Assembly (NCBI RefSeq): GCF_900313025.1
Contig: NZ_OMPQ01000009.1
Coordinates: 12 to 64,011, forward strand
DNA: 64,000 nucleotides
Direction: 5' to 3'
From: Pseudophaeobacter sp. EL27
GTDB taxonomy: Bacteria; Pseudomonadota; Alphaproteobacteria; Rhodobacterales; Rhodobacteraceae
Part shown: positions 1 to 64,000 of the stretch, in pieces
How the letters are laid out: every line of letters begins with the position of its first letter
Numbering within the stretch: position 1 is the first letter of the stretch
Notes under the pieces: model-generated
Told to the model about the DNA's origin: nothing
What the model saw: only the letters and a program-made list of their open reading frames with translations
The model's database searches: none
Program-made: the position numbers and the translations under genes

Positions 1-262
1 CATCCATTGGGATTGCCTTTTCAGCGAGGACCGAAAGGGCCTCAGCGCTGATTTCGGCAAAACCGCCAGTGACCACGAACTCCGAGTTGCCTTGCGAGCT
101 TTCAACCCGCAGGACACCCGGACGCAGGGTGGTGATGGTGGGTGCATGCATCGGCATCGCCGTCATGTCACCCTCCGCGCCAGGGATCTGCACCGCGTTC
201 ACCTGGAGCGAAGCAAGGCTACGCTCCGGGCTTACGAGGTCAAATTGCATGGTATCAGCCAT
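1..262 (-). CDS. atpC: ATP synthase F1 subunit epsilon (partial, 3' end off window)
   Basis: This is the N-terminal part of the F1 epsilon subunit, the central-stalk protein that couples gamma rotation to catalysis and can inhibit ATP hydrolysis. The visible reading frame starts [18 protein letters not shown] and continues into the beta-sandwich characteristic of AtpC ([19 protein letters not shown], then a GGFAEI segment); the C-terminal helices lie beyond the left edge. It is the last gene of the minus-strand order atpH-A-G-D-C and begins 11 bases after atpD ends, so it is surely co-transcribed. The ATG at 262 has a GGAGGG-like ribosome binding site just upstream. Confidence 0.93.
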
Positions 263-273
263 CAGGGCCCTCC

Positions 274-1719
<1,446 letters not shown>

Positions 1720-2598
1720 TTAGAGCGCCTCAGCGCCCGAAATGATTTCAATCAGCTCGTTGGTGATGACGGCCTGACGCGAGCGGTTGAACTCGATTGT
1801 CAGCTTGTCGATCATCTCGCCAGCGTTACGTGTGGCGTTATCCATCGCACTCATCCGGGCACCCTGTTCGGATGCACCATTTTCCAGCAGCGCCGAAAAG
1901 ATCTGGGTCGATACGCCACGGGGCAGCAGATCGGCAAGGATTGCCTCTTCGCTGGGCTCGTAGTCGTAAACGGCCGAAGAGGTCTCTTCAGCGGCACCGC
2001 CCTCGTAGGAGGCCGGAATGATCTGCTGCGCTGTTGGCACCTGGGTCACAACATTGACGAACTCTGCAAAGAACAGGGTCGCAACATCAAATTCACCAGC
2101 GTCAAAGCGGGTCAGGATATCCTTTGCGATGTCCTGCGCATTGGCATAGCCGATACGTTTGACTTCGCTCAGGTCCACGTGGCCGATGAAATCATCGGCA
2201 AAGTCGCGGCGCAGTGCGTCGCGGCCCTTTTTACCAACGGTCAGAATTTTGACCGTCTTGCCTGCAGCCTTCAGCTCTTGAGCCTTCAGGCGTGCCAGCT
2301 TGGAAATATTGGCGTTAAAGCCACCGCACAGCCCCCGTTCGGAGGTCATGACGACCAGCAACTGCACCTGGTCGCTGCCGGTGCCGCGAAGCAGCTTGGG
2401 CGCTGAATCGCTGCCACCAACCGAAGCCGCCAGCCCCGCCATCACGGCATTGAACCGTTTGGTGTAGGGACGGGAATCTTCGGCAGCTTCCTGGGCGCGG
2501 CGAAGTTTCGCCGCGGCCACCATTTGCATGGCTTTTGTGATCTTACGAGTGCTTTTGACACTCGCGATCCTGTTTTTCAGGTCCTTGAGATTTGGCAT
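1720..2598 (-). CDS. atpG: ATP synthase F1 subunit gamma
   Basis: Rotor shaft of F1, 292 residues. The N-terminal helix [20 protein letters not shown] and the C-terminal helix ending in [15 protein letters not shown] are the two strands of the coiled coil that turns inside the alpha3beta3 head. The [13 protein letters not shown] motif near residue 85 is the family signature. Twelve bases separate it from atpA and 21 from atpD, consistent with one mRNA for the whole F1 operon. Confidence 0.97.
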
Positions 2599-2610
2599 TG
2601 CCTTATCCCC

Positions 2611-4149
2611 TTACGCGAAATCTGCGGCGAATTCGTCCAGCGCTGCTTTGATCTTGTCGGCAGCATCGCCCTTGATCTTAGGATCTTCAGTCGAAATCCA
2701 CTCGAGCAGATCAGCGTGCTTACCGCGCAGATGCGCCAGCATGCCTTCTTCATAACGGCCAACAGCCTTTACGTCGATCTTGTCGAGGTAACCCTGTGTA
2801 CCAGCGAAGATCACGCAGACGATTTCTGCGTTGGTCAGCGGCGAGTACTGAGCCTGCTTCATCAGTTCGGTCAGACGGGCACCACGGTTCAGCAGCTGCT
2901 GAGTGGCGGCGTCAAGGTCGGAACCAAACTGAGCAAAGGCCGCCATTTCGCGGTACTGAGCCAGTTCCAGTTTCACCGGACCCGCAACAGACTTCATCGA
3001 GTTTGTCTGAGCTGAGGAACCAACACGCGAAACCGACAGACCGGTGTTCACAGCAGGACGGATGCCCTGGTAGAACAGTTCGGTTTCCAGGAAGATCTGG
3101 CCGTCGGTGATCGAGATCACGTTGGTCGGAATAAAGGCGGAAACGTCACCACCCTGGGTCTCAATAACGGGCAGAGCCGTCAAGGAACCAGCGCCGAAGT
3201 CTTCGTTCAGTTTGGCCGAACGTTCCAGCAGGCGGGAGTGCAGATAGAAAACGTCACCAGGATAGGCTTCACGTCCGGGCGGACGACGCAGCAGCAGGGA
3301 CATCTGACGATAGGCAACAGCCTGCTTGGAAAGGTCATCATAGATGATCAGACCGTGCTTGCCGCTGTCGCGGAAGTATTCTGCCATCGCGGTTGCGGCA
3401 TAGGGTGCCAGGAACTGCAGAGGCGCAGGATCGGACGCGGTTGCAGCAACCACGATCGAGTATTCCATGGCGCCGGACTCTTCCAGCTTTTTCACCAGCT
3501 GAGCAACAGTCGAACGCTTCTGACCAATCGCAACATAGACGCAATACAGTTTCTTCGACTCGTCGTCGCCTGCTGCATCGTTGTAGGATTTCTGGTTCAG
3601 CATGGTGTCGAGCGCGATAGCGGTCTTACCAGTCTGACGGTCACCAATGATCAGCTCACGCTGGCCACGGCCAACGGGGATCATCGCATCAACAGATTTG
3701 AGGCCTGTCGCCATCGGCTCGTGAACCGATTTACGTGGGATAATGCCAGGTGCTTTAACATCGGCAACGCCACGCTTTTCAGCGTTGATCGGGCCTTTGC
3801 CGTCCAGCGGGTTACCCAGACCGTCAACAACGCGACCCAGCAGCTCGGGGCCAACTGGAACGTCCACGATCGAGTTGGTGCGCTTAACAGTGTCACCTTC
3901 TTTAATGTCGCGGTCAGAGCCGAAGATAACGATACCTACGTTATCGGCCTCCAAGTTCAGCGCCATGCCCATAATTCCACCAGGGAATTCGACCATTTCA
4001 CCAGCCTGAACATTGTCGAGGCCATAAACGCGGGCGATACCATCGCCAACGCTCAGCACGCGACCAATTTCAGCCACCTCGGCTTCCTGACCAAAATTAT
4101 TGATCTGGTCTTTTAGGATCGCAGAAATTTCTGCTGCTTGGATACCCAT
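2611..4149 (-). CDS. atpA: ATP synthase F1 subunit alpha
   Basis: Non-catalytic nucleotide-binding subunit of F1, 512 residues. It starts [19 protein letters not shown], carries the P-loop GDRQTGKT near residue 170 and the [20 protein letters not shown] block typical of alpha subunits. The ATG follows directly on the atpH stop codon with no spacer, so translation of the two is probably coupled. No deviation from the family is visible. Confidence 0.98.
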
Positions 4150-4710
4150 TTATCCGACCTCTTTCATTGCGTTCTGTAGGGAGTTGAGCTTGGAGCGGAT
4201 CGAGCTATCGATCATCTTCGAGCCCACTTTAACGACAAGACCGCCAATGATGCTTTCATCGACGGTTGCATTGATGGTAATCTTTTTGCCCACGCGCTCT
4301 GCCAAGGTCTTGGCCAGCTTTTCGCTCTGGGTCTTGGTCAGTGCCTTGGCCGAGACAACCTCGGCTGTCACTTCACCACGGGCTTCTGCCAGGCGATCCC
4401 GCAGCGCGGTGATCAGAGCAGGAACCACAAACAGACGGCGCTTTTGCGCCATCAGCGACAGTGTATTGGCCAGAACGGGTGCCAGACCCATCTTGGCAGC
4501 AATTGCTGTAATGGCTGCACCCTGCTCATCCCGAGAAATCAGCGGTGAGCTGATCAGGTTTTGCAGATCGTCACTGTCAGCCAGGGCAGCTGCCAGATCA
4601 TTGATGCTGGTTTCAAGGCTATCGAGCGCCTTGCTTTCTTCGGCGATCTCAAAGACCGCAGTGGCATAGCGCGCAGCAATGCCTGCTGAAATCGAAGCTG
4701 GTTCGGACAC
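4150..4710 (-). CDS. atpH: ATP synthase F1 subunit delta
   Basis: OSCP/delta subunit that joins F1 to the peripheral stalk, 186 residues from the chosen start. I place the start at the GTG at 4710 (giving MSEPASISAGIAARYATAV) rather than the GTG two codons earlier at 4716, because a GGAAGG ribosome binding site lies six bases upstream of it, whereas it would touch the earlier codon. The C-terminal segment GGLVVKVGSKMIDSSIRSKL is the family signature. First gene of the F1 operon; Fo genes are not in this window, as is usual in alphaproteobacteria. Confidence 0.95.
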   Translation of the reverse strand: MSEPASISAGIAARYATAVFEIAEESKALDSLETSINDLAAALADSDDLQNLISSPLISRDEQGAAITAIAAKMGLAPVLANTLSLMAQKRRLFVVPALITALRDRLAEARGEVTAEVVSAKALTKTQSEKLAKTLAERVGKKITINATVDESIIGGLVVKVGSKMIDSSIRSKLNSLQNAMKEVG

Positions 4711-4731
4711 GTCCACCCTTCCGACATTTGG

Positions 4732-4770
4732 CCCCGGTTAGCATGTCTGCGAGGCAGACGGCGTCCGGGG
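4732..4770 (-). promoter_or_regulatory. nested hairpin in the atp operon leader
   Basis: An outer 6-bp stem (4732-4737 with 4765-4770) encloses a perfect 6-bp stem with a three-base loop (4745-4759), 16 to 54 bases upstream of the atpH ribosome binding site region. Directly seen as inverted repeats. It could be an mRNA-stabilising or translation-tuning leader structure; no known riboswitch is recognised. Confidence 0.35.
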
Positions 4771-4816
4771 GCGTGAGCAAGCCCTACCAAAGCGGCAGGA
4801 CGTTAAAATCAGCGTG

Positions 4817-4845
4817 GATGTAACAGAGCGTTAGCATCCTATCAA
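4817..4845 (-). promoter_or_regulatory. candidate promoter of the atp operon
   Basis: On the minus strand a TTGATA element (4840-4845) and a weak TACATC element (4817-4822) are separated by exactly 17 bases. This is the best sigma-70-like pair in the 416-base gap before atpH (4711-5126), and would give a leader of roughly 95 bases holding the nested hairpin. The -10 match is only 3 of 6, so this is tentative. The rest of that gap shows no gene. Confidence 0.25.
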
Positions 4846-5126
4846 CTGTCTATAGTCCCGAGGGTGATTTCCTTGCCATCAATGTTTTCAATGGGTTAGC
4901 TAAAGTGCGGCTCTTTGCCCCCCTAAACAGGAGCATTTTTATCTACGTTGCGGCAGCAAATTACGATTCCTCGCCGGGCAAAAACGACAAGATCGTCGCC
5001 CGATTACCCTGTCGCGAGCGGCAAAAGTTCAAGGCCTCGTGACAAAAAGAGGAATCAGAATCATCTTCGGACAGCAAAATCCCGCCTGAAGACCTCAGAA
5101 ACTACCGCCGCATCGGGCTCGCCATA

Positions 5127-5873
5127 TCAGATCGGTTCTGGCAGCGGATTCGACAGCCCTTCCAGAACCCGGATCGGACTGGACCGCTTCACCTTGGTCA
5201 TATGCCCATGCTGCGGATGTGTCTGTTTGCTGACCTCAACCAAAAACACGCCCCCCGCCAGCACGGTGGGCAATTGCCGCCCCACCCGCTCAAACAGGGG
5301 ACCAGATTTCAGCCAGAACCGCTTTTGGCTGGGCAAGCGATACAGTGCAGCCGCATGGCGTTCGATGGTGAATTCATGCAAGCGCAGCTGGTTCTCAAGC
5401 TGGATAAGGGTATAGGGACGCCCATAGCCAAAGGGGGTCTTGTCTGACCGGGCCCAAAACCCTGCCCGGTTTGGCACCACAAAGATAGCGCGCCCCCCCG
5501 GCCCCAGCACCCGGTGGCACTCCTCCAGCACCTGGGTTGGCCGTTCAGAGGTCTCCAACCCATGCATTACCACCAGCCGGTCCACCCGGCCGGTTTCGAT
5601 GGGCCAGGAGGTCTCTTCGCACAGGACCGAGACATTGGGCATTCCCGCAGGCCACTGCATCACCCCCTGGGGCCCCGGCATCAGCGCCAAGACTCGCCGC
5701 GCCTCAGCCAGATAGGGGCGCATCAAGGGGGCCGCAAAGCCAAAACCCGCCATGGTCTGCCCAGCTGCCTCAGGCCAGAGTTCCAGCAATCGGTTGCGCA
5801 CCGAAGCCTGCGCCGCACGACCCAGGGTGCTGCGGTAGTAAAAATTCCTAAGATCCTGAACATCAAGATGCAT
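5127..5873 (-). CDS. class I SAM-dependent methyltransferase
   Basis: A 248-residue protein with methyltransferase type 11 features. A degenerate SAM-binding N-terminal region is followed by [17 protein letters not shown] and [20 protein letters not shown], which is the strand-4/strand-5 block of this fold. The start is taken at the ATG at 5873 ([15 protein letters not shown]) because upstream codons overlap the divergent gloB control region. Substrate is not predictable. It is divergent from gloB, and a glyoxalase-II/methyltransferase pairing is commonly seen in this family of bacteria (recalled, not checked). Confidence 0.8.
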
Positions 5874-5934
5874 TGCGGGTGCCTGCTGCTTGGGCCAATC
5901 TATGGGCAGTGTAACAATGGAGAGGCGAAAGACC

Positions 5935-6702
5935 ATGCCCCTGGAAATCATTACCCTGCCCTGTCTCTCGGACAACTATGCCTATCTGTTGCATGATGCC
6001 AAGAGTGGTCGAACCGCTTTGGTGGATGCCCCAGAGGCCGCAGCGGTGAAATCCGCACTCGCCGCGCGCGGCTGGGGGTTGGATGCGATCCTGCTGACCC
6101 ATCACCACTATGATCATATCGACGGGGTTGAGGAACTGCGCAGCGCCTATGGTGCCGCGGTCTATGGCGCATCGGCCGATGCCGACCGCCTGCCGCCCCT
6201 GGACCAGGCGCTGGACTATGGCGCGCGCTTTGATCTGTTTGGCGAAGAGGTCCAGGTACTGGATGTCTCCGGCCATACAATTGGTCATATCGCCTTTTAC
6301 CTTCCCCAAAGCGCAGCCGTCTTTACCGCTGACAGCCTGATGGCGCTTGGCTGTGGCCGTCTGTTTGAAGGCCCACCAGAGATGATGTGGGAGAGCCTCA
6401 ATCGTCTGATGGCCCTGCCGCCTCAGACCATGGTCTATTCCGGCCATGAATACACCCAATCCAATGCCCGCTTTGCCCTCACAATCGAGCCGGACAATGC
6501 CAACCTGCAGCTTCGGGTTGATCAAATTTGCGAGAAACGCGCCAAGGGTGAAGCCACGGTTCCGCCACTTTTGCAGTTGGAACTGGACACAAATCCGTTC
6601 CTGCGTGCTCATCTGGACGAGGTGAAAAGTGCAATTGGCATGGAAGATGTTGATAGTGCTGAAGTTTTTGCAGAGATTCGGCGTCGAAAAGACAGTTTCT
6701 AG
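5935..6702 (+). CDS. gloB: hydroxyacylglutathione hydrolase (glyoxalase II)
   Basis: Metallo-beta-lactamase-fold enzyme that hydrolyses S-lactoylglutathione to lactate and glutathione, completing methylglyoxal detoxification in the cytoplasm. The binuclear metal motif [12 protein letters not shown] lies near residue 60, followed by SGHTIGH, the aspartate of FTADSL and the YSGHEYT motif. Length of 255 residues matches the family from the ATG at 5935, which has a GGAGAGG ribosome binding site; the upstream in-frame ATGs lack one. No GloA gene is nearby. Confidence 0.93.
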
Positions 6703-6903
6703 AGTGTGACGGCAGGATTGGGGCCTTCGGAAACCGGGTGCAATTCAACCGCTTTCAAAAGAAATGTGACCTAAATTTGAAAGAAAGTCCTTGAAGCTGC
6801 CGCTCTATCAACCAAACTCTAATACTATGACGACATGGTTGATACATGGGGAAGAGGCAGAACGCCGATGCCCCGGTCAACCCAAGAACAGAGGAGCACG
6901 CCC

Positions 6904-9234
6904 GTGCCTTCATTCTCGAGCACACTAGAACAAGCCATTCACGCCGCGCTCGCGCTGGCGAATGAGCGGCGCCATGAGTTTGCCACGCTGGAACACCTGC
7001 TGTTGGCTTTGATCGAAGAACCAGAAGCTGCCCGCGTCATGCGCGCCTGCGGCGTTGAGCTGGGTCAGTTACGCACTTCGCTGATTGAATTTGTCGACGA
7101 GGACCTCGCCAATCTGGTGACCGATGTCGATGGATCAGAGGCCGTGCCGACGGCTGCCTTCCAACGGGTCATTCAGCGCGCCGCCATCCACGTCCAAAGC
7201 TCTGGCCGCACCGAAGTGACCGGCGCCAATGTCTTGGTGGCGATCTTTGCAGAACGCGAGAGCGACGCCGCCTACTTCCTTCAGGACCAGGATATGACCC
7301 GCTATGACGCGGTGAATTTCATCGCCCATGGCGTGGCCAAGGATCCCGCCTTTGGCGAATCCCGTCCCGTCACCGGCGCCCCGGAGGGCGAAGAGGAATC
7401 CATGGGCTCTGTCCCCCCCGGTGAAGGTGACAAGAAAGAGAGCGCGCTGGACAAATACTGCGTCGATCTCAACGCCAAATCGCGCGAAGGCGACATTGAT
7501 CCGCTGATCGGCCGTGGCCATGAGGTAGAGCGCTGCATTCAGGTGCTGTGCCGCCGCCGCAAGAACAACCCATTGCTGGTGGGTGACCCTGGTGTTGGCA
7601 AAACCGCCATCGCCGAAGGGCTGGCCCGCAAGATCGTCCAGGGCGAAGTGCCCAACGTTCTGGCAGAGACCACCATCTTCTCGCTCGACATGGGCGCGCT
7701 ACTGGCGGGCACCCGTTATCGCGGTGATTTTGAAGAACGTCTCAAGGCTGTGGTGACCGAGCTGGAAGACCACCCAGATGGTGTGCTCTTCATTGATGAG
7801 ATCCATACTGTCATCGGCGCCGGCGCCACCTCTGGCGGTGCCATGGATGCCTCCAACCTGCTGAAACCTGCCCTGCAGGGCGGCAAGCTGCGCACCATGG
7901 GCTCAACCACCTACAAAGAGTTCCGCCAGCATTTTGAGAAAGACCGCGCCCTGGCGCGTCGGTTCCAAAAGATCGACGTCAATGAACCCTCCGTGCAGGA
8001 CGCTGTAGAGATCCTCAAAGGACTGAAACCCTATTTCGAGGAACACCACAGCATCAAGTTCACCGCCGATGCGATCAAATCCGCTGTTGAGCTGGCCGCG
8101 CGCTACATCAACGACCGCAAATTGCCCGACAAGGCCATCGACGTGATTGATGAAGCCGGGGCCGCCCAGCATCTGGTGCCGGAAAGCAAACGCCGCAAAA
8201 CCATCGGCGTGAAAGAGATCGAAGCCGTGGTGGCCAAGATCGCCCGCATTCCGCCCAAGAGCGTCACCAAGGACGATGCCGAGGTGCTGAAAGATCTGGA
8301 GAAGAGCCTCAAGCGGGTGGTCTTTGGCCAGGACGATGCCATTGATGCGCTCTCCAGCGCCATCAAACTGGCCCGTGCCGGACTGCGTGAACCAGAAAAG
8401 CCCATTGGCAACTACCTCTTTGCTGGTCCTACCGGTGTCGGTAAGACCGAGGTCGCCAAACAGTTGGCCGATACGCTGGGTGTGGAACTGCTGCGCTTTG
8501 ACATGTCGGAATACATGGAGAAACACGCGGTTTCCCGTCTGATTGGTGCCCCTCCCGGCTATGTCGGCTTCGATCAGGGCGGCTTGCTTACAGATGGGGT
8601 TGATCAGCACCCTCACTGCGTGCTGCTGCTTGATGAGATTGAAAAGGCACATCCGGATGTCTTCAACATCCTGCTGCAGGTGATGGACAATGGTCAGCTC
8701 ACCGATCACAACGGGCGTGCGGTAAACTTCCGCAACGTGGTGCTGATCATGACCTCCAACGCTGGTGCCTCGGATATGGCCAAGGCAGCCATCGGCTTTG
8801 GCCGCGATCGTCGCGAGGGCGAAGACACCGCCGCGATTGAGCGCACCTTTACGCCGGAGTTCCGCAACCGTCTGGATGCCGTGATTGCCTTTGCACCACT
8901 GCCCAAAGAGGTGATCCTGCAGGTCGTCGAGAAATTTGTGCTGCAACTGGAAGCTCAGTTGATGGACCGCAATGTTTCGATTGAACTCACCCGCAAAGCC
9001 GCCGAATGGCTGGCGGAGCGTGGCTATGATGATCGCATGGGGGCGCGTCCTTTGGGAAGGGTCATCCAGGAGCACATCAAGAAACCGCTGGCCGAAGAGC
9101 TGCTCTTTGGCAAGCTGGCCAAGGGTGGGCTGGTCAAGGTTGGCATCAAGGATGGCAAGCTGGATCTGCGTATCGAGGGTCCAACCAAGCCGCGGATCTC
9201 TGGCGACAAGCCGCCATTGCTGACAGCCGACTGA
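6904..9234 (+). CDS. clpA: ATP-dependent Clp protease ATP-binding subunit ClpA
   Basis: Hsp100 unfoldase that feeds substrates to ClpP. From the GTG at 6904 it is 776 residues: Clp repeat domain (1-145), first AAA+ module with Walker A GDPGVGKT (near residue 222) and Walker [10 protein letters not shown], then a second module with GPTGVGKT (near 505) and VLLLDEIEK, and the ClpB-type D2-small C-terminus. The GTG is preferred over the ATG at 6835 because AGAGGAG sits just before it and the product then begins (M)[11 protein letters not shown] as in relatives. No clpS is adjacent in this window. The 200 bases upstream contain no gene. Confidence 0.96.
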
Positions 9235-9236
9235 CC

Positions 9237-10223
9237 ATGCGGCGACCTTTAGGAGCACTCCTCCTCTCGCTCGTCACGGCCCCCGCCGTGGCGAGCGATT
9301 TCACCTTACAATGGCCGCTGGATTGTCGCCTTGGCGAGACCTGCCATATCCAGCAGTATGTCGACCATGTCCCCGGCCCCGGCTCCCAGGACTACCAATG
9401 CCAGGGGTTGAGCTATTCGGGGCATAAGGGCACCGATATCGCCCTGCCCTATCTCAGCGACATGCAGGTCGGCGTCAAAGTTCGCGCTGCTGCCCCCGGC
9501 ATTGTTCAGGGGGTGCGCAACACCATGCCTGACGCCTATTCCACCGCGGAAAACGCCGAGTTGCTGCAGGGCCGCGAATGTGGCAACGGCGTTGTGCTGC
9601 GTCATGAAGGCGGCTGGGAAACCCAGTATTGCCACATGAGGCAAGGCTCTGTCAGGGTGCAAAAAGGGCAGCGGGTTGCGGCCGGTACCGCCTTGGGTGA
9701 AGTTGGTCTTTCAGGCAAAACCCAATTCCCCCATCTGCACCTGTCACTGCGCCAGAATGGCACTGTCATTGACCCCTTTGCCCCTGAGGGACGCCAAGCC
9801 TGCAACAGCACCGCAGATCCAGACGCCCCCAACCCAGCAAGCCTCTGGGCGGATCCGATTGAGTATCAACCCGGTGGATTCCTCGGCGCGGGATTCGCTG
9901 CGCATGTTCCTGAATTTCAAGCGATCAAATCCGGCGAGGCCTCTGGCATCCGGCTCACCACAAAATCACCAGCGCTGGTGTTTTGGGCCTATGCCTTTGG
10001 AGGGCAAAAAGGTGACCGGATACGCCTGACCATTTCTGGGCCAAAGGGCGTGTTTTCCGTCCATGAAATCACCCTTGAACGTGACCAGGCCCAGTTTTTT
10101 CGCGCCTCTGGCAAACGCTTGCGCAGCAAGTCCTGGGATTACGGACGCTATACCGCCTTGGCTGTTTTGCTGCGTGATGATGAAGAAATCGACCGCATCG
10201 AAGAAGTGGTCGATCTCAGATAA
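9237..10223 (+). CDS. secreted M23-family metallopeptidase
   Basis: A 328-residue periplasmic protein with a signal peptide (residues 1 to about 20, MRRPLGALLLSLVTAPAVAS). The LytM/M23 zinc motifs are present: GHKGTDIAL (HxxxD, near residue 64) and the HLHLSL pair near residue 165. Members cut peptide bridges in peptidoglycan. A C-terminal beta-rich domain of about 110 residues (from FQAIKSGEASGIRL) is unrecognised. It begins two bases after the clpA stop, so the two are probably co-transcribed, although no functional link is obvious. Confidence 0.88.
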   Translation: MRRPLGALLLSLVTAPAVASDFTLQWPLDCRLGETCHIQQYVDHVPGPGSQDYQCQGLSYSGHKGTDIALPYLSDMQVGVKVRAAAPGIVQGVRNTMPDAYSTAENAELLQGRECGNGVVLRHEGGWETQYCHMRQGSVRVQKGQRVAAGTALGEVGLSGKTQFPHLHLSLRQNGTVIDPFAPEGRQACNSTADPDAPNPASLWADPIEYQPGGFLGAGFAAHVPEFQAIKSGEASGIRLTTKSPALVFWAYAFGGQKGDRIRLTISGPKGVFSVHEITLERDQAQFFRASGKRLRSKSWDYGRYTALAVLLRDDEEIDRIEEVVDLR

Positions 10224-10260
10224 CCCTGCCAGGGACCGCCGCGTCCGGAGTTGCAGCGGG

Positions 10261-12636
10261 TCAGCGTTCGGTGAACTTCAACTCGATACGGCGGTTCTGG
10301 GCGCGGGCTTCGGGGGTGTCATCGGTATTCACCGGCTGGAACTCACCAAAGCCATTGGCCGCCAGGCGGCCCGGCGCAATGCCTAGGTTCTCGATCATAA
10401 AGCGCACCACAGACAGCGCCCGTCCCTGGCTGAGTTCCCAGTTATCGCTGTATTTCTCACTGCCGCCCATGGCCGTATTATCTGTGTGACCGTCGACACG
10501 GATAATCCAGTTCAGCTCTGGTGGGATCTCGGCAGCAACCGTTTGCAGGATCTGCGCCACCTTGGCGATCTCGCCCTCGCCTGCGCGCGACAGGTCCGCA
10601 CTGCCCGAGGCAAACAGCACCTCTGAGGCAAAGACAAAACGGTCCCCTTCGATCCGAACGCCCTCCTGGCTGCCCAGAACATTGCGCAGACGGCCAAAGA
10701 ACTCAGACCGATAGCGCTCCAGCTCTTCAGCCTTGGTTTCCAGGCTTTCTGCCTTGCTGGCCAGTTCCGCCGCCTCTGCCTCCAGACGCTTACGCTCGGT
10801 TTCTTCCAGCAGACGCCGGCGACGCTCTTCTGAGGCCGCCCGTGCCAGCGCGGAGTTCAGGTCCTGACCGAGGTTTTGCAACTGCACCTGTTGCGCCACA
10901 TCCCGCGCCTGGTAGTCATCCAGAATGGCCTGCAACCCACCCAGTTGTTCGCGCAGCGCCGCAACCTGTTGGTTCAGCAAAGCGGTCTCTCGCTGCGCCT
11001 CAGCCGAGATGGTTTTCTGACCTGACAGAGCGGCCTGCGCCTGCGCCAAGAGGGCCGCACGCTCCTGCGCTAGGCTACGGTCGATTTCTGCGCCGCTTTC
11101 AGCCTCTTGCTGTGCGTTCAGGGCCGCCAGAAGCCGTTGCTGCAAGATCACCTGATCGCTGGCCGCTGCCTGAGCCATCTCCAAAGCGTCCAGCGCTTCC
11201 AACAGGCGCAGCTCGACCGAGGCGCGTTCCTCAGCGGTGGAGCTGGCAGCACTGCTTGCCGCTGCCAATTCATTTTGGGCCTGCAACAGTTCCGCCTCTA
11301 ACCCGGACATCACCGAGGCGGCATCGGCCTGCAAACGGGACAGCTGGGTTTCGATCCGACGCTGGGCCTCATCCGCCTCAGCACGCTGCGCTGCCAACTG
11401 TTGCTCCAGCTGCAAAACGGATTCGGCCTGCTGCGTCTGCAGCCTCGCCAGCTCGCTTTGATATTGTGTCTCGGTTTCGACATTGGCGGCCCGTTGCCGC
11501 GCCAGCTCTGCCTCCAGTGCCGCCTTGTTCTCTGCCGCCAGACGACGGGCGCCCTCCAGCTCACTGTTGAGGCGGTCCTGCGTCGAGGTGCTGTCTGCGC
11601 GCAGCCGGTTCAGCTCAATCTCCAGCGCCGCAACACGGCCTTCAGCGGCAGATTGCGAGACCTGCATCTGCGCCAATACCCGGGTCAGGCGCTCAGCCAA
11701 TTCATCCCGTTGCAGCGTTTGGGCCTTGGCCGCCTCCAGCGTTGCCAGGGCTTGCTCCAGATCTGTGTTCAACCGTTCCCTGGCCAGCTCCGCCGCCGCC
11801 AAAAGCGTCAGCGTGTCCTCGGCCTCTTGCCTTTGTCGTTCCAGTGACAGTGTCATCGCGGTGAGTTCTGCATCCGCTGTTTCCAGCCGCGCCCGCAGCG
11901 CCTCGGCGGCGGCGGCCTCAACCAAACGTGCTTCTTCCTCGGCGCTCAGCTGGGCGTTCAACTCTGCCAGCTCACCAGCCCGCAGATCCCCCTCCGCTTC
12001 GAGATCCGCAATCAGCGCCTCCAGCGCTTCGCGTTTGGCAGCGGCGAGTCGGGCGTTTTCAACGCCCAGATCTATTTCCTCGCGGGCCTGCGCCAGCGCC
12101 AGGTTCATCGCCTCAGCCTCGCTGATCAGCGAGGTGCGTTCAGCCTCCAGCGCGTCTTTGGTGCTGGTCAACTCTGCAATCTGAGCCTGGGCAGCATCGC
12201 GCCCGGCAATGAAGGCCGCAACCTGTGCCTCAAAGGCAGTGATCTGGCTTTGCGCCTGTACCAAGGCAGCCTGTTGCTGATCGCGCTCAGCTGTCAGACC
12301 AGCAATCACGGCCCGCTGCTGGTCCAATGCATTCTGCGCCTGAGCCAGATCGCTTTGCGTGGTGGAAAGCGTTGAGCTGAGCGCGCCAAGTCGCGCATTA
12401 AGGCGGCTATTGTCGCGCTCCTCCAGCCCCAGTGCATTGGCCAGGGCCTGCACCTCGGAGGACAGCTCATCCAGCTGGCTTTCCTGGCCGGTGATGGTTT
12501 CGCGCAGCACAAACTGCACCACCATAAAGATGGTCAACAGGAACATCAGAACCAAAAGAAGGCCAGTCATGGCATCGACAAAGCCCGGCCAGATCGAGTT
12601 CTGGAAACGTTGCCCGCTGCGCCGCGACAGGGCCAA
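10261..12636 (-). CDS. MotB/OmpA-like stator protein with very long coiled coil
   Basis: A 791-residue protein. A short cytoplasmic N-terminus is followed by one membrane helix (about 16-44, beginning WPGFVDAMTGLLLVL) with an aspartate (D21) at the position of the proton-carrying Asp of MotB/ExbD/TolR. Residues about 45-640 are almost pure Ala/Glu/Gln/Leu coiled coil. The C-terminus is an OmpA-type peptidoglycan-binding domain (VDGHTDN, then NWELSQGRA and QNRRIELKF). It is encoded three bases after the ExbB-like gene; together they should form a 5:2 ion-driven motor. The cargo is unknown, and flagellar MotB is excluded by length and context. Confidence 0.85.
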   Translation of the reverse strand: MALSRRSGQRFQNSIWPGFVDAMTGLLLVLMFLLTIFMVVQFVLRETITGQESQLDELSSEVQALANALGLEERDNSRLNARLGALSSTLSTTQSDLAQAQNALDQQRAVIAGLTAERDQQQAALVQAQSQITAFEAQVAAFIAGRDAAQAQIAELTSTKDALEAERTSLISEAEAMNLALAQAREEIDLGVENARLAAAKREALEALIADLEAEGDLRAGELAELNAQLSAEEEARLVEAAAAEALRARLETADAELTAMTLSLERQRQEAEDTLTLLAAAELARERLNTDLEQALATLEAAKAQTLQRDELAERLTRVLAQMQVSQSAAEGRVAALEIELNRLRADSTSTQDRLNSELEGARRLAAENKAALEAELARQRAANVETETQYQSELARLQTQQAESVLQLEQQLAAQRAEADEAQRRIETQLSRLQADAASVMSGLEAELLQAQNELAAASSAASSTAEERASVELRLLEALDALEMAQAAASDQVILQQRLLAALNAQQEAESGAEIDRSLAQERAALLAQAQAALSGQKTISAEAQRETALLNQQVAALREQLGGLQAILDDYQARDVAQQVQLQNLGQDLNSALARAASEERRRRLLEETERKRLEAEAAELASKAESLETKAEELERYRSEFFGRLRNVLGSQEGVRIEGDRFVFASEVLFASGSADLSRAGEGEIAKVAQILQTVAAEIPPELNWIIRVDGHTDNTAMGGSEKYSDNWELSQGRALSVVRFMIENLGIAPGRLAANGFGEFQPVNTDDTPEARAQNRRIELKFTER

Positions 12637-12639
12637 GGT

Positions 12640-13866
12640 CTACTCCTCGCCCTGCAAAAAGTTGGACCCGGGGGCCTCAGGGTGTTGCGCAGGCTCAGGC
12701 GCTTGACGTCCGCGGCCACGCGGCACCGCAAAGGCCTTTACCATGAGGTCGATATCCTTGCGCAGCTCCGCCAGGCTCTCCTGGCGACCGGCAGAAATCT
12801 CTTCCAGGATGCGCAGCATCTGAACGTCGATGGAGCGCAACCGCATACGGCTTTCGGCATCCATGCCAACATCACCATGGGCGCGCATGATTTCGGTGAG
12901 GGTCTCCTGCCCCACCGCGACGCGATCCAGCGCGTTGGAAATGCTGGTGGCCTGGTCCTGCCGGGCATTCATATCGGTAATCGCATCCACCAATTGCGAC
13001 AGCTTGTTATCAACCTCGGCACGGCTGGAGGCATTCTGCGCAAACATCGCCTGCAGCGCATCCATCTGTTCCGCCATAGTGTCCAGCACTTCGGAGACAA
13101 CCCCAGTCTCGCCAGTACCGCTGCCCTCTTCACCAGAGGAAAAGCTTACCCGCGTGAAGGAGGAAAGCCATTCTTCCAATTCGCGGTAGAACCGGTTCTG
13201 GCCGTGACCCGCAAAAAGCTCCAACAGACCGACGATCAATGATCCCGCCAAGCCTAACAGCGAGGAGGCAAAGGCAACCCCCATGCCGCCCAGCTGTGCC
13301 TCAAGCCCGGTCATCAGGCGATTAAACACTGCAATGCTTTCTTCGCCCTCCTGTGGTGCGAGGCTGCGAATGGTATCCACAACTGCGGGCACAGTTGTTG
13401 CCAGCCCATAGAAGGTCCCCAAAAGACCCAGAAAAATCAGTAAGTTGACGATATAGCGGGTGATTTCACGCTCTTCATCCACCCGTTGCGCCACTGAATC
13501 CAGGATCGACCGTGTCGACGAAGACCCCAATTGCATCCGTGCCGCCCGTGAGCGCAGCAGCGCCGCCAGGGGGGCCAGAAGCGAAGGCGCGCTTTTCTCG
13601 CCGCGGCTGCCGCCAGAGGCAAAGCTTTCAATCCAGCGCACAGAGACGATCAACTGGAAGACCTGCCAGAAACAGGCCAGGACACCGATCACAAAGACAA
13701 TGACGATAAATCCGTTCAGCCAGGGATTGGCCTGAAACACCGGCAGCACCTTGGGCAGGGCGACAAAGATACCAAAGCCCGCCAGGCCAAGCGCGATCAA
13801 CATCAGGATGATTTGCCGGACCGGTTGCGAAAACTGCGGCCGCGTCTTGCGGTCTGTATGGGCCAT
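12640..13866 (-). CDS. MotA/TolQ/ExbB-family proton channel protein
   Basis: A 408-residue inner-membrane protein with four predicted helices (about 18-38, 48-72, 157-180 and 198-222). The family signature NLLIFLGLLGTFYGLATTV and the GMGVAFASSLLGLAGSLIVG block are clear. About 180 C-terminal residues form a charged, helical cytoplasmic tail (WLSSFTRVSF onward), longer than in ExbB or TolQ. It is the upstream partner of the coiled-coil MotB-like protein. The pair resembles motor modules of several systems, but no defence (ZorC/D), Tol or TonB gene lies nearby. Confidence 0.85.
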   Translation of the reverse strand: MAHTDRKTRPQFSQPVRQIILMLIALGLAGFGIFVALPKVLPVFQANPWLNGFIVIVFVIGVLACFWQVFQLIVSVRWIESFASGGSRGEKSAPSLLAPLAALLRSRAARMQLGSSSTRSILDSVAQRVDEEREITRYIVNLLIFLGLLGTFYGLATTVPAVVDTIRSLAPQEGEESIAVFNRLMTGLEAQLGGMGVAFASSLLGLAGSLIVGLLELFAGHGQNRFYRELEEWLSSFTRVSFSSGEEGSGTGETGVVSEVLDTMAEQMDALQAMFAQNASSRAEVDNKLSQLVDAITDMNARQDQATSISNALDRVAVGQETLTEIMRAHGDVGMDAESRMRLRSIDVQMLRILEEISAGRQESLAELRKDIDLMVKAFAVPRGRGRQAPEPAQHPEAPGSNFLQGEE

Positions 13867-13942
13867 ATGCGGTGCGATCCTGTCAGTTCTTTGGCGTATT
13901 TGTCACCGGAGCTTAAGGGAAAGAGGCAAAAGCACCAAGGCT

Positions 13943-14473
13943 TTATGCCGTTATTTGCCGCACCCGCATCATCAGCCACTCCAGTTCGGCGTCGCCCAGG
14001 CCAATCTCGCTCAGATGTTCGGCGGTATTGTAGAGATATTCGGTATTGGGACCACGTCCGCCCACCGCTGTGGCGATGATCTGCGCCTGTTTCTCCAGCG
14101 CCATGCCACCGCAATATTGTTCATGATGCGGGTCGATCACATAGGTTACCGCCTCGACCTCTTCGCCGGTGTGCAGGGCGACCATGAGATCGCGCTCCAG
14201 ATAGGCGGATGAAATCAACTCGCGCTCGCGCAGATAGGCCAGGGTTTTTTCTTCTTCGCCACTGGCAACCGACAGGGCCAAGCCCTGGCATTGTGATCCA
14301 GCAATCTCATCCAGCGCCAGCACCAGGCCAGGTGCTTCCTCGCTGCCCCGGTGATGGATCGAGGACATGCAAAAGGAGCGGGCATAGCCCTGCAAAGTTG
14401 CAACCTCACGACGCGCAACCGGAAACCCAGGGTTCCACAGCAGCGATCCATATCCGAAAACCCACATTGTCAT
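13943..14473 (-). CDS. ChaC-like gamma-glutamylcyclotransferase
   Basis: A 176-residue cytosolic enzyme of the ChaC family, which releases 5-oxoproline from glutathione or other gamma-glutamyl compounds. The start MTMWVFGYGSLLWNPGFP carries the YGSL substrate-binding loop. The ELISSAYLERDLMVALH region holds the expected catalytic-acid neighbourhood, and YVIDPHHEQYCGG is the usual C-terminal motif. It is transcribed towards the ExbB-like gene and divergent from the DUF2125 gene. Confidence 0.9.
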   Translation of the reverse strand: MTMWVFGYGSLLWNPGFPVARREVATLQGYARSFCMSSIHHRGSEEAPGLVLALDEIAGSQCQGLALSVASGEEEKTLAYLRERELISSAYLERDLMVALHTGEEVEAVTYVIDPHHEQYCGGMALEKQAQIIATAVGGRGPNTEYLYNTAEHLSEIGLGDAELEWLMMRVRQITA

Positions 14474-14544
14474 GATCTATGGCCCTTTTTATCCGCCGTC
14501 TATAAACAGCAAAATGCAGGCTAAAAAAAGAGGGTCTTTGCAGA

Positions 14545-15546
14545 ATGCGACTGCTGAAATGGCTCAGCCTTGGGGCTGCGGTATGGGTATTGTATTGGGG
14601 GCTGGCGGCCTGGGGGCTGCGCAGCGGCTTAGAGGCCTGGTTTGGCGAGCAACAACGCCAGGGCTGGCAGGTCGCTTATGGTCCGATTTCCACCGGTGGC
14701 TTTCCGTCCCGCCATAGAACCCGGCTTGAGCAGCCGCTGCTAGCCGATCCCGGCACCGGCGTCGCATGGAGCGCAGATTGGATCACGTTTGACAGCCCGG
14801 CACTCTGGCCCGGCGCCCAGAGCCTGCGGTTCCCTGCCACTCCGCAGCGGTTTTCCTTCTTTGACCAGAGCCGCAGCCTGATCGCTGAAGAGATGCGCGC
14901 AGAGCTCCACCTGGCCCCTGGGCTGGCGTTGGAGCTGGAGCAACTCTCACTGACCAGCCGGGCCTGGCAGATCAGCGACCGCGACGGACCACTCTGGCAG
15001 GCGAAGGATCTTGTGCTGGCGATGCGGCAAATGACGCCGCCAGAACAGTATCACCTGAAGGCCGAGGCACAGCAGTTTTCTCCCAGTGCCCTGATGAGAA
15101 GTGGGTATGGCCTGCTAAACGATGATTTCCCGTCGGGTTTTGACGCTCTGGGGCTGCAGGCTGACGTGACATTTGACACCCCCTGGGATCGACGCGCCAT
15201 CGAATTACGGCGGCCGCAAATCCGCCAAATCCACCTGGGTCTGGCCAAGGCCCGTTGGGGGGATATGCTATTTAGGGCCGCGGGCACACTACAGGTTGAC
15301 GAAAAGGGACGCCTGAGTGGGGAGCTGGCGCTGCAGGCGGAAAACTGGCGCGCCATTCTGGACATGGGGGAGCGGCTGAGCCTGCTGCCGCCAAGTAGCC
15401 GCGGTGCGGTGGAAAAAATACTGATGCTGTTTTCAACCGGATCAGGCCGCACGGCAAAGATAGATACAACTCTGCGCTTTCATGAGGGCCAGATGTGGGT
15501 CGGCCCACTGCCGATCGGCACCGCACCGCTGCTGGTTCTGCGCTAA
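14545..15546 (+). CDS. DUF2125 domain protein
   Basis: A 333-residue protein with an N-terminal signal anchor (residues 5-26) followed by the DUF2125 opening (YGPISTGGFPSRHRTRLEQP). The rest is beta-rich, as expected for this alphaproteobacterial periplasmic family of unknown function, possibly related to AsmA-type lipid-transport folds (recalled, unproven). AAGAGGGT lies before the ATG. It converges on the extensin gene, with a GC-rich hairpin between them. Confidence 0.85.
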   Translation: MRLLKWLSLGAAVWVLYWGLAAWGLRSGLEAWFGEQQRQGWQVAYGPISTGGFPSRHRTRLEQPLLADPGTGVAWSADWITFDSPALWPGAQSLRFPATPQRFSFFDQSRSLIAEEMRAELHLAPGLALELEQLSLTSRAWQISDRDGPLWQAKDLVLAMRQMTPPEQYHLKAEAQQFSPSALMRSGYGLLNDDFPSGFDALGLQADVTFDTPWDRRAIELRRPQIRQIHLGLAKARWGDMLFRAAGTLQVDEKGRLSGELALQAENWRAILDMGERLSLLPPSSRGAVEKILMLFSTGSGRTAKIDTTLRFHEGQMWVGPLPIGTAPLLVLR

Positions 15547-15647
15547 AGTAAGCACCGTCAAAAGCTTCGTCTGGAGCAACAACGCAGGGGGGGGGCTCCC
15601 GCCTGATCTGGGCATTCCTGCCGAATGCCACGCCTCAGTTGGGCCTG

Positions 15648-15670
15648 GCGCCGCGCAAAATGCGCGGCGC
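15648..15670. terminator. GC-rich hairpin between convergent genes
   Basis: A perfect 9-bp inverted repeat (GCGCCGCGC / GCGCGGCGC) with a five-base loop, between the convergent DUF2125 and extensin genes. No T-run follows on either strand, so it may be a weak or factor-assisted terminator. The same 9-bp stem recurs in the hisG terminator at 56587-56608. Confidence 0.4.
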
Positions 15671-15733
15671 GGTCGCACCTAGAACCAAGGTTACAAAAAC
15701 CAAATACCGGAGCGTTCCAGCCCCGCAGGTTGC

Positions 15734-16636
15734 CTAGCGGCAATAAGGGCCGCCGCGATGGCGGGCCACATCCACATGAAAGTGATCGCGATGATAGCGA
15801 TCTGCCTCAGGTCCCAGCACGGTGCCAAAGGGGCCGCAGGCCGCCTTCCAGATCCGTCTCATGGGTTTGCGAGTTTCACGCGAGGTCCAGCCTTCAAGCA
15901 CCGTCACCAGAGTGCCATCCTCCAGCTTGAAACCCGAGATATCGATGGCCTTGCCGCGCCCATGTTCCGAGATCCGCCCCCCGGGGCGATTGTTACGGGT
16001 GCGGCAGGCGTAATGCGCCGCGACGCGCAGGCTGACAACCTTGTTGCGGCGACCAAAGGCCGTCTCAACATCCTTGGATACCCAGTTTTTCAACGCCTCG
16101 GCCATCTCGCAGGTCATCACGGAACCCTGGCTGAGCGTGACCCCTGCAACAGAGGTCACTCGTACTGCATCGCTGGCACCACAGCCTGGCATTGCCGCCT
16201 CGACTGCGCCGATGGCCTTGCCTTGGATTTCAATATCGCCACAGACCGAGCCTTTGCGCTGGCGGCGGCGCTTGAACAAGGCCTGCTCGACAACGGTGTC
16301 GGGGCGCACAAAGGGCACCAGGGACTGATCCAAAACACTGGGCACCAGATCAACAGGCAAGGCAGCTGCCGCCAAAATCTGCGCTGAAACGGGTCGTACA
16401 ACAGGGCGCAGGCCGTCCGGCGTGACCAAACCAATTTGTTCAAGATCAGCCAAGGCACCACCCGACGACTGCGGCAAGGTAGCCGTACTGGTCACAGCCC
16501 TGGAGCTGGCGCGATCTATCGGCCGCAGGGAGACCTCAGGCGCTGAGGCATTCAGCGGGGCTATCCCCGTGACGGACAACACTCCTGCAGCCAAGACCAC
16601 CAAAACGCCCGATCTGATGCGCCCCAGCCCGATCAT
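15734..16636 (-). CDS. extensin-like C-terminal domain protein (putative LAS-type peptidase)
   Basis: A 300-residue exported protein with a hydrophobic N-terminal signal (residues 8-30). The C-terminal half is the extensin-like domain (CGDIEIQGKAIG, then CEMAEALKNWVSKDVETAFG). It contains SEHGRGKAIDI and DHFHVDV, the HxxxxxxD plus HxH metal-ligand pattern of LAS peptidoglycan peptidases, so a cell-wall peptidase role is plausible (inference). Its ATG overlaps the tyrC stop by four bases (ATGA), making it the third gene of hisC-tyrC-extensin. Confidence 0.85.
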   Translation of the reverse strand: MIGLGRIRSGVLVVLAAGVLSVTGIAPLNASAPEVSLRPIDRASSRAVTSTATLPQSSGGALADLEQIGLVTPDGLRPVVRPVSAQILAAAALPVDLVPSVLDQSLVPFVRPDTVVEQALFKRRRQRKGSVCGDIEIQGKAIGAVEAAMPGCGASDAVRVTSVAGVTLSQGSVMTCEMAEALKNWVSKDVETAFGRRNKVVSLRVAAHYACRTRNNRPGGRISEHGRGKAIDISGFKLEDGTLVTVLEGWTSRETRKPMRRIWKAACGPFGTVLGPEADRYHRDHFHVDVARHRGGPYCR

Positions 16637-17553
16637 GATTTATGAGCCCGGCCAAAGTCGGGGGCGGCCGTGTCCTGCCCCGCCTCAATAATGCCGCGAC
16701 GGATGGCACGGGTGCGCGTAAAGTAATCATGCAAATGATCCCCGTCACCAGTACGGATCGCCCGCTGCAGCGCAAATAGCTCCTCAGTGAAGCGCCCAAG
16801 AATTTCCAGCGTTGCCTCCTTGTTGGTCAAAAACACATCGCGCCACATGGTTGGATCCGAGGCCGCAATACGGGTGAAATCCCGAAAACCCGCCGCCGAG
16901 TATTTGATCACTTCGCTGTCGGTGACCCGGCGCAGGTCATCCGCCACACCCACCATTGTATAGGCAATCAGGTGCGGCGCATGGCTGGTGACGGCCAGCA
17001 CCAAATCATGGTGGTCGGCGTCCATTTCATCAACATTGGCGCCCATGCCCTCCCAGAGGGCGCGCAGCTGGTCAACCACCGCCCGGTCGCTGCCCTCAAC
17101 CGGCACCAGCAGGCTCCAACGGTTGTCAAACAACTCGGCAAAGCCCGCCTCGGGACCGGAGTGTTCGGTGCCCGCCAGGGGGTGCGCCGGAACAAAATGC
17201 ACGCCCTCGGGAATATGTGGTGCCACGGCCTCGATCACATGGGCCTTGACCGAGCCCACATCCGAGACGGTTGCGCCGGGTTTCAACACCGGGCCAATCT
17301 CTGACATCACCGGACCCATGGCGCCAACTGGCACGCAGAGCACCACCAAGTCGGCCCCCTCAGCCGCCTCAGCCGCGCTGTCGCAGATCCGATCACACAG
17401 ACCAATGCGGCGCGCGGTATCGCGGGTCTCGGCACTGCGGGCATAGCCGGTGACTTCGCCTGCAAGACCTGCGCGCTTCATCGCCCAGAACATCGAGGAG
17501 GCAATCAGGCCAAGGCCAATAAGGGCAACGCGATTGTAGATGACAGTGCTCAT
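16633..17553 (-). CDS. tyrC: prephenate/arogenate dehydrogenase
   Basis: A 306-residue NAD(P)-dependent enzyme of tyrosine synthesis that oxidatively decarboxylates prephenate or arogenate. The N-terminal Rossmann motif is [13 protein letters not shown]. The [22 protein letters not shown] segment carries the substrate-binding histidine and arginine. [16 protein letters not shown] is typical of the TyrA/TyrC helical domain. There is no chorismate mutase or ACT domain. ATGA overlaps join it to hisC upstream and to the extensin gene downstream. Which of the two substrates is used cannot be told. Confidence 0.92.
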
Positions 17554-18641
17554 ACGGGGACCTGCTGTGACTTGAATTCTGAAATGGCCGCGATCAGCCG
17601 GTGGCAGGCCGCTTCATCGCCGATGGTGATGCGCAGGGCAGTTGGCAGGTTATAGCCGGCCACCCGGCGCACAATCAGCCCCTGGGTCTGCAGATAGCTG
17701 TCACAGGCCTCGGCCTCGGCCTGAGTGGCAAAACGCGCCAGAATGAAATTGGTGCAGGAGGTATCCGAGGCCACGCCCAGCTCTGCCAGGGCGGCGGCCA
17801 GCCAGCTGCGCCATTTGGCGTTCTCTGCCCGGCAATGATCGATATAGGCGCGATCGCGTACCGCGGCCTCGGCCCCGGCCAGCGCTGTTGAGGAGACGTT
17901 GAAGGGCCCCCGCACCCGGTTCAGCACATCAACAATTGCCGCAGGCCCATAGCCCCAGCCAATCCGCGCCCCGCCCAATCCGTAGATCTTGGAGAAGGTC
18001 CGGGTCATAAAAACATTGTCCCGCGCCCGTATGATCTCAGCGCCGGCGTCAAAGCCTTCGACATATTCCGCATAGGCTCCGTCCAGAACCAAGAGCGCGC
18101 CTGCGGGCAACCCATCGGCCAGACGGGCCACTTCAGCGGCAGAAATCATCGTGCCAGTGGGGTTGTTGGGATTGGCAATGAACACCAGTTTGGTGCGCTC
18201 GGTGCAGCCCGCCAGCAGGGCGTCCACATCGGTAACGCGCTCGCGCTCGGTCACTTCCACCGGGGTGGCACCTGCCGCCAGCGCGCTGATGCGATACATG
18301 GCAAAGCCGTGCTCGGTATAGAGCACCTCATCCCCCGGACCTGCAAAACACTGGCACAGGAAGGCTATGATCTCATCGCTGCCCGCACCACAGATGATCT
18401 GCTCCGGGGGTAGCCCCTCAACCTCGCCAATCGCCCCGCGCAGAGCTAGATGGTCCGAGCTGGGATAGCGATGCATCTTGGCCGCCGCCTCTTGCATGGC
18501 TGTAATCGCAAGCGGGCTTGGCCCCAGTGGGTTTTCATTGGAGGAGAGCTTGACGGTGTTGCTCACCCCCGCCACATGGGCCGCGCCGCCCTGATAGAGA
18601 GCGATATCCATAATACCGGGCTGCGGCGTGATCTGGGTCAT
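17550..18641 (-). CDS. hisC: histidinol-phosphate aminotransferase
   Basis: A 363-residue fold-type I PLP enzyme. The [12 protein letters not shown] motif near residue 35, NPNNPTGT, and the PLP lysine in [17 protein letters not shown] are all present. The ATG at 18641 ([11 protein letters not shown]) is preferred to the GTG-type codon at 18683. Because it is in an operon with tyrC, it probably also serves as an aromatic aminotransferase, as HisC homologues often do; this is an inference from context. Confidence 0.92.
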
Positions 18642-18796
18642 ACTTCGGGCTCCTTGGTTCCCCCTCGTAATAGCGAGGCCCAAGCCAATGGGAAAGCGGC
18701 AAGATTACTGCGCCTGCGCAATTGCCACAGGAACGGGCGGTATGGGTCGAAATTGCAAAACCACCCCGCCTGAACCGCGTTGCCATCCCGGGCTGA

Positions 18797-20446
18797 TCAC
18801 TTGGCCTTTTGCAGTTTCTTCAGCTTGGCCTCGGCCTTTTTCTCCACCATGGCGGTGAGATCTTTGCGCAATTTTGCATCCTTGCGCATGGCCTCCTCCA
18901 TGGTCTTTTGCAAAACCTTGGCGGACTGCGAACCATCAGAGCCTTCCAGAGCCTTATTGGCAAAGGCCACAAAGACCTTATCCTGCAAAGCACCCGCCAC
19001 CTCCGCATAGATCGCGGGACCGTGTTTTTTGGCAAACTCTTCTACCGCATCGGCGCCGTATTTTGCCACCAGATCCCCCTTCCAGACCGGATCCATCACC
19101 CGCGGGATCAGTTTTTGCGCCAGGAACCCCTGGGACTTGGCCAGGTAGCTGGAGCCAAACCCAGACACCGCCTTCATCGGCCCAGAAGACATAATGCCCC
19201 CCGAGAGCACCTTGACCACCGCGTCTGTGAATTCTTTCTGATTGGGGGCGCGCCCCTTTTCCACCAGAGGCTTGAACAGCATGATCGCTTCTTTGGCGGC
19301 ATTTTTGACCATCTCGGCACCGACACCGGTGGTGAAAACCTTTTCCATAAACAGGATCAGCGATTTTTGTGAGAAGGTTTGGAACATCTTTGAGGGCAAT
19401 TGGGCCGCCACCTTGGTGGCAATGCCTTTCAGAAAGGTGCCGCTCAGTTTACCGCCTGCAGCCCCTGCAGCCCCGGCAAACATCGTGTCCAGCGCCACCT
19501 TCTTGGCCGCCCCTTCCCAAGTGACCTTGTTGCCCGCCAGATATTCGCCAAACTGCCCGGCGCTGGATTTCATCGCCTCGGTGCCCGCTGCCGCAATGGC
19601 GTGGGCTTTGACAGGGTTCATGCCCTTGGTCGCAACCAGGCGCGCGGTTGCATAGACTTCGATCACCGTAAAGGAGGTCTCGCGTACGATTTCCAGGGTA
19701 AAGACCGCTTTGCTGGCAGTGCCAATGCGGGCCTTGATAAATTTGTCAAAGGCCTTTTGGCCAGTGTTATAGACCCGCGTGGCCTTGGCGTCCTGCTTTT
19801 GCACCTTGGCCCAATCTGGTTTGGACCGGCTTACCAGAGACTTGAGACTACTGGCCTCGGAGCGGGCGTTCAAGATGGGTGTCCAGGGCGGGTCGGTGTT
19901 TTCGTTCAGGGTCGACATGGTGAATTCGGCAATCGCCATCATCATGCCGTCTTCGGCCTGACGGGTTTTTTCCACGTCATTGCAAAAATCCACCCAGCAT
20001 TCCGCCTGCCCCAGCATCATATTGGCTTTGGACAGGATCTCATGTTTGAGCGCCTTTTCTCCGGCCTCAAACTCGCGCATCTCAACCTGCTTGGTCTTGC
20101 CCTCTTCCTTGACCTCATAAACCGAGACCTTTTGGTCATTTGCGATCATCGCCTGCAGCTTGGCCAGCCCCGCCTTCCAGGTGCGCATGCCGGGATCGAC
20201 GATGCCATCGGGTTTCTTGAACCCAAGGGCATTCTTTTGAAAACTGCGGATATCCTTGATCAGCCCCGCGTCGCATTTTTGCGAAATGGCGATTTTGCCA
20301 AAGCCATTGGCCTTGAGCATCAACCGCACCAGCTCCACATCAGCGCCTGCGTTTTTGACCGGTTTGAACTTCCCCTCGCCAGACTTGGCGTCAGGTTTGG
20401 TAATACGGTTTTTATCCCCCACAGGGGCCGACAAATTGAGTGCCAT
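18797..20446 (-). CDS. unrecognised 549-aa protein with peptidoglycan-binding-like N-terminus
   Basis: I do not recognise this protein as a whole. Residues about 30-100 (VELVRLMLKANGFG, IRSFQKNALGFKKPDGIVDPGMRTW) look like a peptidoglycan-binding-domain-1 fold, of the type found at the N-terminus of some phage-tail-like or secretion-system cargo. A charged helical middle (100-260) leads to an Ala/Gly-rich amphipathic region (about 270-420, with DTMFAGAAGAAGGKLSG) and a very lysine-rich C-terminus. There is no signal peptide. It stands alone between hisC and a class V aminotransferase, with GGAG seven bases before its ATG. A toxin or membrane-active cargo is one possibility, not shown. Confidence 0.6.
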   Translation of the reverse strand: MALNLSAPVGDKNRITKPDAKSGEGKFKPVKNAGADVELVRLMLKANGFGKIAISQKCDAGLIKDIRSFQKNALGFKKPDGIVDPGMRTWKAGLAKLQAMIANDQKVSVYEVKEEGKTKQVEMREFEAGEKALKHEILSKANMMLGQAECWVDFCNDVEKTRQAEDGMMMAIAEFTMSTLNENTDPPWTPILNARSEASSLKSLVSRSKPDWAKVQKQDAKATRVYNTGQKAFDKFIKARIGTASKAVFTLEIVRETSFTVIEVYATARLVATKGMNPVKAHAIAAAGTEAMKSSAGQFGEYLAGNKVTWEGAAKKVALDTMFAGAAGAAGGKLSGTFLKGIATKVAAQLPSKMFQTFSQKSLILFMEKVFTTGVGAEMVKNAAKEAIMLFKPLVEKGRAPNQKEFTDAVVKVLSGGIMSSGPMKAVSGFGSSYLAKSQGFLAQKLIPRVMDPVWKGDLVAKYGADAVEEFAKKHGPAIYAEVAGALQDKVFVAFANKALEGSDGSQSAKVLQKTMEEAMRKDAKLRKDLTAMVEKKAEAKLKKLQKAK

Positions 20447-20537
20447 AACAGGGCTCCGAGTAAAAAAATAAACAACTCAGTCAGCCTGCCACAGGATTTT
20501 TAATCTGTCATGGGGGTTTCGCCTTTGCTTTTCCCCT

Positions 20538-21962
20538 TCATGCGGCGCGGGATTGAAAGCGCGCGGTTTTGGGATCTGCCAGATAGGTCTCTGCCAGCTC
20601 TTCGGCCCGCTGTGTCAGATCATTCACGCTGTCGATGATATACTGCACCATCTCTTCCTCCATCAGGTAGGAGAAGTTGAGCCTGACCCAGCCAGGTTTC
20701 TGCAATTCCTTGCCGGATTCGAGCGCCGCGAACAGGGCTTCCGACTCGTCGCGTTCAATGCCCAGCAAACGGTGCGCATAGGGGCCGGCACAGGCGCAAC
20801 CGCCCCGGGCCTGAATGCCGTAGTGGTCGCTCAGCATGCGGGTAAACAATTGCTGGTGCACAGCTTCCCCCGAGATGCCTTTGACCGTGAAAGAGAAAAT
20901 CGGCAGGCGATGTGCGCTCTCGTGACCGAGCAACGTGAGCTGCGGATTAACCGCCCAACCCGCGCGCGCCATTGCGGCAAACCGGGCCTCCTTGGCGGCG
21001 ATTTGCGCCTCGCCCACGGCCTCTTTCACCAAAAAGGTCAGCGCGGCGCGGATATCCCCGATCACATTCGGGGTTCCCGCTTCTTCGCGGGCTGCCAGAT
21101 CCTCGCTGTATTCATGCCCCCAGGGCGAGACAAAGCTGACTGTCCCGCCTCCCGGCCAAGAAGGGCAGCGACGCTGGACTGCACCCGTATTGACCAGCAA
21201 AACCCCGGATGCCCCTGGCCCGCCGGGGAATTTATGCGGCGAGACCACAACGGCATCCTTATGGGCGCCATGTTCGCCTGCCATCGAGATCGGCAGATAG
21301 GGTCCGCCGCCCGCATAGTCCCAGATCACCAACCCGCCTGCGGCATGCATCATGCGGCTGATGGGGTCGGGATCGGTGACAATCCCGGTCACGTTTGAGG
21401 CCGCCGAGAAACTGCCAATGATCAAATCACAGCTGGCGTGGTCGTGTAGCGCACTCTGCAAGGCTGCCAGATCGACACCTCCTTCAGCCGCTTCCGGGAT
21501 CTCGACCACCTTGGCCTTGCTCTCCCGCCAGGGCAGAATGTTGGAGTGATGCTCATAAGGGCCGATAAAGACCACCGGATTGAAGGCCTCATTCACCCCA
21601 AACAGGCTGACCAACCGATTGAGCCCAGCCGTGGCCCCCGATCCGGCAAAGACCACCGCATCCTCTGGCCCGCAATGGGTCACCCGTGCGATCTCAGCCC
21701 GTGCAGCGCGGCGCAACCGGGTGACATAGGAGCCGCAAAAGGACGCTTCGGTATGCGAATTGGCATAGAACGGCAGGACCTGGGAAGTGATGAACTCTTC
21801 GACCTGCCGCAAGGCGCGACCCGAAGCCACATAGTCCGCATAGACCAGTGGTACATCGCCAGCGGGCCCAGGGATCATGACTCCATCGCCAATGACGCCG
21901 CTTGCAAGGCTGCCGTCGGTTGCCGCCAGGGCTAGGTCTTTTTTGAATGCTTCCAGGGTCAT
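20538..21962 (-). CDS. class V aminotransferase-fold PLP enzyme (cysteine desulfurase-like)
   Basis: About 474 residues. A nucleotide-like VFAGSGATAGLNRLVSLFG segment, the PLP lysine in VVSPHKFPGGPGASGVLL, and GGCACAGPYAHRLLG near the C-terminus are typical of the SufS/CsdA-like branch. The cysteine-containing GGCACAG loop sits where the desulfurase active-site Cys would be, but this subgroup is not assured to be a desulfurase. The ATG at 21962 has GGAG eight bases upstream; a GTG at 21989 with AGGAG five bases upstream is an equally good alternative. It is divergent from an Lrp regulator that may control it. Confidence 0.85.
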   Translation of the reverse strand: MTLEAFKKDLALAATDGSLASGVIGDGVMIPGPAGDVPLVYADYVASGRALRQVEEFITSQVLPFYANSHTEASFCGSYVTRLRRAARAEIARVTHCGPEDAVVFAGSGATAGLNRLVSLFGVNEAFNPVVFIGPYEHHSNILPWRESKAKVVEIPEAAEGGVDLAALQSALHDHASCDLIIGSFSAASNVTGIVTDPDPISRMMHAAGGLVIWDYAGGGPYLPISMAGEHGAHKDAVVVSPHKFPGGPGASGVLLVNTGAVQRRCPSWPGGGTVSFVSPWGHEYSEDLAAREEAGTPNVIGDIRAALTFLVKEAVGEAQIAAKEARFAAMARAGWAVNPQLTLLGHESAHRLPIFSFTVKGISGEAVHQQLFTRMLSDHYGIQARGGCACAGPYAHRLLGIERDESEALFAALESGKELQKPGWVRLNFSYLMEEEMVQYIIDSVNDLTQRAEELAETYLADPKTARFQSRAA

Positions 21963-22069
21963 GCGCGCGTCTCCGATTGATCGTTTCACCGATACTCCTA
22001 TGTCAGATGCCCATATTCACCCCCAATGACTGATTGATTTCACCTAATTCTGTGTCATATGATCGTTAA

Positions 22070-22531
22070 ATGACCAATTCTGTAGATCACATTGACTTGA
22101 ACCTCCTACGTGCCCTGCAACGGGATGCCAGCCTGTCGCAACGTGAGCTGGCAGATGTGGTTGGCCTTTCGCAGAACGCCTGTTGGCGACGATTGAAGGC
22201 GTTGAATGACAAGAAGATCCTGCAAGGTGCCACAATGCGCCTGGACCGCGCCCAGCTGGGGCTGGATCTGGTGGTCTTTGTGATGCTGCGTACCCGGCAT
22301 CACTCGGCGGAGTGGCTCGACACCTTTCGCCGCCATGTGCTAACCATCCCCGAGGTGGTGGATTTCCACCGCATTGGCGGCGACTACGATTATCAGCTAA
22401 AGGTCGTCACCCAGGATATGGGCAGCTATGACCGGGTCTATCAGCGGTTGATCAGCGGCGTTGAATTAGACAGCGTGACCTCCTATTTCGCGATGGAAAC
22501 CATCGCCGAGGCCCGCCCATTGCCACTGTGA
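22070..22531 (+). CDS. Lrp/AsnC family transcriptional regulator
   Basis: A 153-residue regulator. The N-terminal winged helix is LNLLRALQRDASLSQRELAD with recognition helix SQNACWRRLKAL. The C-terminal RAM domain senses small ligands, usually amino acids (VVDFHRIGGDYDYQLKVV, GVELDSVTSYFAME). It is divergent from the class V aminotransferase gene across a 107-base control region, so that gene and itself are likely targets. No clear ribosome binding site precedes the ATG at 22070, so translation may be leaderless. Confidence 0.9.
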   Translation: MTNSVDHIDLNLLRALQRDASLSQRELADVVGLSQNACWRRLKALNDKKILQGATMRLDRAQLGLDLVVFVMLRTRHHSAEWLDTFRRHVLTIPEVVDFHRIGGDYDYQLKVVTQDMGSYDRVYQRLISGVELDSVTSYFAMETIAEARPLPL

Positions 22532-22554
22532 ACCCAGATCAGGACACCACAGCC

Positions 22555-23049
22555 ATGACCTCTTCCAAGCCCAAACTGCATGTGATCTGCGGTAGGATTG
22601 CAGCAGGGAAATCCACCCTGGCCGCCAGACTGTCAGAGCCTGCTCACATTGTCTGCATCAGTGAGGATGACTGGCTCTCGGCGCTCTACGGCACGCAAAT
22701 GCAAACTGTGCAGGACTATGTGAAGTTTTCCGCCAAGCTGCGTGAGGTGATGACACCGCATATTTCGCAGCTGTTGAAAGCTGGGCTCTCTGTGGTGCTG
22801 GACTACCATGCAAACACCATCGAGAACCGGCGCTGGATGCGCGAATGCGCCGCCCAGGCGGGGGCCGAGGTTCTGCTGCATCTTCTGGAGGTGGATGAGG
22901 AAACCTGCTGGCAACGTCTACTGGATCGCAATGCGTGCAGGGAGCATCCGTTTCAGCCCAGCCGGGCGCAGTTCATACAGATCTGCAAACACTACGCCCC
23001 GCCGCAGCCCGAAGAAAGTTTTGCTATCCAGATCCACCGAGCTGGATAG
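22555..23049 (+). CDS. small P-loop kinase-like ATPase (AAA_33/zeta-like fold)
   Basis: About 164 residues. P-loop CGRIAAGKSTLA is near the N-terminus, SEDDWLSALYG follows where nucleotide kinases bind substrate, and VVLDYHANTIENRRWMR resembles the Walker B/lid region of AAA_33 kinases. Likely phosphorylates a small molecule; substrate unknown. A GTG at 22528 overlaps the Lrp stop (GTGA) and is an alternative start; I prefer the ATG at 22555, preceded by AGGA. No antitoxin-like gene is adjacent, which argues against a zeta-type toxin. Confidence 0.75.
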   Translation: MTSSKPKLHVICGRIAAGKSTLAARLSEPAHIVCISEDDWLSALYGTQMQTVQDYVKFSAKLREVMTPHISQLLKAGLSVVLDYHANTIENRRWMRECAAQAGAEVLLHLLEVDEETCWQRLLDRNACREHPFQPSRAQFIQICKHYAPPQPEESFAIQIHRAG

Positions 23050-23087
23050 CACCAGTCTACCCTATGTTTGTGGTAGGTGCCCCCGCC

Positions 23088-23660
23088 TCAGTGGCCAAAG
23101 GCCTTGTTTGGCATCCAACGGGGGCGCTTGCCCTCTGGCCCCATGCGCATGTGCAAACAGGCGGTGCCAAGACGTTGGAAATACAGGATATCAACCTTAT
23201 ACCAACCCGCCGAAGGCACCTCTACCTCGCTCATGATGGTGGTGTCGCAGGCCTGACGACCATCGAAACGTCCAACCACCTGCCCGCCAATTCTGGCCCG
23301 CAGCCCATCGTTGGTTAGAAAATCAATGTTATGAATCCCCGGTTTGGCAAAATGCACATAGCCCTTGATCCCAGCCACCACATGCTCTGCTCTATTGGAG
23401 GTCAGGGTCATATCCCCCTCATTGGTGTCGCGGTAGTCCAACCCAGACAAGGGGCGGCCACGTTCGGACTTGATCTTCAAGGCTGAAGAGGCATCAACTA
23501 GATTTTTGACATCCACCGGATAGGCATAGCGCACCGCCAGCCCCGGTTTCAGGCCAGAAGGCTGCGGATTGGCGGGTTGCAGTTTCAAAGGCGCCGCGCT
23601 GAGCGCCGTCGCGCAGGCAACAACAATGGCGGCAATTGTACCGGTCAAAAGACGTTTCAT
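23088..23660 (-). CDS. exported PA14-like domain protein
   Basis: A 190-residue protein with a signal peptide (1 to about 22, MKRLLTGTIAAIVVACATALS). The mature part resembles a PA14 beta-barrel: VHFAKPGIHNIDFLTNDGLRARIGG is the classic PA14 core, followed by AGWYKVDILYFQR. PA14 domains usually bind carbohydrate, so a periplasmic or surface binding role is likely. The ATG at 23660 has an upstream AGTGTGAAATG context without a strong ribosome binding site. It converges with the kinase-like gene. Confidence 0.7.
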   Translation of the reverse strand: MKRLLTGTIAAIVVACATALSAAPLKLQPANPQPSGLKPGLAVRYAYPVDVKNLVDASSALKIKSERGRPLSGLDYRDTNEGDMTLTSNRAEHVVAGIKGYVHFAKPGIHNIDFLTNDGLRARIGGQVVGRFDGRQACDTTIMSEVEVPSAGWYKVDILYFQRLGTACLHMRMGPEGKRPRWMPNKAFGH

Positions 23661-23856
23661 TTCACACTCCCGTTTTGCCAGGCTTCTACTTGGCCCAGCC
23701 AATTTTTCCCACGGTAGCGACGATTTCCTGCAAAAGACAACCGCTTTTCCGTTTTAGGCTCATCACAAGCCTAGCATCACCCTGAAGGCGAGCGCTCTGA
23801 TCTGTCGCAATTTGGTGAAAAATCACAGGCAACCGCGAGACCCAAACCAGAAATGC

Positions 23857-23885
23857 AAAAAGGGCCGCCCAAGGGCAGCCCTTTT
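23857..23885 (-). terminator. rho-independent terminator of rpsD
   Basis: An inverted repeat AAAGGGC.GCCC/GGGC.GCCCTTT with a two-base loop, 28 bases after the rpsD stop codon, followed on the minus strand by a run of five Ts. A textbook intrinsic terminator. Confidence 0.85.
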
Positions 23886-23912
23886 CTCCAACAGCCCAAA
23901 GGGGCGTCAGGA

Positions 23913-24533
23913 TTAGTTTTTGGCGTAGAATTCCACGACCAGGTTTGGTTCCATAACAACTGGGTAAGGCACATCGGCCAGGCCAGGGGCGCGCACGAAT
24001 GTGGCGGTCATTTTGGAGTGGTCAGCTTCGATGTAGTCAGGAACATCACGCTCGGCCAGGGCAACAGCTTCCAGCAGAACTGCCAGTTGCTTGGACTTGT
24101 CACGCACTGCGATGACATCGCCTTCTTTGACACGGTATGACGCGATGTTGACGCGCTTGCCGTTGACGGTGACGTGGCCGTGGTTGACGAACTGACGTGC
24201 AGCAAAAACGGTAGGAACAAACTTGGCGCGGTAGATAACTGCGTCCAGGCGGCGCTCCAGCAGGCCGATCAGGTTTTCACCAGTATCGCCTTTTACACGC
24301 TCAGCTTCGGCGTAGATGCGACGGAATTGCTTCTCGGTGATATCGCCGTAGTAGCCCTTCAGCTTCTGCTTGGCGCGCAGCTGAATACCAAAATCGGACA
24401 GCTTGCCCTTACGGCGCTGACCGTGCTGGCCGGGACCATATTCACGACGATTAACTGGGGACTTAGGACGGCCCCAGATGTTTTCGCCCATGCGGCGGTC
24501 AATTTTATACTTGGCAGACGTACGTTTAGTCAC
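23913..24533 (-). CDS. rpsD: 30S ribosomal protein S4
   Basis: A 206-residue primary 16S rRNA-binding protein. The N-terminus [20 protein letters not shown] and the S4 RNA-binding domain [31 protein letters not shown] are unmistakable. It starts at a GTG with AAGGAGAA just upstream. As in other alphaproteobacteria it stands alone, away from the alpha operon. A terminator lies immediately downstream. Confidence 0.98.
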
Positions 24534-24741
24534 GGCTGTTCTCCTTCGTTTAAGCCGTAGCCGGTGCAGGCTACTATGAAGGGCGTTGTCCTCTTAGGAT
24601 TGGACCGTCTGGTCCGCGCCTATGACAGGAATCCCCTTGCGGGGCCCACCAACACCAATGAAGTGGCGCTTATAGGCGCAAAGGGAGCAGAGTCAACACT
24701 GCTTCCTTTGGTTTGGGTGGGATTTTTGAAACCCGTCGAAC

Positions 24742-25815
24742 TTAGGCAGCCTCATGCATCAAAATCGCCGCCTCAGAGCTGCTGAGATTGCGCCGTGCAT
24801 AGGCGCCATAGCTCATCGGGTCGCGTTCGACCTGCGGCAACAAGCCAGCCAGTCGAATGCGGTCCTGCGTATCCAGTGCCGACATCGAGGCACTGGCCGG
24901 ATGAAAGCTCTCGCTTTCCACCCCATTGGCCCAAAGCACCTGATGCGCCCCAAGAAGCAAGTGAATATAGGTCACTTCTCTTACCGAGCTATCCGCCGCA
25001 ATTGTATGACCATTGATCAGATCTCGCGCGGCCACCAGCACTTCATCAGTGTTGAACAGCGCCTGCACCTGCCGTCCGCGCAGCAACATGCGATGTTCTG
25101 GCGAGACCAGCAGTTCTTTTTCTGGCCGATCAATGCCCAAGGCACCGGCGCGAATACGGATCGGGCGTAGCTTGGGTACCACAAAGAGCCGCGCACCGCT
25201 GATCCGACGCGCCCCAATCCACTGGATCTCTTGCGCCCCGCTATCGCGGGTTTGCACCTTGTCACCTTCGCGCAGATCCTCGATCCGGCGGGGTCCACTG
25301 GGGGTGGCAATCTGGGTTCCCGGCGTAAAGCAAATCACCCCACTGCCCGGCTGCCCTGGCATCGTGTCCACCGGGCAGCCAATGCTGCCCAGTGAGTGAT
25401 GCACCACCCATAGGTCCATGCCCCTGGGCGGAATTTCATTTACAAACATCAAAAGAGGCCGCGCGCTATCGCTGACCTCAATCAGGGTGACGGTGTAGCT
25501 TTGAACACCATTGGTCACCACAAAACTCTTATCCAGAAGCGGATCTTCGACCGTAACATCGCGCAGATCTGTTCGGTTCTGCACCGCAGCCCCAACCAAC
25601 CTGCGTACCGAGCGCGCCGCGCGACGCCTCAGATCCGTTTCTCCATTCGCCATACCCAAACGCAACAGTTCAGCCGGGCCATCAACCCGCACTGCTTCAC
25701 CTTGCCACGACCACGCGGCCCCGACATCGATAGACTCGACCGGTGCGGCCAAAAGGCCATCTACTTCTGTTTGCGACCAAGAAATGACGAACGTGCCCTG
25801 AAAGCCCGTTTTCAT
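24742..25815 (-). CDS. Hint (hedgehog/intein) domain protein
   Basis: A 357-residue protein. The Hint-2 domain covers about residues 162-300: VICFTPGTQIATPSGPRRIE begins with the nucleophile cysteine, and LLVSPEHRMLLRG supplies the later conserved histidine. Such stand-alone Hint proteins are frequent in Rhodobacteraceae and may self-cleave or act as sorting domains of secreted proteins, but function is unproven. The N-terminal 160 residues are unrecognised and have no signal peptide. It lies upstream of rpsD on the same strand, with a 208-base gap. Confidence 0.85.
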   Translation of the reverse strand: MKTGFQGTFVISWSQTEVDGLLAAPVESIDVGAAWSWQGEAVRVDGPAELLRLGMANGETDLRRRAARSVRRLVGAAVQNRTDLRDVTVEDPLLDKSFVVTNGVQSYTVTLIEVSDSARPLLMFVNEIPPRGMDLWVVHHSLGSIGCPVDTMPGQPGSGVICFTPGTQIATPSGPRRIEDLREGDKVQTRDSGAQEIQWIGARRISGARLFVVPKLRPIRIRAGALGIDRPEKELLVSPEHRMLLRGRQVQALFNTDEVLVAARDLINGHTIAADSSVREVTYIHLLLGAHQVLWANGVESESFHPASASMSALDTQDRIRLAGLLPQVERDPMSYGAYARRNLSSSEAAILMHEAA

Positions 25816-25926
25816 CTGCCTGTGTGCCTGCTCTTATATTTTTTATTAACTAAAACTTAACAAAGCAGATCGTTCAGATAAAGAGCAAAGTCACCCCAGG
25901 CCCTGGCCCTGATGCGGGGTGTGTTT

Positions 25927-26853
25927 TCAAAACCTCAATTGCACCTGCAAGGCGCCGGTCAACTGGCCTTCGCTTTGGCTGGAAAACTCCTTGCCCAGAT
26001 AGGACAGCCCATAAAAGGCAGAGAGGTTTTGCCCCTGCCAGCGCAGGCCCAAACGGGCCCGGTGACGGTTGTTCTCCAGGGAATACCCAGCTGCATCAGG
26101 CAAAAACACCGAGTTTGAGACATAGGCGATATCTGCTCCTGCCGTCAGGGTCAGGCCTGTGGCCTCCCCCATCATGGTGCGGTAGCGCTGGCCAGAGACG
26201 CTATCGCGCGCCAACAATCCTTGCGACAACTGTCCATAAGTGAAATCTACCCCAGCACGAAGATAGGTTTCATCCCCGGCGCGTGCTTCAACAAAAGGAC
26301 GCAGGGCTGCGCGGTCAGACAAGGCAAATTCACGGCCAACTTCCGCTGAAATCAGGGGCCGGACCCTATTGGCGACCTGCCCGTTCAACACCGCGGCCGA
26401 GGGCTGCGGCGCACCGGCCAGATCATGAAGCCAGCCCTGCATCTCATCCAACTGGGTCTGGGGGCCCAGTATGGCCAGCCCCGCGCCCAAGGATATCTCG
26501 GTTCCGCGCCGCTGCATGTGGCTGTTCAGCTCCACCGTCAAGGCACCGGCCCAGGGGCGATCCGTCGGGTCCGGAGCAACCAGGTCGGCAGGCGCAATGA
26601 TCTGCCCCTGGATCCGCAGCTCCAACAGCTCCCCAAAGCCCGCGGGCGCCTGGCCCTGCCAGTCTCGGCCATAGATCCGCGACGAGGTCAGCGACCCGGT
26701 GCGCCAGCGGTCTTTGCCGTCTCCCAACAGATCGTTGGTAAACATCAAACCATAACCAATCTTATGACGAACGCCCTCTGGCGCAGGCGATTCAGCACTC
26801 GCTTGGAAGGGCAGGAAAAGGGAGAAGGCCATCGCCACTAGTTGTCGATACAT
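25927..26853 (-). CDS. LpxR-like (DUF2219) outer-membrane lipid A deacylase family protein
   Basis: A 308-residue protein with a signal peptide (MYRQLVAMAFSLFLPFQASA) and a predicted outer-membrane beta-barrel ending in the typical terminal aromatic residue (LQVQLRF). The YGLMFTNDLLGDGKDRWRTGSL segment matches the N-terminal LpxR/DUF2219 motif (ND...D.. T.G). LpxR removes the 3'-acyloxyacyl chains of lipid A in a calcium-dependent way. Whether the activity is kept here is unknown. The ATG at 26853 is used because it opens the signal peptide directly. Confidence 0.8.
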   Translation of the reverse strand: MYRQLVAMAFSLFLPFQASAESPAPEGVRHKIGYGLMFTNDLLGDGKDRWRTGSLTSSRIYGRDWQGQAPAGFGELLELRIQGQIIAPADLVAPDPTDRPWAGALTVELNSHMQRRGTEISLGAGLAILGPQTQLDEMQGWLHDLAGAPQPSAAVLNGQVANRVRPLISAEVGREFALSDRAALRPFVEARAGDETYLRAGVDFTYGQLSQGLLARDSVSGQRYRTMMGEATGLTLTAGADIAYVSNSVFLPDAAGYSLENNRHRARLGLRWQGQNLSAFYGLSYLGKEFSSQSEGQLTGALQVQLRF

Positions 26854-27223
26854 CAAATAGATCCTGCTCTTTGTGCCTCGCGTCTCCACCTGACAGGATC
26901 CTGATTGGCCCTCCGTGCGACGTGGTTAACACCGCGTTAACATCCGCGCGGATCGCTCAGCTAGTGCAAGAGGGCCACAGCTTTGGGATATGACAAACCC
27001 CGCTGCCTAACCTGCGCCACAGTCTTGCCGCAGTTCGTGAGAGGGACAAAATTCGGCCCCATAAAATCTTCGCTTTAAAGCAGCGACCCCGCAAAAAACT
27101 CTGTTTGATCCGCAAAGAGCACCTGCCACAATTGTCAAAGGCGAGCGTCAAAAAACTTGCCCGTTTTGCAACGTCTCGATTACAGCAGAGACCAGAAATG
27201 GGCCGCCCTGCCCTGTTGGCCCC
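26854..27223. other. 370-bp intergenic region without a recognisable gene
   Basis: Lies upstream of the LpxR-like gene and downstream of the TetR gene. Only a 64-codon minus-strand frame of unconvincing composition occurs. I see no RNA gene, repeat or strong terminator here. Confidence 0.5.
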
Positions 27224-27856
27224 CTAGGGTTCCAGCGACACCCCGATGATCGCCCCAACGGAATTCAGACCAATCTGCGACAGCTCCCCGGGGGCAAAGG
27301 CCTCTGGCAGGGCGCCGCCTTCCATCCACAACCCATCAATCAGGGCATTGCAGGCGGTGGCCAATCGATACAGGCGGTCCGGCGCAGCAGTGATACCAGC
27401 CTCCTCCAGAGCAGCCTGTATCAACTCCTGGAGCTGGTCACGAAATTGGACATAGGTTTTTGCATGGGTCTCTTTCATCCGCGCATCATGCTGCACCTTA
27501 TTGAGAAACCCAGCCCAAAGCGCGATCGAGCGTGGATCCACTACGGGTGGCATCACGGAAGACTGTACAAAAACGCGCAGCTGATCGCGCGCCGAACCTT
27601 TGACCGCCGCCACGGGGGCATAGGTCAGGTCTATCATCTGCGTCATATGATATTCATAGGCCGCTGTGATCAGGTCTTCCTTTGAAGAAAAATAGTGCCT
27701 TATCAGCCCCTGCGTCACCTCAGCCCGATCCGCTATGCCGCGCACGGTAGCCCCCTGCACACCTTTTTCCGCCACCAGCTCCAGAGTCGCCTCGATCAGG
27801 GCAAGTTTGCGCTGCTGCGCAGTTTCACGCGTAAATTTTCTGCGTTCGTCGCTCAT
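27224..27856 (-). CDS. TetR/AcrR family regulator, BetI-like C-terminal domain
   Basis: A 210-residue repressor. The N-terminal TetR helix-turn-helix reads LIEATLELVAEKGVQGATVR ... EVTQGLIRHYFSSKEDLI. The C-terminal ligand domain (SIALWAGFLNKVQHDARMKE, YRLATACNALIDGLWMEG) has the BetI/TetR_C_6 pattern, which in BetI senses choline. The gene is divergent from a ruined ABC-transporter ATPase gene, its likely former target. ATG at 27856 (MSDERRKFTRE) is preferred to an upstream codon at 27874. Confidence 0.88.
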   Translation of the reverse strand: MSDERRKFTRETAQQRKLALIEATLELVAEKGVQGATVRGIADRAEVTQGLIRHYFSSKEDLITAAYEYHMTQMIDLTYAPVAAVKGSARDQLRVFVQSSVMPPVVDPRSIALWAGFLNKVQHDARMKETHAKTYVQFRDQLQELIQAALEEAGITAAPDRLYRLATACNALIDGLWMEGGALPEAFAPGELSQIGLNSVGAIIGVSLEP

Positions 27857-27950
27857 CCCAGCCCCCCCCCACAACGGCTCACTATGATTACCTACCTGCG
27901 CAATTACGGCGATTACACCTTATTAGCCCAATCCCCAAGAACGTCCAGCC

Positions 27951-28173
27951 ATGCCAACAGGTACCAGCATCAAAACAGATACCGCAGCCCTAAAGACGAT
28001 ACTGAACAGAGATGCCGAGCGCATCGAAGACTTCCATGAACGGTTAGGCAGCCTGGAAGTTCTAAAGTGCGCTTCGTTCACCGCCCGGTAAGGCGGTGTG
28101 GTGGCGATCATTGGAGGCAGCGGCTCCGGCACATCAACCATGCTGCGCCGCATCAGCTTTCTGCCCTCCAACA
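27951..28173 (+). pseudogene. remnant of an amino-acid-type ABC transporter ATPase gene
   Basis: Reading from the ATG at 27951 gives an N-terminus ending RIEDFHERLGSLEVLKCASF, then TAR, a TAA stop (28089-28091), and, still in the same frame, GGVVAIIGGSGSGTSTMLRR. This is the start of a polar amino-acid ABC ATPase of the GlnQ/HisP kind, whose Walker A is normally GGSGSGKST. The stop codon, the Lys-to-Thr change in the P-loop and the loss of everything after about residue 75 show that the gene is dead. Homology breaks where a possible insertion-sequence end begins. No permease or binding-protein genes remain nearby. Confidence 0.7.
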
Positions 28174-28190
28174 GGGCTTTGTTGCACAAA
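28174..28190. mobile_element. possible IS5-like terminal inverted repeat
   Basis: GGGCTTTGTTGCACAAA, exactly at the point where ABC-ATPase homology is lost, resembles the terminal repeats of IS5-family elements (pattern recalled from the family, not searched). No transposase and no opposite end were found within the following kilobase, so at most a solo remnant remains. Confidence 0.3.
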
Positions 28191-28259
28191 ATTGATGGAA
28201 CCAGCCGCAAGGATTCATGCGGTCTCGTTCAGAGGCGATCTCTTGCCCGGTCTTTCTAG

Positions 28260-28847
28260 ATTTCGCCTCTCAAGTCGACCTGTGACGCGAAAACTGGCAT
28301 GAGATTTACAGTGATCCGCAGAAGTCGACGAAAGTTTGAAAAGTCTAGAAGCGACATCTCAAACTGAGCAAATTAGCATTCCTGCAAAGTGCCGTGCCTT
28401 CCGTCTCTCCAGGTCGCACACCTTTAAGTAAAGTAAGGAGTTTTCGATTTGTACTGCCCTAAGGTTAAAATGAAACAACCCGGGAGCCGTGACTTGAAAG
28501 TTGTGAAATCACAACATTTCAAAAGATTTACCTGAGTTCGGAAAACCCCATAATAGCGACACCCAAACTTTCGGACCCCCATGATACGCTCATAGAAACT
28601 GCGCGAGTATCGTTGCTCACGGCCCCAAGCGGCCGTTGGCAAGATGTGTAATCGCCGCGTTGCAGCTTCCGCAAAGCAGCCGTTGGACACATTGTACAGC
28701 ATTCTTGTTGACCAGAGAGCTGCACTGCGGACTTTTTTGCCGTCCGATTCAATGTGCCCAAAGTCAGCTTTGGCATTCGCTAATGATATAGAACTGCCCG
28801 TTTGTAGTAATTTCTACTGACAACTGTATTTGACTGTCACTGAATTT
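28260..28847. other. AT-richer intergenic region, no supported gene
   Basis: About 590 bases between the ABC remnant and the sensor kinase. A minus-strand 92-codon frame (28424-28702) has no recognisable family and implausible composition. Possibly eroded mobile DNA. No RNA gene or terminator was recognised. Confidence 0.4.
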
Positions 28848-28851
28848 ATGC

Positions 28852-28869
28852 CCTGCGGAAATCCGCAGG
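28852..28869. promoter_or_regulatory. palindromic operator candidate upstream of the two-component genes
   Basis: CCTGCGGAAATCCGCAGG has perfect 8-base arms around AA, 79 bases before the kinase ATG. A near-identical copy lies at 32010-32027 just before the TRAP transporter genes. Two copies ahead of the two transcription units suggest the binding site of the response regulator encoded between them. Confidence 0.6.
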
Positions 28870-28947
28870 CGCGCCATCTCGCTGCCTTTGCGCACCATTT
28901 ACATCTCGCATCACTCCGTACCACAGTGGTCAACAGGGGAGCGAGTG

Positions 28948-30669
28948 ATGCAAGAGACCGATATTGTTGGCCAAAAAAGCCGTATGCGCAAAAGCGTCTT
29001 GGGTATGCTAATTGCAACGGTCATCATTGCAACATTGGCTGTGGCTTTCGGAGCATACCGCTATTTTGAACAGGCTGAATCCTTAGCAGCCTCAAACCGG
29101 ATGGAGCTCTATTTGCGCTCGCTGAATGAAGCACTTCAGCAGCACCAGCACCTCCCCTTCGTGCTAGCGCGCGATCCGAGGTATTCGAACACGCTGAATC
29201 CTATTGACATCGACCCAGGCATCAACACCCGCCTCGATCAGCTTGCACAGCAGGCAAAGCTGGAAGCCATCTATTTGATGGATGCGTCTGGTTTGGTGCT
29301 GGCGGCATCTAACGCAGGCCTGCAAAATAGCTTTCTTGGTCAGAACTACGGGTTTAGACCCTATTTCAAAGAAGCGCTTACCGGTCAGAGAAGCGACTAC
29401 TTTGCCATTGGGGCCACCTCCGGGCGACCCGGGTATTTTGTCGCTGAACCCGTGACATATGCATCTGGAACACAAAAAGGTGTCATCGCTATAAAGCTGG
29501 ACGTTAGCGAACTGCAGCGCTCTTGGGTGAGCGCCACTGATACCGTCATTGCCGTAAACGAAGACAATATCGTTGTTTTGGCCTCTAATCCGGATTGGCT
29601 GTATCGCCCGATTGGTGAGCTTACACCCGACGTAAGGCAGGCGATTTTGGAAAGCAGGCAGTTCGGAACCGAACCGCTCGCACCTCTAGACTGGACTAAC
29701 ATGAAAAACGGAAGGGTTGTGGGCGAGGGAACCAGGTATATTGCGGCCGTCGGGCAAGCGAATTGGCGGGGGTGGTCCGTACACTACTTACAACCCGAAG
29801 CTGTTCTAATTCGTCAAACGCTTGCAATGACGGGATTGTTTGGAAGTGCAATCGCCTTGCTCGTGGGGTTTGCGACCTTTCTTCGCTCGCGACGCATCGC
29901 TTTGGCCTATGCCTCATCAGAACAACAACGCGTCGCGCTCATAGACACAAACCGAAAGCTCAAAAAGGCACAGGCTGAGCTTGCACGCAGTGCAAAATTG
30001 TCCGCACTTGGACAACTCGCCGCCTCCGTGACTCACGAGTTGGGGCAACCCATCAGTGCCTTCCGAAATCACTTGGCAGCGGCAGAGATCGGGGGGGAGA
30101 TCACCTCTCCAAGCACTCTCCAAAGCTTGAACAAGCTGGTTGAGCGCATGGAAGCAATAACGAGGCAGTTTAGGTACTTTGCCCGAGGGCGGACTGGGGA
30201 CAAAACACGCGTTAATCTGGCTGAAGTTATTGCCGAGGTCTCAAATACTCTGGATGCCGATTTTAAGGCTGCTAGCGTTGAGTTTCGTTTTACCCCCCAG
30301 TTGGCAACCGTAGAGTTGCAGGCGAACAAGCTGCTTTTGGAACAGGCGTTGACCAACTTGCTGACAAACGCACTTCATGCTGTCGAACGTGCGCCCAACC
30401 CCAAAATCATCGTCCAAATGACATCGGACGACACTCATGCTGAGCTGCGAGTTTCGGACAACGGACCTGGCCTCGAAGGACTCGGTCTTGCGGATCTCCA
30501 GGAGCCCTTTTTTAGCACCAAACCCTCCGGTGTCGGGATGGGGCTTGGGTTGGCAATTACGGCCGAGATTATCAAAAATCATGACGGTGAATTGACCCTC
30601 GGCAACTCTGCCACGGGGGCCGAATTTATTGTCAAACTTCCGCTTTTGCTGAATGGAGATCCGAGATGA
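28948..30669 (+). CDS. sensor histidine kinase, DctB type
   Basis: A 573-residue membrane kinase. One membrane helix near residues 15-36, an extracytoplasmic double-Cache sensor (about 40-285), a second helix (about 290-312), then dimerisation domain with phospho-acceptor His363 in VTHELGQPIS and a HATPase domain (NLLTNALHAVE, DNGPGLEG, EPFFSTKPSGVGMGLGLAI). DctB-type sensors detect C4-dicarboxylates or related carboxylates outside the cell, so it probably reads the substrate of the TRAP transporter downstream. The ATG at 28948 has GGGAGCGAG in front. Its stop overlaps the regulator start by four bases. Confidence 0.9.
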   Translation: MQETDIVGQKSRMRKSVLGMLIATVIIATLAVAFGAYRYFEQAESLAASNRMELYLRSLNEALQQHQHLPFVLARDPRYSNTLNPIDIDPGINTRLDQLAQQAKLEAIYLMDASGLVLAASNAGLQNSFLGQNYGFRPYFKEALTGQRSDYFAIGATSGRPGYFVAEPVTYASGTQKGVIAIKLDVSELQRSWVSATDTVIAVNEDNIVVLASNPDWLYRPIGELTPDVRQAILESRQFGTEPLAPLDWTNMKNGRVVGEGTRYIAAVGQANWRGWSVHYLQPEAVLIRQTLAMTGLFGSAIALLVGFATFLRSRRIALAYASSEQQRVALIDTNRKLKKAQAELARSAKLSALGQLAASVTHELGQPISAFRNHLAAAEIGGEITSPSTLQSLNKLVERMEAITRQFRYFARGRTGDKTRVNLAEVIAEVSNTLDADFKAASVEFRFTPQLATVELQANKLLLEQALTNLLTNALHAVERAPNPKIIVQMTSDDTHAELRVSDNGPGLEGLGLADLQEPFFSTKPSGVGMGLGLAITAEIIKNHDGELTLGNSATGAEFIVKLPLLLNGDPR

Positions 30670-32003
30670 ACAAGGCTCGAATTCTCGTTGTGGACGATGA
30701 TCGGGAGCTGCGCGTCTCGCTCGCGCACCTGTTAGAAACTGCGGGGTATGAGGCTCTGTTGGCACAGGACGGTCCCGAAGGGCTGAAAGCGATCCAGACT
30801 GGAAAGCCTGATGCCATAATAAGCGATGTTCAGATGCCTAGAATGGACGGTTTGGAGTTTCAAGCCAAGGTACGCGACATCTGCAGGATTCCAGTGATCA
30901 TGATCACGGCACATGGTGATATTCCTATGGCGGTGGAATCGTTGCAGGCGGGGGCTTACAGTTTTGTCGAAAAACCGTTCGAACCGCGCCGTCTGCTCGG
31001 AATACTGAAAAACGCTGTGCGGATGAAGCAGCTGATGGATGACGCCGCGAAACTCAAAGATCGCTTGGCCGAACTGACGGATCTTGAGCGCATTTTGATC
31101 GGAAATGATCCACAGATCGTCATGGTCAGAGACATGATCTTTGACTTTGCAGCCAGCAAGGCAAACGTGTTAATTCTTGGGGAAACCGGAACAGGAAAAG
31201 AACTTGTAGCGCAAGCGTTACATGATTTGGGCGCAGCGCCCTCGGCGCCTTTTGTCGCGGTCAATTGCGCGTCCATCCCGCCGGAACGTTTTGAGGAAAC
31301 TGTGTTTGGAACCGCCTCTAACCCTAACGGCTTATTGAGTAGTGCAAATGGCGGCACACTGTTTCTGGATGAACTAGGTTCTATGCCGTTCAACTCACAA
31401 TCAAAACTGCTACGGGCCATTGAAACAAAACAATATCAACGTGCTGGAGAGGTTGAGATGCACTCTGTAGACCTAAGGGTCATCAGTGCTGCCAATACAG
31501 ACATTGTGTCAGATACAGAGGGTTCGGAGTTCCGTGAGGATCTGCTATTTCGCTTGAACACACTTGTAATTTCGCTGCCAGCTCTGTCTGATCGAGGTGA
31601 AGACGTGTTGCTGTTGTTCAGGCATTATATGGCCCGGCTTAGCCAACTTTATGAGCTGCCAACACCTGAACTCACGCCTGATGATATTGCAGCCCTGATG
31701 TCCTATAATTGGCCTGGCAATGTGCGTGAGTTGCAAAATGTAGCAGAGCGCCGGGTCTTGGCTGAAAAGCGTGGAGGTGGGTCTGTACGTCGCGCAATTG
31801 CGCTTCAGACGTCTCAAGCATCTGTTCCCGAAACCTTGCGCGAGGCCGTGGCCGCATTCGAGCGGGAGTTGATAGGTCGCGCGATCAAAGACGAAGATGG
31901 CCGGATGGATGATGTCGCTGCCTTGCTGGGTATTGCGCGACGGACGCTGAATGAAAAGATCGTGAAACTAGGCCTCGATAAGGAAGCTCTTCTGAGGAGT
32001 TGA
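30666..32003 (+). CDS. DctD-like response regulator lacking the GAFTGA loop
   Basis: A 445-residue NtrC-family regulator: receiver domain (1-120) with phospho-acceptor Asp54 (DVQMPRMDG), AAA+ domain (about 145-375) with Walker A GETGTGKE and Walker B GGTLFLDEL, and a Fis-type HTH (VAALLGIARRTLNEKI). In the AAA+ domain, FEETVFGTASNPNGLLSSANGG passes straight over the place where GAFTGA should be, so the sigma-54-contact loop is missing. Family members without it (for example Rhodobacter capsulatus NtrC) act with sigma-70. It is translationally coupled to the kinase by ATGA. Confidence 0.9.
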   Translation: MNKARILVVDDDRELRVSLAHLLETAGYEALLAQDGPEGLKAIQTGKPDAIISDVQMPRMDGLEFQAKVRDICRIPVIMITAHGDIPMAVESLQAGAYSFVEKPFEPRRLLGILKNAVRMKQLMDDAAKLKDRLAELTDLERILIGNDPQIVMVRDMIFDFAASKANVLILGETGTGKELVAQALHDLGAAPSAPFVAVNCASIPPERFEETVFGTASNPNGLLSSANGGTLFLDELGSMPFNSQSKLLRAIETKQYQRAGEVEMHSVDLRVISAANTDIVSDTEGSEFREDLLFRLNTLVISLPALSDRGEDVLLLFRHYMARLSQLYELPTPELTPDDIAALMSYNWPGNVRELQNVAERRVLAEKRGGGSVRRAIALQTSQASVPETLREAVAAFERELIGRAIKDEDGRMDDVAALLGIARRTLNEKIVKLGLDKEALLRS

Positions 32004-32009
32004 ACGTGG

Positions 32010-32027
32010 CCTGCAGAAATCCGCAGG
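32010..32027. promoter_or_regulatory. second palindromic operator candidate, upstream of the TRAP genes
   Basis: CCTGCAGAAATCCGCAGG differs from the copy at 28852-28869 by one base, leaving one mismatched pair in the arms. It begins seven bases after the regulator stop codon. Because ACTTTTT follows shortly, it could also work as a terminator after the regulator gene, but the upstream copy has no T-run, which favours an operator. Confidence 0.55.
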
Positions 32028-32131
32028 CACTTTTTCTCAGATGCGCGGAATACTTCATACATCGAGGCGCAGGTTTTCTCCATGAAGGGAGCAGTTCAAA
32101 TTACGAACTGAATTCCTTGGGAGGAAAACTG

Positions 32132-33124
32132 ATGAAAATATTGAAAGCGCTCGTTATGAGCGCAGGTATTGCTGCATCTGGTAGCGCCTATGCTGATGAT
32201 GCCAACTATGTGTTGAACACGGCGTCTACAGGCGGGACATACCACCCTGTTGGCACAGCCATCTCCACATTGTCGAAAATAAAACTACTTCCAAAGCAGA
32301 ATTTTTCGCTGACCGCTGTCAACTCAGCCGGGTCTGGCGCAAATGTTCAGGCCCTATCGGCAGGCACTGCCGATTTTGCCATCTTGCAGGGGCTCTATGG
32401 TTCTTACGCGGTCACGGGGACAGGACCAGTCAGCGAGCCTCAGGATAATCTTCGCTCCGTCACGATGCTTTGGCAAAACGTTGAGCAGTTTGTAGTACCT
32501 GCCGACAAAATCACAAACGGCACAGTTTCTGACCTCAAGGCGCTTGCAGGCATGTCCGTAGGTATGGGCAAAGAGAACTCCGGCACCATGGGGTCAAACA
32601 AGGTGCTGTTGTCTGGCCTAGATCTGGCACTGGAAAATTTCACGCTTGTATCTGCTGGATACGGCCCAACAGCTGACGCACTGGCAAACGGCCAAGCCTT
32701 TGCGGCTGGCATCCCTTCTGGTCCGCCTACAGGTGCGATCACCAAACTGATGGCGTCGAATGAAGGCAAGTTCACGATCCTCGATGTTACAGCCGAAGAA
32801 GCTGCTGCCATGGATGGAGGTCGCAACCTTTGGGTGCCTTATACTATTGCTGCTGGCACCTATCCCGGTCAGGACAAGGATGTGCATACGATTGCGCAAC
32901 CAAACTTCCTTGCGGTGAACGCAACCGTCGACGAGGAGCACGTTTACCTATTGACCAAAACGATGTTTGAAAACCTGCCATTCCTGCAGTCGATCCACCC
33001 TGCCACAAAGGCGATGGCGCTTGAAAAGGCAATGGCTGGCTTGCCAGCGCCTCTGCACCCTGGCGCGGCACGCTATTACACCGAAATGGGTCTAACTATT
33101 CCGGAAAACCTGATCGCAAAATAA
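32132..33124 (+). CDS. TAXI family TRAP transporter solute-binding protein
   Basis: A 330-residue periplasmic binding protein with a signal peptide (cleavage likely after AYA at residue 21). The mature N-terminus (VLNTASTGGTYHPVGTAIST) is the hallmark of the TAXI family, followed by AGSGANVQALSAGTADFAI and LPIT-like clefts. It delivers its ligand to the fused permease encoded next. The ATG at 32132 has GGGAGGAAAA in front; longer upstream frames have no ribosome binding site. The ligand is unknown; TAXI proteins often take dicarboxylates or glutamate-like compounds. Confidence 0.92.
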   Translation: MKILKALVMSAGIAASGSAYADDANYVLNTASTGGTYHPVGTAISTLSKIKLLPKQNFSLTAVNSAGSGANVQALSAGTADFAILQGLYGSYAVTGTGPVSEPQDNLRSVTMLWQNVEQFVVPADKITNGTVSDLKALAGMSVGMGKENSGTMGSNKVLLSGLDLALENFTLVSAGYGPTADALANGQAFAAGIPSGPPTGAITKLMASNEGKFTILDVTAEEAAAMDGGRNLWVPYTIAAGTYPGQDKDVHTIAQPNFLAVNATVDEEHVYLLTKTMFENLPFLQSIHPATKAMALEKAMAGLPAPLHPGAARYYTEMGLTIPENLIAK

Positions 33125-33143
33125 CGCAGAAAAAAACTGATCG

Positions 33144-33173
33144 GGGGCCGCCAAAACACCGACGGCCCTTTTT
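33144..33173 (+). terminator. intercistronic terminator/attenuator
   Basis: A GGGCCG/CGGCCC stem with a 12-base loop, followed by five Ts, between the binding-protein and permease genes. Such partial terminators commonly raise binding-protein expression above that of the permease. Confidence 0.6.
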
Positions 33174-33201
33174 CATTCAGCGTCCGGGAGGGGACTTTGA
33201 G

Positions 33202-35385
33202 ATGACCCAAGATATAGATTTTATGCCGTCACCACGTGACAATCTGCTGGATATGCCACAAGGCAGATGGGGGCCGCGCCAATTTGTCCTTATCTTTGCG
33301 CTCACATTTGCACTTTGGCATATCCTGACGAACGTTTACCTTACCGAGTCGGGCCTGTGGCAGAACGCAATTCACTTCGCAGGTTTTGCCTTCATTGCCT
33401 CCGTCACGATAAGCCCTTGGGGCAAGCGCTCGAATGAAACCTGGGCATGGGTTGTGGACATTCTCTACGGGTTTGCTGTGGCTGGGGCAGCCCTTTGGGT
33501 AGCCTACGCTCAATCCGGTTTGTACGAACGCTCCCTTGCCGTGACCGGACAGGGGTGGCAATTCACCGTTGTAGATTGGGCCGCTGGCCTGCTGTTAATC
33601 TTCGCCTGTATTGACCTCTCGCGCCGTGTCGCTGGATGGGTCATTCCAATTCTGATAATCCTCGCGCTCAGCTATATTTTGTTTTTGGGGACGATGATGC
33701 CCGGCGTCTTTCGCGCGGCGAGTCTTCCGGTGGATGACGTGTTGTTTCGCACCCTTTACAACGATGAAGGAATGTTTGGCATTCTCGCGCAAATATCCGT
33801 CGCCAACATCACTTTGTTCATGATTTTTGGCGGGTTTCTGGTCGTCTCGGGTGCCAGCAACTTTGTTATAGAACTGTCCAAAGTTGTCGCGGGTCGGATC
33901 AAGGGGGGCGCGGCGTTTGTGGCCGTGATCTCATCCGCCCTGACTGGTACAATCTCAGGCTCTGCCATCGCCAACACAGCCTCTACTGGCGTCATCACGA
34001 TCCCCTTGATGAAAGCCAATGGGTTTCGCCCGAAATTTGCTGCCGGTGTTGAGGCTGCAGCTTCAACAGGTGGACAGTTGATGCCCCCAATCATGGGCGC
34101 AGGCGCTTTCGTTATGGCCAGCTATACCTCCATCCCTTACGGCACGATTGTCGCGGTGTCTGTTGTCCCAGCCATTCTCTATTTTCTTTCCGTTGCCTTC
34201 ATCGTACGCATCGAAGCCGTCAAATACGACGTTGGCGCCGAAATGGACCTGACCGTCGACAAGGGCAAACTACTGTCTGGTGGTCTGGTCTTTGTGATCC
34301 CTCTGACCGTGATGATCTGGATGCTGTTGGCGGGGGTGACACCCGCATATGCGGCATGTTGGGCGATTGCCGCTGTGATCGTGACCTCCTGGGTCACAAA
34401 CATCCTGTCGCGGATTGCCGCGAAAGGGTTGTTCCAGCCTGTCGACATGGGCGCCGCGAAGATTTCTGAAGCGCTGACCAGTGGTATTCGGTCTGCGGTC
34501 ATGACTGCGATTTTACTGACTGCGATCGGGATCATGAACAACGCGATTGTGACAAGTGGCGTCGGCAACGGGTTTTCGTTGATGATTGCGCAGTGGTCCC
34601 AAGGATCGATGGCGCTGGCCATTGCTCTGGTCGCGCTGGCCTCGTTGGTTTTGGGCATGGGGCTGCCGGTGACAGCTGCCTACATCATTCTCGCCATTCT
34701 AACCGCACCAGCACTTGCAGGAATCATGGCCGATGGCCTTATCGTCGAACAATTGGTCACTGGCATTTCGGATCCGGCCAAGGCGGGTTTGTTCTTTCTC
34801 GTTGAGCATCCTTTGGTGGCTCAGGTTGCAGAAGGCATGAGCAAGGCCGAAGCTTGGGAGCTGATGTCCGCCGTCCCGTTTGAGGTTGCAGTGACCATTC
34901 GCCCTGTCCTGGTTGATCCCGCATTGCAACTGACCTTCCTGCTGACAGCTCACTTGATCATCTTCTGGCTCAGCCAGGATTCCAACGTGACGCCCCCAGT
35001 TTGTCTTGCGGCCTTTGCCGCTGCTGGCATTGCGGGCTCTCGCCCCATGGCGACCGGGTTTGAAAGTTGGAAGATCGCCAAGGGTCTCTATGTCGTTCCG
35101 CTTCTTTTTGCCTATTCTCCGTTGGTCTCCGGTGACCCAACCCAGGTGCTTCAGATCGGGTTTTTCTCGCTCTTTGGTATCTATGCGACTTATGCTTTGA
35201 TCCAGTGGTATGCAGAGGGGCCAATAAGTTGGTTCACCGTGCCGCTGTTTGTTGCTGGTGGCGTTGGAGTTTTTTGGCCACTTGCCTGGGCCCCCAACAT
35301 CGCTGGCGCCCTTGCGATTACCACGGCTATTGTGCTTTCAGCGAGGGCGAAGGGCGTTGAAACCGGAAAGGTAGGCACGGCATGA
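33202..35385 (+). CDS. TRAP transporter fused permease (4TM + 12TM)
   Basis: A 727-residue inner-membrane protein combining small (DctQ-like, about 1-190) and large (DctM-like) TRAP subunits, as usual for TAXI systems. The signature GSAIANTASTGVITIPLMK and EAAASTGGQLMPPIMGAGAF block is complete, and about 17 hydrophobic segments are visible. Transport is driven by the sodium or proton gradient. An internal GMGLPVTAAYIILAIL repeat is the matching half of the inverted-repeat architecture. Its stop codon overlaps the thioesterase start. Confidence 0.94.
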   Translation: MTQDIDFMPSPRDNLLDMPQGRWGPRQFVLIFALTFALWHILTNVYLTESGLWQNAIHFAGFAFIASVTISPWGKRSNETWAWVVDILYGFAVAGAALWVAYAQSGLYERSLAVTGQGWQFTVVDWAAGLLLIFACIDLSRRVAGWVIPILIILALSYILFLGTMMPGVFRAASLPVDDVLFRTLYNDEGMFGILAQISVANITLFMIFGGFLVVSGASNFVIELSKVVAGRIKGGAAFVAVISSALTGTISGSAIANTASTGVITIPLMKANGFRPKFAAGVEAAASTGGQLMPPIMGAGAFVMASYTSIPYGTIVAVSVVPAILYFLSVAFIVRIEAVKYDVGAEMDLTVDKGKLLSGGLVFVIPLTVMIWMLLAGVTPAYAACWAIAAVIVTSWVTNILSRIAAKGLFQPVDMGAAKISEALTSGIRSAVMTAILLTAIGIMNNAIVTSGVGNGFSLMIAQWSQGSMALAIALVALASLVLGMGLPVTAAYIILAILTAPALAGIMADGLIVEQLVTGISDPAKAGLFFLVEHPLVAQVAEGMSKAEAWELMSAVPFEVAVTIRPVLVDPALQLTFLLTAHLIIFWLSQDSNVTPPVCLAAFAAAGIAGSRPMATGFESWKIAKGLYVVPLLFAYSPLVSGDPTQVLQIGFFSLFGIYATYALIQWYAEGPISWFTVPLFVAGGVGVFWPLAWAPNIAGALAITTAIVLSARAKGVETGKVGTA

Positions 35386-35816
35386 ACAACACACCAGACG
35401 ACAGGCTCGCGCGCTTAAGAGAACGCTGTAAACACGGGCGGCAACAAGACGATGGCGTGTTGGTCATCCGAACGATTGCAATGCCCGCAGATACCAATCC
35501 AGCCGGCGATGTTTTCGGCGGTTGGTTGATGTCGCAGATGGATCTTGCCGCGGGAAATTTGGCTGCGCGTGCGTCTCAAGGCCGGGGTGCTACTGTTGCG
35601 GTTGAAGCCATGCAGTTTCTGCGCCCCGTCAAGGTCGGGGACGAAGTGACTATTTACGCCTCGCTATGTGCAGCTGGACGTTCATCAATGCGGATCCACG
35701 TCGATGTCTGGTCGCGCTCAAGGTTTGACAATGACTCTCAGAAAGTAACCGACGCAGATTTTGTCTTTGTCGCGCTGGATGAATTCGGGCAGCCGCGGGG
35801 GTTGGATGAGATATAG
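35382..35816 (+). CDS. YciA-like hotdog acyl-CoA thioesterase
   Basis: A 144-residue single-hotdog protein. NPAGDVFGGWLMSQMDLAAG holds the conserved asparagine/aspartate of acyl-CoA thioesterases, and VEAMQFLRPVKVGDEVTIYA the beta-sheet signature. It hydrolyses acyl-CoA thioesters; chain preference unknown. An ATGA overlap with the TRAP permease ties it to transport, hinting that the imported acid is handled as a CoA ester or that CoA is recycled (inference). Confidence 0.85.
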   Translation: MNNTPDDRLARLRERCKHGRQQDDGVLVIRTIAMPADTNPAGDVFGGWLMSQMDLAAGNLAARASQGRGATVAVEAMQFLRPVKVGDEVTIYASLCAAGRSSMRIHVDVWSRSRFDNDSQKVTDADFVFVALDEFGQPRGLDEI

Positions 35817-36339
35817 AAGCAATAGCTGCTGATGGGGATGAAAGGCGGCATGATCCATCCTTGATGTGTCTGATTTGCGGAGATTGCAACCTGAGCACTT
35901 ACATGTGCAGTAAACTTCCGCTTCCTTAAAAAACTGTCTCTGAACAAGACTGGCCAGAAATCAAAATAACACAGGTCCGCATAAATTTGGAGACTTCCGG
36001 CTTTACAGACGGTGATTTTCTCACGCATGGTAAATTTCGAATTCGGGTGGGTTTCACATAAGAACGTGATGGGGAAAACGTTCACAATATCTGGAAGCAC
36101 TTGAACAGAGTGCCACGCCTTTAAAGACTACTCGCAGCCCTTCTTAGACATTCATTCCAGGTGCAGCATTGACCTGAGTTCAAACACCAAGGGCGGGAAG
36201 CGGACCTTTGCCGCATGTGCATGGATCAAACCATAGTCAAAAAACAGCCATTCTTAGACGGAAAGACACAACCGAAATGGTCGAAGTCTTTGTTCATCTA
36301 AAGCTACAACGGCTGTTTCAACCTCTGTGAGGCGAAGCT
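35817..36339. other. 520-bp region without a recognisable gene
   Basis: Between the thioesterase gene and the LysR gene, both of which end towards it (convergent). Lower GC than the neighbours. A 120-codon minus-strand frame has no family resemblance. A GCGGACCTTTGCCGCATG string is of a kind seen in roseobacter intergenic DNA, but I found no second copy here. Confidence 0.4.
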
Positions 36340-37245
36340 CTATCTTGCTGCCAATTTAAGTAATTGATCTGCGGATTGCTCGGCTATCCATCTGCAAATT
36401 GAATTGACTTCATTCTCACGTGGACCAGCTTCTCTTCTAACCAGATAATATGCACGATGTTCGCTCAAGGCTGCATCAAATAACTGAACGAGTGCCCCGT
36501 TTTTCAATTCTTCGTCGATAAGTGGAATCCACCCCATCACGATACCCTGTCCTGCAATTGCGGCCTGCAAAACAACATTTGTATCTTCGATAATTGGACC
36601 AGAAAGAGGCGTTTTCGACTGCACTGCTGCGGTTTCAAACCAGGCGTTCCAACCAAGTGTATCACGCTGGTGGATCAGCGGATAATGCAGCAGATCTGAT
36701 GGATTTTTGGGGTGCCCCAACCGTTTGATCAGTGAGGGACTCGCCACCGGGACGGTTTTAATATTGACCAGCGGTTCTGATTTCATCCCAGGAAAAATGC
36801 CGTCTCCCCAGGTAATGAAGATATCAGCATCCACGTTTTGCGGAGAGACGAGTAGCGGGGTCTGAACCAGTTCCAGATCTACCTTGGGGAATTGTTCACA
36901 GAATTCGTTGAACCTTGGCAGTACCCAGCGCGTGGCAAAGCTCGGCCCCATTGCGATCCGGACCTTGGTTTTCCGACGCTGGCTGGCAATGGAACTTACG
37001 GATGATTCCAGAATTCTGAATGCCTTGCTTACGCCATGTGCCAGACGCTCGCCTTCATCCGTCAGGTGCACCTGTCGCACGCGTCGCAAGAACAGTTTTT
37101 CTCCCAATTGCGCCTCCAGCCCCCGAATATGGTGACTGATGGCCGTTGGGGAAACACTGAGCTCTTCTGCGGCCTCCTGAAAACTGCCCAGTCGAGCAGC
37201 AGCTTCAAAAGCGCGAAGGGAAGGAAGTGAGGGCAGGGCGGTCAT
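36340..37245 (-). CDS. LysR family regulator, GcvA-like
   Basis: A 301-residue regulator. N-terminal winged helix LRAFEAAARLGSFQEAAEEL with recognition helix SVSPTAISHHIRGLE, typical of the GcvA branch, then a periplasmic-binding-like effector domain (VRIAMGPSFATRWVLPRFNEF). It is divergent from the methylamine-type operon, and the 110-base gap holds a clear LysR box. GcvA-type regulators often control C1/amine metabolism. Its inducer is presumably a pathway substrate or intermediate. Confidence 0.9.
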   Translation of the reverse strand: MTALPSLPSLRAFEAAARLGSFQEAAEELSVSPTAISHHIRGLEAQLGEKLFLRRVRQVHLTDEGERLAHGVSKAFRILESSVSSIASQRRKTKVRIAMGPSFATRWVLPRFNEFCEQFPKVDLELVQTPLLVSPQNVDADIFITWGDGIFPGMKSEPLVNIKTVPVASPSLIKRLGHPKNPSDLLHYPLIHQRDTLGWNAWFETAAVQSKTPLSGPIIEDTNVVLQAAIAGQGIVMGWIPLIDEELKNGALVQLFDAALSEHRAYYLVRREAGPRENEVNSICRWIAEQSADQLLKLAAR

Positions 37246-37256
37246 GCCGCATTATA

Positions 37257-37273
37257 GATGAGAAATACTCATC
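37257..37273. promoter_or_regulatory. LysR-type operator (T-N11-A dyad)
   Basis: GATGAGAAATACTCATC has perfect 6-base arms and fits the T-N11-A rule of LysR regulators. It lies 12 bases from the LysR start codon and about 83 before the methyltransferase ATG, so it could serve autorepression and activation of the operon. A further half-site GATGAG is at 37329-37334. Confidence 0.65.
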
Positions 37274-37355
37274 ATGCGCAAGAGAAATATGTTTTTGCCG
37301 CGATTGGGGGGCCTGCGTAGCAATACAGATGAGGAAATTGTGTTTGGAGTGGATC

Positions 37356-38900
37356 ATGGCGGGCAGAACGGGTCGAAGAGGCCGAGAGGCGCGACTTGAA
37401 AGCAATGCAAACCCAGTTGATGAGACGCCACCCGTTTGGGGGGGGCTGAACGGGGGCGGTTTCCGGCCTTTGAGTGACGCAGACATCAAAACCGTCGACG
37501 AGGCGGTGCTGACATTGCTGGAAACGCTTGGTTTATCACAAGCTTCGGCATCGATGATTGACCTGGTCTGCGCAGAAGGCGGGACCTACACAGGTGACAA
37601 AAGGCTGTTGTTTCCACGTGATCTGGTGCTCAGAACGATCGCGCAGGCGCGACGCGATGTTGTGCTCTATGGGCAGGATAAGGCCAACGATCTGAACCTC
37701 TCTGGCAGCCGTGTTCACATGAGTTCTGGTGGTGGGGCACCGGGTGTATTTGATCTCACGGATGGTCACTACCGCGATGGCACAGTGCAGGATCTCTACG
37801 ATGCAGCACGGATCTGTGATGCCATGGAGAACATTCACCATTTCAGCCGCTCGATTGTGGCCCGCGACATAGAAAATGTCGCTGAGATGGACCTGAACAC
37901 CGCCTATGCCTGCCTTATGGGAACGTCCAAACATGTGTCGGTTTCAGTCTCGGAGCCTGAAAATTTGGCGCAGCTGGCAGAGCTCTGCTACGCGCTGGCT
38001 GGCAGTGAAGCAGCGTTTCGCGCGCGCCCGTTTCTAACTGTAATGGTGTGCCACGTGGTGCCGCCGATGCGTTTTGCGGAAGAGGCCTTGGATACGCTGG
38101 AGGCCGCGGTTCTAGCCGGGTTCCCTGTGCAGCTGATTTCAGCAGGCCAGGCGGGCGCAACCAGCCCGGCGACGATTGCAGGATCACTTGTGCAAGCGGT
38201 TGCAGAGACGCTTGCTGGGTTGGTGTTCGCGCGCCTGGTTGATCCGAATGTAGCGGCTATTTTTGGCCCCAAACCCTTGGTGGCTGACCTGCGGACTGGG
38301 TCTATGTGTGCTGGCGGCGGCGAACAGGCGATCTTGATGGCGGCGGCGGCACAGATGGGCCGGTACTACGATCTGCCGACCACTTCGATTGCCGGGATCA
38401 CTGATTCAAAAACGCTTGATGCGCAATATGGCAGCGAAAAGAACCTCGCTGTTTCTTCTGCGGCCCATGCCGGATCAAACCTGATTACACAGGCCTGTGG
38501 GATGCAGGCCAGCCTGTTGGGGGTCTCGCTTGAGGCCTATGTCGTGGACAATGATATGCTGGGCAACATCCTGCGCACCGTGCGCGGCGTCGAGGTTAAC
38601 GTTGAAAACATCGGGGCCGAGGTCATTGCCGAAGTCTGTCGCGGTGAAGGGCATTACCTCGGGCATCGCCATACATTCAACCGGATGAAATCTGACTATT
38701 TCTACCCGCATCTAGGTGATCGGCAGACACCTCGGGAATGGGAAGCTGAGGGTTCACGCCCAATCGGAGATGTCGCCAAAGACAAGGCGCGCGAGTTGCT
38801 GGCAACCCATTATCCCGGTCATATTTCGGAAGAGAAAGACCAGGAACTGCGCGAGAGGTTTCGCATTCATCTGAGCCGCGAACAGATCGGCAGAAACTGA
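37356..38900 (+). CDS. trimethylamine methyltransferase (MttB)-family protein
   Basis: A 514-residue TIM-barrel protein of the MttB superfamily (ADIKTVDEAVLTLLETLGL ... LGTSKHVSVS-like segment, and the C-terminal KDKARELLATHYPG). Members move a methyl group from a quaternary amine to a corrinoid protein. There is no in-frame amber codon, so this is a non-pyrrolysine member, the class that contains the glycine-betaine methyltransferase. The ATG at 37356 (MAGRTGRRGREARLES) has GGAGTGG upstream; the frame opens earlier but without a ribosome binding site. No corrinoid protein or reactivase gene is present in this window. Confidence 0.88.
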   Translation: MAGRTGRRGREARLESNANPVDETPPVWGGLNGGGFRPLSDADIKTVDEAVLTLLETLGLSQASASMIDLVCAEGGTYTGDKRLLFPRDLVLRTIAQARRDVVLYGQDKANDLNLSGSRVHMSSGGGAPGVFDLTDGHYRDGTVQDLYDAARICDAMENIHHFSRSIVARDIENVAEMDLNTAYACLMGTSKHVSVSVSEPENLAQLAELCYALAGSEAAFRARPFLTVMVCHVVPPMRFAEEALDTLEAAVLAGFPVQLISAGQAGATSPATIAGSLVQAVAETLAGLVFARLVDPNVAAIFGPKPLVADLRTGSMCAGGGEQAILMAAAAQMGRYYDLPTTSIAGITDSKTLDAQYGSEKNLAVSSAAHAGSNLITQACGMQASLLGVSLEAYVVDNDMLGNILRTVRGVEVNVENIGAEVIAEVCRGEGHYLGHRHTFNRMKSDYFYPHLGDRQTPREWEAEGSRPIGDVAKDKARELLATHYPGHISEEKDQELRERFRIHLSREQIGRN

Positions 38901-40372
38901 TGCAAACCCATCCCGATTATCCGCAGCACCTGGCAGAGCTCCCGCATAATTTCATTGATGGTGTGGGGCAAACAGGTGCTGGAAAGGTTCGGACACTTCG
39001 TGATCCTGCCACCTATCAGGTAATCGTAGAACTTGCCGACGCCGATAGGTCTCAAGTCGCGCAGGCGGTTTCCAGCGCCGGACACGCCTTGCCGGTTTGG
39101 TCAGATACCGCGCCTGCGATCCGTGCGCGGGTGCTATTCCGGCTTGCGGGGTTGATCGAGGCGAAAGCCGGAGAGCTGGCCTCTGTCGAGGCACTCAATG
39201 TTGGCAAACCAATAGGTCAGGCAAAACGCGATGTGCAGCGTGCGGCGGATTATTTTCGGTTTTACGCTGGCTGCTGCGACAAGCTGCAGGGCGAAACAAT
39301 CCCGCTGGGGCCCGATCAGACGGCATTGACGGTCTTGGAGCCCATCGGGGTTACGGCCCATATCTTACCCTGGAACTATCCGGTTTCCACCCTTGCGCGC
39401 GGCGCCGGTCCTGCACTTGCAGTTGGTGCGACCATGGTGGCGAAGCCTTCTGAAAGCACGCCTCTCTCCGCGATCATGTTGGCCCAGTTGGGGCTTGAAG
39501 CTGGATTGCCGAGGGGCGCGTTCAACGTGATATGTGGCCCCGGCGAGATCGGAGAGGCGCTCGCCAGCGACAACACCGTCGCGCATGTGACCTTTACTGG
39601 ATCAACCGCGACGGGCCGCAAGATAATGCAGTCAGCCTCAAAACCCATTGCCGGGACCACCCTGGAATTGGGAGGGAAATCCCCGGTGGTTGTTCTGGCT
39701 GATGCTGATCTGGATGCCGCAGCAGATGGGGTCGTACGGGGGATTTTCTTTAATGCGGGGCAGGTTTGCGCCGCAGGTGCACGGCTGATCTGCGCGCGCT
39801 CGATCCACGATGCTTTGGTGAAAAAGGTGGTCGCAAAAGCCGAGGCTTTGACCATTGGGCATCCGCTGGACAACCCGGATCTGGGTCCACTGATTTCAGC
39901 GCAACATCTGGCTCGGGTCGAGGGGTTTGTCGACCGCGCCAAGTCCGAGGGGCTGACGTGTGCAGTAGGTGGCCACCGCGCCTGTCCGGATGGGCTAACG
40001 CAGGGGGCATTTTATGCGCCAACCGTTTTCACAAATGTCCCGGCTCACTCAGAAATTGCGCAGCAAGAAGTCTTTGGCCCGGTTCTGATTACCCAGATCT
40101 GTGACACTGTCGAACAGGCATTGGACCTGGCTAATGGCACTGCCTTTGGCCTGGTGGCGGGGGTTTACACGGCCGACATCACCCATGCGATGCAATTTGC
40201 CCGCAAAGTCGAGGCGGGCCAGGTCTTCATCAATGGCTTTTTGCAGGGCGGCGATACCGTGCCTTTTGGCGGTGTCAAAGAAAGCGGCATCGGTCGCGAA
40301 AAAGGACTGGCTGGGTTGGCCGCCTATTCAGCTGCCAAATCAATCATCATAAATCACCGGGACGCGTCATGA
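38900..40372 (+). CDS. NAD(P)-dependent aldehyde dehydrogenase
   Basis: A 490-residue ALDH-superfamily enzyme, closest in pattern to betaine-aldehyde/aminoaldehyde dehydrogenases. The general base Glu256 is in TTLELGGKSPVVV and the catalytic Cys290 in NAGQVCAAGARLI; WNYPVSTL is the cofactor-binding start of the fold. The ATG overlaps the methyltransferase stop (TGATG). In this operon it probably oxidises an aldehyde formed from the amine after demethylation and transamination (inference). Confidence 0.92.
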   Translation: MQTHPDYPQHLAELPHNFIDGVGQTGAGKVRTLRDPATYQVIVELADADRSQVAQAVSSAGHALPVWSDTAPAIRARVLFRLAGLIEAKAGELASVEALNVGKPIGQAKRDVQRAADYFRFYAGCCDKLQGETIPLGPDQTALTVLEPIGVTAHILPWNYPVSTLARGAGPALAVGATMVAKPSESTPLSAIMLAQLGLEAGLPRGAFNVICGPGEIGEALASDNTVAHVTFTGSTATGRKIMQSASKPIAGTTLELGGKSPVVVLADADLDAAADGVVRGIFFNAGQVCAAGARLICARSIHDALVKKVVAKAEALTIGHPLDNPDLGPLISAQHLARVEGFVDRAKSEGLTCAVGGHRACPDGLTQGAFYAPTVFTNVPAHSEIAQQEVFGPVLITQICDTVEQALDLANGTAFGLVAGVYTADITHAMQFARKVEAGQVFINGFLQGGDTVPFGGVKESGIGREKGLAGLAAYSAAKSIIINHRDAS

Positions 40373-41664
40373 TCACCAACCACTCCCTCGCGCAGCGCGC
40401 CAAACAGGTGATGCCCGGTGGTGTCAGTCACGAGCTACGTTATCGCGCGCCCTATCCCATCTATATCGACCGCGCACTTGGCGCCGAGAAATGGGATGTT
40501 GAAGGCAGGCGCTACATCGATTTCAAACTCGGTGCGGCCAGTCAGATACTTGGCAACTCCTGCCCGGAAGTGATGCAGGCGGTGGCTGAGCAGCTGACCA
40601 AAACGCCCTATACTGGCGACTGCCACGCGTTGGAAATTGAATGGGCAGAATGGATTTCCAAGCTGTTTCCATCGGCTGATCTGGTGCGATTTACCGGGTC
40701 GGGAACTGAAAGCACCATGCTGGCACTGCGCCTTGGTCGTGCCTATTCCGGCAAAGATAAGGTGCTGCGCATTGATGGGCACTTTCATGGCTGGCACGAC
40801 ATGTTGCTAAAGGGGGCCAAGCCCGGTGCAAACACGCCGCCCTCTTTGGGAGTTCCGACGGCGATCGCAGATTTGACGGTGGTGGCACCGCCTGAACTGG
40901 GCGCGATCCGAACCTTGTTGGAACAAGACGCAGCCATCGGCACGATTTTTGTAGAAGCGTCAGGGGCCAACTATGGATCTGTTCCATTGCCCAATGGATT
41001 TCTGCAAGGCATTCGTGACCTGGCGGATGAACAGGAAAAGGTGTTGATCTTTGACGAGGTGATCACCGGATTTCGCTGGTCTCCTGGCGGGCGACAGGCA
41101 CTGGATGGCGTCACGCCGGACATCACAACACTGGCCAAGGTTGCAACGGGTGGCTTGCCCGGTGGAGCAATCTGTGGGCGGCGCGACATTATGGACTTGC
41201 TTGACCCGAGCAAACCCCGAGACGGGTTGGCTCCGCCTGTCAGCCACAAGGGCACGTTTAACGCGGCCCCGCTGGTCGCAGCAGGTGCGATTGCCGCGAT
41301 GAAACTGCTATCAACCGGTGATGTGCAGCGCCAGGCAGATGCGATGGCCGCGCGGCTGCGCGACGGCATCAACGCCTGTTTTGCCCGCCGAAATATGGCT
41401 GCTGTAGCCTACGGAGACAGCTCAACATGTCACCTCTATTTCGGGGGCACATCCATTGAGGGCCTGAGTGCGGCAGAAATCCGTACAGTCTCGCCCGCGT
41501 TGGTCAATGGATTGCGTCATGGCCTGTTGGAAGGTGGCGTCGACTTCATGTCCTTCACGTCTTGTGTGACCTCTTGCGCCCATACGCCTGATCTAATTGA
41601 TGAAGCCCTTGATATCTTTGATGATGTCCTTGGGAAACTGACCGCTGATGGAGTGATCACATGA
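40369..41664 (+). CDS. class III aminotransferase (glutamate-1-semialdehyde aminomutase-like)
   Basis: A 431-residue PLP enzyme. VMPGGVSHELRYRAPYPIYI, RFTGSGTESTMLALRLGRAY, FDEVITGFRWSPGG and the PLP lysine in TLAKVATGGLPGGAICG mark the GSA-aminomutase-like subgroup, which in operons like this usually acts as an omega-aminotransferase rather than in heme synthesis. It overlaps its neighbours by ATGA on both sides. It would remove nitrogen once all methyl groups have gone. Confidence 0.9.
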   Translation: MITNHSLAQRAKQVMPGGVSHELRYRAPYPIYIDRALGAEKWDVEGRRYIDFKLGAASQILGNSCPEVMQAVAEQLTKTPYTGDCHALEIEWAEWISKLFPSADLVRFTGSGTESTMLALRLGRAYSGKDKVLRIDGHFHGWHDMLLKGAKPGANTPPSLGVPTAIADLTVVAPPELGAIRTLLEQDAAIGTIFVEASGANYGSVPLPNGFLQGIRDLADEQEKVLIFDEVITGFRWSPGGRQALDGVTPDITTLAKVATGGLPGGAICGRRDIMDLLDPSKPRDGLAPPVSHKGTFNAAPLVAAGAIAAMKLLSTGDVQRQADAMAARLRDGINACFARRNMAAVAYGDSSTCHLYFGGTSIEGLSAAEIRTVSPALVNGLRHGLLEGGVDFMSFTSCVTSCAHTPDLIDEALDIFDDVLGKLTADGVIT

Positions 41665-44081
41665 ATTCCCTGCCGCAAAATGCCCGCACCGTGATCATTG
41701 GTGGCGGTGTCATTGGATGTTCCATCGCCTATCATCTGGCGCGCGAAGGCCGCAAAGATATCGTGGTCCTGGAACGCTCTAAACTGACCTCTGGCACCAC
41801 CTGGCATGCGGCTGGCCTGGTGCGCCGCCTGCGCCCATCAGCCACGCTAACCAAGCTGATCAACTATTCCATCGATCTCTATAAAGAACTGGAAGTTGAG
41901 ACCGGACAAGGCACTGGCTGGACCCAAACCGGCAGCCTGTCGATTGCCACCAATGAGGACCGGCTGACGACTTTGAAACGTCAGGTGTCGCTGGGTCGTG
42001 CCTTTGGGCTAGAGGCCGAAATTGTCGACCGCAAACAGGTCGAGGAACTCTGGCCATTGTTGCGAACGGATGATGTCATCGGAGCAGTACATTCGCCGGT
42101 CGACGGCCGGGTAAATCCCTCGGATGTAGCTTTGGCGCTGTCCAAGGGCGCGCGTGCGCGTGGGGTGCAGTTCTTTGAAGAGACCCGCGTTACCGGGCTG
42201 CAGAAAAAGGGCTACCGTATCAGCGGCGTTGAAGTTGGCGACCATGTGATAGAGGCCGACGAAGTGGTGATTGCCTGCGGGTTATGGTCGCGCGAAGTTG
42301 CGCAAATGGCGGACGCAAACATGCCGCTTTACGCCTGCGAGCATTTCTACATGCTGACAAAACCTGTGCCCGAAGTGCAGGCCCTGGGCAAAGGGGTACA
42401 CCTGCCAACGCTGAACGACCAGGACGCGTTCCTCTATGCCCGCGATGATGTCGAGGGGCTTTTGGTCGGTTGTTTTGAGCCGCATGCAAAAGGCCTTCCG
42501 ATGGAAAAGCTCCCTGCCGATTTCAGCTTTGATCTGCTGGGCGAAGATTGGGACCATTTCATGCCAATGATGGAGAACGCGCTCCACCGCATTCCGGCGT
42601 TGGAAAAGGCCGAGGTTCGGATGCTGCTGAACGGGCCTGAGAGCTTCACATTGGACAGTCAGTTCATGATGGGCGAAAGCCCCGAAGTGCCGGGTTTATT
42701 CCTCATGGGGGGCATGAATTCCACCGGCATCGCTCTTGCGGGGGGCGCTGGTATGGCGATGGCCCAATGGATCATCGCGGGTGAGCCGACTATGGAGTTG
42801 AACGAGGCTGACATTCGTCGTTTTGGCCCCGAAATGAATGTGCTTGGTGCGCTTGAAGCCCGTATCCCCGAGGTGCTGGGGCGGCACTATGACATTGCCT
42901 ATCCGGGGCTGAGCATGCACACAGCCCGCGGCCAGCGCCGCAGCCCGATCCATTCAGGAACCTCTGCAGCAGGGGCAAAGTTCCTGACCAGAGGTGGCTG
43001 GGAAAGGCCTGAGTATTATGCAGCCGATACCGTTGACGCTCCGCTGACATTTGGGGAGCCACCATGGCGTGAACAGGTTGGGCGTGAGGTCGAGGCCTGC
43101 CGCAGTGGCGCTGCCATTCTGGACCAGTCGGCCTTTGGTAAAATCATGGTGCAGGGACCGGATGCAACGGATTTTCTAAACCGGGTCTGCGCCGCCGAAA
43201 TGAAGGTGGCGCCAGGTCGGATTGTGTACAGTCAGATCTTAAACATGCGGGGCGGGATTGAGTCTGACATCACCGTTCAACGCCACGGCGCTGAGACATA
43301 TATGCTGATTGTCGGCGCAGGCGAAGTTACCCGCGATTTGATACGGTTGAGGTCAGCCAAAGCAGACTTTCAAGTTGAGCTTACCGATGTAACCTCGGGC
43401 TACGCCATTATGGGCCTTGCCGGGGCGCAGGCACGCGCGGTTCTGCAAAAAGCATCCAGCGACACACTGCCCGATCTTAACCGGTTCCAGTTTGCTCCGG
43501 TCGAGGTTGGACTGGCGCGGGGCTGGGCCGGACGGCTGAGTTACACCGGGGAAGATGGTTTTGAGCTCTATTTTCCTGCCGATATGGCCATGGCCGCATA
43601 TGAGGCCTTGGTAGCGGCCGGGGCCGCCCATGCAGGACTAACCGCCAGCGGCAGTTTGCGGATCGAAAGCGGGTTTCGCGCTTGGGGCCATGAAATGTCC
43701 CCTGGTGTCACCCCGTATGAGGCCGGAACCGAGGCGTTCTTAGGCTGGAACAGTGATTTCACCGGCAATGAGGCGCTCAGCGCCTTGCGTAATACACCGC
43801 CTAAACGGCGCATCGTTTCGATGCTTTTCGATGATCCGGACGCAATCCCGATCCACGATGAGCCAATTTGGCGGAATGGCAGAGTGGTTGGGCAGATCAC
43901 CTCCTCTGCGTGGAGCTATCTTTTCAATCGCTCAGTTGCATTGGCCATGGTGGAGGCTCCACTGGACGAACTGGCCTGCAACGACATCGTCGATGGGTTT
44001 GAGGTGGAAATTGCCTGTGCGCGTTACGCCGCCAAAGCCTCTCTCAAACCTGCCAAAACTGCATTCAGGAACCGGACATGA
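41661..44081 (+). CDS. GcvT-family FAD-dependent demethylase 1
   Basis: An 806-residue dimethylglycine/sarcosine-dehydrogenase-type protein: N-terminal DAO domain (1-390) with VIIGGGVIGCSIAYHLARE and the flavin-linking histidine in TSGTTWHAAGLV, FAO_M linker, then GcvT folate-binding domain (about 430-700) and GcvT C-barrel. Such enzymes oxidise an N-methyl group and transfer the carbon to tetrahydrofolate. It is followed by a paralogue with an ATGA overlap, so two successive N-methyl groups are probably removed. Confidence 0.92.
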   Translation: MNSLPQNARTVIIGGGVIGCSIAYHLAREGRKDIVVLERSKLTSGTTWHAAGLVRRLRPSATLTKLINYSIDLYKELEVETGQGTGWTQTGSLSIATNEDRLTTLKRQVSLGRAFGLEAEIVDRKQVEELWPLLRTDDVIGAVHSPVDGRVNPSDVALALSKGARARGVQFFEETRVTGLQKKGYRISGVEVGDHVIEADEVVIACGLWSREVAQMADANMPLYACEHFYMLTKPVPEVQALGKGVHLPTLNDQDAFLYARDDVEGLLVGCFEPHAKGLPMEKLPADFSFDLLGEDWDHFMPMMENALHRIPALEKAEVRMLLNGPESFTLDSQFMMGESPEVPGLFLMGGMNSTGIALAGGAGMAMAQWIIAGEPTMELNEADIRRFGPEMNVLGALEARIPEVLGRHYDIAYPGLSMHTARGQRRSPIHSGTSAAGAKFLTRGGWERPEYYAADTVDAPLTFGEPPWREQVGREVEACRSGAAILDQSAFGKIMVQGPDATDFLNRVCAAEMKVAPGRIVYSQILNMRGGIESDITVQRHGAETYMLIVGAGEVTRDLIRLRSAKADFQVELTDVTSGYAIMGLAGAQARAVLQKASSDTLPDLNRFQFAPVEVGLARGWAGRLSYTGEDGFELYFPADMAMAAYEALVAAGAAHAGLTASGSLRIESGFRAWGHEMSPGVTPYEAGTEAFLGWNSDFTGNEALSALRNTPPKRRIVSMLFDDPDAIPIHDEPIWRNGRVVGQITSSAWSYLFNRSVALAMVEAPLDELACNDIVDGFEVEIACARYAAKASLKPAKTAFRNRT

Positions 44082-46480
44082 CCAGAACGACACAGGTCGC
44101 CATCATTGGCGGTGGCATCATGGGGGTCGCAGCTCAGTTGCAATTGGCTGAGAACGGCTGGACCGACACGATTTTGTTTGAAAAAGCTGAGCTGACCTCC
44201 GGGTCGACATGGCATGCTGCAGGGCAGATCGCCCATGCGGTGGGCAGCCGGGTATCGGGATGGATCAACAAGACCTCACTGGAGCTATATAAGCGGATCG
44301 AAACAGAAACCGGCCAAAGCATTGGCTGGCATGAGGTCGGCGGGTTCCGCATCGCAACGACGGATGACGAAGTGGATTGGATGAAGTCCATCATGGGTGT
44401 TGGGCGCCTGTTGGATTTGCCGATGGAGCTTGTTGGACCTGAAGAGGTCGCCAAAGGTAATCCATTTTACAAAGTCGACGACGTCAAAGCAGCTGTCCAG
44501 ACCTTTGAAGATGGGCACATTGACCCCAGCTCAGTCACCATGGCCCTGGCTGCCGCATCGCGTGCGCGAGGGGCCAAGATTGAGCGCCATAATCAGGTCA
44601 CAGGTGCCAGTCGCAAGGGTGACATGTGGCTCTTGCAGACTGAAAAGGGTGAAATCCTTGCCGAACATGTGGTGATTGCCGCTGGGTCATATGCCAATCA
44701 GGTCGGCGAATGGTTCGGCTTGAAAATACCGTCGGTGTCCTGCCTGCACCATTACCTTGTTACAGACACGGTGCCGGAATTTGTGGGCCGTCCGGAATTG
44801 CCGGTCATGCGCGACAATGCATTTGGAGGTTACATCCGCCAGGAACAAAGATCCGGGTTGATCGGAATTTACGAGGGCCATATTTGCCCAACAGTTTGGA
44901 CCATGCCTGAAGGCGCTCCGTGGAAGGCCGAAAACGAGCTGTTTGAAGCGGACTATGACAGCATCGGCGATTTCCTGATGACTGCTTTTGATAAAATGCC
45001 CATTCTGGCTGACTTGGGCATCAAACGGGTTGTGCGGGGGGCCATCACTCACACGCCGGATGGTGGAATGTTGGTCGGGCCCTCCGGTGCACCAAATGTC
45101 TGGCTGTCCTGTGGGTCATCCATTGGCCTGGCCTGGGGCGGAGGCGCCGGCAAGGTACTGGCTGACTGGATGGTGCAAGGCGAAACGGAGATTAATACGC
45201 GTTCCATGGATCCGCGTCGTTATGGCGATTTTACCACTGGCAACTATATCGTGGAACGCACCAAAGATGAATTCATGCGCCGCCATGACACCCCCTGTCC
45301 TGGCAAACAATTTGAAAGCCTGCGACCCTTGAAACGGCACGTGCTCTATGACCGACTGGTGGCTAAAGGCGCGGTTATGGGTGAGGTCGCAGGCTGGGAA
45401 CGGCCCCGATATTTTGGTGAGGTCGGGGAGGTCGAGCAAATTGGTTGGGGGCATCAGAGCTGGCACGAAAATGCCGCACGCGAGGCAAAAGCCACACGCG
45501 ACGGCGCCGGTGTGATGGATCTTTGCGCCTTTGCACAGTTTGAAATCATCGGCCTTGATGCAGGCAAACTGCTGGATCGTCTCTCGGCAAACAGGATCCC
45601 GGCTCGGGATGGGCGGATCAGTCTGAACCATCTGCTTACGCCCAAAGGCCGGTTTGAGACCGAAATCACCATCTGGCGTATTGGCGAAGATCGCTATTTC
45701 ACTGGCTCTGCCATCGCCCGTGCAAATCCCGATTTTGATTGGATCAAATCCCATATTCGGGAGGGTGAAGATGTCCAGATGATCAACCACTCGCGTGATT
45801 GGGGGATGCTGGCAATGTCTGGTCCCAATTCGCGTAAAATCCTATCCCAACTGACCAATGCCGACCTATCAAACGCGGCCTTTCCCTGGTTGTCAGGGCA
45901 AGAGATAAAGGTGGCGGGAATTCCGGTTTACGCCCTGCGTGTATCCTTTGTCGGGGAACTGGGCTGGGAGCTGCATGCGCCCCTTGACCGGATCGCCGAC
46001 CTATATGACGCGCTATTCTTTGCAGGTGACAAACATGGGTTAACCGATCTCGGCAGCTATGCATTCAACGGCATGCGCATGGAAAAAGCCTACCGCGCAT
46101 CGGCAGAACTGACCACAGATGTCGGACCATTGGATGTGGGGCTGGACCGCTTTGTTGTTGCGGAAGGTCGGGAATTCACCGGGCGCGAGGCGCTTTTGAA
46201 CCGCACCCCTGGGTGGCAGCTGTATTATGCTGAACTGCATGACGGCGAGATTGACATCCACGGCGGAGAGCCCGTGCTGTTGAATGGGGCGCCCGTTGGT
46301 CTGACGACTTCGGGCGGATATGGATACAGCACCGGCAAATCCCTTGGCTGGCTCTTTGTGAGAAAGGGCACGCCACGCGATGGGCTGGTGGTGCAGATCC
46401 TAAACCGTGAAATCCCGGTGACGGTGCATGAGGACGCCTTGTTTGATCCGCAAAATCTACGCCCAAGGCAGGATGTATGA
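44078..46480 (+). CDS. GcvT-family FAD-dependent demethylase 2
   Basis: An 800-residue paralogue of the preceding protein with the same DAO-FAO_M-GcvT-GcvT_C order: VAIIGGGIMGVAAQLQLAEN, TSGSTWHAAGQIAHAVGSRV with the flavin histidine, and a GcvT block (GVMDLCAFAQFEIIG, YAFNGMRMEKAYRASAEL). It is clearly diverged from demethylase 1 (the Rossmann and WHAAG loops differ), so different substrates are likely rather than simple duplication. Its last codons overlap a 55-codon ORF by ATGA. Confidence 0.92.
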   Translation: MTRTTQVAIIGGGIMGVAAQLQLAENGWTDTILFEKAELTSGSTWHAAGQIAHAVGSRVSGWINKTSLELYKRIETETGQSIGWHEVGGFRIATTDDEVDWMKSIMGVGRLLDLPMELVGPEEVAKGNPFYKVDDVKAAVQTFEDGHIDPSSVTMALAAASRARGAKIERHNQVTGASRKGDMWLLQTEKGEILAEHVVIAAGSYANQVGEWFGLKIPSVSCLHHYLVTDTVPEFVGRPELPVMRDNAFGGYIRQEQRSGLIGIYEGHICPTVWTMPEGAPWKAENELFEADYDSIGDFLMTAFDKMPILADLGIKRVVRGAITHTPDGGMLVGPSGAPNVWLSCGSSIGLAWGGGAGKVLADWMVQGETEINTRSMDPRRYGDFTTGNYIVERTKDEFMRRHDTPCPGKQFESLRPLKRHVLYDRLVAKGAVMGEVAGWERPRYFGEVGEVEQIGWGHQSWHENAAREAKATRDGAGVMDLCAFAQFEIIGLDAGKLLDRLSANRIPARDGRISLNHLLTPKGRFETEITIWRIGEDRYFTGSAIARANPDFDWIKSHIREGEDVQMINHSRDWGMLAMSGPNSRKILSQLTNADLSNAAFPWLSGQEIKVAGIPVYALRVSFVGELGWELHAPLDRIADLYDALFFAGDKHGLTDLGSYAFNGMRMEKAYRASAELTTDVGPLDVGLDRFVVAEGREFTGREALLNRTPGWQLYYAELHDGEIDIHGGEPVLLNGAPVGLTTSGGYGYSTGKSLGWLFVRKGTPRDGLVVQILNREIPVTVHEDALFDPQNLRPRQDV

Positions 46481-46644
46481 AAGATGTCTGCAAAAACACG
46501 ACCCTCTGTGGATCTGTATCCACCAGCAAAACAGGTGGCTTTTGCACCAGCCAGAAAACCATTCCTTGGCGAAAACAAGGGCGCGCTTATCTGGCGCCCG
46601 CGCAAGCGCCTTACACTCATAACCTCAACGAAGGGCAAATCTGA
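46477..46644 (+). CDS. candidate 55-aa small protein, coupled at both ends
   Basis: A 55-codon frame that starts in the stop of the demethylase-2 gene (ATGA, 46477-46480) and stops in the start of the ThDP-enzyme gene (TGATG, 46642-46646). It therefore fills the only gap in an otherwise coupled operon. The product, MKDVCKNTTLCGSVSTSKTG and so on, has four cysteines' worth of Cys-rich N-terminal half (three Cys) and a Lys/Arg-Ala-Pro C-terminal half. No family is recognised. Start and stop positions are what suggest that it is translated; a ribosome binding site is not obvious. Confidence 0.45.
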   Translation: MKDVCKNTTLCGSVSTSKTGGFCTSQKTIPWRKQGRAYLAPAQAPYTHNLNEGQI

Positions 46645-48320
46645 TGTCTGATCTGATCACCGGGGGTGAAGCCGTCTATAATGTTCTGAAAGCCAATAAC
46701 ATCGACACCGTCTTTGGCTTGTTGGGCGGCTCGATGCTTGAGCTATACGACGCCATGTATAAGGGCGGTGATATTGCCTATGTTGGTGGGCGCGATGAGC
46801 GCGCAGCGGGGCATATGGCTGACGCTTGGGCCCGAATGACCGGCAAACCGGGCGTTGTTCTGGGCGCTCAGGCGGGACCGGGGGTGGTGAACATTGTAAC
46901 GGCGGTTGCCGAGGCGCAGCTTGCCTATTCTCCGATGGTAGTCATTGCTGGGGCAATCAGCCGCTGCGATCACGCAAAGGACACCTTTCAAGAAATCGAC
47001 CAGGTGGCGCTTTTTGCGCCGATCAGCAAAAAATCTGTGCTGGTCAGTGATGCAGCGCGCCTGCCTGTGATGCTCGAAGACGCCATACGCCTCGCCAATT
47101 CGGGTCGTCGTGGTCCGGTTGTTCTGCATGTGCCGCGTGATCTTTTTGCCGAAATGATCCCGGCCAATGATGCTCAACCCGTGAATATCGCGCGTGCCGG
47201 CCCTGCTGCACCGGATGATATCGCGGCGATTGCAGAGCTTTTGGCACAGGCGAAACGGCCGGTGATTTTTGCCGGTGGCGGGTTCAAATGGGGCAAGGGC
47301 CGCGACGCGCTGACAGCCCTGGCCGAGAAACTGGAAGTGCCAGTTGTTGCTTCGACCGGGCACGCCGACATCATGCGCCATGGTCACGCCTGGTTCGCCG
47401 GTCAGGCTGGCCCTCGCGGCAACCGTGTGGCTTCTCGGCTGACCAAAGAAGCCGATGTAATGGTGGTGCTGGGCGCGCGGCTTGGGTTCAACTCGACCTT
47501 CCATTCTAACGACTATGTTGGAGCAGACACCCGTATTGCTCATGTGGATATTGATGGCAGTGCTGTGGGGCGCTACTTTCCTGCGGAAATAGCCGTACAG
47601 GCCGATGCACGGCAGACTGCCGAGGCGCTGACAAAAGCTGCTTTCAAACCTGACGCTGATGAATGGCGCCAGTGTTTCCGTGAGGATTGGGCAGGCTTGT
47701 GCGTTGAGCGCTCCGAGGAAGCGCAAATAGCGACCCTGCCAATGCACCCGCGCCGGGCATTGGCCGAACTGCGCGAGGCCCTGCCGCAAGACGCCATCGT
47801 CACGCTGGATACAGGCAATACCTGCCTGCAGGGGGCGGATCGTCTGGCCCATTACGAACCTCTGTCATTGATCACGCCGCTGGACTTTGGGCTGGTTGGC
47901 TTTGGTCTGGCCGCAGCCATCGGCGCCAAGGCCGCAAGCCCTGAACGCCCGGTTGTTGCCATCATGGGTGACGGAGCCCTCGGCTATACAATGATCGAGA
48001 TTCAGACCGCGATACAACATGGTCTGCCAATCGTTGTGGTGGTTCTGGATAATGAGGCTTGGGGCGCTGAAAAGGCGTATCAGGAAGAGTTCTATGGTGG
48101 TCGCCTGTTAGGAGCAGAAATCCAATCACCACGCTACGACAAATTTGCTGAACTTTGTGGCGGAAAAGGCATCTGGGTTGATGGCCCCGGCGCATTGGGA
48201 GCGGCATTGACCAGTGCAATTCAGAGCAATCAAACCGCGATTATTCAGGCCAAGATCGATCCCAAAGCCCTGATGACCCTGCGCAAGGATCTGTTCAAAA
48301 AGACGGGTGAGGAAACATGA
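46644..48320 (+). CDS. thiamine-diphosphate-dependent enzyme, acetolactate-synthase/decarboxylase type
   Basis: A 558-residue ThDP enzyme. Catalytic Glu52 is in GGRDERAAGHMADAW. The central domain (PVIFAGGGFKWGKGRDAL) is a typical ThDP-enzyme dehydrogenase-like middle, and MGDGALGYTMIEIQTA with DNEAWG binds magnesium-ThDP near residue 440. It is not Xsc (sulfoacetaldehyde acetyltransferase), whose N-terminus differs clearly. It probably decarboxylates or ligates a 2-oxo acid in the pathway. A GAAGGG ribosome binding site lies before the ATG. Confidence 0.88.
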   Translation: MSDLITGGEAVYNVLKANNIDTVFGLLGGSMLELYDAMYKGGDIAYVGGRDERAAGHMADAWARMTGKPGVVLGAQAGPGVVNIVTAVAEAQLAYSPMVVIAGAISRCDHAKDTFQEIDQVALFAPISKKSVLVSDAARLPVMLEDAIRLANSGRRGPVVLHVPRDLFAEMIPANDAQPVNIARAGPAAPDDIAAIAELLAQAKRPVIFAGGGFKWGKGRDALTALAEKLEVPVVASTGHADIMRHGHAWFAGQAGPRGNRVASRLTKEADVMVVLGARLGFNSTFHSNDYVGADTRIAHVDIDGSAVGRYFPAEIAVQADARQTAEALTKAAFKPDADEWRQCFREDWAGLCVERSEEAQIATLPMHPRRALAELREALPQDAIVTLDTGNTCLQGADRLAHYEPLSLITPLDFGLVGFGLAAAIGAKAASPERPVVAIMGDGALGYTMIEIQTAIQHGLPIVVVVLDNEAWGAEKAYQEEFYGGRLLGAEIQSPRYDKFAELCGGKGIWVDGPGALGAALTSAIQSNQTAIIQAKIDPKALMTLRKDLFKKTGEET

Positions 48321-49057
48321 GCGCTCCAGTTCTACCGCGAACCGAATTGGAAGCCCGTCAACAGCTCTCGGCCCTCTATCGCTTGTGTCACCTCTATGGC
48401 TGGACGGATCTGACGAGTACGCATATTTCGACCCGCATTCCGGGTCGTGACGACGCCTACTTAATGAATGCTCATGACGAATTGTTTGACGAAATCACCG
48501 CCTCGTCACTGTGTGAAATCGGCTTTGACGGTCAGATGCGCACACCGGGCAGAGTTCTGAACCAAGCGGGTCATGAGATCCATTCTGCCGTCCTGAAGGC
48601 GCGGCCTGAGGTCAATTTTGTCCTGCACAGCCATACCCGGGCAGGGGTTGCAGTGTCAGCAATGCCGCAGGGGCTTTTGCCGATCTCGCAGCATTCGGGG
48701 TTTGTTCTGGGAAGCCTTGCGACACACCCGTTTCAGGACAGCACTGCGGTGGCTGACGAAGGCGCTGCACTGGCGGCGGATCTTGGCGCGAATTACACTA
48801 TGCTGTTGCAGAACCACGGCCTGCTGGCGGTGGGGCGGACCGCGGCAGAGGTGTTCATGTACCATTATCACCTTGAAGCGTCCTGCAAGATCCAGGCGGA
48901 TGTATTGGGGGCGGTGCAAAACCCAATTCTGATACCCGATGCGGCGTTGGATCCACTTTTGGCCTGGGGCGCGCCTGAAAACGGCCCGCACGGTGGTCAC
49001 GTGTGGCCAGCCTTGTTGCGGCGTTTGGAACGAGAGCAACCAGGCTATGACCAGTAA
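48317..49057 (+). CDS. class II aldolase/adducin family protein
   Basis: A 246-residue zinc aldolase-fold protein. NFVLHSHTRAGVAVSA and QNHGLLAVGRTAAEVF contain the His/His and His of the metal site and the catalytic region near residue 165. Overlaps the ThDP gene by ATGA and the TcuA gene by 11 bases. It may cleave or form a hydroxy acid from the freed skeleton; the exact substrate cannot be read from sequence. Confidence 0.88.
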   Translation: MSAPVLPRTELEARQQLSALYRLCHLYGWTDLTSTHISTRIPGRDDAYLMNAHDELFDEITASSLCEIGFDGQMRTPGRVLNQAGHEIHSAVLKARPEVNFVLHSHTRAGVAVSAMPQGLLPISQHSGFVLGSLATHPFQDSTAVADEGAALAADLGANYTMLLQNHGLLAVGRTAAEVFMYHYHLEASCKIQADVLGAVQNPILIPDAALDPLLAWGAPENGPHGGHVWPALLRRLEREQPGYDQ

Positions 49058-50441
49058 GACAGAGATGGACTGTGAAGTCGTAATCATCGGCGGTGGCAAT
49101 GCTGCGCTTTGTGCTGCGATCACGGCGGCAATGGCGGGCGTCCGCGTGTTGATTTTGGAGGCCGCTCCCAAAGAGTACCGTGGCGGTAACTCGCGTCACA
49201 CCCGCAATTTCCGCTGCATGCACGATGGCCCCCTATCGGTGTTGACCGGGCATTACGACGAAGAAGAATACTACAATGATCTGCTCCTGGTCACCAAAGG
49301 CAACACGGACGAGCATCTCGCCCGGATCGCCATTCGGGGCAGTCAGGATAGCCAACCCTGGATGGAGGCGAACGGGGTCAGGTTTCAGCCCGCCCTGTCC
49401 GGCACGCTTAGCCTCAGCCGGACCAATGCGTTCTTTCTCGGCGGCGGTAAGGCTTTGGTGAATGCCTATTACCGCAGGGCCGAGGCGCTTGGAGTCAAGG
49501 TGCGCTACAACGCTCATGTTGATCATCTGGTGCTAGAAGGGGACCGGATTACCCGCGTTGACTTCACGGAAAACAGCAAAAGCCACAGCCTGTCCCCCAA
49601 GGCGGTGATCGTGGCTGCAGGTGGGTTTCAGGGAAGTATCGAACGGTTGGTAAAGGCCTGGGGTCCTGAGGCGGAAAACTTTCTAATCCGTGGCACCCCC
49701 TACAACCGCGGTGACGTGCTATTTGACCTGTTGGACCAGGGGGTTCAATCCATCGGCGATCCGACCCAGTGTCACGCGGTGGCCATTGACGGGCGCGCGC
49801 CCAAATTTGACGGCGGCATTGTCACGCGGCTGGACTGTGTACCGTTTTCGGTGGTGGTCAACAAACATGCCAAACGGTTCTATGACGAAGGTGAAGATGT
49901 CTGGCCCAAACGCTATGCCATTTGGGGGCGCCTTGTGGCGGCGCAGGAAGAACAGGTGGCCTATTCCATCATTGACGCAAAGTCCAAGGACCTGTTCATG
50001 CCATCGGTCTTCCCCCCCATTTGCGCGGGTAGTATTCCTGAGCTTGCCAAAAAACTTGGGTTGGAACCTGAAGCCCTGGCCAGCACCATCACCGAATTCA
50101 ATGGGTCCTGTCAGGCTGGAAACTTTACCCCAACCGAGCTGGACAATCTTGCAACCAAAGATCTGGAGCCACCCAAAACCAATTGGGCGCGCCCCATCGC
50201 CGAGGCGCCGTTTTACGCCTATTCGCTGCGTCCCGGGGTAACTTTTACCTATTTAGGGCTCAAAGTGGATGAAACAGCACAAGTGCAGGGGCAGGAGGGA
50301 CCAGTTGCAAACCTGTGGGCTGCAGGAGAGACGATGGCCGGGTCCATTCTTGGTCAGGGATATCTGGCAGGGTTTGGCATGACAATTGGCACGGTGTTTG
50401 GTCGCATTGCTGGAGAGGAGGCCGCTGCCTATGTCAAATAA
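49047..50441 (+). CDS. tcuA: FAD-dependent tricarballylate dehydrogenase-like TcuA
   Basis: A 464-residue flavoprotein. The N-terminus CEVVIIGGGNAALCAAITA, followed by RGGNSRHTRNFRCMHD, matches the TcuA signature of the succinate-dehydrogenase/fumarate-reductase flavoprotein superfamily. TcuA oxidises tricarballylate to cis-aconitate. GNEK...NAFFLGGGKALVNAYY supports the group. The ATG at 49047 opens 11 bases before the aldolase stop and avoids a 36-codon N-terminal overhang. In this context its substrate may be another polycarboxylate. Confidence 0.85.
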   Translation: MTSKTEMDCEVVIIGGGNAALCAAITAAMAGVRVLILEAAPKEYRGGNSRHTRNFRCMHDGPLSVLTGHYDEEEYYNDLLLVTKGNTDEHLARIAIRGSQDSQPWMEANGVRFQPALSGTLSLSRTNAFFLGGGKALVNAYYRRAEALGVKVRYNAHVDHLVLEGDRITRVDFTENSKSHSLSPKAVIVAAGGFQGSIERLVKAWGPEAENFLIRGTPYNRGDVLFDLLDQGVQSIGDPTQCHAVAIDGRAPKFDGGIVTRLDCVPFSVVVNKHAKRFYDEGEDVWPKRYAIWGRLVAAQEEQVAYSIIDAKSKDLFMPSVFPPICAGSIPELAKKLGLEPEALASTITEFNGSCQAGNFTPTELDNLATKDLEPPKTNWARPIAEAPFYAYSLRPGVTFTYLGLKVDETAQVQGQEGPVANLWAAGETMAGSILGQGYLAGFGMTIGTVFGRIAGEEAAAYVK

Positions 50442-51489
50442 AGCTATATCCGAAGCACGCCGACAGATAGAAATCTGCAACGCCTGCCGATATTGCGAAG
50501 GCTATTGCGCGGTATTTCCTGCACTCACCAGACAAGCGGCTTTTGCAGATGGTGATATCACACAACTCGCCAATCTGTGCCACAATTGCAGGGGATGTTA
50601 TTATGCCTGCCAATACACTGAACCACATGAGTTTGCCCTGAACCTGCCAAAGTTATTGGCTGAAGTGCGTCAGGAAAGCTGGCAGGACAATGCCTGGCCA
50701 CAGGGGGTTGCGCGCAGGTTTCACCGGTCTGGCGTTGCGATCGCGATAGTGGTCATCATTTGCTTTGCTCTTCTTTTTGCGACCGCGCGCTGGATTGGTT
50801 CTGCGGGTGGGGATGGCTTTTATGCCATTCTGAGTCACAACATGATGGTCGCAATCTTTGTGCCGGCATTTCTGGTTCCTTTGCTCTCCATCTGGATCAG
50901 TTTGCGCCGATTTTGGAAATCTATCGGCGGGCAACCCCTTGGGCCTAAGGCCGGAATTGCCGCTCTGTCCGATGCAGCCCGAATGAAAAACCTTTCAGGT
51001 GGCCACGGCGAAGGCTGCAATTTCGAGGATGAGGATCGCTTTACTAGGCAGCGCAGCATCAGCCATCAATTGACAATGTGGGGATTTCTGCTGTGCTTTG
51101 CGGCTACGGCCTCAGGCACGATCCTGCACTATGTCTTCGCCATGCCCGCCCCTTATGAGTTGGTCTCATTGCCCAAGATCCTAGGCATCAGCGGCGGGCT
51201 GATGCTGTCCTTGGGAACCGCCAAGTTGGCATGGCTCAAACCAAAAGGAGACAAGGCCCTTGGAGACCCACGTGTCTGGGGCGGAGAAATGGCTTTCATT
51301 CTGTTATTGTTTACTGTCTCAACCTCTGGTCTGGCGCTCTATGGCGCAGGTGCAACAGCTTGGATGCCCACGCTTCTGGCTTTGCATTTAGGATCGGTTC
51401 TCTCGTTTTTCCTGTTGATGCCATATTCAAAAATGGCACACGGGTTTTATCGCTTAGCAGCACTCATTCGCGACGCACAGATAAAGTGA
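50431..51489 (+). CDS. tcuB: TcuB-like 4Fe-4S membrane electron-transfer protein
   Basis: A 352-residue protein that passes electrons from TcuA flavin to the membrane quinone pool. Two clustered cysteine motifs, CNACRYCEGYCAVF (near residue 15) and CHNCRGCYYACQ (near 50), bind Fe-S clusters, and about six membrane helices follow. It overlaps tcuA by 11 bases. Missing a tcuC-type transporter, so uptake may rely on the TRAP system 16 kb upstream or on another importer. Confidence 0.85.
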   Translation: MSNKAISEARRQIEICNACRYCEGYCAVFPALTRQAAFADGDITQLANLCHNCRGCYYACQYTEPHEFALNLPKLLAEVRQESWQDNAWPQGVARRFHRSGVAIAIVVIICFALLFATARWIGSAGGDGFYAILSHNMMVAIFVPAFLVPLLSIWISLRRFWKSIGGQPLGPKAGIAALSDAARMKNLSGGHGEGCNFEDEDRFTRQRSISHQLTMWGFLLCFAATASGTILHYVFAMPAPYELVSLPKILGISGGLMLSLGTAKLAWLKPKGDKALGDPRVWGGEMAFILLLFTVSTSGLALYGAGATAWMPTLLALHLGSVLSFFLLMPYSKMAHGFYRLAALIRDAQIK

Positions 51490-52029
51490 TCCCGATGAGT
51501 GTCGTAAGTGTTGCTTTAGTGTTTGTTGCGGTGTGACGGTTAAGAAGGCCGAAGTTGGCGGTTCGTTGTGAACACCAGACCTTCGCCTAGCTACAAAGCT
51601 CGCCACCTGTGGAAACGGCAGCTTTCGGAAAGCTGCACTGCAGCACAAGCTGGTTGCTCAACGGCCGGTTTGGGCCGTTCGTTCCATATGAAACCCCTTA
51701 GCCGAACCATTTTAAAAAGGTCGAGACCTGCAATAAGCTTCGTTTACCAAGATGGGTTGCGCCTCACAGCCAACAGGCCGTGGCAGTCTCGAACAAATTC
51801 ACAAAGAGAAGCGCTCCGAATGGGCGCTTTCCTTGTTCAATACATCTCCAGGAACAAACTATTCTTTGCAAATCCGCACCAAGATCCATTACTGGACAGC
51901 ATCTATCCTTGGCAAAAACTACCCCCTCACAGATTTTCATTTTTATATTTGTTATCAATATCTTACTGACGAATCACCCCATTTGAAGTCAGCCTCAAAT
52001 GAGTAGTCTGATTTAGTGAGGGGCACGTC
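51490..52029. other. 540-bp lower-GC intergenic region
   Basis: Follows the operon end and is lower in GC than its neighbours. A near-palindromic hairpin (51809-51829, AAGCGCTC/GGGCGCTT arms with one mismatch) followed by TTCCTTGTT is a weak terminator candidate. No gene family, RNA gene or insertion sequence was recognised in the many short frames. Confidence 0.45.
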
Positions 52030-52356
52030 ATGATCAACAAGCCAACAGGAGGAACCTCTCTTACAAACTACGAGAGAGATGGCCCTGGGCTGACGGATCT
52101 CAGCGCACGCTTGGTGCAAAAGTATGTGCTCGATTGCCAGAAATTCTCTGCCTTTTGCACTGACACCGCCACTCGGCCAGTTTGGGAGCGCATTCTGAAC
52201 GAAGTCACTAACGACGAGGAGCTCGCTGCCGAGTTTGCCATGCGGCCCCAACCTTACTTTGATGGACAGAGCATCGTGTCGCACTGCACGACCCAAGAAG
52301 GGATCAAGGCCGTTGAAGGTTTCCTGACCCAAATCGATTACGGCGTCTATGTCTGA
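52030..52356 (+). CDS. unrecognised 108-aa protein
   Basis: I do not recognise this protein. It is acidic-helical with a single block of cysteines (DCQKFSAFCTD, HCTTQ) and no signal or membrane segment. GAGGGG lies ten bases before its ATG. It overlaps the next gene by eight bases, and the pair stands alone at the edge of the accessory region. Confidence 0.6.
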   Translation: MINKPTGGTSLTNYERDGPGLTDLSARLVQKYVLDCQKFSAFCTDTATRPVWERILNEVTNDEELAAEFAMRPQPYFDGQSIVSHCTTQEGIKAVEGFLTQIDYGVYV

Positions 52357-52876
52357 TCTCTCAGAGACCAACACAATCTGTGCATGTTGTGGAAACACAG
52401 CCCGCCTACAACAGCTCCAAAACTCCACCCAAACCCTATGTTGTTGGTGCTTCAATCGAGAACGTCTGCGCATCAATACTGAAACTTCTGCGCACTGGCC
52501 GACTGACATTGAGCTCGATATCGCTGAACACTATCCGGACCTTGTGAGTCCGAATTGTGCAAGTCTACGGCCAACTATCGGGCCTGGTTGGTCTATAATT
52601 CTGGATCAGTTTCTGCGGAGCGTCGAAGCAGATCCAAAATTTGCAAAGTCGCCACCAGGACACCTGCAGATCTCTGACGTCAAAACCACGCGTGTTGGCG
52701 AGATATCCATCGGCTGGCATTGGTATTTCGATTGGGTTGAGCCCTATGAAGAGCGGTTGGAGAAACTCTCTGCAATCACCTGCTGCCTCTGCGGGCACCA
52801 GGGAGACATTGTGCGACAAGGAAATCGTTCTGAGCCGCTGTGTGGCTTTTGTCAGATGCCGACTCGAAAAGCTTGA
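52349..52876 (+). CDS. unrecognised 175-aa protein with two Cys4 zinc-ribbon-like motifs
   Basis: An unrecognised 175-residue protein whose ends each carry a Cys4 pair: CACC...CCWC at about residues 12-35 and CCLC...CGFC at about 144-168. The middle (IGPGWSIILDQFLRSVEADP, ISIGWHWYFDWVEPYEERLE) is helical, with a Trp-rich strand. Terminal zinc ribbons suggest binding of nucleic acid or protein. It is translationally coupled to the 108-aa gene. Confidence 0.65.
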   Translation: MSDLSETNTICACCGNTARLQQLQNSTQTLCCWCFNRERLRINTETSAHWPTDIELDIAEHYPDLVSPNCASLRPTIGPGWSIILDQFLRSVEADPKFAKSPPGHLQISDVKTTRVGEISIGWHWYFDWVEPYEERLEKLSAITCCLCGHQGDIVRQGNRSEPLCGFCQMPTRKA

Positions 52877-53200
52877 TGGTCAGGGTCAAAACAAACACCT
52901 GCTAAACCCAGGGTTCGAACTCTTCGGCATTTCGATGGAAGTGCCTCTAAGAAAGAGCCAAGCGGTAAATCTGCGCCAAATCTTCACGACCAACCTGCGA
53001 TTGTGAACTGAGACGGTATAGCGCCACGCATCGCTCAGTAGAGTCGCCACCTTCTCGTGCGCCTACCAAAATTGACCGAAAGACCCTTCATAACAGTCGC
53101 ACTCAAAGACGGCACGCCCTGACAATCCTTTTGTGGCCTTCATGGGAGAGCCTTGCCAAAATCGTGCAGGGACTCAGCAAACCCCTATGGCACAGTGTAG

Positions 53201-53233
53201 AAAACGACGCCAACCCCAATCGGGCTGGCGTCG
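53201..53233 (-). terminator. rho-independent terminator of nrdJ
   Basis: On the minus strand a 12-bp GC-rich stem (CGACGCCAGCCC with GGGGTTGGCGTCG, one mismatch, four-base loop) is followed by TTTT, about 120 bases after the nrdJ stop. Good intrinsic terminator geometry. The DNA between 52877 and 53200 holds no recognisable gene. Confidence 0.8.
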
Positions 53234-53356
53234 CCTATTTCCCTGTAAAACAAGGGCCTTTGAAACCTTGGGCGTCAATGCCCGTGTATTTGGGCCCAAA
53301 ACCAGCTCAATTGGGCCTCAATTGCATGGTTTCACAAAAATTGCCAGATGCGGAGC

Positions 53357-55642
53357 CTACCCACATTTGGAATGACCGCAGCTGCGGCAGGTCATGCAGC
53401 CCTCGATCATTTGCATGTCAAATTGACCACAGCTGGGGCAGGCCTTACCGCGCGGCGCATTCAAGTTCACGACTTCGGCCTGCGGATCAGACTTCAACCC
53501 CATGCCCTCACCTTCCAGAAAGCCCGTCTTAACCATATGGGTCTCGATCACGCCACCAATGGCCGCCAGGATCGAAGGAATGTACTTGCCCTGCACCCAG
53601 GCACCGCCACGCGGATCAAAGACCGCTTTCAGCTCTTCCACCACAAAGGAGACATCCCCGCCTCGACGGAACACGGCCGAGATCATCCGCGTTAACGCCA
53701 GCGTCCAGGCGTAGTGCTCCATGTTCTTGGAGTTGATAAAGACCTCAAACGGGCGCCGGTGGTCGCTGATGATAATGTCGTTGATGGTCAGATAGATCGC
53801 ATGTTCCGAATCCGGCCATTTCAGCTTGTAGGTATGGCCTTCCAGGCTTTGCGGCCGGTCCAGCGGCTCCGACATATAGACCACTTCGGCGCTATCGCTC
53901 TCATGCGGCGCATCAGCGGTTTCTCCTGGAGCCTTCTCAGAGCTTTCCGACACCGACAGAACCGATCCAGTCACATCATTGGGGCGGTAGGTGGTGCAGC
54001 CTTTGCAACCCTGATCCCAGGCCTGCATATAGACATCCTTGAAATCGTCAAAAGAGATGTCTTCAGGGCAGTTGATGGTCTTAGAGATCGAGCTATCAAT
54101 CCATTTCTGCGCGGCTGCCTGCATTTTCACATGTGCTGCAGGTGGCAGTGTCTGGGCGTTGACAAAATAGCTGGGCAGCTCGGCATCGGCGCCAAACTTC
54201 TCGCGGTACATCTGCACCGCATAGTCGACCACCTCTTCCTCAGTACGCGAGCCATCCTTTTGCAAAACCTTGCGGGTATAGGCATAGGCAAAGACCGGCT
54301 CGATCCCCGAGGAGACATTGCCCGCATAGAGGCTGATGGTGCCCGTGGGCGCAATCGAGGTCAGCAGCGCGTTGCGGATGCCGTGCTCGCGAATGGCCTC
54401 GCGCACGTCCTCGTCCATGTTCATCATATTGCCAGAGGCCAAATAGGCCTCGGCGTCAAACAGCGGAAACGCGCCCTTTTCCTTGGCCAGATCCACTGAG
54501 GCCAGATAGGCGGCGCGGGCGATCGCGTGCAGCCAGCGGTCGGTCTGACGCGCCGCTGCGTCTGAGCCATATTCCAGACCCAGCATCAGCAAAGCATCCG
54601 CCAACCCGGTCACACCCAACCCGATGCGACGCTTGGCCTGGGCCTCAGCCGCCTGGGCCTCCAGTGGGAACTTCGACACATCCACCACGTTGTCCATCAT
54701 CCGGACAGCCGTGGCGACCAGCTCCTGCATCGCCGATTGGTTCAGCTCCGCATTGGCCTCAAAGGGGTTGGAAACCAGACGCGCCATGTTGATCGAGCCC
54801 AGAAGGCAGGCCCCATAGGGCGGCAGGGGCTGCTCGCCGCAGGGGTTTGTGGCGCAGATGTTCTCGATATAGTTGAGGTTGTTGGACTTGTTGATCCGGT
54901 CAATGAAGATCACACCGGGCTCGGCATAGTCATAGGTCGCCTGCATGATCTTGTTCCACAGATCACGCGCCTGCACGGTGTGATAGATCTTGCCGTCAAA
55001 CTGTAGCTCCCAGGAGCCATCGGCCTTGACCGCTTCCATAAAGTCATCCGAGATCAGCACCGACATGTTGAACATGCGCAGCCGCGCCGAGTCGGATTTG
55101 GCGGTAATAAAGGCCTCAACATCCGGGTGATCACAGCGCATTGTTGCCATCATCGCACCGCGACGCGAACCGGCCGACATGATGGTGCGGCACATGGCGT
55201 CCCAAACATCCATGAATGACAAGGGCCCAGAGGCATCTGCTGCAACGCCTTTCACATCGGCGCCGCGTGGGCGGATAGTGGAGAAATCATAACCAATGCC
55301 ACCGCCCTGCTGCATGGTCAGAGCGGCCTCCTTCAGCATGTCAAAAATGCCCGACATGCTGTCAGGAACGGTGCCCATGACAAAGCAATTGAACAGGGTC
55401 ACCTGACGCGCGGTGCCTGCGCCCGCGGTGATCCGGCCTGCTGGCAGATATTTGAAATCTTCCAGCGCCTCGTAGAATTTCTCTTCCCAGACACTGGGCT
55501 TGTCTTCAGCGCGGGCCAGATCACGCGCAATCCGGCGCCAGCTGTCCTCCACGGTCACATCGATGGGCGTTCCGTCCGCCTGTTTAAAGCGGTATTTCAT
55601 ATCCCAAATTTGTGCGGCGATGGGGGCAGCAAAGCGGCTCAT
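53357..55642 (-). CDS. nrdJ: adenosylcobalamin-dependent (class II) ribonucleotide reductase
   Basis: A 761-residue reductase that turns ribonucleotides into deoxyribonucleotides with AdoCbl as radical source. ATNPCGEQPLPPYGACLLGS holds the catalytic Cys/Glu, GYDFSTIRPRGADVKG the substrate site, and the C-terminus CPSCGQFDMQMIEGCMTCRS is a zinc ribbon with redox cysteines. There is no ATP-cone. The ATG at 55642 (MSRFAAPIAAQIWDMKYRF) is preferred to the frame opening at 55780. A tandem of NrdR-like boxes lies upstream, and no cobalamin riboswitch. Confidence 0.96.
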   Translation of the reverse strand: MSRFAAPIAAQIWDMKYRFKQADGTPIDVTVEDSWRRIARDLARAEDKPSVWEEKFYEALEDFKYLPAGRITAGAGTARQVTLFNCFVMGTVPDSMSGIFDMLKEAALTMQQGGGIGYDFSTIRPRGADVKGVAADASGPLSFMDVWDAMCRTIMSAGSRRGAMMATMRCDHPDVEAFITAKSDSARLRMFNMSVLISDDFMEAVKADGSWELQFDGKIYHTVQARDLWNKIMQATYDYAEPGVIFIDRINKSNNLNYIENICATNPCGEQPLPPYGACLLGSINMARLVSNPFEANAELNQSAMQELVATAVRMMDNVVDVSKFPLEAQAAEAQAKRRIGLGVTGLADALLMLGLEYGSDAAARQTDRWLHAIARAAYLASVDLAKEKGAFPLFDAEAYLASGNMMNMDEDVREAIREHGIRNALLTSIAPTGTISLYAGNVSSGIEPVFAYAYTRKVLQKDGSRTEEEVVDYAVQMYREKFGADAELPSYFVNAQTLPPAAHVKMQAAAQKWIDSSISKTINCPEDISFDDFKDVYMQAWDQGCKGCTTYRPNDVTGSVLSVSESSEKAPGETADAPHESDSAEVVYMSEPLDRPQSLEGHTYKLKWPDSEHAIYLTINDIIISDHRRPFEVFINSKNMEHYAWTLALTRMISAVFRRGGDVSFVVEELKAVFDPRGGAWVQGKYIPSILAAIGGVIETHMVKTGFLEGEGMGLKSDPQAEVVNLNAPRGKACPSCGQFDMQMIEGCMTCRSCGHSKCG

Positions 55643-55757
55643 ATAGTGATTCCCTATTGGTCGATGTTCGCAGATGAGTGGCGGCTTCGATACTACAGGC
55701 TTATGGAAACTCTCAACGGTGAAATCACAGATCATTGAGAAATAATTACCAACTGTA

Positions 55758-55834
55758 CCACAATATCTTGCTCGCACCAAATCTCAAAGCACTATATAGA
55801 GCCTCACCTCTGGACGACTCTGTGGATATCTTGT
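55758..55834. promoter_or_regulatory. tandem NrdR-box candidates upstream of nrdJ
   Basis: Three boxes align in register at 55758-55771 (CCACAATATCTTGC), 55789-55802 (GCACTATATAGAGC) and 55821-55834 (TGTGGATATCTTGT), with offsets of 31 and 32 bases, about three helical turns. The first fits the ACACWATATMTWG pattern well, the second partly, the third only in its right half. NrdR normally needs two such boxes with this spacing. They lie 116-192 bases before the nrdJ start. Confidence 0.55.
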
Positions 55835-55988
55835 GTAAAACACGCAGCTCGACAGAGCGGCACAAAGCGCGCGTCAAATCGGCCAAAGCCCGCCCCAGGA
55901 AACCGGGCAATGATTCCGGGAGCACGCTGGTGCCGCGCGTAAAACCAACATATAGTGAGAGCGTTCCAAAGGATCTCAGGGGAAAGCA

Positions 55989-56420
55989 TTGGGAAACTAT
56001 GTCAATCTGGTAAAGCTCTCCGTCGGCACCGAAAGCATCGAGGGCCTGCAGGCCTGGCAAGAGATGCGCCGCGCCGAGCTCCCCGAGGGCCTGCCCCGCC
56101 ATGTCACCCGCATGTGGCCCAAACGCGAGGCCGAGATTCTGTCAGGGGGATCAATATTTTGGGTGATCAAGGGCCAGATCCAATGCCGCCAACGCATTCT
56201 GCGGATGGATGAGGTCATCGGCGCAGATGGCATTCGCCGATGCGCCATCATTCTCGACCCCAAACTGCACCGGACCCATACCGCCACCAAACGCCCGTTC
56301 CAAGGCTGGCGCTACCTAAAACCCGAAGATAGCCCGGCTGATCTGCCTCAGGGGCGCAAAGCTGAAGAGCCGCTGCCGCTGGAACTCTCCCAGGCCCTGG
56401 CCGAGATTGGCGTTCTCTAG
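55989..56420 (+). CDS. DUF1489 family protein
   Basis: A 143-residue alphaproteobacterial protein of unknown function. GNYVNLVKLSVGTESIEGLQ opens it, and MWPKREAEILSGGSIFWVIKG and PKLHRTHTATKRPFQGWRYL are the conserved blocks. It starts with a TTG (55989) that has AGGGGAAAG in front. No ATG gives the conserved N-terminus, so an unusual start codon is implied. Confidence 0.85.
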   Translation: MGNYVNLVKLSVGTESIEGLQAWQEMRRAELPEGLPRHVTRMWPKREAEILSGGSIFWVIKGQIQCRQRILRMDEVIGADGIRRCAIILDPKLHRTHTATKRPFQGWRYLKPEDSPADLPQGRKAEEPLPLELSQALAEIGVL

Positions 56421-56543
56421 CCCCCCCTCAAACACAGCCGCTACAAAGCGATCCGATGGTCGGGTCAAGGGCCACCCCGCGGCCCTGCGCAGCAGGGTTT
56501 ACCCTTGAGGCGGCCATTGGAGTGGTCACACTCGCCTAGGCGC

Positions 56544-56567
56544 CTTTGGGGCAGAGCTGCCCCAAAG
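56544..56567. repeat. perfect 11-bp inverted repeat
   Basis: CTTTGGGGCAG and CTGCCCCAAAG flank AG, between DUF1489 and the hisG terminator. Directly seen; could end the convergent DUF1489 transcript, but no T-run follows. Confidence 0.4.
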
Positions 56568-56580
56568 CGCTTCTCAGCAG

Positions 56581-56608
56581 AAAAAAGCGCCGCGCGATAG
56601 CGCGGCGC
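56581..56608 (-). terminator. rho-independent terminator of hisS-hisZ-hisG
   Basis: On the minus strand GCGCCGCGC TATC GCGCGGCGC then six Ts: a perfect 9-bp stem with a four-base loop, about 85 bases after hisG. The stem equals that of the hairpin at 15648-15670. Confidence 0.85.
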
Positions 56609-56693
56609 CGGGCCCAACGGGGGAGGCTCAATCTTTGATTGACCCGAGACGGGCGGGAGCGCTCGCCCTGCGCCATTCTCAGGCATTTGCCCG

Positions 56694-57392
56694 TCAGGTC
56701 TCGCCGTGAATCAATGCGCTTAGAGCCTTCAGGGCCTCGCGCTCGGCTTCCGAGTAGCTGGCCACACGGCTGCGCCACAGGGTGGCCTGGCTTTGCAGCA
56801 CCAAACCATCCGACAGCAGTTTCAGGTGATTGGCCCGCAGGGTTTCCCCGGTGGAGGTGATATCGGCCACCATCTCGGCAGTCTCGTTTTTCACTGTGCC
56901 TTCCGTCGCACCCTGGCTGTCAACCAGCTGGTAATCCGCCACCCCGGCCTCGGTCAGGAACTCGCGCACCAGACGGTGGTATTTGGTGGCAATCCGCAAC
57001 CGATGGCCGTGGGCCTTGCGAAACGAGGCGGCAACCGCGTCCAGGTCGTCCAAAGTATCCACATCAATCCAGCACTGCGGCACCGCCAAGATCAGATCCG
57101 CATGACCAAAACCCAGAGGCTGCATCTCTTCCAGCTGCTGCTCCCAGAGCGGCAGTTTTTCCTGCACCAGATCGGTGCCTGTCACGCCGAGATGAATGCG
57201 CCCTGCCGCCAGCTCGCGCGGAATTTCCCCCGCCGAAAGCAGCACCAGCTCCATCCCCGCGACACCCTCAATAGCGCCAGCATATTCGCGCTCTGATCCC
57301 GTCCGCGCCAGGGTCAGCCCCCGTTTGGCAAACCAGTCAAAGGTCTTTTCCATCAGCCGCCCCTTGGACGGCACACCCAGTTTCAGGCTCAT
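56694..57392 (-). CDS. hisG: ATP phosphoribosyltransferase, short form
   Basis: A 232-residue catalytic subunit of the first step of histidine synthesis (PRPP + ATP). LGVPSKGRLMEKTFDWF opens it, and the PRPP site is ITSTGETLRANHL. The short form lacks the C-terminal regulatory domain and needs HisZ, which lies directly upstream with an ATGA overlap. Last gene of hisS-hisZ-hisG; a terminator follows. Confidence 0.95.
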   Translation of the reverse strand: MSLKLGVPSKGRLMEKTFDWFAKRGLTLARTGSEREYAGAIEGVAGMELVLLSAGEIPRELAAGRIHLGVTGTDLVQEKLPLWEQQLEEMQPLGFGHADLILAVPQCWIDVDTLDDLDAVAASFRKAHGHRLRIATKYHRLVREFLTEAGVADYQLVDSQGATEGTVKNETAEMVADITSTGETLRANHLKLLSDGLVLQSQATLWRSRVASYSEAEREALKALSALIHGET

Positions 57393-58477
57393 GACTGACC
57401 CTCCTCGAGCATCAGCATCAGATCCGGGCGCAGCACGCCCCCAACCGCGGGAATTTCCGCCCCCTGCCCCAACTGGCGCGTCAGCGCATCATAACGCCCG
57501 CCACTGGCGATCGGGGGCAGGTCAGGCCGCGCCTCAGCGTAAAAGCCAAAGACAAAGCCATCGTAATACTCCATCGAGGTCCGCCCGTAGGAGGCCTCAA
57601 AATCAAGCGTATCAATGTCGATACCACGGGCCTTGAGCGCCGCAACCCTGCCGTCCAGACGATCCAGAGCCGGATTGATGGCTGGCAAATCCACCGCGAT
57701 ATCGCGCATCTGTTCCAGCGCAAAGGGCACGGTTTCGCGCACCGCCATCAGCGCCTCCAGCGCTAAAAGCTCATTTTCAGCAATAGGCGGCGCGGCGGCG
57801 TCTTCGCGCAGCAAAGCCACCCGCTCTGCCACTTCTGCTTCGCTGCGCTTGCCCAGCACTGTGGCCGAGCCGGTCAATGGACCCTCTGACGACAGCAGTT
57901 TCAGCCGACTGTCCGGCACCGGGTTACGGCCGGCGTAGCGGTCCAACAGAGAGCGAAACCGCCGGGGACGCCAAATATGACGCATCAGCGCGGCTTTGCG
58001 CATCTCGGTGGTGTTCAGCCCTTCGACCGCCGCCATCAGGATGCCAATATCGCCGGTCGCCGCCCGCAACGGCAATCCGCGCAGCTGCAAGGCAATCAGC
58101 GCAAAAACCTCGGCATCGGCGCCAGCAGGATCATCACGCTCAAAGATCTCGTAGCCAACCTGCAGATATTCATTTGAGCGATCCGGATCGTGCTCCTGAC
58201 GCCGGAAAACCTCGCCGGAATAGGTATAGCGCGCAGGCTCTGCGCCGTCGCGCATATGCATCTGCACCACGGGCAGGGTGAAATCAGGGCGCAGCATTTG
58301 CTCGCCGCGCACCGCATCCGAGGTCACATAGGCGCGGGCGCGGATATCTTCGCCATAGAGGTCCAGCAGCGTGCCGGCGGGCTGCAACAGCGGCGGCTCC
58401 ACAACCTGCGCACCTGCGGCCTCAAAATTCATGCGCAGCCTCGCAGCCCGCGCCAGTGTTTGAGATCTATCAGACAT
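57389..58477 (-). CDS. hisZ: ATP phosphoribosyltransferase regulatory subunit
   Basis: A 362-residue HisRS-like protein that lacks aminoacylation ability, forms a complex with short HisG and confers histidine feedback. Class II synthetase motif 2-like region is FTLPVVQMHMRDGAEPARYTY, and GGRYDALTRQLG is in the place of motif 3. It starts two bases after the hisS stop (ATG 58477; a TTG at 58483 is also possible). Upstream paralogue hisS makes the relationship visible in one operon. Confidence 0.92.
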   Translation of the reverse strand: MSDRSQTLARAARLRMNFEAAGAQVVEPPLLQPAGTLLDLYGEDIRARAYVTSDAVRGEQMLRPDFTLPVVQMHMRDGAEPARYTYSGEVFRRQEHDPDRSNEYLQVGYEIFERDDPAGADAEVFALIALQLRGLPLRAATGDIGILMAAVEGLNTTEMRKAALMRHIWRPRRFRSLLDRYAGRNPVPDSRLKLLSSEGPLTGSATVLGKRSEAEVAERVALLREDAAAPPIAENELLALEALMAVRETVPFALEQMRDIAVDLPAINPALDRLDGRVAALKARGIDIDTLDFEASYGRTSMEYYDGFVFGFYAEARPDLPPIASGGRYDALTRQLGQGAEIPAVGGVLRPDLMLMLEEGQS

Positions 58478-58479
58478 GA

Positions 58480-59979
58480 TCAATCCTGACTTTCGAGGAT
58501 TTCGCGCACCTTGGCGACCAGGTCACCGCGCGGCACCTCAAACTGGCTGGGGCGTTCCTTCCACTCTTCCAGAGTGGCGCTTTCGGCGATCTTGGCGCCC
58601 AGGATCAGATCCTTGATCTGGATGACGCCGTTTGCCTTTTCGTCACCGCCTTCGATCACCGCAACGGGCGAATTGCGCCGATCTGCATATTTCAGCTGGT
58701 TGCCAAAGTTCTTGGGGTTGCCCAGGTAGACCTCAGCGCGGATGCCTGCATTGCGCAGTTCCGCCACCATGGTCTGGTAATCCGCCATGCGTGCCTTATC
58801 CATCACCGTGACCACGACCGGGCCCGTAGGCGTCGCACTGAGACGGCCCTTTTCACGCAGCGCTGCCAGCAGACGGTCAACGCCGATAGACAGGCCAGTG
58901 GCCGGTACTTCCTGCCCCGTGAAGCGTTTCACCAGATCATCATAGCGCCCGCCCCCGGCAACCGAGCCGAACTGCCGCTTGCGCCCCTTTTCGTCAAAGA
59001 TCTCAAAGGTCAGTTCCGCCTCATAGACCGGGCCGGTGTAGTAGCCCAGGCCGCGCACGATGGAGGGATCAATCTCGATGCGGTCAGAGCCATAGCCACC
59101 GGCAGCCATCAGATCGCCGATCTGTTCCAGCTCGCCGATGCCCTCTGCCCCGACCTTGGAGGCGCCCACTGCCGCGCGCAGGTTCTCAAATGTCTTGGCA
59201 ACATTGTCTGCCTTGGAGGTCAGGAAAGCCAGAACAGGCTCCACCTGATCATCACTGAGACCAACACCGTCGATATAGGCCCCCGAGGCATCCAGACGGC
59301 CCTTGGTCAGCAGCTCACGCACCCCGGCCTCGCCCACCTTGTCAAATTTGTCGATGGTGCGCAGCACATTGTCCTTTGCCGCCTGATCATCGCCCAGGCC
59401 CATGACCTCCAGCACGCCGTTCATCACCTTGCGGTTATTGACCCGCACCAGATAGTCACCGCGCGGAATGCCGACGGTTTCCAGCGTGTCCGACAGCATC
59501 ATGCAGATCTCGGCATCTGCCGCCATCGAGGCGGTGCCCACGGTGTCGGCGTCGCACTGATAGAACTGGCGATAGCGGCCAGGTCCTGGCTTTTCATTGC
59601 GCCAGACCGGCCCCATCGCATAGCGGCGATAAGGCGTCGGCAGATCATTGCGGTGCTGAGCATAGACCCGCGCCAGCGGCGCCGTCAGGTCATAGCGCAG
59701 CGCCATCCAGTCACCCTTGTTGCTGTCGGGGTCGTGTTCATCGACCTCCTGCCAGGCAAAAACACCGGCATTGGGGCGTTCAACATCGGGCAGAAACTTG
59801 CCCAGCGCCTCGACGGTTTCCACCGCCGCGCTCTCCAGCGCCTCGAACCCGTAATGATGATAGACACCCGCGATGGAGCGCAGCATTTCAGAACGCTGTG
59901 TCACCTCTTCGCCGAAATAGTCACGAAATCCCTTGGGCGTTATCGCCTTGGGACGGGGCTGTTTCTTGATCTTGGCCAT
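58480..59979 (-). CDS. hisS: histidyl-tRNA synthetase
   Basis: A 499-residue class II synthetase that charges tRNA-His. [11 protein letters not shown] opens it, [14 protein letters not shown] is the histidine-A-type motif, [16 protein letters not shown] is motif 2, and [11 protein letters not shown] motif 3. The anticodon-binding C-terminus is [20 protein letters not shown] onward. It leads the hisS-hisZ-hisG operon; a 7-bp hairpin at 60069-60089 is in its leader. Confidence 0.96.
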
Positions 59980-60068
59980 GAAAAGGCCTCCTCACGGGTG
60001 GGTTGGGGTCATTTACTCGCCGCGCGGTCTAGCCCAAGCCGTGCCTGTGGGCAAGGCGACAGGTTCGC

Positions 60069-60089
60069 CCCTGCCCTTTGCCGGCAGGG
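60069..60089 (-). promoter_or_regulatory. hairpin in the hisS leader
   Basis: Perfect 7-bp arms (CCCTGCC with GGCAGGG, seven-base loop) about 90 bases upstream of hisS. Function unknown; could be a control structure or remnant terminator. Confidence 0.3.
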
Positions 60090-60182
60090 CAGATGCGCAG
60101 CAATCGAGCGCTGCCTAGGTCTTATGCGTAACATCTGTGCGACAGGCCTTCACCCTTTTACAGGTCCTGCCCAGTGCCACTG

Positions 60183-61010
60183 TCAGATCTGCGAAAAATC
60201 GCCCGACCGCCCCAGCCCCTCGGCAAAGCGCTGCGCCCCATCACGCCCTTCTGCCAGAAAGGTCTTGGCCGAACGCCATTCCCGCCGTAGCGCCGCGGCC
60301 AGATCCTGCGAGGGCATCTGCGCCGACAAATGATCCGCCCGCATACAGGCCTGCGGAAACCGGGTAAGATCCTGCGCCAGGGCCTGCGCCATATCCAGCG
60401 CCTCACCGCTGGGGGCCAGGCGATCCGCAAAGCCAATGCGATGGGCCTCTGGCGCAGGCAGGGTGCGCCCCGTCAGGATCAGATCATTGGCCCGGCCCTG
60501 CCCCAGGATTTGCGGCAGGCGCACAGTGCCGCCATCAATCAGCGGCACCCCCCAGCGGCGGCAATAGATGCCGGCAAAGGCATCCTCTGCCATGACACGC
60601 ATATTGCACCAGGCGGCCAGTTCCATACCCCCCGCAACGGCCGGCCCCTCAATGGCGGCGATCACCGGTTTTGACAGCATCAGACGCGACGGTCCCATGG
60701 GGCCGGGGCGGGGATCCACCACCGGATCGCGCCAGTCCGCCTCAATGTCCAGCGAGGCCAGCCATTCATCCGACGCCCCACCGCCAGCGGATTTGAGGTC
60801 AAAGCCGGCGCAGAAATACCCGCCCTTGCCGGTCAGGACCGCGACCTGTGCGGTCTCGTCCGCCTCAAACCGCAAAAACGCCGCATAGAGCGCCCGCGCC
60901 GTGTCAGGCCCAACCGCATTGCGCATGTCGGGGCGACAGATGGAGATTGTCATGACGCCATCCCGCTGGCGGATCTCTACCGGTGGTTTTTGACCTTGGC
61001 TTGCAGACAT
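60183..61010 (-). CDS. crotonase-fold protein (enoyl-CoA hydratase/isomerase family)
   Basis: A 275-residue protein from ATG 61010 (AAGGGAGAGG ribosome binding site). VLTGKGGYFCAGFDLKSA and EGPAVAGGMELAAWCNMRV are the oxyanion-hole strands of the crotonase fold. By my reading, the two catalytic glutamates of rat enoyl-CoA hydratase (E144, E164) are replaced by Arg and Asp (YCRRWGVPLIDGGT and RANDLILTG), so a plain hydratase activity is doubtful. It stands alone between hisS and slyX. Confidence 0.82.
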   Translation of the reverse strand: MSASQGQKPPVEIRQRDGVMTISICRPDMRNAVGPDTARALYAAFLRFEADETAQVAVLTGKGGYFCAGFDLKSAGGGASDEWLASLDIEADWRDPVVDPRPGPMGPSRLMLSKPVIAAIEGPAVAGGMELAAWCNMRVMAEDAFAGIYCRRWGVPLIDGGTVRLPQILGQGRANDLILTGRTLPAPEAHRIGFADRLAPSGEALDMAQALAQDLTRFPQACMRADHLSAQMPSQDLAAALRREWRSAKTFLAEGRDGAQRFAEGLGRSGDFSQI

Positions 61011-61121
61011 GGCCCTCTCCCTTCTTGGTTGTGTCACGCATTTTACCCCCAGCCTGCGCGTCTTGCCCATGGACCGACAAGGGGAAGAGGCATATGACGT
61101 TGCGCAGCTATGGAGAGTTAC

Positions 61122-61316
61122 ATGCAAGCCTTGGAAGAACAGATCGCCCACCTGACCCGCACCGTCGAGGAGCTGAGCGACGTGGTTGCCAACCAGCAAA
61201 GTGAGCTCGACCGGCTCTCCAAACGGGTGCGTATGCTGATGGAACGCGAAGCCGGGCGCGAGCAAGGCGGTGGTGGCGCGCATGTCTTTGGCGACGAGCG
61301 CCCACCGCATTACTGA
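61122..61316 (+). CDS. slyX: SlyX family protein
   Basis: A 64-residue coiled-coil protein (MQALEEQIAHLTRTVEELSD ... VANQQSELDRLSKRV) with a flexible Gly-rich tail ending in PPHY, the family hallmark. Function is unclear. GGAGAG sits five to six bases upstream of the ATG at 61122, which I prefer to 61110. Confidence 0.85.
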   Translation: MQALEEQIAHLTRTVEELSDVVANQQSELDRLSKRVRMLMEREAGREQGGGGAHVFGDERPPHY

Positions 61317-61449
61317 ACCCCGCGCCGGGTCTCGCTGCAAATTCCCCTTGTTTTATGGGCTCTGCCACCTCAGGCTGGGGCATCTTTTTTGCTGACCCTC
61401 CGTGTCAGCCCAGTTTTTGTAGGTGACCCAGTTTAAGGGAGCGGATTTC

Positions 61450-62076
61450 ATGGCCGAGACAAAGGACCCCGTGGACTATGTTCAGGAGGCAATCGTCAAG
61501 CACCAGGAACGGGTGCTGAGGTTCTACAAAACCCTGTGGAAGCGGATCAAATCCCTGCTCAAACCGCTCAAGGATTTCCTGAAGGATCTGCTTTCGGCAA
61601 CGAAGGAGATCGCCAAGACCGTCGGCAAGCGCGTCATCAGCATGATCACCACAAGCCTCCGCGCCATTCTGGATCTGCTGACACGGCTGGAGAAAGTGCT
61701 GAAATCCGTCATCCTGCTGGGCAAGCGCATTCTCGCCACCCTGCGCAAAGCGACGGATCAGGTCAAAGCCATCCGGTTTTTGAAAACCGTGGTGCGCAAA
61801 TACGTCGAGTTCATCAAGAAGATATGGGCGATGATTACAGATCTGGCAAAACAGATCGGGCTTCTGGACGGCGCCATTGCCATCCTTGATACCTTCAGCA
61901 CGGTGCTGAGCTTTGTGTTCAACTGGATCAGTGCGTTTATCAAAGGCATCACGATGATGTCGCGCAACATTGGTCGCCATTTGAAGCAGGGGATCAAGGC
62001 CTTTGTCAAAGAGCGCAAGGAGGCAATCCAGCTGGGCCGCTATGTTGCCAAGATGCCGGTGCCAAAGCCGGGATAG
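61450..62076 (+). CDS. unrecognised highly basic amphipathic protein, 208 aa
   Basis: I do not recognise this protein. It is very rich in Lys/Arg, with alternating hydrophobic residues over nearly its whole length (FYKTLWKRIKSLLKPLKDFL, VKAIRFLKTVVRKYVEFIKK), so a long series of amphipathic helices is predicted. One hydrophobic segment near residues 145-165 (ILDTFSTVLSFVFNWISAFI) might insert in a membrane. AAGGGAG precedes the ATG at 61450. No sign of signal peptide. Membrane- or nucleic-acid-binding is possible. Confidence 0.65.
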   Translation: MAETKDPVDYVQEAIVKHQERVLRFYKTLWKRIKSLLKPLKDFLKDLLSATKEIAKTVGKRVISMITTSLRAILDLLTRLEKVLKSVILLGKRILATLRKATDQVKAIRFLKTVVRKYVEFIKKIWAMITDLAKQIGLLDGAIAILDTFSTVLSFVFNWISAFIKGITMMSRNIGRHLKQGIKAFVKERKEAIQLGRYVAKMPVPKPG

Positions 62077-62100
62077 CGCAATAACCGGATTGCTTTGGAA

Positions 62101-62200
62101 ACCGCCGGGGGAGCGCCCGACCCTAGGTGGCTGCGAAGCGCCCTCCCATTTTGCTGGAAGCAAACTTGCAGTTTGAAGGGAGGGTCGGGCGCTGCCCGGT
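62101..62200. repeat. long intergenic inverted repeat (REP-like)
   Basis: Perfect 13-base arms at 62112-62124 (AGCGCCCGACCCT) and 62181-62193, with a second nested pair (CCCTCCC with GGGAGGG) and a hairpin at the tip. The structure fits a mobile intergenic repeat of the kind found in roseobacter chromosomes, or a small RNA. No second copy is present in this window. Confidence 0.55.
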
Positions 62201-62365
62201 CTATCGACCGAGAACACCAAACTCATCTTAGGCATGCCGCTCGAAACGATAGAAATGCAGTTGCAATGTCCGCTTCCCCAAAAACAAAAAAAGCTCGCAG
62301 CACCCCTTGAACAAAAAGAGAACACTATTAACTGGATACCAATGCAATCTAGAACAGGAAGCAAA

Positions 62366-62653
62366 ATGGATTTTAAACTTGAACGGGTGAATCCCAATCT
62401 GTTGAACGTTAAAGTATCTGGCACATCTGAAACAACGGAACGGCTTTACGACCATGTTAAAAAACTAGCTGAGCAGATTGAGGAATTGAAACTCGAGTTG
62501 AAAACTTTTGACAATGGCCGCCAAGTCTTCTCAGGATCCAAAGGCTCAACGCTCGAAAACGTTACCAATCTAGAAATTGAACGACTGCAGAAAAACATAT
62601 CGATGAACACCGCCATCATTGAAGATCTGGTTACCATTCTTCAGCCGAAATAG
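62366..62653 (+). CDS. unrecognised 95-aa coiled-coil protein
   Basis: A 95-residue product from the ATG at 62366 (MDFKLERVNPNLLNVKVSGT) with AGGAAG in front. Residues 29-45 (HVKKLAEQIEELKLELK) form a coiled coil. Base composition is AT-richer than flanking genes, suggesting recent arrival. No family is recognised. The frame is open 44 codons further upstream, but without good support. Confidence 0.55.
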   Translation: MDFKLERVNPNLLNVKVSGTSETTERLYDHVKKLAEQIEELKLELKTFDNGRQVFSGSKGSTLENVTNLEIERLQKNISMNTAIIEDLVTILQPK

Positions 62654-62718
62654 GCGACATCACAGCTAGCTGCTCCCTCTCAAGCTTTGATTTTAGCCAT
62701 AAGTTTCCACGCGCAAGC

Positions 62719-64000
62719 TTAGATCTCCTCGACCTCCATCACCCCTTCCAGCGACTTTAGCGCGCCTTTGATCTGTGGGTTGATGGGGAACATCTGGCCC
62801 AAGTTCATTTCCACATCGCCCGGCAAATCTGAATCCTGCAGGTAAAGATAGATCTCTCCGGGGCTGGCGCTGCGGGCGGCGGATTTGGCGTCTTCCAACA
62901 CCGTCGCCACCGTGCTGATCGCCGTTGCATCCTCCAGATAGATCCGCAATGAGGAGCGCCCGGCATCAGCCACCGCCGCATCCACCGGTCCGGCAGAGCG
63001 CATCAGCAGCTTGAGCTGATCGCTCTCCATCGTGGCCTCGGCGGTGATCACCACCTTGGATCCGGTATCAAGGTACTCGCGGGCCTTTTCCAGGACATCC
63101 GAGAAGATCGTCACCTCATACCCACCGGTGGTATCCGACAGCTGCGCAAAGGCAAACCGGTTGCCGCGCGCTGATTTGCGCTCTTGCCGCCCGGCAACCA
63201 CCCCGGCCATTTTGGCCATAAAGGGCCCGCGCTCGGCCTTTGCCATGACCTCATCCAGGGTCATTACATCCTTGCGCTTCAGCGCGGGCATATAGTCGTC
63301 CAGCGGATGGCCCGACAGATAGAACCCGATCGCCTTGAACTCTTCTGACAGGCGCTCGGCCGGCAGCCAGTCGGGGGTATTGGCCAGACGCGGTTCCGGC
63401 AGATCATCGCCCGCCTCGCCAAACAGGGAAACCTGGTTAGAGTTCTTCTGCTCATGGATGGCATTGGAGTAATTCACCAGCCCTTCGAGGCTGTCAAAGA
63501 TCCGGCGGCGGTTGCGGTCCAGCTGGTCAAAGGCTCCCGCTCGGGCCAGCATCTCCAGCGGGCGCTTGCCGATCTTCTTGAGGTTCACCCGGCGGGCAAA
63601 GTCGAAGATATTGACAAAGGGCTGTTCGTGGCCGTGTTCGCTCCGCGCTTCGGCCACCAGTCGCATCACATCCATGCCGACGTTTTTCAGCGCGCCCAGC
63701 GCATAGACCAGCTCTCCGTTGACCACATTAAAGGTTGCCAATGAACGGTTCACACAGGGCGGCACATAGGGCAGCCCAAGTCCCTTTTTGACCTCTTCAA
63801 AATAGACCGCCAGCTTATCCGTCAGATGGATATCGCAGTTCATCACCCCGGCCATGAACTCCACCGGGTGGTTCGCCTTGAGCCAGCCGGTCTGATAGGA
63901 CACCACCGCATAGGCCGCCGCGTGGGATTTGTTGAAACCGTAGTTGGCGAATTTCTCCAGAAGGTCAAATACCTCGGAGGCCTTTTTCGCAGGCACGCCG
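62719..64000 (-). CDS. dnaE: DNA polymerase III subunit alpha, C-terminal part (5' end off window)
   Basis: The last 427 codons of the replicative polymerase. The frame enters with PAKKASEVFDLLEKFANYGF near the end of the palm/fingers part, followed by the helix-hairpin-helix region (KIGKRPLEMLARAGAFDQL), the OB-fold domain (GRQERKSARGNRFAFAQLSD) and the tau-binding C-terminus. It is transcribed leftwards and runs off the right edge. It is complete at its 3' end, so the truncation is only the window edge. Confidence 0.95.
   Translation of the reverse strand, partial: GVPAKKASEVFDLLEKFANYGFNKSHAAAYAVVSYQTGWLKANHPVEFMAGVMNCDIHLTDKLAVYFEEVKKGLGLPYVPPCVNRSLATFNVVNGELVYALGALKNVGMDVMRLVAEARSEHGHEQPFVNIFDFARRVNLKKIGKRPLEMLARAGAFDQLDRNRRRIFDSLEGLVNYSNAIHEQKNSNQVSLFGEAGDDLPEPRLANTPDWLPAERLSEEFKAIGFYLSGHPLDDYMPALKRKDVMTLDEVMAKAERGPFMAKMAGVVAGRQERKSARGNRFAFAQLSDTTGGYEVTIFSDVLEKAREYLDTGSKVVITAEATMESDQLKLLMRSAGPVDAAVADAGRSSLRIYLEDATAISTVATVLEDAKSAARSASPGEIYLYLQDSDLPGDVEMNLGQMFPINPQIKGALKSLEGVMEVEEI

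Follow-up and report, generated by a model that had tools for sequence, protein, structure and literature searches.

The window, a 64,000-nucleotide stretch of a Pseudophaeobacter sp. EL27 contig, contains a ten-gene operon that runs almost without gaps (Table 1). Overlaps of the TGATG or ATGA type join the MttB gene to the aldehyde dehydrogenase gene, aldehyde dehydrogenase to aminotransferase, aminotransferase to FADa, FADa to FADb, and the ThDP enzyme to the aldolase; 11-base overlaps join aldolase to TcuA (ATG 49047) and TcuA to TcuB (ATG 50431). The sole gap, between FADb and the ThDP enzyme (46481–46643), contains a small ORF. An earlier reading of the DNA letters, here called the sequence-only reading, had named all of these families, FADa and FADb as GcvT-type FAD proteins, and had described start codons overlapping the preceding stop at nearly all junctions; the profile matches and the junctions bear out both descriptions. 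Its operon start, GTG 37227, probably lies too far upstream: the MttB copies annotated on two Ruegeria plasmids have 514 aa (1545 bases), which would place the start of the window copy at ATG 37356.

Table 1. Features of the operon and its divergent regulator, in window coordinates.
Feature	Position	Strand	Evidence
LysR-type regulator, GcvA-like, divergent from operon	36340..37245	-	PF00126 and PF03466
Divergent intergenic region, 110 bases, likely promoter and regulator site	37246..37355	.	LysR start to ATG 37356
MttB-superfamily methyltransferase, no in-frame amber codon, core	37356..38900 (ORF from GTG 37227)	+	PF06253, 431.9 bits
Aldehyde dehydrogenase, accessory	38900..40372	+	PF00171
Class III aminotransferase, D-phenylglycine aminotransferase/HemL branch, core of GcvT type	40369..41664	+	PF00202
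FADa, DMGDH-like, putative oxidative N-demethylase with folate domain, core of GcvT type	41661..44081	+	DMGDH match
FADb, DMGDH-like, putative oxidative N-demethylase with folate domain, core of GcvT type	44078..46480	+	DMGDH match
Small ORF, 55 aa, accessory	46484..46651	+	Frame open in three relatives
ThDP enzyme, Xsc-like, below Xsc cut-off, core	46644..48320	+	Three TPP domains; TIGR03457 378.2 vs 676.4 bits
Class II aldolase-family protein, rare accessory	48317..49057	+	PF00596; NF005451
TcuA-like FAD dehydrogenase, accessory	49047..50441	+	NF006130 and TIGR02485 cut-offs passed
TcuB-like Fe-S membrane protein, accessory	50431..51489	+	TIGR02484 passed, NF011607 not

No RNA family matched the window at the Rfam gathering level. 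An RNA in the FADb–ThDP spacer was considered and rejected, as positions 46300–46800 gave no Rfam match at E values up to 5 and the frame there is open in close relatives. This frame stays open in three relatives (L043/L061, which are one genome, L098 and L109), and for this reason the 55-aa frame is the more likely choice for the small ORF. Looser forms occur in L047 and L068; most loci lack the ORF, and their spacer is shorter than 20 bases.

The MttB protein lies well above the PF06253 cut-off of 25 bits, does not reach the TIGR02369 equivalog (331.1 vs 525), and is encoded by a frame that is open throughout. According to two reports (PMC8604678, PMC12155760), the amber-less members of this family tested to date demethylate quaternary amines; they include MtpB, MtcB, MtyB and MthB of Eubacterium limosum, non-pyrrolysine MttB relatives that each act on particular quaternary amines. 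Those enzymes come from an anaerobic acetogen, whereas the present operon adds enzymes that would remove the nitrogen completely. A single PF02607 corrinoid protein with a DIHDIGKN stretch is encoded in the genome, outside the operon, and is predicted to be the corrinoid partner of MttB. Two pterin-binding proteins are also encoded, a complement like that of the shared MtgC/MtgD system of Ruegeria pomeroyi (PMC12478193).

FADa and FADb, which are 31% identical, both have the DAO, FAO_M, GCV_T and GCV_T_C domain order of DMGDH and SARDH. They match DMGDH with 448 bits (residues 7–785) and 504 bits (residues 6–789), respectively, and have in common with it a TWHAAG stretch whose histidine we take to carry the flavin. 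Among 176 sequences, the closest solved relative of the aminotransferase was D-phenylglycine aminotransferase (264.6 bits), followed by HemL/GSAM (218.1 bits); the HemL cut-offs were not reached (NF000818, 295.6 vs 398; TIGR00713, 279.5 vs 527.3). This branch presumably points to a carboxylate close to the amine. The sequence-only reading had the aminotransferase yield an aldehyde. A role in C–N cleavage fits, but with these nearest relatives a 2-oxo acid is no less likely a product than an aldehyde.

Gene content and order, conservation and module replacement were observed over 46 loci with a close relative of the ThDP enzyme and enough DNA upstream. The starting set was L061–L115, 55 of 80 loci, with L116–L140 left out (28–31%, except L125 with 48%); three loci below 60% ThDP identity were dropped, leaving 52, and then six with less than 8.5 kb upstream. 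The 46 loci contain close relatives and are not independent. MttB was found in all 46, FADa and FADb together in 41, and the aminotransferase in 40 of these 41, the exception being L115. A separate count of loci holding all three of FADa, FADb and the aminotransferase also gives 41, with L087 in and L115 out. Together with the replacement of three enzymes in five loci described below, these counts fit the proposal of the sequence-only reading that one demethylation and two more are followed by C–N cleavage. Many genomes show the same order of core genes, more than chance would give. In Ruegeria pomeroyi DSS-3 the core lies on the megaplasmid, as SPO_RS21400 (MttB), SPO_RS21395 (aminotransferase), SPO_RS21390 and SPO_RS21385 (FADa, FADb) and SPO_RS21380 (ThDP enzyme).

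The other genes are distributed more sparsely. Aldehyde dehydrogenase occurs in 15 of the 46 loci, an amidase in 9, TcuA-like proteins in 22 (7 of the window type, 15 of a second type) and class II aldolase in one, and these were accordingly classed as accessories. TcuB is present in six loci, and the earlier proposal that aldehyde dehydrogenase, aldolase and TcuA/TcuB are required steps is not supported. Aldehyde dehydrogenase reaches none of the listed NCBIfam cut-offs (BADH scoring best, 459.5 vs 668.6), and the aldolase passes NF005451 (235.4 vs 207 bits). TcuA and TcuB each pass at least one NCBIfam cut-off for tricarballylate dehydrogenase proteins (NF006130, 663 vs 369 bits, and TIGR02485 for TcuA; TIGR02484, 347.6 vs 246.6, for TcuB, which fails NF011607, 399.1 vs 524); unlike in the tricarballylate system, they are optional in this cluster. 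The scheme proposed below assigns no clear step to TcuA/TcuB, aldolase or amidase, which is a point against it, as is the lack of an aminotransferase in L115. A LysR gene lay inside the scanned stretch in 39 of the 46 relatives; the window copy scores slightly below the GcvA cut-off (NF008352, 280.8 vs 288 bits).

No transporter was found travelling with the core. The two-component regulator and TRAP transporter at 28888–35385 were considered as an uptake system, and were not counted in because they had no matches in the flanks of 23 and 56 relative loci. ThDP relatives at 44–45% (L110, L111, L113, and the fragment L125 at 48%) were set aside because the pathway genes are absent there, and MttB proteins at 47–51% in about eight loci as members of other clusters. 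In the latter group a single DMGDH-like protein adjoins MttB at L040 and L056–L058. At L059 and L060, ketopantoate-reductase-like and FAA-hydrolase genes lie near MttB (Pfam run on L060 only).

Five of the 46 loci lack FADa, FADb and the aminotransferase altogether and instead have a single old-yellow-enzyme (OYE)-like flavoprotein after MttB. The two modules never occur together, and no locus is without either; the order MttB, OYE, ThDP also occurs in two further genomes from another family. Because the modules are mutually exclusive and never missing together, one flavoenzyme appears to stand in for three enzymes. Such a swap is to be expected if both modules take a dimethylamino compound to a carbonyl compound used by the ThDP enzyme. 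The sequence-only reading had regarded clusters that lack MttB or a GcvT protein but use the same substrate as contrary evidence; clusters without the GcvT proteins exist, yet in them these are replaced by the OYE-type protein, and their substrate may differ. This protein (from L101) aligns almost full length with FadH (269.2 bits), NCR (255.2) and trimethylamine dehydrogenase (166.9). It is thus nearer to FadH/NCR, and trimethylamine/dimethylamine dehydrogenase is not its closest relative. All NCBIfam cut-offs listed exceed its scores (best mycofactocin OYE 2, 587.4 vs 793.15). Unlike these OYE types, it is proposed to cleave C–N bonds or to demethylate after MttB. Release of dimethylamine was not supported, the dimethylamine demethylase family PF11927 being present in 2 of 6 OYE-type genomes vs 12 of 14 GcvT-type genomes.

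We propose, with a probability of roughly 0.6, that the operon serves the catabolism of a trimethylammonium compound, R-N+(CH3)3, and infer each reaction from the family of its enzyme. MttB would pass the first methyl to the MtgC-type corrinoid protein of the genome, from which it would reach tetrahydrofolate. N-methyls two and three would be removed oxidatively by FADa and FADb and transferred to folate. The aminotransferase would convert the primary amine to a carbonyl compound, with a 2-oxo acid the likeliest product, and the ThDP enzyme would decarboxylate or cleave it. Where present, aldehyde dehydrogenase may oxidise the resulting aldehyde, and TcuA(B), amidase and aldolase may handle side-chain variants. 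In the related clusters the OYE-type flavoprotein takes the place of FADa, FADb and the aminotransferase, probably by forming the same carbonyl from the dimethylamino compound. Our best guess at the substrate is an alpha-amino-acid betaine whose demethylated form lacks an ordinary catabolic route. The gene set had been said to match no known pathway, and no description of it was found in the open-access literature searched.

The scheme resembles the glycine betaine route of R. pomeroyi (MtgB, MtgC and MtgD, followed by demethylation of dimethylglycine and sarcosine; PMC12478193) in its MttB with a shared corrinoid protein and in DMGDH-like enzymes for methyls two and three, with folate, by family, as acceptor. 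It differs in its MttB branch and in having its own aminotransferase and ThDP enzyme in the operon. SPO2108 and SPO2134, the PF06253 proteins induced on glycine betaine, are chromosomal (PMC12478193), whereas the R. pomeroyi copy of the present cluster, which is not among them, lies on the megaplasmid.

It is improbable, but the likeliest of the alternatives, that MttB and the FAD enzymes have separate methylated substrates, or share one that is not a trimethyl compound, such as a dimethylated ring nitrogen, one plus two being coincidence. The genome encodes seven MttB proteins and ten DMGDH-like matches, and the MttB superfamily includes proline betaine demethylases (PMC8604678), so that the number of methyls is not readable from gene number alone. 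However, an aminotransferase has no simple way to free a ring nitrogen, and the fact that both FAD enzymes and the aminotransferase are missing together in five loci points to one common nitrogen.

Slightly more doubtful is taurobetaine (N,N,N-trimethyltaurine), for which the five core enzymes would be enough: three demethylations to taurine, transamination to sulfoacetaldehyde, and a divergent Xsc releasing sulfite and acetyl phosphate. Like Xsc, the last enzyme of taurine breakdown, the ThDP enzyme follows a class III aminotransferase. Xsc models give its two top NCBIfam scores (402.0 and 382.4 bits), it has a WGAEK stretch and other local motifs in common with the Xsc of the genome, and the two group on a tree (90/90, long branches). 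On TIGR03457, however, it stays far below the cut-off (378.2 vs 676.4 bits), while the true Xsc of the same genome scores 927.7; the annotation of the R. pomeroyi gene as sulphoacetaldehyde acetyltransferase is therefore not backed by the family test on the window copy. The aminotransferase belongs to the HemL/D-phenylglycine branch, and no gene for sulfite handling or phosphotransacetylase was noted in the annotated stretches of R. pomeroyi and THAF33. The grouping of the ThDP enzyme with Xsc, and not with a known 2-oxo-acid decarboxylase, fits the amino-acid-betaine reading less well.

Two lipid head groups are more speculative. As a long shot, the substrate could be a marine betaine-lipid head group, such as glyceryl-trimethylhomoserine from DGTS, for which the core would be the first catabolic route. 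Three demethylations would give an unusual amino-acid ether, which the aminotransferase and a new ThDP subfamily would shorten; aldehyde dehydrogenase and TcuA-type desaturation would open the ether, and the OYE-type enzyme would expel dimethylamine elsewhere. Slightly fainter still is the chance of a choline-ether type substrate, for instance the head group of DGCC, an algal betaine lipid, in which, after demethylation and transamination, the ThDP enzyme would eliminate the beta-alkoxy group to acetyl phosphate in an Xsc-like manner. DGCC occurs in diatoms. The ThDP enzyme resembles Xsc, but the reaction required of it is unproven, there is no direct evidence for this substrate, and the aminotransferase branch presumably speaks for a carboxylate near the amine. 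In favour, SPOA0310, a gene whose tag neighbours those of the R. pomeroyi cluster, was expressed more highly in late diatom co-culture in one study (PMC9723723). Least probable is a second glycine betaine route through glycine, glyoxylate and a glyoxylate carboligase-like ThDP enzyme: the gene logic and the DMGDH-like FAD enzymes would fit, and one relative has a weak glycerate 2-kinase-like gene (264 vs 550 bits) close to the cluster, but R. pomeroyi already has glycine betaine genes at other loci (PMC12478193), glycine requires neither aminotransferase nor ThDP enzyme, and the latter scores far lower with glyoxylate carboligase structures than with acetolactate synthases.

Aerobic marine bacteria carry up to seven PF06253 proteins, which have been suggested to serve diverse methylated compounds (Mausz et al., PMC12478193). 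The catabolic operon proposed here would be a concrete, testable case of one such protein, with its core in many marine genomes, including that of the genetic model R. pomeroyi DSS-3. A single enzyme in place of three steps hints at the logic of the pathway, and the swap predicts its intermediates, with a dimethylamino compound as input and a carbonyl compound as output, ahead of any knowledge of the substrate. The search would be narrower as a result.

Gene calls and family searches confirmed the gene families named by the sequence-only reading: MttB, an aldehyde dehydrogenase (ALDH), an aminotransferase, two GcvT-type N-demethylases (FADa and FADb), a small ORF, a ThDP enzyme, a class II aldolase, TcuA and TcuB. 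The operon genes overlap, the sole exception being a 163-base spacer between the FADb and ThDP genes, in which a small frame is found. It is likewise open in Paenihalocynthiibacter (L043 and L061, both from a single genome), Thalassobius sp. I31.1 (L098) and Halocynthiibacter (L109), and L047 and L068 have looser versions of it. The majority of loci lack the frame and have a spacer shorter than 20 bases. The uptake genes beside the operon, apparently a separate, regulated unit, had no match among the relative loci examined. A Pfam search of four ORFs in the stretch 3' of TcuB gave no match.

Coordinates of the operon and adjoining features in the window
Feature	Position	Strand	Remarks
Operon	37356-51489	+	MttB (start probably ATG 37356 rather than GTG 37227) to TcuB end
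GcvA-like LysR gene	36340-37245	-	divergent from operon
Small frame	46484-46651	+	55 aa, inside FADb-ThDP spacer
Uptake genes	28888-35816		histidine kinase with Cache domain, sigma-54 response regulator, NMT1-like binding protein, DctM-type TRAP permease, thioesterase
Stretch 3' of TcuB	51490-53356		about 1.9 kb, no recognisable gene; ribonucleotide reductase gene then on other strand

A scan at one genome per species identified 130 relatives of the ThDP enzyme, and the best 80 of the 130 loci were kept. Fifty-five loci were examined; 52 had a ThDP identity of at least 60%, and 46 of these had at least 8.5 kb upstream. MttB was present in all 46 loci, FADa and FADb together in 41 (the GcvT-type loci), and the aminotransferase in 40 of these 41, L115 being without it. 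A LysR gene was found in 39 of the 46, ALDH in 15, an amidase in nine, TcuA of the window's type in seven and a second TcuA type in 15, TcuB in six and the class II aldolase in one; counts of downstream genes are lower bounds where a contig stops early (at least 4.5 kb was available in 36 of the 41 GcvT-type loci). From gene presence over the 46 loci, the minimal unit is MttB, the aminotransferase, FADa, FADb and the ThDP enzyme, and the Ruegeria pomeroyi annotation shows the same five genes. The earlier proposal that MttB removes one methyl and the two flavoproteins two more thereby gained comparative support, and the downstream part of that scheme, involving ALDH, aldolase, TcuA and TcuB, proved mostly accessory.

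In R. pomeroyi, a TcuA relative lies 3' of the ThDP gene as two adjoining pieces (L038 27294-28749, megaplasmid), unannotated in the record used. Beside the cluster of the closest relative (L041, G347), positions 16023-19493 hold a gene with a weak likeness to glycerate 2-kinase, together with methylaspartate mutase subunit E (709 bits against a cut-off of 390) and a B12-binding subunit. A protein of about 380 aa, by eye like a betaine-type Rieske oxygenase, recurs in the cluster neighbourhoods of L076, L079 and L103.

In searches of the order, 240 of 390 genomes gave an MttB match with an E-value of 1e-100 or lower, and 16 of 390 gave one at 65% identity or above (the window's own counted; next best 50%). 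All sixteen matches are stronger than those of the two further congeneric genomes listed, whose best E-values are 5e-131 and 9e-128. Three of 385 genomes spread over the class, again counting the window's own, had a ThDP match with an E-value of 1e-200 or lower. This patchy spread suggests horizontal movement of the unit. Composition contributes little: third-position G+C is 0.56-0.65 in the operon genes versus 0.61-0.76 in most flanking genes, and overall G+C at 38-50 kb (0.56-0.59) is within the ordinary range of the window. In R. pomeroyi DSS-3 and Ruegeria sp. THAF33, the unit is located on large plasmids.

The remaining five of the 46 loci (L099 Pelagibius, L104 Silicimonas, L105 Limibaculum, and the alphaproteobacterial bins L101 and L103) carry a protein of about 650 aa after MttB and lack all three of FADa, FADb and the aminotransferase. 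No locus of the 46 had both modules and none had neither. The replacing protein, tested as the L101 copy, is a multidomain old yellow enzyme (OYE), closest to FadH and NCR and then to trimethylamine dehydrogenase. An amidase gene separates it from the ThDP gene in L101, and it lies directly 5' of the ThDP gene in L106, a short gammaproteobacterial contig that ends before MttB. The order MttB-OYE-ThDP also occurs in two further genomes of another family (52-61% identity). All 11 GcvT-type rows of the MttB tree formed one clade (100/99), nested in a 16-row clade (100/97) with five OYE-type rows; outside the larger clade lay the two extra OYE genomes, as did some MttBs from other clusters. On the simplest reading, both modules would start from the dimethylamino compound that MttB produces and arrive at one common carbonyl compound. 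Release of dimethylamine by the OYE-type module was unsupported, PF11927 being present in two of six OYE-type versus 12 of 14 GcvT-type genomes (20 hand-picked genomes, several of them incomplete bins). MmgE/PrpD family genes lie near the OYE-type cluster in L104 (11947-18905, also with hydantoinase A and B genes) and L099 (12189-15832, also with a cytosine/purine-type permease), and L105 17743-21608 holds an apparent hydantoinase pair, judged by eye.

FADa and FADb are DMGDH-like across nearly their full length and share 31% identity. The aminotransferase is closest to D-phenylglycine aminotransferase, with HemL second. Over the 41 loci with both FAD enzymes and an aminotransferase (L087 included, L115 left out), two sub-types were distinguished by identity to the window copy, 70-85% (21 loci) and 57-63% (20 loci), and ALDH or amidase accompanied 17 of the 21 versus none of the 20. 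The ThDP enzyme scored under the Xsc cut-off and the genome's own Xsc above it; the two have local motifs in common, and the ThDP enzyme groups with Xsc at 90/90 in a tree with long branches. The best candidate for the substrate class is an alpha-amino-acid betaine, because D-phenylglycine aminotransferase, the closest solved relative, yields a 2-oxo acid, and the ThDP enzyme and ALDH would then form the usual decarboxylate/oxidise pair. A substrate of taurobetaine or choline-ether type is kept in play by the Xsc resemblance of the ThDP enzyme. An alpha-amino-acid betaine would be expected to give an unusual amine on demethylation, because common amino acids would require no dedicated aminotransferase and ThDP enzyme; speculatively, glyceryl-homoserine from DGTS would fit.

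SPO_RS21380 is the only ThDP gene seen in the R. pomeroyi stretch from megL to the partition genes, and a DXS-like gene lies beyond megL. PMC9870897 gives megL as SPOA0318; counting down from it, SPO_RS21380 would be SPOA0308 or SPOA0309, depending on whether one hypothetical gene carried an old tag. SPOA0309 is named sulphoacetaldehyde acetyltransferase in the reannotation paper (PMC4334477). On this tag count, SPOA0310 would be FADb or, less likely, FADa; PMC9723723 places SPOA0310 under 'Glycine' among genes of raised relative expression in late diatom co-culture.

L075, L077 and L102 apparently hold another methylated-compound cluster 3-10 kb downstream, made up of a second MttB relative (22-23%), a DMGDH-like gene and a gene that by eye belongs to the enolase superfamily. 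A further MttB setting occurs in L059 and L060, where genes of ketopantoate-reductase-like and FAA-hydrolase-family type (tested with Pfam in L060) come after MttB relatives (about 50%). The genome encodes seven MttB proteins, two pterin-binding proteins and one PF02607 corrinoid protein, which contains a DIHDIGKN stretch and adjoins an ORF taken to be a DUF1638 protein. The one corrinoid and two pterin-binding proteins match the arrangement in R. pomeroyi, where the MtgC/MtgD system is shared (PMC12478193); the authors of that paper suggest that other PF06253 proteins serve other methylated compounds. Judged from sequence, the operon would belong with MttB-initiated, folate-linked betaine breakdown, a kind already known, here as a variant.
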